Source: a virus
Direction: 5' to 3' (one strand)
IMG/VR virus record: IMGVR_UViG_3300030102_006008
Location: 1 to 34,707 of that record
Length of the DNA stretch: 34,707 nucleotides
Numbering within the stretch: position 1 is the stretch's first letter; the number at the start of each line of letters is the position of its first letter. The notes under the pieces are model-generated. The model was not told the origin of the DNA, ran no database searches, and worked only from the letters and a program-made list of their open reading frames with translations. Position numbers and translations under genes: made by a program. This document shows positions 1-34,707 of the stretch, piece after piece.

Positions 1-303
1 AGCAACTGCTGCCTGGATCTTGTGAGCATGAGATCTTGATGAATTGCGAATTTTAGAAACAGATGCCTTAGCGGTTGCAACATCTTTAAAACCGAGTCCA
101 TGGATAGTTCCTTTTGGATTTTCGTCAGTATAAAGATCGGAATGTTTTTTTGAATTAGCAGGTTGCCCCTTCTTTCTAGGAATACGAGGATTAGTTTCTT
201 CTTCAACCTTCTTTTTGCCTTGACAATGAGCTCTTTGCGAAAACCCCTTGGGGTTATCACAATCAATAGACTTCTTATACTTGTCAGACCATTTCTTTGG
301 CAT
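1..303 (-). CDS. Conserved phage protein, DUF5824-like (3' end outside window)
   Basis: The gene starts at ATG 303 and runs off the left edge after 101 codons with no stop, so only its N-terminus is visible. It begins MPKKWSDKYKKSID, followed by a Cys/His-containing stretch (NPKGFSQRAHCQGKKK), a basic linker with IPRKKGQP, and then a second block, HSDLYTDENPKGTIHGLGF, leading into a helical Lys/Ser/His-rich segment. This two-part arrangement resembles conserved small proteins of unknown function in marine T4-like phages; from memory the second block fits the DUF5824 type. The start lies 2 bases after the stop of the preceding gene, so the two are co-transcribed. In T4 the gene after 16 is 17 (large terminase); here at least two small genes lie between. 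The function is unknown. The high content of basic residues would fit nucleic-acid binding, but that is only a guess. Confidence 0.75.
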   Translation of the reverse strand, partial: MPKKWSDKYKKSIDCDNPKGFSQRAHCQGKKKVEEETNPRIPRKKGQPANSKKHSDLYTDENPKGTIHGLGFKDVATAKASVSKIRNSSRSHAHKIQAAVA

Positions 304-305
304 GG

Positions 306-548
306 TTATTTACTTTTTCGCTGTGCTTGACCTAAACCTGACCCGGATGGATCTCCACCTGGACCTTTGAATTTAAGTTTGGGTTTACGAATTGCTGAAG
401 ATCCGGCAGAACCAGCAACCATCCTAGAAAGACCACCTACTACTGCTTTGCCAACATTGCTCAAACCACTAGCAAGACCAATACCAGGACCCATTAGGTT
501 CTGATCAATCTCTTGGATATTATGTTGGAATTGTTTGTATGTTTTCAT
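306..548 (-). CDS. Small Gly/Ser-rich hypothetical protein
   Basis: This 80-aa protein starts at ATG 548, inside the stop of the small terminase gene (ATGA overlap). It has a short polar N-terminus (MKTYKQFQHNIQEIDQ), a Gly/Ala/Ser-rich middle (about residues 20-50, with VGKAVVGGLSRMVAGSAG) that could form a weakly amphipathic helix, and a basic, Gly/Pro-rich tail ending QAQRKSK. I do not recognise the family. Its place between gp16 and the genes expected next (17, 18) and its translational coupling suggest late expression with the packaging and head genes. The low-complexity composition would fit a small virion or head protein, but there is no direct evidence for that. Confidence 0.6.
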   Translation of the reverse strand: MKTYKQFQHNIQEIDQNLMGPGIGLASGLSNVGKAVVGGLSRMVAGSAGSSAIRKPKLKFKGPGGDPSGSGLGQAQRKSK

Positions 549-961
549 TCCTTTTTAAATCCATCCTTGAGCAGTTTTTGCAGTTCAGCAGTTGAACCAA
601 CAAACAGTGCATTATTTACAGTCGTTGGTGAAGATGACTTCTCCTCTTTATTTAGATCCTTCATCTTCTGCTGCAGATCAAGCAACTTATCGGATACATC
701 ACCAACGCTCTTGATAAGTTGACCAACAACCTCATATGATCTTGGTTGTTGACCTTCCTGTGCTAATTCAAGGATACCATTGATTGCTTCCTGTCCCTTC
801 TCAATCAAAGAATACAAATTACCACGAGTATACTCATAATCTTTAAGGTGGTCCTCTTGACCACTGATTTTTCTAAGTTCTTTCTTGGTCTCTTTTACAA
901 TTTCTCCTGCCTGAACCTCAATGTCCAAGGTATCGTTTATGCTGTCAAATTGGTCACTCAT
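545..961 (-). CDS. 16: Small terminase subunit, T4 gp16-like
   Basis: This 138-aa protein is the DNA-recognition and regulatory partner of the large terminase in headful packaging. It follows the T4 gp16 plan as I recall it: an acidic N-terminal helix, then KDYEYTRGNLYSLIEKGQEAI (about residues 40-60), matching the DDYGVVRRNMHF region of T4. A long helical section follows (EVVGQLIKSVGDVSDKLLDLQ, then QKMKDLNKE), and near the C-terminus NNALFVGSTAELQKLL corresponds to T4's NATVFMGSPTELMDEI. T4 gp16 is about 164 aa, so this is slightly short. The start codon overlaps the stop of gp15 (ATGA). Gene order 13-14-15-16 is the T4 order. The large subunit (gp17) would lie beyond the left edge. Confidence 0.88.
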   Translation of the reverse strand: MSDQFDSINDTLDIEVQAGEIVKETKKELRKISGQEDHLKDYEYTRGNLYSLIEKGQEAINGILELAQEGQQPRSYEVVGQLIKSVGDVSDKLLDLQQKMKDLNKEEKSSSPTTVNNALFVGSTAELQKLLKDGFKKE

Positions 962-2010
962 ACATCTGTACCCTTAGTTGGACTATAAGATTTGAAATCA
1001 CTAAAGTCAAATCGTTCTTCACTGAATCCGAAGTCATCACCAGGTTCTACCAGATCATCATCTGCCTTAGTGACTGCATCAATGGATACTCCTTTAATGT
1101 GACTATCTGCTTGAGTTCCATCAACTCCTCTATACACTAAGAGTGTTTCATTACTGATTTCTCTAATCTGTATGAGTTCCTTGCCAATGTAGATATAACC
1201 ATCAACAAAGAGACTTGTTGCATTGGAGACCAGGAACTTGGTCTGTTCTGCGTTAATATCCTCAGCAAGAGTAGTTACATTATCATCATTGTAATCCTTG
1301 AGTGCTCTGGGTTCAGCAACATACCTGAGTTCCCTCTTTGCAGTTTTGGTATTTGTAGTTGTATGATAATCGACCTGAACCTTTCTGATAAGTCCTTCAC
1401 TATTATCAGCAATTGCACCAAACAGATATGTCTTTGCTGTAAACTGTAAGTCGTGAACAATAACTCTCTTCTCTTCATACCCAGAAGTATAGTTATCTTG
1501 GAAATTGATATTTTCTAGAACCAGTGGTACGTCTCTCTTCTCACCAATTGCATCTACTAAGTCAACTGTTACATTGAATGCTGGTTGGAATATAGGAAGA
1601 ATCTGTTCAATGATCTGCATTGCATCTTCATTATATTGAGTCATGATTGACAATCTAAAACCTAGATTGTATGGAACAGGCATGAAGACTTTTCTTGCTG
1701 TCTTAGTTCCGTCTTTAGTAAATGCTTTAAAGGTTTGCATCGTAGAAACCTTTCTAGTAGCATCATATTGAATACCAGTCAGTTCAAATCCTAATCTGGG
1801 AAGAGTTATCGATACTCTTCTTCTTGGGTCAGGTTTCTGTTCTAATCTTGCAATAAACTTCTCAGAAGGACCATATGCAATCGGAACCTTTACAGTAGAA
1901 AACTCTGATCCGTCCTGCTTCGTATGCCGGAGTTCAATGCTGTTGAAAAGAGTACCGAAAGATATGATAGTCTTTCGTATAATCTCATGATAATAATACT
2001 GTCCTAACAT
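958..2010 (-). CDS. 15: Tail completion / proximal sheath stabiliser, T4 gp15-like, with extra C-terminal module
   Basis: This 350-aa protein caps the tail tube and sheath before the tail joins the head. The N-terminus (MLGQYYYHEIIRKTIISFGTL, then VPIAYGPSEKFIARLEQKPD and ITLPRLGFELTGIQYD) is the gp15 signature, and the core runs to about residue 235. T4 gp15 is about 272 aa; the extra length is a C-terminal segment (about residues 245-320). Within it IYIGKELIQIREI followed by LLVYRGVDGTQADSH is a beta-rich module that also occurs in the giant gp7-like and DUF4815 proteins here. An acidic, Phe/Asp-rich tail (DDFGFSEERFDFSDF) follows. The gene starts at ATG 2010, with a late-promoter-like CTAAATA 25 bases upstream, and its stop overlaps gp16. 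Confidence 0.88.
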   Translation of the reverse strand: MLGQYYYHEIIRKTIISFGTLFNSIELRHTKQDGSEFSTVKVPIAYGPSEKFIARLEQKPDPRRRVSITLPRLGFELTGIQYDATRKVSTMQTFKAFTKDGTKTARKVFMPVPYNLGFRLSIMTQYNEDAMQIIEQILPIFQPAFNVTVDLVDAIGEKRDVPLVLENINFQDNYTSGYEEKRVIVHDLQFTAKTYLFGAIADNSEGLIRKVQVDYHTTTNTKTAKRELRYVAEPRALKDYNDDNVTTLAEDINAEQTKFLVSNATSLFVDGYIYIGKELIQIREISNETLLVYRGVDGTQADSHIKGVSIDAVTKADDDLVEPGDDFGFSEERFDFSDFKSYSPTKGTDV

Positions 2011-2035
2011 GACACCATGGTTTGCCTATACTAAC

Positions 2036-2042
2036 TATTTAG
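2036..2042 (-). promoter_or_regulatory. Putative late promoter -10 (CTAAATA) for gp15
   Basis: Read on the minus strand, CTAAATAG sits 25 bases before the gp15 ATG. It resembles the T4-type late -10 element (TATAAATA) and its cyanophage variant CTAAATA. The TAA is also the stop codon of gp14. Transcription would start about 20 bases before the ATG. Motif match only. Confidence 0.5.
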
Positions 2043-3460
2043 ATCTCTCCAAATGGGTTCCTTTCGGTAAAGTCAAGAATGGTATCTGCTTCTGACTCTA
2101 TTTCAATATTATCTGCAAATTCATCAAACTCATCCTGATCAGAAATTGCTTCAATTCTTCTAGCAGCATCAGATCCAAGTTGAGTAGTTCCAATACCTAC
2201 AATGATTTCTCCAAGTGCAAAATTACTAGAAGCATTTGTAATTTCTAATACATTAATGTCAGAATCCCACTTGTGAACATACGCTGTGGTGCCCGTAGAG
2301 ACGCCTCTGACAAGTTCTCCAGGCAAATAGTTAGAGGAGTTGATTCCGGTCGCAGGGACCTGTATGGTGACGTTTGGTGCCAATGTGTATCCTGCACCAG
2401 CATTAGTGTATCGGATAGAACTAACTCTTTCATCAGCATCAACAATAACTACAGCAGAAGCATTAGTTCCACCTGAAGGTGCTGTTGTAATTGCAACTGT
2501 TGGTGTGACGCCATATCCAACACCAGCAAATGTAATGTTTGGAAGTCCAAGAGCACCTTCGCTTAGGATTGCAGTTGCAATACCACCAGTGCCATCATTG
2601 TTCTGAGGACGGATTGTAATTGTTGGTGGTAATGTATATCCAAGTCCTGGATTGGTAATTTGAATACTATCAATTGACTGACCCACTTGACCAGTTCTCT
2701 GAGTCATGAGTGCAACAGCAGTAGCATTGATGCCACCACCAGGTGCAGTCTGAATACCAATAATTGGTGGAACTGTATATCCTGTTCCATCATTGATAAG
2801 GTCAATGCTGCTTACAGCAAGATCGCTTGGACCACCACCAAGGTCTTTCGCAAGTTGAATAGTTGCTGTTGCTTGCTGTGCATCAAGACCAACCATTGTA
2901 ATTTTGGTGGTGAAGATAAAGTCGGATACTGCCTGATCGACTTCTTCGATTCCAGTAATGACCTGTTCATCGAGTGCAGCATCGAAGACTTCACAACTCA
3001 ACTGATAGACGAATAACTTATTCAGTTGATAGAATGGTTTCTTCGCTTCTACGTATTTGATCTCGAAGATAGTATTATCGAGAGGCAGATAAATCAAGTC
3101 ACCTTCTGCTGGTCTCGATGATACTATGACATCTTCTCCTTGTAAAAATGGGGAAGTAAAGTCCTCATATCTTTCCTTTGAGATTATCAGAGTAATCTGA
3201 TCTGTTGACTGAACACCAAACTTAGATAGAATATCTCCACTACCTGCAAACCCTTCATAGTTTGCTAGATACGCTTCCATTCTGAACGAGTCATCAAATT
3301 CAGTAGCAATTGTTTCATTCAGAATTGCATCTTGACTTACCAATTTCCTTGGAAGGTAAATGATATCTTGTCCGTATATTTTTAACTGTTCGTTAATGAG
3401 ATCCTGAACGAGTCTCTGCTCTCCTTGGGATCCTTGTAAAAAATAAGAATTTAATGGCAT
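2039..3460 (-). CDS. 14: Neck protein, T4 gp14-like, with large repeat insertion
   Basis: This 473-aa neck (head-completion) protein works with gp13 to close the portal and connect head to tail. The first 165 residues match gp14: INEQLKIYGQDIIYLPRKLVS, FRMEAYLANYEGFAGSGD, LSKFGVQSTDQITLIIS, EGDLIYLPLDNTIFEIKYVE and PFYQLNKLFVYQ. The C-terminus ends RNPFGEI, like T4's SNPFDNDF. T4 gp14 is about 256 aa. The roughly 200 extra residues (about 205-410) contain four tandem copies of a short beta unit with the core N-x-G-x-G-Y-T-x-x-P (near residues 225, 275, 315 and 355), plus a Val/Thr-rich segment. The same unit occurs in gp8, DUF4815 and gp7-like proteins here. The start at ATG 3460 lies 6 bases after the gp13 stop. 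Confidence 0.87.
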   Translation of the reverse strand: MPLNSYFLQGSQGEQRLVQDLINEQLKIYGQDIIYLPRKLVSQDAILNETIATEFDDSFRMEAYLANYEGFAGSGDILSKFGVQSTDQITLIISKERYEDFTSPFLQGEDVIVSSRPAEGDLIYLPLDNTIFEIKYVEAKKPFYQLNKLFVYQLSCEVFDAALDEQVITGIEEVDQAVSDFIFTTKITMVGLDAQQATATIQLAKDLGGGPSDLAVSSIDLINDGTGYTVPPIIGIQTAPGGGINATAVALMTQRTGQVGQSIDSIQITNPGLGYTLPPTITIRPQNNDGTGGIATAILSEGALGLPNITFAGVGYGVTPTVAITTAPSGGTNASAVVIVDADERVSSIRYTNAGAGYTLAPNVTIQVPATGINSSNYLPGELVRGVSTGTTAYVHKWDSDINVLEITNASSNFALGEIIVGIGTTQLGSDAARRIEAISDQDEFDEFADNIEIESEADTILDFTERNPFGEI

Positions 3461-3466
3461 GATATA

Positions 3467-4288
3467 TCAACCTATCAAATCGAAAGGTGGTTCTTGATAA
3501 GTGTCTTTAAGTTCTTGTTCTAGAACTTCTAACTCTGCCACGGCATCATCATAGAGTTGCCTTCCATTCAGTTGAACACCACCGGGAAGTGCCACTCCTT
3601 GGAACTTAATCAAGTTCTGACCCCACTGCCTCTTGATCAGTGAAGTAGTGTATTTCTTTAACCACCAATCGTTATAAACTAATGTAGAATCTGCTGGGTC
3701 AATCAACCGGTAACAGTCTAATACAAGGTAGTTGTCTTCATTAAATTCACGCCAATCAATATCTACGTATAATCTACCATTCTTTCTATTGAATCTTAAC
3801 TGTGTATCTGGAGTGATAATTCTACTCAAATCCTCAAGATATGTCTTGGTCATTGAGTAATTTAAAAGATCAAGTGCTCCATAGTAGTAAACATCATTCA
3901 GGAACAGTTGATATTTGATATTGAACAGACCACTAGATATGGTGCTGTTATCCATTTTGAATACTTTATTGATCCCGATAACATGCTCTGGGAGTTGAAT
4001 AAAGTTCTGGTTTTCTTCCCAACCCACTGTTGTAACACCAATACCAGAAGAATTAGTTACTGTGGTTGTTGTAATACCAGACCTTATTACTGCTTTATCT
4101 GCTCCACTGACTTTATGCTTCAGGAACATCCTTTGATAACCATCAAAGTGGTAATCCTGCCAATGTTGAATTGCATCATCAACCAGGTCTTCAATCTGAT
4201 CATCATCTACGTTAATTTCTAAAACAGGAAATCCAAGTCTCCTAAGACAATAATCGATCAATTCTTGTCTGGTCGATGGTTTGCTCAT
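3467..4288 (-). CDS. 13: Neck protein, T4 gp13-like
   Basis: This 273-aa head-completion/neck protein assembles with gp14 beneath the portal after packaging. Recognisable parts are the N-terminal helix and strand ELIDYCLRRLGFPVLEINVDDDQIEDLVDDAI with HWQDYHFDGYQ (about residues 8-50; T4 has [23 protein letters not shown] and YGEYHFDGI), and the C-terminal block LIKRQWGQNLIKFQGVALPGGVQLNGRQLYDDA (T4: [20 protein letters not shown]), ending EPPFDLIG like T4's DPPFGILVG. T4 gp13 is about 309 aa, so unlike its neighbours this protein is not enlarged. The start ATG overlaps the stop of the small upstream gene (ATGA), showing translational coupling. Confidence 0.9.
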   Translation of the reverse strand: MSKPSTRQELIDYCLRRLGFPVLEINVDDDQIEDLVDDAIQHWQDYHFDGYQRMFLKHKVSGADKAVIRSGITTTTVTNSSGIGVTTVGWEENQNFIQLPEHVIGINKVFKMDNSTISSGLFNIKYQLFLNDVYYYGALDLLNYSMTKTYLEDLSRIITPDTQLRFNRKNGRLYVDIDWREFNEDNYLVLDCYRLIDPADSTLVYNDWWLKKYTTSLIKRQWGQNLIKFQGVALPGGVQLNGRQLYDDAVAELEVLEQELKDTYQEPPFDLIG

Positions 4289-4452
4289 TCTTCGATACCT
4301 GCTTCCTGATATTTAACTTTGTTTTGCAATTCAACGTAGTCTTTTGTCAAAGACTCCAGTTTTGCTTCTAAAAGAATATTTTGATTCATTAATGTAGCAA
4401 TTTTAGAATGATAATTCTTAATCAAGATATTCACGTCAACGTCACTATTCAT
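4285..4452 (-). CDS. Small coiled-coil hypothetical protein
   Basis: This 55-aa protein begins MNSDVDVNILIKNYHSKI and continues as one long predicted helix with heptad-like hydrophobics (IATLMNQNILLEAKLESL, then TKDYVELQNKVKYQEAG), so it is probably a coiled-coil oligomer. I chose ATG 4452 because it lies 4 bases after the stop of the fibre-like gene and has GGAGG about 14 bases upstream. Upstream in-frame ATGs at 4473 and 4506 would overlap that gene by up to 50 bases and have no ribosome-binding site. Its stop overlaps the gp13 start. In T4 the gene just before 13 is wac (the coiled-coil fibritin of the whiskers). This is far smaller, and I see no foldon-type sequence, so equivalence is not claimed. 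Confidence 0.65.
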   Translation of the reverse strand: MNSDVDVNILIKNYHSKIATLMNQNILLEAKLESLTKDYVELQNKVKYQEAGIEE

Positions 4453-4456
4453 AATT

Positions 4457-6019
4457 CTAGAAGGTTCCTCCATCGAGAGTGTTTGTCCAAGTTGGTTTGT
4501 TTTCATATACGACAGTTACCGTATTTGGTGCGACTGAAATACTAGCACCATTTACAACCAGATCATTTGACGTATCGAATGTTCCTTGAACACCGATCAA
4601 AGTAAGAGTGGTTCCACCAGTGATCGTTGCCTTACACACACCAAACGCTGTGCTGTTATTCTGTTGAGTAACCAGAGCATCCTGGGCAATCGTCTGTCCA
4701 GATGGTAAAGCAATTGTAATTTCAGTTAGAGCAGTCAGAACTTGCGTAGAAGTTCTTGAATTTACAGCATCTGTTGGGGCATTGGTTGATCTTTGCAGAC
4801 CATCACTGTCGAAGTAGACAGCACCACCAGTATTAAAGTTACCAGACTGATAGTAGATACCTTTAACATCTAAGAAACCTTTGGTTCCAGATACAACATT
4901 ATTATTAATGGTAGCATCAGGAATATAAGTCCACTTTCTGCTTGCATCTCCATGAGTTCCATGGTTATCTTTAGATGATACATTATTTGAGAGAGCGTTA
5001 TCATCAAATCCAAAGAAACCAACCTTGTTATTACCAACTCCACTACTTACATTGTAACTGAATGAAATACCACGGTCTGTATTGGTATCAAATCCATGAG
5101 TAACAGTTACTTGTGATGTAGTAGTAACACCAACTGCTGTACCTGTAAATGTTACAACCTTGGTTGCAGTATTATATGCGGTAACCGTAGCGATACCAGA
5201 AGCATCAATACCCGATACTGCTAGTTGGTCTCCAGTGTTGATGCCAGCAACTGAATCAAGCAGAACAGTAGATACACCAGATGCGACAGTTCCCATGACT
5301 GTCTTGATACTGGTTACATCACCAATACCAAAAATAGCATCATTAACTGTAACTTGATTTGAGTTAACAGTAGTTGTCGTACCATCAACTTGTAGGTCAC
5401 CTTTAATAATAACCGTACCTTCATTGCTCAGACCATCAGGATATGGGTCAATGAACAGTTGGTTACCACTACCAGATTTGGTGGAAATGGTGTTAGATGA
5501 AATGCCAACACTACCAAATACCTGAGGAGAGTTCCACTGCCATCCGTGACCAGTGACTACGATTTGATTATCGCCATCCTCATCATATTCAATACTAACA
5601 TCCTTACTTGTACCAAAAGTAAGTTTGGTATCATCAGGAATGACAATCTCACCAGATCCATTAGGATCAAGGATGATGTCTCCATCGGTATCAGTAGAAG
5701 ATAATGTATTTGTATCTAATCTTAAATTATCTACGTTCCACTGATCGACCCTTCCAGTCTGGTCAACAATAGCAACAAATCCATTTGCTGCAGTTGTGGG
5801 GTTTGCTTGACCTGCTACCAGACCAGGAGCAATACTTAATAAGTCGGTGTAGTATCTACCACCAACTACCTGAGCATTCTGTGCGTTATCACCAGCGAAT
5901 AGTCTCCCACCTTTATTACCGTGGGTTCCTACACCAACTGTAAGACCTAATTCACCAAAGTTGAGACTCCCTGGAGCGCCAGTGCCCGTAGATCTTTTTA
6001 CTCTAATTATACTTGCCAT
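4457..6019 (-). CDS. Tail-fibre-like virion structural protein
   Basis: This 520-aa protein has an N-terminus of a type common in phage fibre and appendage proteins: MASIIRVKRSTGTGAPGSLNFGELGLT, followed by GRLFAGDNAQN and VVGGRYYTDLL. Next come an Asp/Gly-rich beta segment (DTDGDIILDPNGSGEIVIPDD), an IEYDEDGDNQI stretch, and IIKGDLQVDGTTTTVNS (about residue 210), typical of repetitive fibre proteins. The middle (about 230-300) is a Val/Thr/Gly-rich beta module (GINTGDQLAVSGID). The C-terminus ends NTLDGGTF, a motif echoed by the next gene (INGGNF). It sits where T4 encodes genes 9-12 (fibre-attachment and short-fibre proteins), so a role in the baseplate-proximal adhesion apparatus is inferred. 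No enzyme motif or chaperone domain is seen. Confidence 0.72.
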   Translation of the reverse strand: MASIIRVKRSTGTGAPGSLNFGELGLTVGVGTHGNKGGRLFAGDNAQNAQVVGGRYYTDLLSIAPGLVAGQANPTTAANGFVAIVDQTGRVDQWNVDNLRLDTNTLSSTDTDGDIILDPNGSGEIVIPDDTKLTFGTSKDVSIEYDEDGDNQIVVTGHGWQWNSPQVFGSVGISSNTISTKSGSGNQLFIDPYPDGLSNEGTVIIKGDLQVDGTTTTVNSNQVTVNDAIFGIGDVTSIKTVMGTVASGVSTVLLDSVAGINTGDQLAVSGIDASGIATVTAYNTATKVVTFTGTAVGVTTTSQVTVTHGFDTNTDRGISFSYNVSSGVGNNKVGFFGFDDNALSNNVSSKDNHGTHGDASRKWTYIPDATINNNVVSGTKGFLDVKGIYYQSGNFNTGGAVYFDSDGLQRSTNAPTDAVNSRTSTQVLTALTEITIALPSGQTIAQDALVTQQNNSTAFGVCKATITGGTTLTLIGVQGTFDTSNDLVVNGASISVAPNTVTVVYENKPTWTNTLDGGTF

Positions 6020-6022
6020 GGC

Positions 6023-6247
6023 TTAGAAATTTCCTCCATTGATATCCAAATTTTGGGTTGATCCAGGCGTTAATTCTAAAGTTGCTTCAAATTTGTTAGT
6101 TGTCCCGTTATAGACCAGAACTGCACCGTCCTGAACTCCCGAGATGTCAACATCAGATAGTCCACCTAAAGTTCCACCGCCTCCAGCAAAGGAGGATAAA
6201 ACCTTAATAGCATTTTGTGATCCAACTCTGACTTTAATATCTGCCAT
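6023..6247 (-). CDS. Small virion structural protein
   Basis: This 74-aa protein starts MADIKVRVGSQNAIKVLSS, followed by a Gly run (AGGGGTLGG), LSDVDISGVQDGAVLVYNG, and a fibre-like NKFEATLELTPGS. It ends DINGGNF, resembling the C-terminus of the neighbouring fibre-like protein. LSDVD followed by LVYN-x-x-T-x-K-F-E is a pattern often seen in phage fibre shafts. The start at ATG 6247 lies 5 bases after the preceding stop, and its own stop is 3 bases before the fibre-like gene, so the three structural genes form one unit. It is probably a small appendage or baseplate component, inferred from context. Confidence 0.65.
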   Translation of the reverse strand: MADIKVRVGSQNAIKVLSSFAGGGGTLGGLSDVDISGVQDGAVLVYNGTTNKFEATLELTPGSTQNLDINGGNF

Positions 6248-6252
6248 ATGTT

Positions 6253-6594
6253 TTAACCTGTGGTAACTCCAGCGGTAACGATAGCACTACCTTCTACAAC
6301 CCTGGTTTTGAGTGAAGAAGCATCAGTTAATAGAACATCATATACATATCTACCAGGTTTCAGTCCAGAGGTGATCGAGGACCCTAAAGAGATCTTTAAT
6401 TGTCCTTCTGTTGCGTTTGGAAAGGATACAACAAAGTTGGCAGCAGTTGTCAGTGACGCTGCTGATTTTTTCAATTTTGCTGCACCAGTAAATCCTGTTA
6501 AATCAAGTGGAGCATTTGCGTTGTTTTCAAGGTTGAACGATTGGTCGAAATTTGCACCAACGTCAACTACAATGTTGCTTACATATGCTGCCAT
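6253..6594 (-). CDS. Small beta-sandwich virion structural protein
   Basis: This 113-aa, mainly beta protein reads AAYVSNIVVDVGANFDQSFNLE, then APLDLTGFTGAAKLKKS, then GQLKISLGSSITSGLKPGRYVYDVLLT and VVEGSAIVTAGV. The order (an opening strand with a D-x-G-x-x-F start, the DLTGFT turn, and a closing G-R-Y-x-Y-D-V strand) resembles the N-terminal domain of phage baseplate/upper-fibre proteins, for example BppU-type N-terminal domains; this is pattern resemblance only. A strong late-promoter motif (TATAAATA) lies 29 bases upstream of ATG 6594, so this gene probably leads a late unit with the two genes downstream. Confidence 0.65.
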   Translation of the reverse strand: MAAYVSNIVVDVGANFDQSFNLENNANAPLDLTGFTGAAKLKKSAASLTTAANFVVSFPNATEGQLKISLGSSITSGLKPGRYVYDVLLTDASSLKTRVVEGSAIVTAGVTTG

Positions 6595-6623
6595 TATTAC
6601 AGTCAGTTAGATCTATCTACTGG

Positions 6624-6631
6624 TATTTATA
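6624..6631 (-). promoter_or_regulatory. Putative T4-type late promoter (TATAAATA)
   Basis: The minus strand reads TATAAATA, identical to the T4 late consensus -10, 29 bases upstream of the structural gene starting at 6594. The embedded TAA is the stop codon of the coiled-coil gene upstream. No -35 is expected for late promoters. This is the best-matching late element in the window together with those at 15773 and 33678. Confidence 0.6.
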
Positions 6632-6857
6632 AATCATTTTTCGCTATGGATAACAGTAGAGACTTTATTTCCTGAATATCGGACTTCATATCCTTCACTT
6701 CATCTTTCAGTTTATCCATTTCCTGCTTTTCCTTAAGTTTCCTTTTGGAAAGTTCCATGAATTTATCGTATTCTTTTTTATTAGAATTAACGATAGCACC
6801 ATTCGACATATCCCTATAAAGGGATGTGTCGGAATCAACTTTTAAACGCTCGGTCAT
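6627..6857 (-). CDS. Small coiled-coil protein
   Basis: This 76-aa protein starts at ATG 6857, overlapping the stop of the DUF4815 gene (ATGA). The N-terminus, MTERLKVDSDTSLYRDMSNGAI, is followed by NSNKKEYDKFMELSKRKL and a highly charged helix (KEKQEMDKLKDEVKDMKSDI, then QEIKSLLLSIAK) with clear coiled-coil periodicity. Short proteins with this R-D-x-x-N/S-x-A-I-x-N plus C-terminal E-I-K-x-L-L pattern recur next to baseplate genes of marine T4-like phages as I remember them, but no function is assigned. Translational coupling to the DUF4815 protein suggests a partner, trimerisation or assembly role. Confidence 0.68.
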   Translation of the reverse strand: MTERLKVDSDTSLYRDMSNGAIVNSNKKEYDKFMELSKRKLKEKQEMDKLKDEVKDMKSDIQEIKSLLLSIAKNDL

Positions 6858-9800
6858 ACTGGGGAATCAAATGTTCTTAGGGCAATTGCTCTCAAGTTCT
6901 TAATTCTTGGAGCCTCAGATTGGTCAGGAGATGTCATAACAATCTTGACCTGGAATCCATTAAACTGTGGAGTGTTTTCTGCGGTATACTTATACTCGCT
7001 GAATCCATTCTCGTTCTTATTTGGATTTACAGTATTGTCTGATAAACCATTCCCATTGAATGGGATATAAGTTTGACCAGTCTCATTTTCGTCATTTCTA
7101 AACAGTCTGTAGAAGACTCTGATTTGTGACTCTCCCATTCTATGTCCATCCAATTGGACGAATATAGAGTTAGAAGTAAACTCAAGATTGATTCTCTTGG
7201 TTTCATAGATTGCAGAGTTAGGATCAAATCCAGGAACATTGACTCTACTATCAATATCATAATCGACTTGTGGATCATTGATAAGGTTGCTGATTGCAAC
7301 AATGTTAGTTGTGTCAAGGTCAACCATGGGAGATACGTTCTCGTCAGTAGTTGATAGCAGCATTTCAAGTTCAAATGATTTTTCACCATTAAGAAGTGCA
7401 GTTTCATTTACCTGAGATGCAACTAGTCTTGGACTATCAAGACGATTCAACTGATTCAGTGTAACACCCTCGTAACCAGTATTGGTGAATGATGCTTCAT
7501 TGCTACTGATACTTGTTCCTGTAGTTGTTCTAATTCTTGCAGAAACAGATGTTCCTGAAGGACTGACAAGATTGATATTTGGTCTAATGTATTCAAAGGG
7601 AATGTTCTGAGTTATTTGAACATTGTTGCCACCAATTGCTTTGGTTGCATCGAATAATTTAGCAGTGTTATCAAGACTTACATGATAACTATTGAATGTT
7701 TTCGCTCTTGGGTCAATATTATGGAGTGTGTTAATCTTCAACAGGTTTACACCATTTGACTCATATTTAAAGACAGTTGAGTTTTGTGCATGGTTAGATT
7801 TGAGACTGCCATCTACAACTCTCTCTGAAACAGTAATGTCATTACCGGAAATTGTCTGATAACCAATGATTTCTTGATCGATTTGTAGATAACCAGTGTT
7901 TCCAGTACCAACTGCTGCTCCTTCAAAGTTAGCAAATGCAGTTCCATCTGTAACTTTAATAACTGTATCGCCTTCGTTAAATGCAGCAGTCAGAGTTGTT
8001 GGAGCGACATCACTTGCGACATTATACACTCTAAGTTTGTTCTGACTTGAATGCATTCCATGGTTGAAGTGACTGAAGAGCATTGTCTTACCGTCTCTGA
8101 TTGGATCATCATTGACGAACTGAATTGCTGGTTGTGCTGTGCTAGTGCCATTGTTATCAACAAAGTTATATGCAGAACCAGAAGCAAATGAACCTTTAAC
8201 ATCATCAACAACAATCAGGTTGGTTACAGTCGCAACACCAACAGTAACTCTTACTCCACTTCCAGTTGAACCAAGTTGATTCATCAGCAGAAGGTCTCCA
8301 ACCTGATATCCAACACCACCATTAGCAATTTGAATTTGGGTAACTACTCCACCAGAAACAGTAACATTTGCAGTGCAGGATACGCCGAAACCAGTGAGGG
8401 ATGTAAATCCAATACCAGTATAAACATTATCAGTTAAACCGACACCAGCAGTTGGTTGAACCAGCGCAGTGGTCATACCAACCAGACCACAGCGACTACC
8501 AGTAGCAAATACATTACCCGTAGTTGTTCCCTGAACAAGTGAATTGCCAGGTTCATAATTTACGGTTGATGTAGGAATACCAACAAACTGTCTCTTAGAG
8601 AACGATTGAATTGGATTGATCTTTCTAATGCCAACTCTAGGAAGTTCGCTGTTGTAGAACGAAACTGAAACGGGAGTATTGGTTACAAACTTTGCCTTAT
8701 TCAGTTTGAACTTAAGGTCTTCCAACTGACTTGGAGTCCAGGTTGACTGGTTCTGTGACTTGAATAGTGATCCAAGGTATGGTTGTTTATTATAGACTGC
8801 TTTGAGTTGAAGATCTTCTTCACCCATTCTAGTGATGAATGCCAGATACTTCTCTGTGGGTGCAATAAGAACCAGAGCATATTCATATCCAGTTTGCAGA
8901 TAAACAGGAGTTGGGAACGAGAATGTTGTTGCAGCACTACCATCATCAGACAAGTTAACGTCATTTGATGCAATATTAACCTGACCGAATGGTACAACCT
9001 GGGTTGTTGGTGTGCCATCTCTCATGGTTCTGATTTGAACCGTAACTGGAACTGTGGGATCCTTAGTCTTGAAGTATACTTCACCACCAGTTACGTATAT
9101 ACCGTCAGATTCTGTTCCATTATCATTTTCAGCAGTAATCAGGAAGGATTGTGCAAGTGGGTCAAAGTATTCACCGGTAACACTGGTGCTGCTGGAACTA
9201 GAAGAAGAACCACTTTCTACTCTAGTTTGAGATCTTTCATTCTGTGTAAGTCTTATAGCATCCAGAGATTCAACGAATCTTCTATCAACTTCTGGCGACT
9301 TAATGGCAAGAACTTGCTCTTCATAACTCGTGGCATATCCAGAAGACAGATACTCAGTTTCAGCAGAACTACCACCCGGATCTAGTACAGGTGAGTTGAC
9401 AGGAGATGAAGTTATTCTGATTGTGCTTGATCCAGTGGTAAACTTGGGATTAGCGGCAACAACTGGATCAGGAATGTGGAGGGAGAATTGTAACTCACCC
9501 TTATCATCAGTGATCAACTGTGTTTCACCTATCTGTGCTTCTGCAGTTCCATCGCTGTTAACAATGAACATGCCCTTCTTAACGAATCCGAGGTGTTCTG
9601 GTTTCGTTTGATTAGAAAGGTCTGCAAGGTCAATATTGATGAACTCTGAAGTTCCAGAATAATTAGCACTACGTCCAGGAATAGTAACTTGTGGATTATT
9701 AAATGGACCAATCTCGTGGTTATGCTGTGCTGCACGGAACTTAATCTGTGGTGCTCCAACTTGTGCCAAACTAACACTGGAGACAATATCACCAGTCTTG

Positions 9801-12800
9801 AATGAACCATTTACCATTGTAATTGGCAGATTCTTGGGGAATGCGAATTCATTCATGTCAACACTTTCCATGAAGACATAATACTTTGTATTTGGTTTCA
9901 GTTTCTTAGCAGTTACATGAATATTTCTGGAACGACAGTTATGGAGAGTTTCTATTCCAATAACTCTGTCTCCAAGACTGACCTCTTCCAATCCAGAAGA
10001 AAGTTCAAGACCAAATACTCTTTCTTCACCAGTTTCAAAAGCAGTATCTACAAAATCATCTCTGATAGTAGCACTCCACCAACTACTTTCAGTAGTCGTG
10101 GTTGTTGTAGTTCTACGACGACCTCTTCCTGGTTCAAACGCCGATAGAGAACTGCTGGTGCTGGTGCTGGTGCTGCTACCGCTTGAAGAACTAAGTGTTG
10201 TGCTGTTAACTAGTTCAGTATCAAACACTCTATCATCACCATTCCAGGTGAATTCAGAAGAATTCCACCAACTTGCTGCCATTCCACCGTTCTCACGATC
10301 TTCGACGGCAAGCAGTTCCGCCATACCATTGAATACGGAATCAACCTGAACAATATCGGGAGTAGCAAGAACAATCTCTTCAATCCAGTAGTCTGTAGCA
10401 GGAGACAGGTCGATTGAACCAGCATACAGTGCAATGTGATATGGATTCAGGTTTTCTGTTCTAGTTGCAAGTGGTTGATCAATGAATTCTACTTCTTCAA
10501 AGTTAAGAGTAAGTCCAGGACCCTTTCTGGTTACATTAACATCAGAGAAATCATCTGCCCAAGCGTAATCGGCATCTGTGAAGTTTGCTTCAGTCGATAC
10601 GGTTTCAAACTGCAGAGTAACGTTTCTTTCGGCAGAACGTGGACGTAATTCAGCACGTTTGATGTCAATATCAAATCTTGATTCACCTTGCAGGTTAGCA
10701 CCACTGTGATTTCTGAAGTTATCTACAAAGAAACCAGACTTAAACTTATCCAGTCCAGTATTAGGATCCTTGATTGAAAGATTCTTAGTATCAGTTTCAA
10801 GCAGGGAAAGTGTAGTATAATTTTCAAGATTCTTAACTCTATTCTCAATTCCACTAATATCCTTCATGGTGAATCTCTTATGAGGAATAAGTTTCAGAGT
10901 AGTGTCATAAGTCGCATTGAACACATATGGGTCCATAGTGATAACAGCGACCTCAAATCCTTCGGTGTTACCAACTGGTAGTTTTGGAAACTCTGCAGGT
11001 TCTCCTTGCTTAATTAAGAACTCTCCATCCTTAGTTAAATACAGTCTATCAATTCTTCCAAGATAATGAGAATAGTCAACAACAAGAGTTCTATCGGTTA
11101 CTGCAGTTTCAGAGTTTGAATTGGAGAATGATCTTGATTCAAATGCGAATGGAGAATCAGTTGAATTGAGAGCATATGTATTTGCCCTTGGTCTCAGGTC
11201 AATGAAGTCTGATATTCTGAATCCACTAACTTCTGGAACTTCTGATGTGAAATTGAGATTATTATAACTGTTGACAGATTCTACTGTTCCAGTGCCCTCA
11301 TCAGTAGTAAGATGATCAAAGACAACTCTCAATTGTCTAGTTGGTTCAGCAGCATCTGCGTTTCTTTTAATTCTTGAAATATCACAGAATTCTGCTCTTT
11401 GACCAGCATCTAGACTGTAGTCATAACTTACATTTCTATCACCAACAACAAGTGTGTTAATATTTGCAGTGATAGAAGAACTTTGCAGTGTAATTGTTTC
11501 TAACAACTCGAAAGTTCTATCATTCTCATATACAAAGTTGAGTTGGTTGCCACTTACGACATCAACAACACGAGCAACTGCACCTGAGGTTGCACCAACG
11601 ATTTGTTCTCCAACAACTACATTATTAGAGAATGTGTCACTTTGAGCAGAACCAATAAGGGATGGAAGAGTTGGAGCATTAGCATCATTAGATTCAAATA
11701 TACCAAGAACTCTGGTAACTTCTGGAACATTCAGTGAAATACTTTCATCCTGAACTCTTGTTCCGAATGGGAATGCTTCTGAGAAGGTCAGTCCATCATC
11801 GAACGTTGTAGCACCGGCACCAGCACCTTGAATTCTGGATCTTGATATAACTAAGTTAGCACATCTTGTGATGTTCTTTGTTTTAGAAGTAAGAGTGCTT
11901 CTTCTACAAGTAATAGTAAGCACTGCATTATTACCAGTCTGACTAAGACCTGTAATCTGAATTTCTTTAAGAGTAGAGGAAATTGTAACCTGAGATGGAA
12001 GAATAATTTCCTTATGACCATTTGCAAAGGTCAAACTATAATTTTCTTGATTGTAGGGTTCTAAGAACAGAGTATCATCACCAAGGTCATTTATGTTAAA
12101 TGTAAGTGTAGTTGCAGTAACATTAAGAGTTCTTTGCTTTCTTACAATGTAACTACTATCAAGAAGATTGATAGACGAAATAGAAGTATTAGGGAGTTTG
12201 ATTATTTTCCCTGGAGCATTTCCTTTTTCAATAAAACCTTGAACAACATTAAAGTTCTGAACATTATCAAGAGCACCACCATTGGCAGCCTTTACTGTGC
12301 CACCAGTGTTCACACCAACTACTGTACTAACGCCAACTAAGGTGAGTGAACCAGCACTAACTGCGCTTACTCTGTTGAATGTAGGCAGAGTTTGACCTGG
12401 AATGGTAAATGAAACAATATCATTGACCCTGACAGGAACGTTTCTGAAGTCTCCAACAGATGGTGATGTTACAGCACTACCAGAACCAGTATCTGCTCCA
12501 ATTTGGAATGCCGAACCGGGTTCAATGAGATTCGTAGCCTGCTGCATCGAAACGTTGCAAGCAAAATTTGTTGCACCGATAGACTTGACATCACGAATAT
12601 CATTATCCCTGACTACTGTGATGTTTCTACCTACAGCAAGTCCATCGATTTCAATTGGTTCGTTAATTTGGAACTGACCAGTTACGTCTAACAGATTGAG
12701 AACTGTTCCAGCTGTAACTGCATCCTTAAGATGACCAGTTGCTCCACTGAATACACCTCTAACATGTGCTGCATTTCCAGCGGTAACTGCAAGTCCAAGT

Positions 12801-14221
12801 GTTATAGTGGTAAAAGTTTGAATATCGTAGAGTCTTAAATCAAACCTTTCTGTACCAACACCTGCTATATTTCTCTTACTGATATCATAAACTCTAGCAT
12901 TACCGACAAGTGCTGCTGCACCATCAATAGTTCCATCCTGGGCAAGTCTACGATCTCTGAGTTCTACTATACTATTATTGGTGAATCCAATAGTTGGTTG
13001 ACCCCTTAGGTTTTCTACCTGAAGATTGTTTCCAATTTTAACTGGAACACTGATATTATTTTTCTTCTTAGTAGTTCTTGGTTTGGGACTATCAAGTGAA
13101 GTTGAACTAATTTTCTCAACTTCGTATCCTTTTACGTATGCTTTACCAGAGGATATCTGAAGGGTGAGAAGGTCGTCAGAAGGAGTGTTACCTCTCTGGG
13201 TTAATTGACCTGGAGCATAGATGCCCTTATTGCCAAGTCTATCATTTAAAGTTTCTCTGATATCAATAGCAAATTTCTTGACGTAATAATCACCAGATTC
13301 GTCAAAAGTTCTTCTTGCAAGTTCGTCTTTGAAAATATTATAATCAGTTCTATTGACTAACTTCTGAGCAATACCATCTTCAACACGCAACAATTCTACG
13401 AAATTCGCATCGTTATTGTCTTTGAGTGTTTTCTTGACCAGAGTTGCAGACAATCTAAGTCTGTCTGCACCAGGAGCAGATTCGTTTGAGAATCCCTTGG
13501 CATTGTCAAACAAGTCTGGATTTACAGAAGAAGCAGTTAAGATATCTTCTGAAATTTGAAGACCAACCTTATAATTAGGTCTATTTGTATACTGATCCAG
13601 GATTACAGTCGCTGGAGATACTTTTACAAAGAATCCTCTAACAAAGAAAACTCCCTCATTAATTGAAGCAGAAGAACCAATCTTTGTCGCTTCGGATACA
13701 ATTGCTCTTGCAAATGGATTATTTGCAGTAATAGTAGTAGAAGAATAGTTAATATCTTCTAATGTAATCAGAGTTTCACCATCTGTAAATTTAGTTGATG
13801 CACCATCAATTCCAGAAGAAGTATACTTGACATAAAGAGTGTCTACATTATCAACTGATTCGGTGCTCGAAAGGCAATTAACAACAGTTGCTTTAACACC
13901 AGAAGTCTCACCTTGAATCTCAATGTTATTATCTTTAAGGTATGCAGTGTACGCAGAAACAGGAACGTCTAAGAAAGTAGGATCAATCTTAACTGCAGGA
14001 TAGACTGAATCGTAGAATATGCCGCCAGGGACAATCATTGACCCTTCTTTAAAGAAGTGCTGTCCAAATTTCTCAATCTGTCCTTGTAGGATAGACTGTA
14101 ACGTAGTTAGTTCTCTGGATTGAATTGGAAATCCAGGTTTGAACAATACCTTATTATAATTCTTATCCTCATCAAAATCGTCAAAATAAGGCGATACATT
14201 GAGATTGGTGTTCTGGGTCAT
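6854..14221 (-). CDS. Giant DUF4815-type baseplate/tail structural protein
   Basis: This 2455-aa virion protein opens with the DUF4815 hallmark: VSPYFDDFDEDKNYNKVLFKP, then GFPIQSRELTTLQSILQGQIEKFG and HFFKEGSMIVPGG (about residues 8-70). Alternating beta regions follow. A Ser/Thr-rich low-complexity linker lies near residues 1340-1375 (runs of S, then RGRRRTTTTTTTES), and a second Ser run comes just before YFDPLAQSFLI (about residue 1687), the conserved start of a second block with GEVYFKTKDPTVPVTVQIR. A GxGY unit (about 1970) and an EIIGY...DGSLKSNH module (about 2060) are shared with gp14 and gp15. It lies after gp8, where T4 has genes 9-12, so it may replace wedge-periphery or fibre-attachment proteins; that role is inferred. 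ATG 14221 lies 4 bases after the gp8 stop. Confidence 0.82.
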   Translation of the reverse strand: MTQNTNLNVSPYFDDFDEDKNYNKVLFKPGFPIQSRELTTLQSILQGQIEKFGQHFFKEGSMIVPGGIFYDSVYPAVKIDPTFLDVPVSAYTAYLKDNNIEIQGETSGVKATVVNCLSSTESVDNVDTLYVKYTSSGIDGASTKFTDGETLITLEDINYSSTTITANNPFARAIVSEATKIGSSASINEGVFFVRGFFVKVSPATVILDQYTNRPNYKVGLQISEDILTASSVNPDLFDNAKGFSNESAPGADRLRLSATLVKKTLKDNNDANFVELLRVEDGIAQKLVNRTDYNIFKDELARRTFDESGDYYVKKFAIDIRETLNDRLGNKGIYAPGQLTQRGNTPSDDLLTLQISSGKAYVKGYEVEKISSTSLDSPKPRTTKKKNNISVPVKIGNNLQVENLRGQPTIGFTNNSIVELRDRRLAQDGTIDGAAALVGNARVYDISKRNIAGVGTERFDLRLYDIQTFTTITLGLAVTAGNAAHVRGVFSGATGHLKDAVTAGTVLNLLDVTGQFQINEPIEIDGLAVGRNITVVRDNDIRDVKSIGATNFACNVSMQQATNLIEPGSAFQIGADTGSGSAVTSPSVGDFRNVPVRVNDIVSFTIPGQTLPTFNRVSAVSAGSLTLVGVSTVVGVNTGGTVKAANGGALDNVQNFNVVQGFIEKGNAPGKIIKLPNTSISSINLLDSSYIVRKQRTLNVTATTLTFNINDLGDDTLFLEPYNQENYSLTFANGHKEIILPSQVTISSTLKEIQITGLSQTGNNAVLTITCRRSTLTSKTKNITRCANLVISRSRIQGAGAGATTFDDGLTFSEAFPFGTRVQDESISLNVPEVTRVLGIFESNDANAPTLPSLIGSAQSDTFSNNVVVGEQIVGATSGAVARVVDVVSGNQLNFVYENDRTFELLETITLQSSSITANINTLVVGDRNVSYDYSLDAGQRAEFCDISRIKRNADAAEPTRQLRVVFDHLTTDEGTGTVESVNSYNNLNFTSEVPEVSGFRISDFIDLRPRANTYALNSTDSPFAFESRSFSNSNSETAVTDRTLVVDYSHYLGRIDRLYLTKDGEFLIKQGEPAEFPKLPVGNTEGFEVAVITMDPYVFNATYDTTLKLIPHKRFTMKDISGIENRVKNLENYTTLSLLETDTKNLSIKDPNTGLDKFKSGFFVDNFRNHSGANLQGESRFDIDIKRAELRPRSAERNVTLQFETVSTEANFTDADYAWADDFSDVNVTRKGPGLTLNFEEVEFIDQPLATRTENLNPYHIALYAGSIDLSPATDYWIEEIVLATPDIVQVDSVFNGMAELLAVEDRENGGMAASWWNSSEFTWNGDDRVFDTELVNSTTLSSSSGSSTSTSTSSSLSAFEPGRGRRRTTTTTTTESSWWSATIRDDFVDTAFETGEERVFGLELSSGLEEVSLGDRVIGIETLHNCRSRNIHVTAKKLKPNTKYYVFMESVDMNEFAFPKNLPITMVNGSFKTGDIVSSVSLAQVGAPQIKFRAAQHNHEIGPFNNPQVTIPGRSANYSGTSEFINIDLADLSNQTKPEHLGFVKKGMFIVNSDGTAEAQIGETQLITDDKGELQFSLHIPDPVVAANPKFTTGSSTIRITSSPVNSPVLDPGGSSAETEYLSSGYATSYEEQVLAIKSPEVDRRFVESLDAIRLTQNERSQTRVESGSSSSSSSTSVTGEYFDPLAQSFLITAENDNGTESDGIYVTGGEVYFKTKDPTVPVTVQIRTMRDGTPTTQVVPFGQVNIASNDVNLSDDGSAATTFSFPTPVYLQTGYEYALVLIAPTEKYLAFITRMGEEDLQLKAVYNKQPYLGSLFKSQNQSTWTPSQLEDLKFKLNKAKFVTNTPVSVSFYNSELPRVGIRKINPIQSFSKRQFVGIPTSTVNYEPGNSLVQGTTTGNVFATGSRCGLVGMTTALVQPTAGVGLTDNVYTGIGFTSLTGFGVSCTANVTVSGGVVTQIQIANGGVGYQVGDLLLMNQLGSTGSGVRVTVGVATVTNLIVVDDVKGSFASGSAYNFVDNNGTSTAQPAIQFVNDDPIRDGKTMLFSHFNHGMHSSQNKLRVYNVASDVAPTTLTAAFNEGDTVIKVTDGTAFANFEGAAVGTGNTGYLQIDQEIIGYQTISGNDITVSERVVDGSLKSNHAQNSTVFKYESNGVNLLKINTLHNIDPRAKTFNSYHVSLDNTAKLFDATKAIGGNNVQITQNIPFEYIRPNINLVSPSGTSVSARIRTTTGTSISSNEASFTNTGYEGVTLNQLNRLDSPRLVASQVNETALLNGEKSFELEMLLSTTDENVSPMVDLDTTNIVAISNLINDPQVDYDIDSRVNVPGFDPNSAIYETKRINLEFTSNSIFVQLDGHRMGESQIRVFYRLFRNDENETGQTYIPFNGNGLSDNTVNPNKNENGFSEYKYTAENTPQFNGFQVKIVMTSPDQSEAPRIKNLRAIALRTFDSPV

Positions 14222-14225
14222 GTTC

Positions 14226-15755
14226 TTAGAACTCTACTACGATTTTTACTTCTTCTTTTTGGGATTCAGATCTACCGACTGGTGCTCTGTTATCAATGTA
14301 GATGATATCACCTGAAAACTTTTCAACTTCTGGATTTGCTTTACCACCAGCGAAAGTTTGTCCTAAATCAACTACCTTATTGCTAAGTGTTATACTGGAA
14401 CCATTAAATGTGGTATCAGGTTGTAAAGGACTACCTTCAACATCAGTAGATGGAGAAGTGTTGATCACATTACCATTACTTTCAAAATCAACGTTTTTGA
14501 AGTTATTACCCGTTAAAGTAGTAAAACCAACTGGTTGATAATATCTCAGGACTCCAGTATCTCTATCCCAAGAAGCAACATAACCAACAGCAAATGAACC
14601 GGCAGTACCGACTGATTGTCTGATTTCAGCATTTAGTTTGTAAATGGTGTCAGAAGTATTTCCAGCACCTGTCAACTTCAATGCACCGAGCGAGGTTGCG
14701 GTATTTTTATTTAGGATGGATGTCGAACTTCCAAATTCATTTGGATTTCTTACAATACCGATTCTTGAGAAGTTATTTTGTGCTGCAAAGTCAGCAGCAG
14801 TATCATACTTAGAGTAAATCATTACTCTATATGTACCTAATTCACGATAGATATCTGCTCCATGACCTCCCTTTGGTGGAATAATAACTTCAAATTCTGC
14901 ACCAGAACCACCGGCACCAGTAAAGTTAATTAATCCCTTAGTGTAGTCTTTTCCACCATCTGTAACTTCAATAGAAGAAACTTCCTGATCAGTTACAGTA
15001 ATGGAGACTTTTCCTCCGGTTCCATCACCAAGAATGTCTATATCTGTAGTAGTTCCTGCTGTATATCCAGTTCCTCTGTTTTTGATTATAACTGTTTCAA
15101 TGTGACCACGAACAGCAGCATCCTTCACTGCCGCAGTATTAACATCTCCCCAACTTGGAGGAACTGGCATATACTTCTCTGTCGTAAATTTAACAATATC
15201 CGCAGGGGCAATTGTGTAAAGATACTTCCAAAGGTATCCATCAGAACCATCTCCTGCTATCTGAGGAGCAGTATCTACAAAGGTTGGTTCAAACTGTGAT
15301 GGTCTGCCATCTGGAAAATCGGGACTTGATCCATTATTGATGCAGATATAAACTTTAAATTCAGAATTTACAACATAGAAGCGAGACTCATATAATGTCT
15401 TTGCACTAGTTTGTGGTGCATCATTAGTGATATCATAATTATTTTTATACATGTCATAAGTTATACCAGAAGCCCAATTAACTCTTGGTACAATTCTTGC
15501 AAAATCATTAATGCCAATCTTTTTCAAGAACAGCATTGAATCAGAATATCTATCCTCTTGTTGGAAAGAATCTCTTGGATCTGGTGGTGTGGTTGCCCAA
15601 TTAGCATCACCATAGTCTACAATAGAAACATTCGCAGGATTGGGGTGTGCCAAAAAGGTATAATAAAAGTTTGAAGTCGTGCCAATACCAGTCACGGACT
15701 TGGTAAAGGTCTCCGCATTCAAAATTCTAAATTGGTCAGTGATTATGGCAGGCAT
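14226..15755 (-). CDS. 8: Baseplate wedge protein, T4 gp8-like, with repeat insertion
   Basis: This 509-aa baseplate wedge protein dimerises at the wedge rim in T4. Recognition rests on both ends. The N-terminal part has FYYTFLAHPNP, WATTPPDPRDS and ARIVPRVNWASGITYDMY, then a DGYLWKYLYTIAPADIVKF block (T4: GDGYVWEYLFEIPPD) followed by EKYMPVPP. The C-terminus has GDIIYIDNRAPVGRS and EEVKIVVEF (T4: GEMIYMENRPPI and EEINILFTF). T4 gp8 is about 334 aa. The excess is mostly an insertion around residues 218-295 carrying two GxGY-type beta units (NRGTGYTAG and DGGKDYTKG) and a second beta stretch around 370-460. ATG 15755 is preceded at 17 bases by a TATAAATA late element. Confidence 0.87.
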   Translation of the reverse strand: MPAIITDQFRILNAETFTKSVTGIGTTSNFYYTFLAHPNPANVSIVDYGDANWATTPPDPRDSFQQEDRYSDSMLFLKKIGINDFARIVPRVNWASGITYDMYKNNYDITNDAPQTSAKTLYESRFYVVNSEFKVYICINNGSSPDFPDGRPSQFEPTFVDTAPQIAGDGSDGYLWKYLYTIAPADIVKFTTEKYMPVPPSWGDVNTAAVKDAAVRGHIETVIIKNRGTGYTAGTTTDIDILGDGTGGKVSITVTDQEVSSIEVTDGGKDYTKGLINFTGAGGSGAEFEVIIPPKGGHGADIYRELGTYRVMIYSKYDTAADFAAQNNFSRIGIVRNPNEFGSSTSILNKNTATSLGALKLTGAGNTSDTIYKLNAEIRQSVGTAGSFAVGYVASWDRDTGVLRYYQPVGFTTLTGNNFKNVDFESNGNVINTSPSTDVEGSPLQPDTTFNGSSITLSNKVVDLGQTFAGGKANPEVEKFSGDIIYIDNRAPVGRSESQKEEVKIVVEF

Positions 15756-15772
15756 GTCTGTCCGATTTTTTG

Positions 15773-15780
15773 ATTATTTA
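15773..15780 (-). promoter_or_regulatory. Putative T4-type late promoter (TATAAATA) for gp8
   Basis: Minus-strand TATAAATA lies 17 bases upstream of the gp8 ATG and just after the gp7-like stop. It overlaps one end of the perfect palindrome TACTAAATTTAGTA (15779-15792). The predicted 5' leader is only about a dozen bases. Such a promoter would let gp8 and DUF4815 be made independently of the very long upstream gene. Confidence 0.55.
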
Positions 15781-15788
15781 TACTAAAT

Positions 15789-18700
15789 TTAGTACTCTGC
15801 TTTTAGTTCAGTAATTCGTGAAACGTGTGCAGAAGTAGTAACTCCAGAAAGTGGATTGTCTTTTTGGAATACAAACGATGATCCATTTCTAGATCCTGTA
15901 ATGATTTTACCCCAACTGAAGTTTCCATATCTCTTAATATTGAAGTTATCGGGTAAAGCAGTGTTTACTCCTACAACAGAGAGAACATTTGCAGATACAA
16001 GTTTTGCATCTGTTCCAGCAATAGCAACAACGTTTGAAGCACGATAAACATTATCAATGAAATCTGCTCCATTTGCAACGACAGTAGATACATCTCCATC
16101 AATTGAAGTAACACCACTACCAATTCTAGTATTTCTGACTACGAAATAATCTCCTGTAGAAATACCGGTGCTTGTGACCTTGTTTGCTGCTGAAAGTCCT
16201 GAGGGAATGAAAATCTCTGGGTCTGGTATAACTCTAAACTTAAGTGTGTCTAATGAGTCAATTGCGCCAGATTCACCAGAGGCAAACTCTGTGATATCTT
16301 CAATAAGTCCGTAGTCACCTTCATATGTAACTTGCTGAATCGTTTCAACAGTTGGAATAGTCAATCCAATTCCAGTTGCTCCTACAAGTCTGATATCCTG
16401 TTGTGTTTGTCCAAGGTTATCAATTTTTTCAAATGACCAGGCATTTTCAACAGATATTGAAGTGTCCGTATCACCAACAGGTGCGATAATATTAGTTGAT
16501 GGATAATACTGTGGTTCAAGAGAGTTTCTTGCTTTTGAGATAGAACGACCATCAATAATAACGTCAGAAGTTTGTTTGGTCCATTCTACAGGTCTCAGGA
16601 ATGCAGTATCGGTATTGATGCCAACACCTGTATAAGTTTCAGTCTCAACAGTATCAGAGGCAATTAATTCATAGATAACTCTCTGTTCCTGACTAGCAAA
16701 AGGATCTTGATATTGGAGTCTCAGTCTGTCACCACGTTTGATTGTCTCATCAATATCAACTTTAAGGAAGTCATCTTCAGAACCAGTATAGAAGTAAATT
16801 TTAAAATTACTTCCTGCTCTTGGTGCTTCTTTAAACTTAAGTCTTGTGCCACCATTGAATTCATAATCAACTCCTGGTTTTTGGAGAACATCATTCATGA
16901 ATATTAAGAAGTTATTTTGGAGTATGATACCAGAACCTTCTTTGGCAACAATACTGTAGAATTCTTTGGTGGTTTCTGTTCTGGTGATGAGGAAGTTAGT
17001 TTTAGCACCATTAAATCCGATACTAAAATCGTCTAACTCAAGAAGTTGACCAAATGCCCATCCAGAGAACTTATCTTGGAACTTGTTATCAACAGTTACC
17101 AGCATATTGGTAGAACCAATTCCAACCGGATCGAATGGTAGACCACTCAATTCAAGAACATCACCCTCTTTGTATCCAATGCCACGCTTAGACATACTGA
17201 AACTAATAATGCTACCGCCAGTTCCAACAACAACGTCCATCTCAGCACCAGAACCAGTACCACCCGTCAATGTGAGACCTTTGTATGGTGCAGGTTCGTC
17301 TGTAAATATTTGAGGTGGTGTTGCCTGAGTATATCCAGTACCACCAGATACAACAGTGAATCCGGTGATTGTTCCACCAGCACCAACTGTTGCGGTAACA
17401 GCAGCACCTGTTCCACCACCCAATGTGTCTGCAATCGAGACATTCGGTGCGAATAAGTGACCGCCACCACCAGAACGAACACCGGTACTGCCAACACCAA
17501 CTGTAACTCCAGTAATTACACCAGAACCATTTACTACTGCAACACCGATAGCACGAGCAGGAACAGCATAATTTGTGCCAGAAGTTGCTGTAAACTCATT
17601 GATAATACCACCTTGGGGAAGATCACCAATTGGTCCAGTTCCAGTGAAATCAAGATCCTCTCCGGTATTTGTTTTTACAACTCTATAATCAGATTTCAAG
17701 ATAGAACCAACATCACCAAAGAAAGGTTTCTGGAAGACATTGTTAATCAGAACTGCACCATGACTAGTAGTGATACCAGTTACTGCGACACCACTGCTGA
17801 TCATTGCAAATTGATCAGCAGTACCATTGAAGGATTCGGAAATATCATCAAGAATTATATTTTTATCATAGTTTAATCTATAAAAAATTCTACCTGAGAA
17901 TGTTGATCTAGTTGTTATACCAACAACACCAGCAGGTCCATATGGTGCATCACTGAAGTAAATCTTACCCTGCTTGATCCTGTAATCGCCTGTAACGACG
18001 CTGCTAGCAGCACCAACAGTATGTGCAGCAGCAACTGTTCCCATTGCTCCACGTTGGACATTAAGAACGTTACCTGCGTTTACGAGATCAACTTTAATAA
18101 TCTCCCCATCTTCAAATCGCAGCAAGGACTTACCTAAAATCTTCGATGAATCACTGACTGTAATCTGAGTTGAACCAATTCCAACTGCCTCAGACATAGT
18201 GATAGCAACACCTACTGGTTTTACTGCAATAGGACTTTGTATGATATTGTCAATCGTGATCATACTTCTAGTAGTTGCAAGATCACCCTCGGTAGAGAAT
18301 GATTGAGTTGAACCAATACCAACACTATTAGTAAATGATACAAATCTTCCAAGTGCTAAGTCTGCTGTACTAATAGCAACTTTAAACTGGTCCTTAGTTA
18401 CTCTTATTGCAAATACCTTATCTGGAAGAAGAGTGGTAAGACCAATGCCAGGAACACTGGTAGATCCAATACTCAAACGAGATCCAGTATTGATACCAGC
18501 ATTTGTTGGATCATATACAAGTTCTTCACCAGTATTAAATTCATGATCTGTAATTGTGATTACACTGCTGCCAACACCAGTCGCAGGATTGACTGTATGG
18601 TGAAGCATTGACTTACCATCAGTTAATATGGTAAAAGTGCTCAGACCAACAAGTTGACCAGCAGAGTTTCCAACACCATTAAATTGAGGACCAATATCAT

Positions 18701-21700
18701 CAATCATTAGAACTTTATTAGTTCTGGATTCATTGTAATCAGTAATTACCTTAGAATCAAATTTGATGATCTTAGAAAGTCCTACTGATTCTGTATCTTC
18801 TGAAGCAAGATCATAACTTGTTCTTGAATGTACCGATGCTTCATTTTCAATATCCACCAGAAGATTAAACTGTGCTGTGTCCGCAATTGAAACATTTGCT
18901 TTCTTTGGCGGGAAAGTAATAATTTGGAAGTCTGAGAAGTTCTTATACCCAGCAGTATGGTCTAAACTATCAACAGTCTCTTCCCAAGTTTCTAGTGGAA
19001 TTTCACCACGGATACTGTATGAGAATCTTTGATAGTAATCATTATCATGAATTCTTTGGAGATTGTCATTCATTTTACCAATATCATCTTTCCACACCCC
19101 AGCATCTCTTGAAGTGCTTCCCACATTAAAATCAAAGTCGAACTCAGTAATTTCAGAAATAGTTGCTTTAAAGTTACCTACGGTGCCACGAACAACTGTA
19201 TCCGCAGTGAACTTACCATTGACACCATTCAATCTCAGTATGCCTGATTCTTCATCCCATCCATCTTGTGCTACAATACCAAATATGTTTGGATCATTAG
19301 CATCAACAATTATTTCTCCTTCTGTGAATCGAATGACATCAAATTCTGGTTTGAATGTTGCCAGATCGGTTGCTTTAATTACTCTACCAAACTGTGCATT
19401 CTGAGCAATGTTATAGTCTCCACCGGTAAAACCTAAACCAGTAATATTATAACTAACACTTTCAGTACCAGCAACAGTATTGATAGCAGTCACTTCAAAG
19501 GTTCTGAAACCGTAATCACTTGAATTGTATCCGTCTGCAAGAGAAGCATTAGTGATCTGGATGTTTTCTACAAAGATTTGATCTCCCACTTTGAATGGGA
19601 AATTGTCTCCAAATCCAGCAAGAGTTTGTGGTGCTTTGAGTGAAATTTCATTTACACCAGAAGCAGAGGTAGCATTAACAACACCAACTCCATTTGAGTT
19701 ATTGGTTGCAATAACCCTAAGATCTTCTCTCAGATTACTATCACTGGAGATAACTTCAACTTCTCCAACAGAACCACCCTCAAGTGTTGTTTTTGTAATT
19801 ATGCTGTCGTTTCCAATTGCAATAACTTTTGGTGGAACATTGTAATCATTACCAGCAGTAACAATACCAACTCCCTTCAATGTTCTGATATTTTTAAGTC
19901 TCATTACAAGAGAACTATCTGTTTTTGGTTTGATAGTTGTATCTTCTGAGAAATCAATACCAGGAATAGTGACTAATGCATCTGTAACTTCGCCAATATC
20001 TGTATTCGTTATCTTCAAGTCTGCATTGACTCCTGTGGTGGTTCCTATGGATGTAATTGCTGGGAACTCTTTGACGTTATTACCATCATTTACCACCTTA
20101 ACTGAATGAATTCCACCAATAGCAGTTGCTGAACTGGTAGAATAGAATCCAGTGCTGAATCCCGCAGGAGTGTAAGATGTTGTCTCGGCAGAACCAACCA
20201 AAGTAAAGGTAAAGGTAGTATCTCCAATTCCTGTGATCTTATAGTTTTGATTGAACTTAGATTCTACTTTGGTGATAGTAGAGTAATTATCTACAGTTTC
20301 ATCTACAGATGTTGGATATGTGTTTGTATATTGTACATCATCTCCTTCAATCCTATAATAGAAATTATTTAAAAGATCTTTGTCAATATCAACTATAATT
20401 TGTGTACCAGCAACACCGTCACCAATTACTCCGTCTCTCTTAATATTAGTGGATTCGTATCTACACTGGAAGTCATTATCTTTATAGAAATTGATATCAT
20501 ATCCAGAAAGACTTACATCTGAAGTATTCAGTGCAAATCTTCCGCCATTGATAATCTCAATCTTTGGATTTATTTTTGCAACTTCATGAGTTCCATGTCC
20601 TTGCTGAGTAATAATGATATTCTTGAATGGGAACTCCAATGCATCAACTCTTGTTTCTGCAAGTCTAAACGTATCCTCATCAATCTTAATTGCATAATAC
20701 TCTCTACTGCTCTGGAGGGGTGTTGCAACACCAACAGCATTTGTATAAACAACAAGATCACCGGTATTCAATCCGTGTTTTACGGATACGATATCTGATG
20801 CAATAGTTGTGATTCCAGTAGGAGCAAAGGTCTTGGGATCTACAACCAGTTTATTCAGATCTGTATTAAATTTAAGGACAAACTGTTGAACTTTATTAGG
20901 AGTTATACCAAATGTAACTTCATCTCCCAGTTGCAATCCATGAGCAGTTGCAACTCCAACGTCAGCAAATACTTTTCTAACAGTGCCTGTAAGATTATCT
21001 TTTACCTGTTGCAGTGTGTGATTATCTCCTGTAGAAGCAGCAACAAAGTAAATCGTGGAGTTGATACCAACGAATGCCTTAGAAGTTGCAATTCCGATAA
21101 AATCAGTACTTATCTTAAGTGCAAAGAGAGAAGTTGTAGAGATATCAAAGGGATTGGATAAGTCTGACTTTGCAGAAGCACGAATTGTTCCTCCAACAGA
21201 GACAATACTCAGTTGATCACCAGTATTAAACTTGTGTCCAGGAAGGAAAATTGCACGATCTGGAATTGAAACCGTAATATTTGAACTTCCAGCAACTCCA
21301 ACAACAGATGAAAAATAAGTAGCACCTATACCAATAGCAGATTTTGCAAAGTTTTGTTGATGCCCGATCTGTATATTTTTATTTTCTAACTCTTGATCAA
21401 TAATGAATCTGAAAACCTGGGGTTGCAACCTAACGATAGAATTTGTTCCATGATTACTTCCGGTACTATCATTAACGACTCTAGTAACTCTATATTTGTT
21501 GTTGACATTATCAACGCCAACAATCTTCATCAACTCATCATTGACCCTGATAATATTGCCTACTTCAAATTTATTTGTAAATGTAGAAGCACTTAGTGAA
21601 ATTGTAGTAGTAATACCAGTCGCTGTTGTTTGACCAATTGCCAGTGTGGTATTGGTTATTACTGTAGCAACCCCAACAGGAGTAAATCCTTCAAGGTTTT

Positions 21701-24700
21701 TGTAAATTGCAGAACCAATGCCAGTGATTTCAACAATATCACCATCGAAGAAACCATGTGGAATTGTAGTAACACCAGTGACTACATTACCTCTAACACT
21801 AAAGATAGTATTTTTCAGTGTAGTATCAGAAGTTGCAATGGAGACAATATCTTTTCCCTTTACTTCAGCAATTTCAACATCAATTGATTCTTCATTGAAG
21901 TTGATTTGTTCACCAACCTTATAATCAGAACCAGAATTCAGAACGTCAACAGAACCAACCCTGGATGGTTTAATGTCTTGAATGGTAACTTTTACATCAG
22001 AAGACATGGAATCATTTAAGAAGACATACTCCCTAGAAGGATCATTCAATCCGAGGTGAGTTACATTTCTCTTATACTCACCAGTATTGATCGTTGAATC
22101 TGCTTGACTACGAAGAGAATCGTAGTTGAAAGTGTCAGTTTGATTGTAGTGTGACTTTGTAATATATGGATATGCAAGACCAATGATGGAAGAGAAAGTC
22201 TCGGAATTATCTATAGTGGAGAAATATGCATATGTTCCTTCAGGGAATTCATCTGTTTTGCAGAATCTTCCATTATACTCATCAAGATCACCAGTTGCTT
22301 TATAAACATAGTCTTGGATAAAGAATCCATCATCAAATCCAGGTGGTCTGAGTGAAGTAGAACTTTCTAAATCAAGTTCATAACTTGATAACATTACTTT
22401 AGTTCCACCAGTATTTGCACCATCAAATACTGCATTCGCAAAACCATATGGACCATAGATTGGATTACCGTCATATGCCCATCCAACTATTGGGGAGTGA
22501 GCAAATCCTGTGGTGATTTCATCTCCATTACCATCAAGGTTATCTTTTAATATACCACGATAGTGTGCTCCGGGATAGAAAGACACTAACTTGGTTTGTT
22601 TTAGAGGAGTTCCAGAATTAATCTGAACCATCTCTCTATTCAGTCTATCCTTTTTCAGGATTGAAGAATTATCTAGTTGGAGTGCTACTTTATATCTTTC
22701 TACATCATTGAATGCCCATTCATGAATCTCTGGACTCAACTGAGCATTGATACCAGTTGGGATGACTTCTATTCTTGTATTTTCAGCATACCCACTACCA
22801 CCATCAATAACATTGATTGATGTTATTGAACCATTTGTAATATTAGCAGTTAGTTTTGCTAACTTGCCTGTACCAATAACATTAATTGTTGGGGGAGATG
22901 TATATTCTATACCCGCATCTGCAACATATGCTGAAACAATTTTTCCATTAACAACAATTGCTTTAACGTCTGCTCCCTTTCCAGTCTCGACCTTAACTTC
23001 AATGTCTCTCTTGTAGTTCATTACATTGGACACACCGTATCCAACACCACCATTTCTGACAAATACATTGTCAAGTTTTCCAAGGATTACAGGAGAACCA
23101 ACAGCAGTATAGTAAGAAGGAACAACATCAGTATTTCCAGCAGAAACAATTCCATTAATCTTAACAGTGATTGCTGGATACTGGAACGTATGTGTACCGA
23201 CACCCACACTGGTAAGGTTTACATAAGATTTTTTATCAAAATTAACACTACTGATAGCGGTTGGTGTTCCTGCTTCACTTAGGAGGAATCTGTCCTCATC
23301 TAAGACGGTTACCTTGTAATTTGCCGATGTTGACAATCCACCAATAATAGTACCATCAAATGAATACTCTACATTGTCACCAGTTTTGAAAGAGTGATTC
23401 CTTGCGTAGATATAATTCTGCTCAATATTGACACCTACAAAAGATTTGTAAATATCTTTCTGATCTGCTGGTGGCCATGCTATACCATCTACAACCACTT
23501 TCCTACTAGAGAAGTCATCAGTAGAACTTGTAACAACAATTCTGTCAACGATCTTTCTCTGATTTCTAGATCTGAAGTTATGAGTGCCAGTCCCAAAGTC
23601 ATTTATATTGACTGTGTTAATACCAGCTACTGCATCAGATTTTGATACATGGATTTTTACATCAGTGGCACTGACTTTTCTAAGGAAGTATATTGCTTCT
23701 GATGTCAGTCTATCTGTTCCAAATCCAACTGAGGTGCTACCAATACCAATAGGAGTTCCAGTAGAGGAATATATGACCTCTTCAGTATCTGCAAATCTAT
23801 GCCCAGGAATACTGATAACATCACTAGCAAGTTTTACACCATCAAAATCGCTGAATGACTTATCATAGAAGAATCCTCTAAGTCTTGCTTCAGCAGTCGC
23901 TTCTGTTCCATTTCCTCCAGAAATTGTAACAACAGGAGTTTCTACGTAATTAAAACCAGGAGCAGTAAGATTAATATCTTCAATCTTTCCTATAAATTGT
24001 CCCACAAAAGCGGCACCAGCACTTCCATCAGTATTTGCAATTCCAATTTGTGGTGGATTTACAATATCATAACCAGTTCCTGAATTTAAAACATTAATAG
24101 AGTCAATCTGACCATAGAAAATAGAATCCTTTGAAATTGGTGATTGAAATTCAACACCATTTAAAGCAACACCAATTGGTCCAATAATATCTTTATGTTC
24201 AGTTGCTGCTTTTGGTTTTCTATTGATTCTCTTGAAATTATTCTGATTAACCAGATTTCTATTAAACAGAGATGCCGGAGTCAGTTTGTGCTCACTACCT
24301 GCACTAACACCAGTAAAATTAATAAAAACTTGATTATTAAGAGAAGCACGACTGAATGCTAGTTTTATATTGTTTATGTCAATTATAAAAACATAATAAT
24401 TTCCTGTCGCAATACCAGTAACACCAGAGGTTAATTCATAATATACTCTTTCACCATTTCTGAAATTATGATTGGGAATATTGATCTTATTATTAACTTG
24501 ATCTATATCCGATTCAGTAAAAGTTTTAGATCTATTCGTCAGTTCTATGTTATCGTAACCAGGAAGTCCTGAGAAGGCAATATATGCATTCTTGTCTGCA
24601 TCAATAAAACTATTTTGTATATTTGCTAAAACACCATCAGCATTGAGTTTATCAGATCCAAAATCAAGTTTTTTCCTGATGAGATAATCCTTAGTGTTGA

Positions 24701-26450
24701 CAAAAGTATTACTTATATTTCCAGAAACCGTAAATGTTTTTCTGTTGTCTACATCAGAAACATCCAGATTTTCTTCTAATACAGATTTATTATTTTTCAG
24801 CAAAATATCAACTTTGTCGCCCTTGTATAAGTGGTGGTCAACTTCGGTCGTAAACGTTGTTCCACTAACACTATCAACAGACGTAAGCACTACATTGTTG
24901 TAGAACCATCTGTTAAATCTAACATCATCTTCATCTACTTTTTCGCCAAGATGCTTCACTCGAAGCACATCATTTTTTCTGAACTGACTCGTGTCTTTTT
25001 TGTTTTCTGCAACTCCTATGACTGTACCAACAACTCGCATAGTGACGAGTTTGTTGATATCGTTATTCTCATAACCATATACAAAGTTTCCATCAATAAT
25101 TGAATCATTTTCTGCAAGAGTCGTAGAAAGTCCTACACAGTTAAAGAATTGATTAGCACTCTTACTTTCATATGTAACTGATTCCAATCCTTCATTGTTC
25201 TTATTAAGGAATGAACCACTTTCTGGGAATCCAATAGTCGAATCAACAGTTAGAGTTGTATTTGTAACACCAACACCTAAGACTTTAGTCTTCTTGCTGA
25301 CTATAAACTTATTTTCAATAGTATTCTTAGGGAAGAATAACTTATGATAATATGTTGAACCTAAGAGTATAGTTTCAACTCTTGAAATGATAGCCTTTGC
25401 AGTTGGATTATCAATTGATCCCTGAAGTAAAGTAGTTTCTCCAAGATTTCTTGGATTTCCTTCAATTGCCTCTACAACCACCACATCTGACTGCGAGAAG
25501 TCGGCAGCAGATGCCTGAATTGTATTATCAAATGGTTTCAGAACCTCAACGAATTTTCCAAAGAGAACAGTAAAGAGAATTTTCAATGAAGTGTCAGTTC
25601 CCTTTGAACTGTAAAAATCTCTTGCTCTTGAAAGGATATTATCGATATTAACGCTTTGGAATTGCCTCTCTTCAATACCAGGCAAGAACATCTTCTTGTA
25701 CTTGATGAAAAATTCTGCTAAGAATACCAGACCAAGATTAGTAAGAGTCGTTCCTGCTTCATGGAATGCAGTTCGACTATTATTAAAGTTTAAGAACTCT
25801 CCACTGACATCATCAATGCCAGAAAATCCCCTAACACATCCAGTGAAGGCAAAATTGGTAGCAGTAGGAAGAGTTGCACCTAATGGGTTAGTTTCGTCAA
25901 GATCTAATACATCATCAAGAGTAGTTGGGTCATCAGAAATTGTAATAGTGTTAGAATCTATAACTTCTGTGACATAATACGTCTGACCAGCAATAACATT
26001 GGAAAATGAAGTATCAAAAATAATACTTTGCGATCTAAACGAATCTAAACCGACAGTAGATGTCAATTTGATGGTATTTGCAGTCGGATCAACTAAAGTG
26101 ACCTTTTGGGAAAAAGATGATTTACCAGTATACGTAAAAATCTCTTGATCAATTTTTACAAGTCCATTTTTTGGCAAAAATCCCGAATGATTGGTAACTT
26201 CAATCAAATCATCGTTGTTTGAAACAAATTTAGTCAGTTTTGGTGTAGTTGTAGTAAATTTGAGATTTACGTAACTATCAACATCCTTTAATCTATCAAT
26301 ATTCTCTGCAAGAAAGATTGTTCCGTACTCATGTTCCTGAGACAGATAGTATTGCTCTAAAAAGTCTTTAAAGAGTGGATTATCATCTAAAATAAATTCT
26401 GGAAGTTGACTTTCCAGAATATTGGAGATTTTTACTTTACTATCTGACAT
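15789..26450 (-). CDS. Giant baseplate wedge protein, gp7-like (3553 aa)
   Basis: This single uninterrupted ORF fills nearly a third of the window. Its N-terminal region matches T4 gp7's later part: NPLFKDFLEQYYLSQEHEYGT (about residues 24-44; T4 has FEAFCEAYIQYLSDGYGTQ), FLAEFFIKYKKMFLP, and RARDFYSSKGTDTSLKILF (about 270; T4 ESRSYDFYSTKGIEASYKFLF). Position between gp6 and gp8 agrees. The rest is repetitive beta structure: about nine units starting H-x-F/L-x-x-G-D/E-x-V, at least nine GxGY units, and several RGxxGT modules (for example NVQRGAMGTVAAAH). There is a YHYH-like domain at about 1319-1410 (PIVGWAYDGNPIYGP; FPEGTYAYFST) and a NDVLQKPGVDYEF hairpin near 3190. T4 gp7 is 1032 aa. It probably builds and decorates the wedge. 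ATG 26450 lies 3 bases after the gp6 stop. Confidence 0.83.
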   Translation of the reverse strand: MSDSKVKISNILESQLPEFILDDNPLFKDFLEQYYLSQEHEYGTIFLAENIDRLKDVDSYVNLKFTTTTPKLTKFVSNNDDLIEVTNHSGFLPKNGLVKIDQEIFTYTGKSSFSQKVTLVDPTANTIKLTSTVGLDSFRSQSIIFDTSFSNVIAGQTYYVTEVIDSNTITISDDPTTLDDVLDLDETNPLGATLPTATNFAFTGCVRGFSGIDDVSGEFLNFNNSRTAFHEAGTTLTNLGLVFLAEFFIKYKKMFLPGIEERQFQSVNIDNILSRARDFYSSKGTDTSLKILFTVLFGKFVEVLKPFDNTIQASAADFSQSDVVVVEAIEGNPRNLGETTLLQGSIDNPTAKAIISRVETILLGSTYYHKLFFPKNTIENKFIVSKKTKVLGVGVTNTTLTVDSTIGFPESGSFLNKNNEGLESVTYESKSANQFFNCVGLSTTLAENDSIIDGNFVYGYENNDINKLVTMRVVGTVIGVAENKKDTSQFRKNDVLRVKHLGEKVDEDDVRFNRWFYNNVVLTSVDSVSGTTFTTEVDHHLYKGDKVDILLKNNKSVLEENLDVSDVDNRKTFTVSGNISNTFVNTKDYLIRKKLDFGSDKLNADGVLANIQNSFIDADKNAYIAFSGLPGYDNIELTNRSKTFTESDIDQVNNKINIPNHNFRNGERVYYELTSGVTGIATGNYYVFIIDINNIKLAFSRASLNNQVFINFTGVSAGSEHKLTPASLFNRNLVNQNNFKRINRKPKAATEHKDIIGPIGVALNGVEFQSPISKDSIFYGQIDSINVLNSGTGYDIVNPPQIGIANTDGSAGAAFVGQFIGKIEDINLTAPGFNYVETPVVTISGGNGTEATAEARLRGFFYDKSFSDFDGVKLASDVISIPGHRFADTEEVIYSSTGTPIGIGSTSVGFGTDRLTSEAIYFLRKVSATDVKIHVSKSDAVAGINTVNINDFGTGTHNFRSRNQRKIVDRIVVTSSTDDFSSRKVVVDGIAWPPADQKDIYKSFVGVNIEQNYIYARNHSFKTGDNVEYSFDGTIIGGLSTSANYKVTVLDEDRFLLSEAGTPTAISSVNFDKKSYVNLTSVGVGTHTFQYPAITVKINGIVSAGNTDVVPSYYTAVGSPVILGKLDNVFVRNGGVGYGVSNVMNYKRDIEVKVETGKGADVKAIVVNGKIVSAYVADAGIEYTSPPTINVIGTGKLAKLTANITNGSITSINVIDGGSGYAENTRIEVIPTGINAQLSPEIHEWAFNDVERYKVALQLDNSSILKKDRLNREMVQINSGTPLKQTKLVSFYPGAHYRGILKDNLDGNGDEITTGFAHSPIVGWAYDGNPIYGPYGFANAVFDGANTGGTKVMLSSYELDLESSTSLRPPGFDDGFFIQDYVYKATGDLDEYNGRFCKTDEFPEGTYAYFSTIDNSETFSSIIGLAYPYITKSHYNQTDTFNYDSLRSQADSTINTGEYKRNVTHLGLNDPSREYVFLNDSMSSDVKVTIQDIKPSRVGSVDVLNSGSDYKVGEQINFNEESIDVEIAEVKGKDIVSIATSDTTLKNTIFSVRGNVVTGVTTIPHGFFDGDIVEITGIGSAIYKNLEGFTPVGVATVITNTTLAIGQTTATGITTTISLSASTFTNKFEVGNIIRVNDELMKIVGVDNVNNKYRVTRVVNDSTGSNHGTNSIVRLQPQVFRFIIDQELENKNIQIGHQQNFAKSAIGIGATYFSSVVGVAGSSNITVSIPDRAIFLPGHKFNTGDQLSIVSVGGTIRASAKSDLSNPFDISTTSLFALKISTDFIGIATSKAFVGINSTIYFVAASTGDNHTLQQVKDNLTGTVRKVFADVGVATAHGLQLGDEVTFGITPNKVQQFVLKFNTDLNKLVVDPKTFAPTGITTIASDIVSVKHGLNTGDLVVYTNAVGVATPLQSSREYYAIKIDEDTFRLAETRVDALEFPFKNIIITQQGHGTHEVAKINPKIEIINGGRFALNTSDVSLSGYDINFYKDNDFQCRYESTNIKRDGVIGDGVAGTQIIVDIDKDLLNNFYYRIEGDDVQYTNTYPTSVDETVDNYSTITKVESKFNQNYKITGIGDTTFTFTLVGSAETTSYTPAGFSTGFYSTSSATAIGGIHSVKVVNDGNNVKEFPAITSIGTTTGVNADLKITNTDIGEVTDALVTIPGIDFSEDTTIKPKTDSSLVMRLKNIRTLKGVGIVTAGNDYNVPPKVIAIGNDSIITKTTLEGGSVGEVEVISSDSNLREDLRVIATNNSNGVGVVNATSASGVNEISLKAPQTLAGFGDNFPFKVGDQIFVENIQITNASLADGYNSSDYGFRTFEVTAINTVAGTESVSYNITGLGFTGGDYNIAQNAQFGRVIKATDLATFKPEFDVIRFTEGEIIVDANDPNIFGIVAQDGWDEESGILRLNGVNGKFTADTVVRGTVGNFKATISEITEFDFDFNVGSTSRDAGVWKDDIGKMNDNLQRIHDNDYYQRFSYSIRGEIPLETWEETVDSLDHTAGYKNFSDFQIITFPPKKANVSIADTAQFNLLVDIENEASVHSRTSYDLASEDTESVGLSKIIKFDSKVITDYNESRTNKVLMIDDIGPQFNGVGNSAGQLVGLSTFTILTDGKSMLHHTVNPATGVGSSVITITDHEFNTGEELVYDPTNAGINTGSRLSIGSTSVPGIGLTTLLPDKVFAIRVTKDQFKVAISTADLALGRFVSFTNSVGIGSTQSFSTEGDLATTRSMITIDNIIQSPIAVKPVGVAITMSEAVGIGSTQITVSDSSKILGKSLLRFEDGEIIKVDLVNAGNVLNVQRGAMGTVAAAHTVGAASSVVTGDYRIKQGKIYFSDAPYGPAGVVGITTRSTFSGRIFYRLNYDKNIILDDISESFNGTADQFAMISSGVAVTGITTSHGAVLINNVFQKPFFGDVGSILKSDYRVVKTNTGEDLDFTGTGPIGDLPQGGIINEFTATSGTNYAVPARAIGVAVVNGSGVITGVTVGVGSTGVRSGGGGHLFAPNVSIADTLGGGTGAAVTATVGAGGTITGFTVVSGGTGYTQATPPQIFTDEPAPYKGLTLTGGTGSGAEMDVVVGTGGSIISFSMSKRGIGYKEGDVLELSGLPFDPVGIGSTNMLVTVDNKFQDKFSGWAFGQLLELDDFSIGFNGAKTNFLITRTETTKEFYSIVAKEGSGIILQNNFLIFMNDVLQKPGVDYEFNGGTRLKFKEAPRAGSNFKIYFYTGSEDDFLKVDIDETIKRGDRLRLQYQDPFASQEQRVIYELIASDTVETETYTGVGINTDTAFLRPVEWTKQTSDVIIDGRSISKARNSLEPQYYPSTNIIAPVGDTDTSISVENAWSFEKIDNLGQTQQDIRLVGATGIGLTIPTVETIQQVTYEGDYGLIEDITEFASGESGAIDSLDTLKFRVIPDPEIFIPSGLSAANKVTSTGISTGDYFVVRNTRIGSGVTSIDGDVSTVVANGADFIDNVYRASNVVAIAGTDAKLVSANVLSVVGVNTALPDNFNIKRYGNFSWGKIITGSRNGSSFVFQKDNPLSGVTTSAHVSRITELKAEY

Positions 26451-26453
26451 TTC

Positions 26454-28364
26454 TTATCGAGTGAATTTTCTGCTACTGGTGAAACTTGAAGGAGGAATGT
26501 AATTAGTACCAGATCTGTTGGATCCAGAGGTAATCAAGTCTTCTTTCAACGTTAAAATACTTTTTCCTGTAGTATCTAGGACGATATAAAGATTCTCTTT
26601 TGCGACAATATCATTTGACTCAGGTGTGACCCCAATTTCAATACGATTATCAAGAACTGTCGATGAAATGTTGATTGGGAAAAGAATAATCTCACCTTTT
26701 ACGTAATCAACAGTTCCAGCATTCTCAATAACATTTACAATCTCTCTTTCTTCATTAAATTTGAAGATTGATATAGATCCAGTCTTTGGTGTGACCTGTT
26801 GGGGTCTTCCTGGGATGGTAATATCGGTATCGGGGACATCAGTCAAGAAGCAAGTTCCACTGATACCAGAAACTGTGAATCCAGATGATCTTAGATTGAA
26901 ACCTTCGACCTCAGCATGGAATGCATTTGCATAACAGAGTTCATAATTGGCAAGAGCGTTATATGCGGGGACCAAATTCCTTCTCATCACTAGATTTGTG
27001 ATATTTGAAGTAATTCCAGTATCAACATTATCAATTTGACGGAGAAGTTTACTATATTTCAGTCTTCCACCAAAAGAATTGATATCAGTAGACTTAGAGT
27101 AGGTTACAATTGCATTTGTAACTCTAGTAAACAGATCTTCTGTATTTGTAACAGTTCCTGGATCGTATGAGACTGTGCTATCATACTCTACATACAGATA
27201 TTTCAGATCTAAAAACTCTTGACGAATACCAGCAATGGTGTATTCCTTCAATTTACTCTTAATATTGTCTTTTGCGATATCAGAGAGAAAATCACCATTC
27301 TTAGGTTTGATTGTAATGAAGACTTTACCGTATTGTGGCGGATCTAGATCTTCACCACCATATGCAGAGACAGATTCGACGTTAGGATACAGAAAAGGTA
27401 TGAGTGAAGTGTAATCATCAGCAGTGACCGCTCTGTATTGCGATGCATAGACCCTAGGAGCAAGGTATTTGATAGTATCGATGTCTTCTATGTCATCACC
27501 CTGTTCCGCCGCTTGTAGGGTCGTTATGGCGGAGATGTTATTTGTTACATTTCGGTCTTTTCCTTCTTTTCTGGCAACTAATTGACCAGAGAACGTGAAA
27601 TTGCTTGCACCATTTGCTGCTTCACCACTTGTTTCAATATAAGTGACCTCAACCTTTGCTCCATTTGCAGGTCTCTTACCTAAAATGTTGTCTCCGAAGA
27701 GAATTTGGTACTTTTCATCCGAGATTTCTTGTACGAGATACAAACGAGTGTCGGAATTAACGTTAAAAATGTTTGTATATGGAGTATATTCTTCTATTGC
27801 AGTTCCAACGCTCCGAACACGGATAGTAGAGGTGTCAATATTCGGAGTTGGTAAGATATATTTCTGATCTGGTTGAGAATCATCGATTACAAAGGTCTTT
27901 TTCAGTAAGTTTCCTTCAAAAATCTCAATATTACTGAAAGTCACTACTCCTTGGGAGTTTGGACTTGCTGTAATGTCCTCTGGAATCGAGAAAATGTAGT
28001 TTGAGTTCTCTGCACCGCCCAGTGCAACCACACCTTTCTTCAATGTGACCGATCTAGCGTTAACTTGAGCACTGAAGGTGATCCTTGCAGTTGCCGATTT
28101 CTTCGATCTGGGAACATATCCAATATTTCTTGCTAATGATACGACATTTTCTCTCAATGTCGCACTATCAATGAACGATTCGTTCACTGCCATGTTAGTA
28201 TTGTAGGCAGTGATATAAGAATTATATGCTAACGTGTCGATTAAGATCGAAAAGTTCGATCCTTCAAAGTCGAAGTCCGTAAAATTACTATTCGACCGCA
28301 GATAATCCTTTATCTGCTCTCTGATATCATTAAAATCGAGATTGGTAAACTGATTGAATGCCAT
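26454..28364 (-). CDS. 6: Baseplate wedge protein, T4 gp6-like (gpJ family)
   Basis: This 636-aa protein forms the wedge dimers that make the continuous baseplate ring. The N-terminal signature FNDIREQIKDYLRSNSNF, DFDFEGSNFSILIDTLAYNS, NMAVNESFIDSATLRENVVS and ARNIGYVPRSKKSATARI (about residues 12-90) matches T4 gp6 closely (T4: DYDFEGSGLSTLIDVLAYN, FAINESFIDTA, KNLGYVPRSRKAA). Mid-protein features are FGDNILGKRPANGAKVEVTY (about 225) and APRVYASQYRAVTADDYTSLI (about 310), typical of the gpJ/gp6 family; VYGGEDLDPPQYGKVFI-type sequence follows. T4 gp6 is 660 aa, so length is normal and there is no repeat insertion. The start overlaps the gp25 stop by one base (TAATG). Confidence 0.92.
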   Translation of the reverse strand: MAFNQFTNLDFNDIREQIKDYLRSNSNFTDFDFEGSNFSILIDTLAYNSYITAYNTNMAVNESFIDSATLRENVVSLARNIGYVPRSKKSATARITFSAQVNARSVTLKKGVVALGGAENSNYIFSIPEDITASPNSQGVVTFSNIEIFEGNLLKKTFVIDDSQPDQKYILPTPNIDTSTIRVRSVGTAIEEYTPYTNIFNVNSDTRLYLVQEISDEKYQILFGDNILGKRPANGAKVEVTYIETSGEAANGASNFTFSGQLVARKEGKDRNVTNNISAITTLQAAEQGDDIEDIDTIKYLAPRVYASQYRAVTADDYTSLIPFLYPNVESVSAYGGEDLDPPQYGKVFITIKPKNGDFLSDIAKDNIKSKLKEYTIAGIRQEFLDLKYLYVEYDSTVSYDPGTVTNTEDLFTRVTNAIVTYSKSTDINSFGGRLKYSKLLRQIDNVDTGITSNITNLVMRRNLVPAYNALANYELCYANAFHAEVEGFNLRSSGFTVSGISGTCFLTDVPDTDITIPGRPQQVTPKTGSISIFKFNEEREIVNVIENAGTVDYVKGEIILFPINISSTVLDNRIEIGVTPESNDIVAKENLYIVLDTTGKSILTLKEDLITSGSNRSGTNYIPPSSFTSSRKFTR

Positions 28365-28762
28365 TATATCCTAGAAGGTTGTAAGAGGAACTCTATATTC
28401 TGTGTAGGGGTTGGTAATCCAACAATGTCATACTCAATTTTAATGAATAAGTCGTTAGAATCGGTCTGACACTCAGCAAAAACATTGGTCAGTTCGATTC
28501 TAGGTTCATAATTCTGCAGTAATGCAATAATTTCTTCCCTTAATACATCATTATCAAATGTATCTAATTCAAAAAGTGCATCAGCAACAGATGTTCCTAA
28601 AATATCATTGAAAAATCTTTCTCCAATTGCAGTTCGGACGAGATTTATGACAGATTTTTTGATTGCGTCCTCATTTTTGAGGACGGTCACATCGTTCGTA
28701 ATGGGATGACGCTTAAAAGAGAGACTAATATCCCTAAAACTACGTGAACGCTTAATTGGCAT
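28364..28762 (-). CDS. 25: Baseplate wedge protein, T4 gp25-like
   Basis: This 132-aa protein belongs to the GPW/gp25 family (lysozyme-like fold without activity), which links wedge to sheath and is shared with type VI secretion (TssE). Key parts are RDISLSFKRHPITNDVTVLKN, AIKKSVINLVRTAIGERFFN, LGTSVADALFELD and the C-terminal core NYEPRIELTNVFAECQ with LFIKIEYDIVG (T4: NYEPRIDKLAVNVIP). The EPR motif of the family is present at about residues 90-92. Length equals T4 gp25 (132 aa). A near-match late element (TATAGATA) lies 24 bases upstream of ATG 28762. The gene is directly coupled to gp6. Confidence 0.93.
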   Translation of the reverse strand: MPIKRSRSFRDISLSFKRHPITNDVTVLKNEDAIKKSVINLVRTAIGERFFNDILGTSVADALFELDTFDNDVLREEIIALLQNYEPRIELTNVFAECQTDSNDLFIKIEYDIVGLPTPTQNIEFLLQPSRI

Positions 28763-28786
28763 CTGCTTCGATACACTTCAACATAC

Positions 28787-28794
28787 TATCTATA
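28787..28794 (-). promoter_or_regulatory. Possible late promoter for gp25 (TATAGATA)
   Basis: Minus-strand TATAGATA, one mismatch from TATAAATA, lies 24 bases before the gp25 ATG in the 36-base gap after the upstream gene. Spacing matches the other late elements here. The mismatch in the core lowers confidence. Confidence 0.35.
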
Positions 28795-28798
28795 ATGG

Positions 28799-29020
28799 TT
28801 AGTATCGATTTGGTATTGAATCGTAAGGTGATTCTTCCGAAAGTACCTGCTTTTTGGCACCACCAACGGGTTTTGCCTCGTCATTAAGCACTTCTTTCAA
28901 CTCAACAGGAGTATCTTGAGGTGCTTCACCGGGTAATGACCAATGATCTGTGACCAAATGCGTTGTTCCCCATGTTTCTTTCATGTACTTGCTGTCTCTA
29001 TCAACTGGTGAGTTACCCAT
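28799..29020 (-). CDS. Small hypothetical protein
   Basis: This 73-aa polar protein begins MGNSPVDRDSKYMKETWGTTH, continues TDHWSLPGEAPQDTPVELKEV and ends SPYDSIPNRY. It has no membrane segment or known motif, and its Pro/Asp/Glu-rich composition suggests a largely extended chain. The start at ATG 29020 has a good ribosome-binding site (GAGG 5 bases before ATG) lying inside the end of the upstream gene, whose stop it overlaps. The product is unknown. It is the last gene before gp25, so a small virion or assembly protein is possible, but only from position. Confidence 0.6.
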   Translation of the reverse strand: MGNSPVDRDSKYMKETWGTTHLVTDHWSLPGEAPQDTPVELKEVLNDEAKPVGGAKKQVLSEESPYDSIPNRY

Positions 29021-29498
29021 TTTCCTCTTTTTTAGTATTTATTTCTTGGTGTATGATATCAAAATCTTCTTCAAGAACTTCTTTTAGATAATCTTGATCA
29101 TAATTGTCATAATAATTTGTTTTGGCAAGTTTTTTTCTCGCTTCTAGAAGATCTTTTCTTGGTTGTGCTAGAACTAAGTTGTATTTTCCATTATTTGACT
29201 GAATGCCATTGATAAAAGTATCTTCATTTCTAGCATCAGAAAGAAATTTATAACCTGGATACTGCAGATTATAGTCATCTACGGCGTTATAAAGAAAATC
29301 ACTCTCATGATGATCCTCTACAATGTAGATTACAACATCATATTCAGGAATTGGAACAATTTTATCTAGATTTTTTTCTATAATTAGAAAATTAGCAGTT
29401 GAAGCAAAGGGACATAACGAAAAATTTCCCAGTTCAGGTCTAACTTTAGATAAATTGCGAATCCATTTCCGAATATGTTTATTCTTTTTGTCTCTCAT
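29013..29498 (-). CDS. Conserved hypothetical phage protein
   Basis: From ATG 29498 this is 161 aa, beginning MRDKKNKHIRKWIRNLSKV. A GTG at 29531 would add 11 residues but increase overlap with the upstream gene from 20 to 53 bases, so the ATG is preferred. Notable is RPELGNFSLCPFASTANFLII (about residues 21-41), with a C-P-F-A motif reminiscent of small families in which an N-terminal helix precedes a CPF/CPY turn (DUF1415-like; weak resemblance). A beta strand, YDVVIYIVEDH, follows, then PGYKFLSDARNEDTFINGI and LVLAQPRKDLLEARKKLAKT. A highly acidic tail ends NTKKEENG. The alternating hydrophobic strands suggest a compact alpha/beta fold. Function is unknown. Confidence 0.6.
   Translation of the reverse strand: MRDKKNKHIRKWIRNLSKVRPELGNFSLCPFASTANFLIIEKNLDKIVPIPEYDVVIYIVEDHHESDFLYNAVDDYNLQYPGYKFLSDARNEDTFINGIQSNNGKYNLVLAQPRKDLLEARKKLAKTNYYDNYDQDYLKEVLEEDFDIIHQEINTKKEENG
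29036..29042 (-). promoter_or_regulatory. Possible late promoter (ATAAATA)
   Basis: Minus-strand AATAAATA lies 15 bases before ATG 29020, within the 3' end of the upstream gene. It differs from TATAAATA only in the first base. It would drive the 73-aa gene and possibly gp25 and gp6. The AT-rich setting makes a chance match possible. Confidence 0.35.
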
Positions 29499-30135
29499 CA
29501 GGTGTTGTCCAGAAATAATCGTCACAATCACCTAGTCTTCCCCAGTTAGTATCGTTTTCAGTTTGGAAAATACGTGTCGATACCTTGAAATCAGGAATTT
29601 TAGGTTTTTCAGGAGTCATTGAAGTGTCATAGATGCGACATCTGTTGTTTGGATACAGGCAAAACTGACCATTTCTCAATTCAATCAGATTAAATGACTT
29701 ATGTTCATCAGGTAACTCACTCGTTGAAGCATCAATTTGATTGAAATCTCCATGATAGTTGTCTAAAGTACAAATGTAACTTCCTTTGAGGTTACCAAAG
29801 TGTCTTGTTCTGACTTCCCATTCCATTGGTGATACGAATTGTTTCTCGATCACAACGAAATCATAGTCCATACAGTTCCAAAACTGAAGATTTACCAGGT
29901 CCATATCAGGATCTGGTTTCTCTGGACGCGCTAGGAACGCCGATATGGGCAGTTTATCGAACATTGCACCATATTCAGGCAGATAGGTCTCAAAGTAGAA
30001 TGCACGTCCTTGTATGGACTTTGCACTAACCCAGATACCTTCTACGTATTCTCCATGTCCATCTTGAAAATCACGAAGATATTCTCTTCTCACCCATACC
30101 TTTTTTGTTGGTAGATTTGAAATTAACTTTGCCAT
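29479..30135 (-). CDS. Conserved hypothetical protein (218 aa)
   Basis: This soluble, aromatic-rich protein begins KLISNLPTKKVWVRREYLRDF, continues GHGEYVEGIWVSAKSIQGRAFYFETYLPEYGAMFDKLPISAFL (positions about 27-69), and then FWNCMDYDFVVIEKQF, YICTLDNYHGDFNQID and GQFCLYPNNRCRIYD. I recall closely similar conserved hypothetical proteins in T4-like cyanophages, which supports the host call, but no function is known to me. No catalytic motif is obvious, and the many Trp/Tyr/Phe residues suggest a beta-barrel-like or ligand-binding fold. Starts at ATG 30135, overlapping the end of the GNAT-like gene by 13 bases, and its own 3' end overlaps the next gene, so these genes are translated together. 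Confidence 0.68.
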   Translation of the reverse strand: MAKLISNLPTKKVWVRREYLRDFQDGHGEYVEGIWVSAKSIQGRAFYFETYLPEYGAMFDKLPISAFLARPEKPDPDMDLVNLQFWNCMDYDFVVIEKQFVSPMEWEVRTRHFGNLKGSYICTLDNYHGDFNQIDASTSELPDEHKSFNLIELRNGQFCLYPNNRCRIYDTSMTPEKPKIPDFKVSTRIFQTENDTNWGRLGDCDDYFWTTPDERQKE

Positions 30136-30563
30136 TCCTTAAAAAATTGCGATACTTCATAGCCGTCTAATTCTGATTTGTAATCAGAATCCTCACCCAA
30201 ATAAAAATAATCATATCCAAGTTTTTTATATATGGCACATTCGTTTTTTAATGACTTCTTACCAATATAAAGTTTTGGATTTTCATAGTCCCATGCAAAT
30301 TGGTCAGCAAAGACAGAATTAACACTATCAAAACGATAGACTAATGAAAATGCGACAAGTTTATCACCATCATAGTATCCAACGATATCAGAGTTATTCT
30401 GTTCAAACTCCTCACGAAAGATTGGTATGACACTATCAAACTCTTTGTAGTCACAATACTTGTGATAGATCTCAAAGCATTCTTTATAAAAAGAACTATC
30501 AAGAAGTTTGTAGTTAGAAACCTCCTGATAGTTTGTATCCTTTAATCTAATTCGACAATACAT
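30123..30563 (-). CDS. GNAT-fold / arginyl-transferase-C-like protein
   Basis: This 146-aa protein has the core of an acyl- or aminoacyl-transferase of the GNAT superfamily. DIVGYYDGDKLVAFSLVYRFD (about residues 59-79) is the central beta hairpin. Next, SVFADQFAWDYENPKLYIGKKSLKNECAIYKKLGYDYFYLGE (83-124) resembles the end of leucyl/arginyl-tRNA-protein transferases (ATE/Bpt), where a D-P-x-x-x-x-x-L-G-x-x-S strand precedes a helix and a K-x-L-G-x-x-Y-x-Y-L-G strand. It would transfer an acyl or amino-acid group to a protein or small molecule; the substrate is unknown. It is shorter than full ATE enzymes (about 230 aa or more) and lacks the Cys-rich N-terminal part. A GTAAATA late element lies 20 bases upstream. 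Confidence 0.6.
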   Translation of the reverse strand: MYCRIRLKDTNYQEVSNYKLLDSSFYKECFEIYHKYCDYKEFDSVIPIFREEFEQNNSDIVGYYDGDKLVAFSLVYRFDSVNSVFADQFAWDYENPKLYIGKKSLKNECAIYKKLGYDYFYLGEDSDYKSELDGYEVSQFFKEWQS

Positions 30564-30583
30564 CGATATATCGTATCTTCAGG

Positions 30584-30590
30584 TATTTAC
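30584..30590 (-). promoter_or_regulatory. Possible late promoter (GTAAATA)
   Basis: Minus-strand GTAAATAC lies 20 bases before the ATG of the GNAT-like gene. Its TAA is the stop codon of the 49-aa gene upstream, the same arrangement as at 2036, 6624 and 31628. Confidence 0.42.
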
Positions 30591-30736
30591 CCTCTGCCCT
30601 GTCCACGATAACGCTTTGGTTTGGGGTTACCACTGGATGCAGCATACTTGGTATGTTGTCCAGAACCTTGACGAGTCTTCTTGGGGCGAGACTCGATCAT
30701 CACGTTGCCACTCAGACTCTTCTTAATCTTTGCCAT
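30587..30736 (-). CDS. Short basic protein (49 aa)
   Basis: This short ORF runs from ATG 30736 to TAA 30587. The product begins MAKIKKSLSGNVMIESRPKK, continues TRQGSGQHTKYAAS and ends KPKRYRGQGRG. It is very basic (Lys/Arg-rich, few acidic residues) and has a low-complexity C-terminus. I recall almost identical short proteins in cyanophage genomes, which makes chance unlikely. Such proteins could bind nucleic acid or the ribosome, but no function is known. An extended -10 element (TGC-TATACT) and a GC hairpin lie upstream of the start. No clear Shine-Dalgarno is seen (the leader is A-rich). Confidence 0.7.
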   Translation of the reverse strand: MAKIKKSLSGNVMIESRPKKTRQGSGQHTKYAASSGNPKPKRYRGQGRG

Positions 30737-30763
30737 AGTTTGTTTTTTCGCGATTTTTTAAAC

Positions 30764-30783
30764 GGGCGGTTATAACCCCACCC
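30764..30783 (-). other. GC-rich hairpin in the leader of the 49-aa gene
   Basis: On the minus strand GGGTGG pairs with CCGCCC (one G-U pair) around a loop containing GG and TTATAA. It lies between the possible promoter at 30784 and the ATG at 30736. It is not followed by a T-run on the minus strand, so it is not a standard terminator. It could stabilise the mRNA 5' end. Confidence 0.4.
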
Positions 30784-30792
30784 AGTATAGCA
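30784..30792 (-). promoter_or_regulatory. Possible extended -10 promoter (TGC-TATACT)
   Basis: The minus strand reads TGCTATACT, a TGn-extended -10 hexamer with one mismatch from TATAAT, in the gap between the glycosyltransferase and the 49-aa gene. No -35 is recognisable at 16-18 bp. It would act as an early, host-sigma-70-type promoter. Confidence 0.35.
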
Positions 30793-30815
30793 CATCATCA
30801 GCACATAAGCACTCA

Positions 30816-31562
30816 TCAGATCACGCGCATTTTTTCATGCCCCACACGAATCACAGGGTCACACCAGATCTCGTAACCTTTCTCGATAGCATCAAGACAG
30901 AAACTCACATCCTCTCCACACATATCTTGGACCTCTCCTGATTCAAACGTCTGCATCTTCGGAGCAAACCAAGGATAAGGAAGACTCTCAAAGACTCCAT
31001 TCTTAATCAGAACCCATCCAAACCCGGTGTAATCAACGGTGAACGGTTTCTTACGCTTCGACATGGATTCACCAGTCTCATGGTTCATCACACCACCATT
31101 ATTACGGAAGTCTCCTTCTTCTAACCAGTGTGCCACAGAAGTCGTGCGACCATCTTCAGTCATATACCAACCAGCAGCAATATCTTTGTCCATTGCTACA
31201 AGACGGAAGAACTGCTCTGTGTTGAAGACAATATCAGAGTCAATCCACAACTGGTAATCGTATGGAAGATTACCATCCCATGGTTTCTGTGAAGGTCCTC
31301 TGAGAACATTCGCACCTAAACACTTACACCGTGCAAAGTTCACCATGGAACTGTAATCTTGACTGATCTGAATACTTGCACCAGACTGTACAAGATCAAA
31401 ACAGAGTTGTACGAAGTTCTTCAAGAATGTATATGAACAACCTCTACCAGGTAGACAGAACACCACTGTCTTACCACGAATCATTTCTTTTGCTGCCTCT
31501 AAGTTAAACTCTTCCTTCTTTGGAGTTGGTGCAGCAGTCTTTACTGTAAATCCTTTAGCCAT
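30816..31562 (-). CDS. GT-A-type glycosyltransferase
   Basis: This 248-aa protein probably transfers a sugar from a nucleotide-sugar donor. The start is ATG 31562 (MAKGFTVKTAAPTPKK); the slightly longer reading needs a TTG. The GT-A order is visible: a first Rossmann-like strand, KTVVFCLPGRGCS (31-43), then FLKNFVQLCFDLVQSG, the strand SIQISQDYSS, YDYQLWIDSDIVF (101-113) with the metal/nucleotide-binding D108-S-D110, VDYTGFGWVLIKNGVFE (177-192), and a GEDVSFCLDAIEKGYEIWCDP block (216-236) with the E/D catalytic region and RVGHEK (239-244). Cyanophages often carry such enzymes; roles proposed are virion or DNA decoration or host surface change. Here the target is unknown. It is a single-domain enzyme without membrane segments. 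A CTAAATA motif lies 65 bases upstream. Confidence 0.82.
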   Translation of the reverse strand: MAKGFTVKTAAPTPKKEEFNLEAAKEMIRGKTVVFCLPGRGCSYTFLKNFVQLCFDLVQSGASIQISQDYSSMVNFARCKCLGANVLRGPSQKPWDGNLPYDYQLWIDSDIVFNTEQFFRLVAMDKDIAAGWYMTEDGRTTSVAHWLEEGDFRNNGGVMNHETGESMSKRKKPFTVDYTGFGWVLIKNGVFESLPYPWFAPKMQTFESGEVQDMCGEDVSFCLDAIEKGYEIWCDPVIRVGHEKMRVI

Positions 31563-31627
31563 GCTCAACTGATATTGGATAATGTTATTATAACACGGAC
31601 AGTCACTCAGGTCAATGTCCGTACCAA

Positions 31628-31634
31628 TATTTAG
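31628..31634 (-). promoter_or_regulatory. Putative late promoter (CTAAATA)
   Basis: Minus-strand CTAAATAT lies 65 bases upstream of the glycosyltransferase ATG and contains the TAA stop of the 48-aa gene. Motif match only; the spacing to the next start is longer than at the other sites. Confidence 0.42.
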
Positions 31635-31777
31635 TACTCGTCAGATAATCTCTCCAAGAGATATGTAAGTTCTTCTTTCGTACTATAATCCCTTATCAGT
31701 TCCTCGTCATTCTCTATACGAAATTCAAGTGCTTCTATGATTAATTCTTTCTCATAGGTATCGATTGAAATATTCAT
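31631..31777 (-). CDS. Short acidic protein (48 aa)
   Basis: This short ORF runs from ATG 31777 to TAA 31631. It starts MNISIDTYEKELIIEALEFR, continues IENDEELIRDYSTKEELTYL and ends LLERLSDEY. It is acidic and strongly helical. The pattern of a short lead-in followed by Y-E-x-x-L-I-x-E-A-L-x-x-R is one I associate with small early proteins of cyanophages. A helical protein of this size may act as a small regulator or inhibitor, but that is speculation. It lies between the small membrane protein gene and the glycosyltransferase, and its stop falls in the CTAAATA motif. Confidence 0.62.
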   Translation of the reverse strand: MNISIDTYEKELIIEALEFRIENDEELIRDYSTKEELTYLLERLSDEY

Positions 31778-31806
31778 AGTAAATCTACGCACTCTTGGAG
31801 TATATA

Positions 31807-31968
31807 TTAACCGAGGTTTTTGAAGACTGCTCCGATATTCATGTGACCGTGCCGATATCCTGCTAGTATCAACCCGCCGACTCCCGCAAATAATACTCCG
31901 AGTGATACCGTGAGGGGTACAGTGGAATTTTTACTGGGCGAAATTTTTTTCTCTTCGGGGGTTTCCAT
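31807..31968 (-). CDS. Small single-span membrane protein (53 aa)
   Basis: From ATG 31968 to TAA 31807 the product has a charged N-terminus (METPEEKKISPSKNST), then one hydrophobic span (VPLTVSLGVLFAGVGG, then LILAGY, about residues 17-38), then a short basic/polar tail (RHGHMNIGAVFKNLG). This is the composition of a single-pass inner-membrane protein. The reading frame stays open another 30 codons upstream, and the repeated EKKIS and ETP words continue in that extension, but no ATG, GTG or TTG is present there, so ATG 31968 is the only standard start. It is the first gene downstream of the sigma-70-like promoter at 32119, so early expression is inferred. Membrane location might mean holin-like or host-takeover activity; neither is shown. 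Confidence 0.5.
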   Translation of the reverse strand: METPEEKKISPSKNSTVPLTVSLGVLFAGVGGLILAGYRHGHMNIGAVFKNLG

Positions 31969-32118
31969 GGGGGTTTCTACCTGGGAAATTTTTTTTTCGT
32001 TTAATATCTCTCTCGCGTTTTTGGTTCGTTGTAGGTTAGGGTAGTTAGGCGTTTTTAGCTAAGGGGCGGGGGCGCACAAGAACGCAACCCCAAATAACTG
32101 GTCTTTGAGTATAACTGT
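31969..32118 (-). other. Leader between sigma-70 promoter and small membrane protein gene
   Basis: About 150 bases without a standard gene start. On the minus strand it contains a C-rich stretch (GCGCCCCCGCCCC), a CTAAC/CTACC repeat-like segment, and an A-run just before the coding region. The frame of the downstream gene stays open to a TAG at 32059-32061, reading TPNYPNLQRTKNAREILNEK, which looks protein-like. Either the leader encodes an N-terminal extension with an unusual start or it is a structured 5' leader. Confidence 0.4.
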
Positions 32119-32147
32119 ATTCTATCAGACTGCTGCCAGTTTGTCAA
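32119..32147 (-). promoter_or_regulatory. Sigma-70-type promoter (TTGACA-17-TAGAAT)
   Basis: On the minus strand a perfect -35 TTGACA (32142-32147) is followed after exactly 17 bases by TAGAAT (32119-32124), one mismatch from consensus. It lies at the very 3' end of the KxDG gene, with the stop codon TGA inside the spacer, and reads toward the small membrane protein and 48-aa genes. This is the only near-consensus host-type promoter I found in the window and probably marks an early transcript. Confidence 0.65.
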
Positions 32148-33015
32148 ACTTAGTGTTGTTGAAGTTAGCAACACTGAAGACCTTTCGTAAGACTAGTTTG
32201 TATACCTTACTGCCGTAGGAGTAGACATAACCCTCTGCCGTAATCCGATCATATCCGATATAAGCAGCAGGACCGTCGAGAACTCTACACTGATGATGCA
32301 ATTCCTCTTTGACATACTGAACCAAACCGTAGAGGTGCATGAGTGTTACATTGCCGTTAAAGTCCTCGACTCGCAGTGCATTACTCTCACGCAGCGTTCG
32401 GTTCACATTGATGCGAATCTGTGCTGCTTCCTTATCACTCACGAACTGCACGGTAGGTAACAACGTCATGATCGCAGTCATCGCTGGAGGTAACTCCCAC
32501 AGACCCGTGCAAGTAGGCATCACGAACCGGCAGCACACAGTGTTAGATAGTGGTTCACGCAATGGTTTAGCGACGGCATCACGTAGGGTCGTCTCAGTCT
32601 CATAAACCGTATGGGGTGCAACGATAATAACCTCGTCTACGATTTCGGGAAACTTGTAAGTAACTGTGTTCGGAGTATATTCATCACTACCGCCGAAACC
32701 GATAAAGTCACCTTGATAGATGCAATCTGTTTTAGGAAGATAATCTAAGCACAGGTGCAAAATGTTAGCAACCTCTCCGCTGTGGTTAGTATCAATGTCC
32801 TCATGAGATTCGTTGATCTTGATTCTTACTTTGTTGAAGACAGATTTGGTCCCCACAAAGAACTTACCCGTGGCAGGATTAGTGCCCCAAACGATAGCGG
32901 GTGCTCCGTCCATCTTAACACTTAGCGTGCCTTCGTTCTGTATAGCGTCCAGGAAAGAAAGGTCGCCGGTAAGGATAGAATCCTCAGGGTGTTCGATGTG
33001 GAGAATTGGAGTCAT
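32125..33015 (-). CDS. Ligase-like nucleotidyltransferase (KxDG), DUF6267-like
   Basis: This 296-aa protein has the ordered motifs of covalent nucleotidyltransferases (DNA/RNA ligase and capping-enzyme superfamily). Motif I is K34-M-D36-G37 in LSVKMDGAPAIVWG, where the Lys would carry AMP or GMP. A motif-III-like strand is IYQGDFIGFG (99-108). Motif IV is AEGYVYSYG (260-268), and motif V is VYKLVLRKVF (271-280). The opening HIEHPEDSILTG and the K-x-D-G-A/K-P-A core with GKFFVGTKSVFNK resemble the DUF6267 phage family as I remember it. It may adenylate RNA, DNA or another substrate; no separate OB-fold or zinc domain is seen, and length is short for a complete ligase. GC content is high (hand counts of 31/60 and 32/60 in two lines) compared with the baseplate genes. 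Confidence 0.65.
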   Translation of the reverse strand: MTPILHIEHPEDSILTGDLSFLDAIQNEGTLSVKMDGAPAIVWGTNPATGKFFVGTKSVFNKVRIKINESHEDIDTNHSGEVANILHLCLDYLPKTDCIYQGDFIGFGGSDEYTPNTVTYKFPEIVDEVIIVAPHTVYETETTLRDAVAKPLREPLSNTVCCRFVMPTCTGLWELPPAMTAIMTLLPTVQFVSDKEAAQIRINVNRTLRESNALRVEDFNGNVTLMHLYGLVQYVKEELHHQCRVLDGPAAYIGYDRITAEGYVYSYGSKVYKLVLRKVFSVANFNNTKFDKLAAV

Positions 33016-33050
33016 ATTAGAGTGAGAAAAAATGTAAGGAATTAGAGCAA

Positions 33051-33401
33051 TCAGGCAAACACGTAACCGTTGGTGAAATCTTCTACATTGTAGACTTTAC
33101 CAGTGATGGAAGATTCTGCAATGAACTTGCGAACATACCACTTAAAATCTTTCTGAAATACACCTTCACCAGCAATGCAGAAAGCATCACATAAAGCGTT
33201 AAGTCTGCTCTTGGTAGTGTTGCTCTGGAATCCACCATCAAAGATCTTCATAGAGTCCTCATCAACGATGGCGATGAGGTTACCATGCAGGCGGATCAGA
33301 CTCTCGCCGGTTTCCTCGTTGAAGTGAACTGTGGTGTTACCTGAAGACCAATTAGCATTGTTCTGAACTGCTGCGTTCATTTGTGCTTCGATCTTACGCA
33401 T
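33051..33401 (-). CDS. Conserved phage protein with KSRLNAL motif
   Basis: This 116-aa protein starts at ATG 33401 (MRKIEAQMNAAVQNNANWSS). The frame is open 66 codons further to an ATG at 33599, but that part is basic, Pro/His/Lys-rich and holds repeated DNA words and promoter-like sequence, so it is probably leader. The body is a beta-rich domain: NTTVHFNEETGESLIRLHGNLIAIV (23-47), then MKIFDGGFQSNTTKSRLNAL (51-70) and GVFQKDFKWYVRKF (80-93). The F-D-G-G-x-Q-S-N-T-T-K-S-R-L-N-A-L signature is a recurring family in cyanophages, usually of unknown function. AAAGGA lies about 12 bases before the ATG. It directly precedes the KxDG gene. Confidence 0.72.
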   Translation of the reverse strand: MRKIEAQMNAAVQNNANWSSGNTTVHFNEETGESLIRLHGNLIAIVDEDSMKIFDGGFQSNTTKSRLNALCDAFCIAGEGVFQKDFKWYVRKFIAESSITGKVYNVEDFTNGYVFA

Positions 33402-33443
33402 GGTTGGTTGTGTTCCTTTGACTCTTTTAATATACACGGATTT

Positions 33444-33503
33444 GGGGTCCTGTGCCGTGTGCTTGTGCCACTTAATGGATTGGATTTTTTCCGGGGTCCT
33501 GTG
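33444..33503. repeat. Direct repeat GGGGTCCTGTG (two copies)
   Basis: The 11-base word GGGGTCCTGTG occurs at 33444-33454 and again at 33493-33503, 49 bases apart, upstream of the KSRLNAL gene. Flanking GGATT-type bases are also similar. In the open frame through this region the two copies are read in different frames, so the repeat is conserved as DNA, which suggests a regulatory or recombination site. Confidence 0.5.
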
Positions 33504-33615
33504 TGAATTTTTGTGGCGGTTCGGTTTTTTATACTTGACGCCCGTTAGATTACGCGCTAAGACCACAAGACCCGAGCACATTTCTAAGGTCATAAACACT
33601 ACTCAAACACTGCTA

Positions 33616-33655
33616 AGTAACCCCGAAGACACTAGGAATACTCTCCGGGGTAACT
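33616..33655. other. Hairpin in the intergenic leader
   Basis: AGTAACCCCG (33616-33625) pairs with CGGGGTAACT (33646-33655) with one mismatch; three more pairs continue inside after one mismatch. No T-run follows on either strand, so it is not a standard terminator. It lies between the late-promoter motif at 33678 and the next gene, so it would be at the 5' end of a late mRNA. No tRNA features are present. Confidence 0.5.
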
Positions 33656-33677
33656 CTTACTATAAAAAACAGAAACA

Positions 33678-33685
33678 TATTTATA
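33678..33685 (-). promoter_or_regulatory. Putative T4-type late promoter (TATAAATA)
   Basis: Minus-strand TATAAATA lies in the roughly 350-base gap between the 79-aa gene (stop at 33753) and the KSRLNAL gene (start 33401). The predicted leader would be about 270 bases and include the hairpin at 33616-33655 and the direct repeats. The remaining gap holds AT-rich sequence with no further gene that I can support. Confidence 0.5.
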
Positions 33686-33752
33686 AACGTTTTTTTAATC
33701 GTTTTTTATGTGTTTTTGACTGTTTTGGTAAGTATAAGTGCTTAGAGAAGTA

Positions 33753-33992
33753 TCAACTTTGATAATACCAACCCAGTGCCTTGTTAAGTGTAATCAACTG
33801 CTCATGTACGTTGTTAATCTCATCCTGTATTGACTGCTCTTCTCCTAACATTGCCATATGATCTACTTCATTCCAATCCTCTATATCTACCTTGTTATCT
33901 GTAAACATTGGCGTATAGAATAACGTTCCTTCACTATCAATAGAATAGGCACATCCATGCTCTTCTGATGTAAGAATGATTGTGTTAGTCAT
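33753..33992 (-). CDS. Conserved small cyanophage-type protein
   Basis: This 79-aa protein begins MTNTIILTSEEHGCAYSIDS, continues EGTLFYTPMFTDNKVDIEDW and NEVDHMAMLGEEQSIQDEINN, and ends LNKALGWYYQS. An N-terminal beta part with the turn E-E-H-G-C-A-Y-S-I-D is followed by an acidic helical C-terminus. I recall small proteins with the same TSEEHGCAY opening in several cyanophages; their function is unknown. The start is ATG 33992. The gap to the next gene contains TATACT but no matching -35. Confidence 0.62.
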   Translation of the reverse strand: MTNTIILTSEEHGCAYSIDSEGTLFYTPMFTDNKVDIEDWNEVDHMAMLGEEQSIQDEINNVHEQLITLNKALGWYYQS

Positions 33993-34029
33993 GATGATGA
34001 AAGTGTTGAATAGTATAGTTGAGTTGGTA

Positions 34030-34284
34030 TTAGTCTTCTAGAATGTGTGGATAATACTCTTTAACTTCTTCGAGCAATTCTTCTTCGGTATACTTATCAT
34101 AATTGTGATTCATGTAATCATACAAAAGTGATGCCATAGTTTTCAGGTCCATGTCATCAATCATCTGTGTGATTAGATCATCTTGAAGTTCAGAACGATT
34201 CATGAGTGATAGAGTCAATGAAGAAATTAGGATTAAGTCGTTTACTTGATCATCGTAGGTAAAGATATCCTCCTGCCCAATCAC
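34030..34284 (-). CDS. Small acidic helical hypothetical protein
   Basis: This 84-aa protein reads from GTG 34284; an ATG at 34203 would leave 57 aa. The frame opens with IGQEDIFTYDDQVNDLILIS, then LTLSLMNRSELQDDLITQMI, DDMDLKTMASLLYDYMNHNY and TEEELLEEVKEYYPHILED. It is almost entirely helical and acidic. Two hydrophobic helices separated by Asp-rich turns suggest a small helix-bundle protein. The GTG start overlaps the upstream gene's end by 35 bases and has no clear ribosome-binding site, so the N-terminus is uncertain. Similar small ORFs are common in cyanophage early regions; function is unknown. Confidence 0.55.
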   Translation of the reverse strand: MIGQEDIFTYDDQVNDLILISSLTLSLMNRSELQDDLITQMIDDMDLKTMASLLYDYMNHNYDKYTEEELLEEVKEYYPHILED

Positions 34285-34642
34285 ATTTTGCTAGGCATTC
34301 TTCTCTCGATTCAATGATGTTCAAGTTGAAACGTTCGTGCTTAGCAGGTGCTTTATATGATGCTGGTTTGTATACTGATCCAGTCTTTTTATCGATGAAT
34401 GCATGACACGTACGTGATTCTCTTTGTGTATTAGGGCAGATGTCAGCATCCCAGATTTTGTGATACTTACGACCTGAAGAATCAAGGTAGAATCTCTTAT
34501 CTTTGTTGCTGTTAGGATACTGCTTTTGAAAGTCCATTGAAAGTGCATCACATAGCATCATTGCGTACTTTGTGACGTTCAACTGAATTGTGTTTTGTGC
34601 GTCCTTTTGTGCTTTGAAATCGGAGAAAGTTTGATTAGTCAT
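34250..34642 (-). CDS. Conserved hypothetical protein with DKKTGxVYKPASYK motif
   Basis: This 130-aa protein starts at ATG 34642 (MTNQTFSDFKAQKDAQNTIQ); an upstream in-frame TTG is less likely. Key features are VTKYAMMLCDALSMDFQKQY, then DSSGRKYHKIWDADI, then SRTCHAFIDKKTGSVYKPASYKAPA (about residues 75-99) and CLAKCDWAGGYLYLR at the C-terminus. The order G-R-K-Y-x-K, then H-A-F-[IV]-D-K-K-T-G-x-V-Y-K-P-A-S, ending D-W-A-G-G-Y-L-Y-x-R, is a family I recognise from cyanophages and other marine phages, with no known function. Small, basic, with a likely four-stranded sheet. Its ATG overlaps the end of the partial upstream ORF. Confidence 0.68.
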   Translation of the reverse strand: MTNQTFSDFKAQKDAQNTIQLNVTKYAMMLCDALSMDFQKQYPNSNKDKRFYLDSSGRKYHKIWDADICPNTQRESRTCHAFIDKKTGSVYKPASYKAPAKHERFNLNIIESREECLAKCDWAGGYLYLR

Positions 34643-34707
34643 TGAGAAGTTTTTCGATGGAGGAATTGCGTTCTTCGATGATGTCAACCATGTTGGAATC
34701 TAATAAA
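34635..34707 (-). CDS. 3' end of an upstream gene or very short ORF (partial)
   Basis: The frame enters from the right edge and ends at TAA 34635-34637. The visible residues are LLDSNMVDIIEERNSSIEKL, then LND. An in-frame ATG (34689-34691) would give only an 18-aa peptide, so this is more likely the C-terminal end of a gene outside the window. Its stop overlaps the start of the next gene, as is usual here. The coding is too short to assign. Confidence 0.4.
   Translation of the reverse strand, partial: LLDSNMVDIIEERNSSIEKLLND

What the first reader, a model, noticed from the sequence alone, without database searches (positions are those of the whole stretch)
32125..33015. Phage protein with full set of ligase-like nucleotidyltransferase motifs
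The sequence shows KMDG (34-37), a G-D-F strand (102-104), A-E-G-Y-V (260-264) and Y-K-L-V-L-R-K (272-278) in the order and rough spacing of motifs I, III, IV and V of covalent nucleotidyltransferases (DNA/RNA ligases, capping enzymes). Related phage proteins are usually left as domains of unknown function. If active it could be an uncharacterised RNA- or DNA-ligase, or an AMP/GMP-transferring enzyme, in a phage accessory region next to early genes.
Basis: partly seen in the sequence, partly recalled or inferred. Interest (0 to 1): 0.75.

Follow-up and report, generated by a model that had tools for sequence, protein, structure and literature searches.

The report
Ligase-like core enzyme of cyanophages
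A protein of unknown function (DUF6267) found in nearly all T4-like viruses of marine cyanobacteria is predicted to have the fold and conserved active-site residues of the enzymes that seal broken DNA or RNA; these viruses were thought to carry no such enzyme of their own, so the prediction can be tested at the bench.

Summary
The 296-aa protein on the minus strand (32125-33015) has KMDG, GDF, AEGYV and YKLVLRK at the stated residues. It belongs to Pfam DUF6267 / phrog_455, function unknown. Across 189 distinct relatives down to 24% identity, K34, D36, G37, D103, E261, G262, V264, K273 and R277 are invariant wherever the residue is present. An AlphaFold2 model (pLDDT 85) matches polynucleotide ligases: all 50 best VIA-align entries are RNA or DNA ligases (NgrRnl Z 8.9, T4 Rnl1 7.8, Rnl2 7.6). 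It is therefore very likely a divergent covalent nucleotidyltransferase. It is not a canonical DNA ligase or capping enzyme: it ends 23 residues after motif V, leaving no room for an OB domain with motif VI, and the second lysine of motif V is replaced.

It is not an accessory gene. It occurs in nearly as many cyanophage records as the replicative helicase gp41. T4-like cyanophages have no recognised DNA ligase, a gap noted in print. In many phages it lies next to, or is fused with, an NMNAT-like nucleotidyltransferase; in several clades a restriction-endonuclease-like gene lies upstream.

Most likely it is an RNA-ligase-like adenylyltransferase acting on nucleic-acid ends. Activity, cofactor and substrate are untested.

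The parts
32125..33015 (-). DUF6267 protein, 296 aa: predicted RNA-ligase-like covalent nucleotidyltransferase
   Evidence: PF19782 E 2.6e-75; phrog_455 E 6.6e-115; AlphaFold2 model pLDDT 85.3, pTM 0.75; all 50 listed VIA-align entries are RNA or DNA ligases
32980..33000 (-). N-terminal signature H6-x-x-H9-x-E11-D12, conserved, role unknown
   Evidence: 98-99% conserved or better in 189 distinct relatives
32905..32916 (-). Motif I K34-M-D36-G37, predicted nucleotidyl-acceptor lysine K34
   Evidence: K, D and G in 187 of 187 relatives that cover the site; strand 30-34 ends at K34 in the model
32830..32859 (-). Probable motif Ia strand FVGTKSVFNK (residues 53-62), invariant K57
   Evidence: K57 189 of 189; strand 52-55; motif assignment is by order and is inference
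32704..32715 (-). Motif III equivalent Q101-G102-D103-F104 (Asp instead of the usual Glu)
   Evidence: D103 189 of 189, Q101 and G102 188 of 189; strand 99-107
32602..32613 (-). Motif IIIa equivalent H135-T136-V-Y138 (family-specific sequence)
   Evidence: H 188, T 189, Y 187 of 189; strand 130-139; motif assignment is inference
32224..32235 (-). Motif IV E261-G262-Y-V264
   Evidence: 187 of 187 relatives that cover it; strand 262-267
32185..32199 (-). Motif V K273-L-V275-L-R277 (second Lys of K-x-K replaced; invariant Arg two residues on)
   Evidence: K273 and R277 187 of 187; V275 179 V, 8 I; strand 270-274
33051..33599 (-). Upstream neighbour, Kyano_Gp96 family (context only)
   Evidence: PF23790 E 3.6e-49
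28364..28762 (-). Baseplate wedge gp25 (context: T4-like tail genes downstream)
   Evidence: PF04965 E 2.4e-8; phrog_261
26454..28364 (-). Baseplate wedge gp6 (context)
   Evidence: PF21379 E 5.4e-17; phrog_219 E 7.4e-194

Best explanation
The protein is a divergent, so far unrecognised family of covalent nucleotidyltransferase, closest in overall fold to RNA ligases. Predicted mechanism: K34 attacks the alpha phosphate of ATP (or NAD+) to form a lysyl-AMP intermediate, with D103, E261, K273 and R277 shaping the nucleotide and metal site. The AMP is then passed to the 5' phosphate of a nucleic acid, which is activated for sealing. It is a core gene of T4-like cyanophages and probably works with the NMNAT-like HIGH-superfamily nucleotidyltransferase encoded beside it, or fused to it, in many relatives. 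Shown here: family, conservation, predicted fold, distribution, linkage. Inferred: catalytic activity, AMP as the transferred nucleotide, nucleic-acid substrate, partnership. Likelihoods: fold and superfamily about 0.92; active self-adenylation about 0.8; sealing or adenylation of nucleic-acid ends about 0.6.
For: Motifs in the right order, with the key residues invariant at 24-30% identity. AlphaFold2 pLDDT 85 from a 59-sequence alignment; strands carry the motifs in ligase order. All 50 listed VIA-align entries are RNA or DNA ligases (NgrRnl Z 8.9, 180 residues, 3.9 A; T4 Rnl1 7.8; T4 Rnl2 7.6), and Foldseek's first 20 PDB hits are ligases although none is significant on its own. Among viral structures the best significant match beyond DUF6267 relatives and cytidyltransferase-annotated proteins is an RNA ligase (Atu_ph07, E 8.8e-4). 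Distribution: gp41 matches 376 Synechococcus-phage and 61 'Cyanophage' records, DUF6267 371 and 61, the NMNAT-like partner 374 and 61. The partner gene follows DUF6267 in 23 of 29 and 29 of 34 loci of two clades that hold 5.5 kb or more downstream, never upstream; in S-PM2 the C-terminal half of DUF6267 shares one frame with the cytidyltransferase. No known ligase family was found in S-CAM1 or P-SSM2 (PF01068, PF09414, PF01653); S-RIM2 and metaG-MbCM1 lack PF01068 and PF01653.
Against: No sequence-level similarity to any ligase family (Pfam, NCBIfam, PDB and hhalign searches). Z of 8.9 is close to the 7-8 that unrelated models reach. Motif III Glu is Asp and motif V lacks the second Lys, both usually needed in known ligases. 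No OB domain, so a canonical DNA ligase or capping activity is unlikely. Vibrio phage EniLVp02 and Stenotrophomonas phage DLP_6 carry DUF6267 as well as an ATP-dependent DNA ligase, so it need not be a replacement ligase. In the window's own clade the gene is not linked to replication genes. No biochemistry exists.
Confidence: 0.62

Rival explanations
1. An active covalent nucleotidyltransferase that does not ligate: it uses the lysyl-NMP intermediate to put AMP (or GMP) on a protein or small molecule, for example as a virion-carried host-takeover enzyme.
For: No OB or other known nucleic-acid-binding appendage in the 296-aa form. The linked NMNAT-like protein has been detected in purified virions of several cyanophages (PMC9602691, PMC10665884), and both genes can be fused, which suggests a small-molecule or virion role.
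Against: Overall fold matches polynucleotide ligases. In two clades the gene sits in the gp43-uvsX-gp41 replication region with a restriction-endonuclease-like gene upstream.
Confidence: 0.2
2. An NAD+-using ligase: AMP is taken from NAD+, NMN is released, and the linked NMNAT-like partner turns NMN back into NAD+.
For: Near-universal co-occurrence, adjacency and fusion with an NMNAT-like protein (weak match to NadR, E 0.005). Conserved N-terminal H6/H9/E11/D12 segment lies where NAD+ ligases have an extra domain (position only).
Against: No match to the NAD+ ligase family in the protein or in the phage genomes searched. The NMNAT assignment is below curated cut-offs. The partner matches 525 phage records including enterobacterial ones, more than the 471 with DUF6267.
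Confidence: 0.13
3. A catalytically dead or purely structural descendant of a ligase.
For: Motif III E to D and loss of the second motif V lysine.
Against: Nucleotide-contact residues are invariant in all 187 covering relatives across deep divergence, which is not expected of a dead enzyme.
Confidence: 0.05

Closest known systems
Naegleria gruberi RNA ligase (Rnl5-type nick-sealing RNA ligase), PDB 6vt1/5cot
   Same: Best structural match, Z 8.9 over 180 residues; end points align K34 with K170, E261 with E312 and K273 with K326 to within a few residues (inference from alignment ends)
   Different: 11% identity; no N-terminal OB domain; motif III Asp; second motif V Lys missing; extra helices between motifs IIIa and IV
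T4 RNA ligase 2 (Rnl2, PF09414) and T4 RNA ligase 1
   Same: KxxG-type motif I, AEGYV-like motif IV, K followed by an FS-containing tail after motif V; Z 7.6 and 7.8
   Different: No Pfam match, no profile similarity, no C-terminal ligase-specific domain
ATP-dependent DNA ligase of T4 type (gp30, PF01068) and mRNA capping enzymes
   Same: KxDG motif I and the nucleotidyltransferase core (weaker matches)
   Different: Protein ends 23 residues after K273; no OB domain or motif VI
DUF6267 (PF19782) / phrog_455 / cyanophage T4-GC 71
   Same: Full member
   Different: Listed as unknown function; the ligase-like assignment was not found in the literature held

Membership tests
DUF6267 (PF19782) | Score above Pfam gathering cut-off (27 bits) | tested here: met
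   254.6 bits, E 2.6e-75
Covalent nucleotidyltransferase superfamily | Motif I K-x-D-G with invariant lysine | tested here: met
   187 of 187 covering relatives
Covalent nucleotidyltransferase superfamily | Motif III acidic residue on a core strand | tested here: met
   D103 189 of 189, strand 99-107; Asp, not the usual Glu
Covalent nucleotidyltransferase superfamily | Motif IV E-G-x-V | tested here: met
   187 of 187
Covalent nucleotidyltransferase superfamily | Motif V: conserved first lysine | tested here: met
   K273 187 of 187
Polynucleotide ligases (as characterised) | Motif V: second lysine of K-x-K | tested here: not met
   Position 275 is V (179) or I (8); an invariant R277 follows. 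For this reason it is not filed as a member of any characterised ligase family
Covalent nucleotidyltransferase superfamily | Nucleotidyltransferase fold | tested here: met
   Predicted model; all 50 listed entries are ligases, best Z 8.9, 180 residues, 3.9 A. Prediction only, and Z is near the usual background of 7-8
Covalent nucleotidyltransferase superfamily | Lysyl-NMP intermediate | not testable with these tools
   Needs biochemistry
RNA ligase family PF09414 (Rnl2/Rnl5 types) | Sequence-profile match | tested here: not met
   No Pfam match up to E 1
RNA ligase family PF09414 (Rnl2/Rnl5 types) | Profile-profile similarity | tested here: inconclusive
   hhalign probability under 1%, but gp30 type vs Rnl2 type also failed
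ATP-dependent DNA ligase / mRNA capping enzyme | C-terminal OB domain with motif VI | tested here: not met
   Only 23 residues follow K273; last element is helix 277-285
NAD+-dependent DNA ligase | PF01653 adenylation-domain match | tested here: not met
   No match in the protein; none in eight phage records
NAD+-dependent DNA ligase | N-terminal Ia domain that binds NMN | not tested
   A conserved N-terminal H/H/E/D segment exists but was not compared with domain Ia

The most novel reading that the evidence does not exclude
DUF6267 is the missing ligase of T4-like cyanophages: a core, replication-associated nick-sealing enzyme of a new ligase family that takes AMP from NAD+ and is served by its own NMN-recycling partner, in some clades together with a diversifying restriction-endonuclease-like nuclease.
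Probability: 0.1. Interest if true: 0.88.

Novelty: new variant of a known kind. Interest (0 to 1): 0.62.

Why it matters
[quoted passage not shown] A 2010 review states that homologues of the T4 DNA ligase gene are not found in them and that they either hold distant homologues not yet identified or lack them (PMC2984593). Here a gene present in nearly all of them is predicted to have a ligase-like fold and shown to have an invariant ligase-like set of active-site residues. That turns a hypothetical core gene into one with a specific, simple biochemical test, and ties it to an NMNAT-like protein already reported in virions and to an unrecognised family of restriction-endonuclease-like neighbours.

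Tried and rejected
Chance motif: rejected. Sequence search of the PDB with the protein and with the profile: no ligase found. hhalign against Rnl5-type, gp30-type and Rnl2-type alignments: no signal, and the control pair gp30-Rnl2 also gave none, so it was not used either way. Canonical DNA ligase or capping enzyme: rejected for lack of an OB domain. Strict replacement for gp30: not supported as a general rule, since EniLVp02 and DLP_6 carry both. NMNAT identity of the partner: only weak (no solved relative by sequence). One viral-contig scan from the Vibrio protein and one from a Vibrio Rnl2 returned nothing. Literature search for DUF6267: no paper. The 41 hits in bacterial and archaeal genome contigs are mostly marine metagenome-assembled contigs and were not pursued as cellular genes.

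Full report
What is in the sequence. The ORF lies on the minus strand at 33015-32125 and encodes 296 aa from an ATG. The window is most of a 45,957-base IMG/VR viral record of a T4-like cyanophage type: the neighbours include the Kyanoviridae Gp96 family upstream and baseplate wedge proteins gp25 and gp6 downstream, and the rest of the record holds a DNA helicase.

Family. The protein scores 254.6 bits against Pfam DUF6267 and matches phrog_455, both of unknown function. At E 1e-5, tblastn finds it in 465 phage records, nearly all cyanophages, with a few from Methylophilales, Pelagibacter, Vibrio, Pseudoalteromonas and Stenotrophomonas phages. Three scans of viral contigs gave 240 loci in three clades: A (window-like, about 300 aa), B (S-CAM1-like, about 398 aa) and C (DLP_6-like, about 410 aa).

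Conservation. In a 59-sequence alignment the invariant columns include K34, D36, G37, Q101, G102, D103, E261, G262, V264, K273 and R277. Among 189 distinct sequences with a median 28% identity to the window protein the same residues hold in every sequence that covers them, apart from one exception each at Q101 and G102. Other positions about as constrained are H6, H9, E11, D12, K57, N116, Y120, H135, T136, N205 and K236; they have no assigned role.

Fold. AlphaFold2 on that alignment gave pLDDT 85.3 and pTM 0.75. K34 ends a strand; D103, H135, E261/G262 and K273 lie on or at the edge of successive strands, as in ligases. Foldseek against the PDB gives no significant single hit, but its first 20 are all ligases. 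Re-alignment with VIA-align puts ligases in all 50 listed entries: N. gruberi RNA ligase Z 8.6-8.9, T4 Rnl1 7.8, T4 Rnl2 7.6, fungal Trl1 7.3, trypanosome REL1 7.1, archaeal RNA ligases 6.9, human DNA ligase I 6.5. Z alone is near background for unrelated models; the uniform identity of the hits, and the agreement with independently predicted motifs, carry the weight. Alignment end points imply K34 ~ K170, E261 ~ E312 and K273 ~ K326 of NgrRnl, and K99/E227/K240 of T4 Rnl1, within about four residues; for T4 Rnl2 (K35/E204/K225) the agreement is close for the lysines and within eight residues for E261 (inference from the printed ranges; catalytic residue numbers from general knowledge of these enzymes). 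In the viral structure library the best significant match beyond DUF6267 relatives and cytidyltransferase-annotated proteins is the RNA ligase of phage Atu_ph07 (E 8.8e-4).

What it is not. The chain stops 23 residues after K273, so the OB domain with motif VI that DNA ligases and capping enzymes use is absent. Motif III is Asp and motif V lacks the second Lys. No ligase profile in Pfam or NCBIfam matches. Profile-profile comparison with Rnl5-type, gp30-type and Rnl2-type alignments gave under 1% probability, but so did gp30 against Rnl2, which are accepted relatives. It is best described as its own family within the covalent nucleotidyltransferases.

Distribution. Using gp41 as a marker for T4-like phages, 376 Synechococcus-phage and 61 'Cyanophage' records match; DUF6267 matches 371 and 61, the linked cytidyltransferase-like protein 374 and 61. 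These are counts by first word of the organism name, not record-by-record pairing. No ATP-type DNA ligase, RNA ligase (PF09414) or NAD+-type ligase domain was found in S-CAM1 or P-SSM2; S-RIM2 and metaG-MbCM1 were searched for the two DNA ligase families only, also without a match. A 2010 review records that T4 gene 30 has no homologue in cyanomyoviruses and leaves open an unrecognised distant homologue (PMC2984593); a 2023 paper lists an unspecified 'ligase' among S-CREM2 genes (PMC10665884). EniLVp02 and DLP_6 carry DUF6267 plus an ATP-dependent DNA ligase, so the protein is not simply interchangeable with gp30.

Neighbourhood. In clades B and C the gene lies near gp43, uvsX and gp41 (cluster identities from the annotated members), and is followed on the same strand by a HIGH-superfamily cytidyltransferase-like gene in 23 of 29 and 29 of 34 loci with at least 5.5 kb downstream, never preceded by it. 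In S-RIM2 the two genes are one base apart. In S-PM2 the C-terminal half of DUF6267 and the cytidyltransferase share one frame, and a 591-aa S-PM2 protein named cytidyltransferase-like aligns with the model. The phrog_455 profile itself is 764 positions long with a cytidyltransferase-like C-terminal part. In clade A the two genes are unlinked, as in P-SSM2 (about 60.6 kb and 160.5 kb in record GU071092). The partner is called NMNAT-like in the literature and has been detected in virions of S-SCSM1, S-CREM2 and S-CBWM1, with the authors' caveat of possible carry-over. Its match to NadR here is weak (E 0.005).

The gene immediately upstream in clades B and C belongs to many unrelated-looking families, several of which share a D-x(n)-[SE]-x-K pattern. 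A model of one such family (pLDDT 89.7) has restriction endonuclease MspI as its best match (Z 7.2, 165 residues) followed mostly by other restriction endonucleases and Holliday-junction resolvases. This is one family of several; the others were not modelled.

Mechanism. Most likely K34 is adenylylated and the AMP is passed to a nucleic-acid 5' phosphate; RNA-ligase-like action is favoured over DNA-ligase-like action because of the missing OB domain and the fold ranking. An NAD+-dependent version, with the NMNAT-like partner recycling NMN, is attractive but rests on gene association only. Everything past the predicted fold and the invariant residues is inference.

Verdict. New variant of a known kind; interest 0.62.

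Noticed in passing
L243:5048-5953 and other loci of clades B and C, immediately upstream of DUF6267: Diverse proteins of about 200-480 aa, many with a D-x(n)-[SE]-x-K pattern; one family modelled and found restriction-endonuclease-like (MspI Z 7.2). No Pfam family matches the three tested.
   Followed up: partly
L247:10436-11539 minus strand (window record 44436-45539): 367-aa protein of the window's own virus (phrog_33928, unknown function) with a D...S-L-K segment like the nuclease-like proteins above.
   Followed up: no
L198:8964-13223, L165:10269-13229 and other clade C loci: The NMNAT-like domain sits near the start of very long proteins (up to 1,420 aa); the DLP_6 member also has a ParB-like stretch.
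   Followed up: no
NC_006820.1 (S-PM2) 103025-104804: DUF6267 is split over two frames in this record, while a 591-aa S-PM2 entry in the structure library covers it with the cytidyltransferase; possible sequencing error or frameshift in the older record.
   Followed up: no
NC_019443.1 (metaG-MbCM1) 145353-147539: 728-aa DUF6267-containing protein annotated as ribonucleotide reductase; probably a misannotation.
   Followed up: no
window 30123-30563 minus strand: 146-aa protein with a sub-threshold match to arginine-tRNA-protein transferase C-terminal domain (PF04377, E 1.3e-4).
   Followed up: no
window 30816-31568 minus strand: 250-aa conserved cyanophage protein (phrog_1574, unknown) with a weak glycosyltransferase similarity.
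   Followed up: no
window 15789-26450 and 6854-14221 minus strand: Two very large ORFs (3,553 and 2,455 aa) in the tail-gene region, not examined.
   Followed up: no
L367 / G008:C10:44537-45706: Full-length DUF6267 (E 2.7e-129) on a 188-kb contig of a Nonlabens xiamenensis assembly; virus contig or integrated virus not resolved.
   Followed up: no

Follow-up and report, generated by a model that had tools for sequence, protein, structure and literature searches.

Results

The window analysed here is a stretch of 34,707 nt that belongs to a virus contig of 45,957 nt. PHROG matches of the proteins near its largest gap and DNA matches to Synechococcus and Prochlorococcus phages identify the source as a T4-like cyanophage. 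Eighteen proteins near the gap were scanned, and the PHROG families matched included baseplate wedge, neck and head-closure proteins; at the DNA level, 389 records, Synechococcus and Prochlorococcus phages among them, showed some match to positions 32400-34707. In the genes listed from the open reading frame table, the gap at 33402..33752 comprises 351 nt and is flanked by called genes at 33051-33401 (-) and 33753-33992 (-), both of which are transcribed leftward. The next largest gaps measure 156 and 79 nt, in agreement with the original prediction, which had described this as the largest gap among packed genes. The gap precedes a phrog_554 gene and, at a distance of about 4.7 kb, putative gp25-like and gp6-like baseplate genes, named from the PHROG annotation 'baseplate wedge subunit' and from the gene order of Syn19. 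A search of the gap for tRNA and tmRNA found none, and an Rfam scan, searched to E up to 10, gave nothing at gathering score; its single hit in the gap (E 4.8, plus strand) is at chance level. An unlisted frame of 120 codons at 33400-33762 (+) spans the gap and has no PHROG match, and in the public records called genes overlap the element at 52636-52797 of Syn9 and 50699-50824 of Syn19. These called genes and the frame in the window are probably not real genes. Elsewhere in the window, two giant open frames at 6854-14221 and 15789-26450 (-), with 2455 and 3553 codons, occupy the place of giant structural genes of Syn19.

Several parts can be distinguished within the gap. An AT-rich segment at 33650..33709 has a weak duplex (top 0.13% of the 60-mers of the window) and is a candidate unwinding element. 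The late element that had been announced at 33678 is indeed there: TATAAATA lies on the minus strand at 33678..33685. An excerpt of PMC2984593 gives NATAAATA as the cyanophage consensus, and TATAAATA, which is on the coding strand and precedes genes, is predicted to be a late promoter of the T4 type. The contig has five exact TATAAATA sites, all of them on the minus strand and three within the window. An inverted box pair, AGTTACCCCGGAG / CTTCGGGGTTACT, follows at 33615..33655 (-), on the site where relatives carry DnaA or other boxes. This is the stem of the original prediction; the inverted repeat exists and recurs in relatives, but it is imperfect, a stem of 13 pairs, one of them G-U, with a single U-U mismatch.

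The most widely conserved feature, a core of 75 nt at 33513..33587 (-), had been missed. Our core model R1 matched it at 33514-33586 with E 2.9e-13, a value to be read with the window itself being among the 83 model sequences. Within the core there is a dyad, GCTCGGGTCTTGTGGTCTTAGC, at 33556..33577 (-), which may be a hairpin or a protein site, and a weak antisense promoter candidate at 33535..33563 (+), in which TTGACG is separated by 17 nt from TAAGAC and which scores below what most relatives reach. Downstream of the core the reported direct repeat was found as described, with exact copies of GGGGTCCTGTG at 33444-33454 and 33493-33503 (CACAGGACCCC on the minus strand in the latter). However, the exact repeat is absent in the close relatives L004, L005 and L006. 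As an exact direct repeat of at least 11 nt also appeared in 112 of 2000 first-order Markov sequences of the same composition, it is only mildly unusual on its own. The copy at 33444..33454 (-) forms the upstream edge of a promoter-like block at 33406..33475 (-), AAGTGGCACA ... GTGTATATTAAAAGAGTCAAAGGAAC, which would serve the downstream gene and is matched in other cyanophages. This block (GTGTATATTAAAAGAGTCAAAGGAAC with upstream GGCACA motifs) precedes the phrog_554 gene, its best phage matches reach up to 90% over 50 nt (E 2e-9), and a second partial copy lies just past the window at 34843-34874 of the contig. Possibly it represents an undescribed class of early or middle promoters.

The gap and its parts are kept in L004, L005 and L006, and the core is common to relatives beyond these three. 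A 17-mer from the core occurred in 103 virus-contig stretches, some of which were chance hits by eye. With a profile built from 65 seeds we obtained 110 loci at E 1e-5 or better, corresponding to 90 distinct cores including that of the window. Of these, 83 entered alignment A1; two ran off the contig and the near-duplicates or neighbours L210, L017, L198, L154 and L007 were omitted. A BLAST search of 33500-33680 against the phage collection retrieved five records at chance level and is uninformative for the core, which is too short and too divergent for this method. In 13 of 16 whole records the core model had exactly one match (E <=0.1; weakest 0.04). These records were chosen by hand, several because a core locus came from them, so that they show the copy number and not the frequency of the element. 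G001, G002 and P-SSM2 gave no match with the core model, and judged by eye each of them carries a divergent version. G001 is S-RIM50 (100% match), in which the element is located at about 46.6 kb. A 171-nt piece of the S-RIM50 element matched 256 phage records, many being near-identical isolates, and in 176 of the records the match covered 80% or more of the piece.

Extra upstream copies of the core box were present in 9 of 84 elements, mostly in steps of 31-34 bp, and shuffled boxes gave none. Tandem boxes at such steps or a multiple of them were seen in L180, L217, L144, L085, L195, L203, L070 and L097; such spacing would suit a protein that binds along one face of the helix. The order of the parts differs between branches: when L011, L066 (Syn9 type) and L125 were compared with L014, L084 and L132, some branches had boxes, AT-rich segment and core, and others AT-rich segment, boxes and core.

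The boxes of many relatives are those of the host. TTTTCCACA, which an excerpt of PMC4674748 describes as the box of a cyanobacterial oriC, occurred 61 times in 33,336 nt inside the elements as against four times in 634,283 nt outside. TTATCCACA was found seven times inside and six times outside, and three control 9-mers had 1, 0 and 2 copies inside and 7, 5 and 9 outside. At least one exact TTTTCCACA is carried by 33 of the 90 elements. The 16 whole records contained 65 copies compared with 39 of the reversed control, and 18 of these 65 copies were at most 250 nt away from a core match. Eleven clusters with at least two boxes within 100 nt were detected in these records: six at the core match, two at the by-eye elements of G001 and G002, and three farther off by 0.35 to 1 kb (G002, G010 and S-RIM32). 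Second clusters are located at 61859-61880 in S-RIM32, 46602-46631 in G010 and 52765-52785 in G002. Four records (G006, G009, G012 and Bellamy) have a core match with no adjoining DnaA box. Moreover, when paired boxes were sought independently of the core, 25 of the 80 loci listed from the scan turned out to contain it, a fraction that describes these loci and is no rate for the collection.

The gap of the window contains no DnaA box even if two mismatches are allowed; its alternative is the inverted pair of GTTACCCCGGAG. Counting one-letter variants, DnaA-like boxes are present in 34 of the 90 elements and missing from 56. Among the latter, GGGTATCT was found in 10, TTCGTATC in 13 and TAGTATCC in 8, and none of the three occurred in the 34 elements with DnaA-like boxes, an enrichment that is post hoc because a k-mer screen of these very elements had guided the choice of boxes. 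The kind of box in the window, GTWACCCC, occurred in 5 of the 56 and also in 2 of the 34, and is therefore not exclusive to elements lacking DnaA boxes. Every alternative box family tested was absent from 19 of the 56.

By computed stability, 46 of 71 elements had their weakest 60-mer upstream of the core among the top 0.1% of the locus, compared with 4.4% in the control; for the top 1% the figures were 62 of 71 and 15%. Besides 33650-33709 the contig has six separate, weaker places of this kind. Terminator-like sites were found upstream in 22 of 78 elements (control 5/283).

A first promoter test, with 67 of 90 elements at 9 of 12 or better, was partly circular, as the profile seeds had to contain GTCAA or GGCAA downstream, and it was set aside. 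For the retest, loci were picked by the 17-mer and the upstream side alone from 80 of the 103 stretches; 61 unique loci passed and 60 were long enough. An antisense sigma70-like promoter scoring at least 9 of 12 was present in 44 of these 60 cores; the forward strand reached this score in 2 of 60 and shuffles in 1.7%. In this retest, which made no selection on the downstream side, a TANNNT hexamer stood at spacer 17 or 18 in 39 of 51. The window, whose antisense promoter remains below 9 of 12, and several relatives have TTGACN at 17-18 nt from TAAGAY instead (10 cases). On the gene strand, NATAAATA occurred in 21 of 90 elements, with 0.63 per kb inside and 0.19 outside.

In the window, Syn9, Syn19 and Bellamy the element is conserved upstream of the gp25-gp6 baseplate genes. 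Its distance past gp5 is about 30 kb in both Syn9 and Syn19, and gp25-gp6 follow after 5.7 kb in Syn9 and after 1.5 kb in Syn19; in Bellamy the baseplate wedge genes follow after about 2.7 kb. The stretches of S-RIM32 and P-SSM2 that were examined stop short of gp25, and gp5 is outside the contig of the window as far as inspected. Nucleotide skew was considered as an origin signal and gave no support; neither Syn9 nor Syn19 shows a turn at the element. The turning point of the cumulative GC skew is near 44 kb in Syn9 and near 42 kb in Syn19, with the elements at 52.7 and 50.7 kb, and the G excess is higher where a simple two-way origin would have less. The AT skew at fourfold sites turns at 61 kb (Syn9) and 55 kb (Syn19), at the start of the structural genes. 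The skew extremes are 5-8 kb or more from the element and coincide with the block of structural genes.

Discussion

We consider it fairly probable that the gap element serves this T4-like cyanophage as a replication origin, of a kind comparable with oriE of T4 and with the bacterial oriC. Its single copy, the weak duplex, boxes identical to those of the host in a third of the elements, the inward promoter and a location like that of oriE make this the best reading of the sequence data. Against it stand the window itself, which has no DnaA box and a poor antisense promoter, and the 56 of 90 elements without DnaA-like boxes.

If the element is an origin, an initiator would bind the inverted boxes adjoining the AT-rich segment. 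In relatives with DnaA boxes this may be the host DnaA; in the phage of the window it would probably be another protein, and we infer that the different boxes of the window are equivalent to the DnaA boxes. Antisense transcription from the early-type promoter in the core would cross the boxes and the AT-rich DNA and could aid opening, and the antisense transcript may leave an RNA primer. The phage replisome would load after opening. Later, transcription from the late promoter would cross this DNA in the other direction, toward the downstream genes, and might switch the origin off. In a more specific form of this proposal, which we put forward tentatively and regard as somewhat doubtful, a fixed core is combined with an exchangeable initiator module in one dedicated origin; many lineages would use host DnaA, and others, including the phage of the window, other boxes and another initiator.

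In T4, oriE occupies a place between genes 5 and 6, and early and late transcripts cross it in opposite directions. In Syn9 and Syn19 the cyanophage element likewise follows gp5 and precedes gp6, and the element has predicted promoters of both kinds that oppose each other, a likeness of features and place. However, about 30 kb separate gp5 from gp6 in Syn9 and Syn19, the boxes of the cyanophages form inverted pairs and not evenly spaced direct 12-mers, and host DnaA boxes are present in one third of the elements. The excerpt of PMC3016281 describes oriE as having 12-nt repeats and an early-mode promoter, syntenic in close T4 relatives, with no established link of the repeats to origin activity. 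The start primed by a transcript is a model borrowed from the R-loop origins oriF and oriG of T4 in the same excerpt. There the promoters are MotA-dependent middle promoters, whereas cyanomyoviruses are without motA according to the excerpt of PMC2984593. With regard to the cyanobacterial oriC, the relatives resemble it in that their exact TTTTCCACA boxes (box as in the excerpt of PMC4674748) adjoin a weak duplex. The element differs from it in lacking an adjacent dnaN, in its few boxes and in its additional core and promoter, and the window has no such box at all. In our literature search we found no description of the cyanophage element and no mapped replication start for T4-like cyanophages, only a prediction by Weigele et al. 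2007 that Syn9 has a single theta origin, as cited in the excerpt of PMC2984593. That prediction concerns the same phage family and also claims a single origin, and the element may already be known under it.

The main rival to an origin is a structured late leader RNA. Here, a late transcript from TATAAATA would have a structured 5' leader, or yield a small RNA, with the hairpins of 33615-33655 and of the core, and would regulate the downstream gene or act elsewhere; we rate this as unlikely. In the window, the folding data speak for it. The minus-strand RNA of the whole gap folds at -88.4 compared with a shuffle mean of -68.4 kcal/mol (z -3.8) and beats 100 of 100 shuffles; the plus strand is unremarkable (z -1.3, 10 of 100 shuffles equally good). 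Besides, the window-type box pair changed on both sides in 7 cells among eight sequences as against 3.0 in shuffles, with 1 of 500 as high. This covariation uses G-U pairs, which favours RNA in the branch of the window. Against it, the 83 cores gave no predicted pair in an RNA consensus structure, and a hand-drawn core hairpin barely exceeded shuffles (84.6% of cells paired, a value reached by 11 of 500 shuffles, vs 83.4%). Across ten elements the folding z-scores ranged from 0.3 to -3.5; L175 (-3.5) and L149 (-2.6) would fit a leader, but L084, L224 and L126 folded no better than shuffles. Moreover, the late consensus occurs in only 21 of the 90 elements. The non-coding RNA suggested originally is a plausible rival chiefly in the branch of the window. 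No RNA structure common to the elements emerged, while the boxes, the weak duplex and the promoter are features of DNA.

Boxes for host DnaA need not start replication. They might titrate DnaA or place a divergent promoter pair under its control, and the adjoining promoters and the presence of only 1-4 boxes per matched record are compatible with this. Yet the weak duplex, the core in elements lacking DnaA boxes and the fixed place would be left unexplained, and we regard such a role as improbable. Even less credence is given to an ordinary regulatory gap in which a late promoter, a terminator and an early promoter of adjacent operons are held together by gene order. The upstream terminator-like sites and the promoter-like block ahead of the next gene would be expected of such a gap, but not a promoter opposing all neighbouring genes or clusters of host DnaA boxes. 

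The complex control region originally proposed is right in its general sense: relatives share the late promoter and the inverted repeat, though L004-L006 do not have the exact direct repeat. By the refuting condition set there, a lack of conservation in relatives, the hairpin holds and the exact direct repeat does not. A recombination site, likewise suggested there, or a packaging site would suit the single match per record and the direct repeats, but we found no evidence for recombination, an exact repeat of this length is close to what chance gives and was not retained in L004-L006, and none of the 18 window proteins scanned matched an integrase family, so that we consider it very improbable.

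T4-like cyanophages are widespread in the ocean, and the short conserved element offers a testable place for the start of their replication. Its role as an origin would explain the recurrent gap, which public records (Syn9, Syn19, S-RIM50) either leave without annotation or fill with called genes. Moreover, the element suggests a direct link between phage replication and the host DnaA in many lineages. If the modular arrangement of core and initiator boxes is true, the replication start of a T4-type phage would be tied to the host initiator and, in some lineages, released from it.
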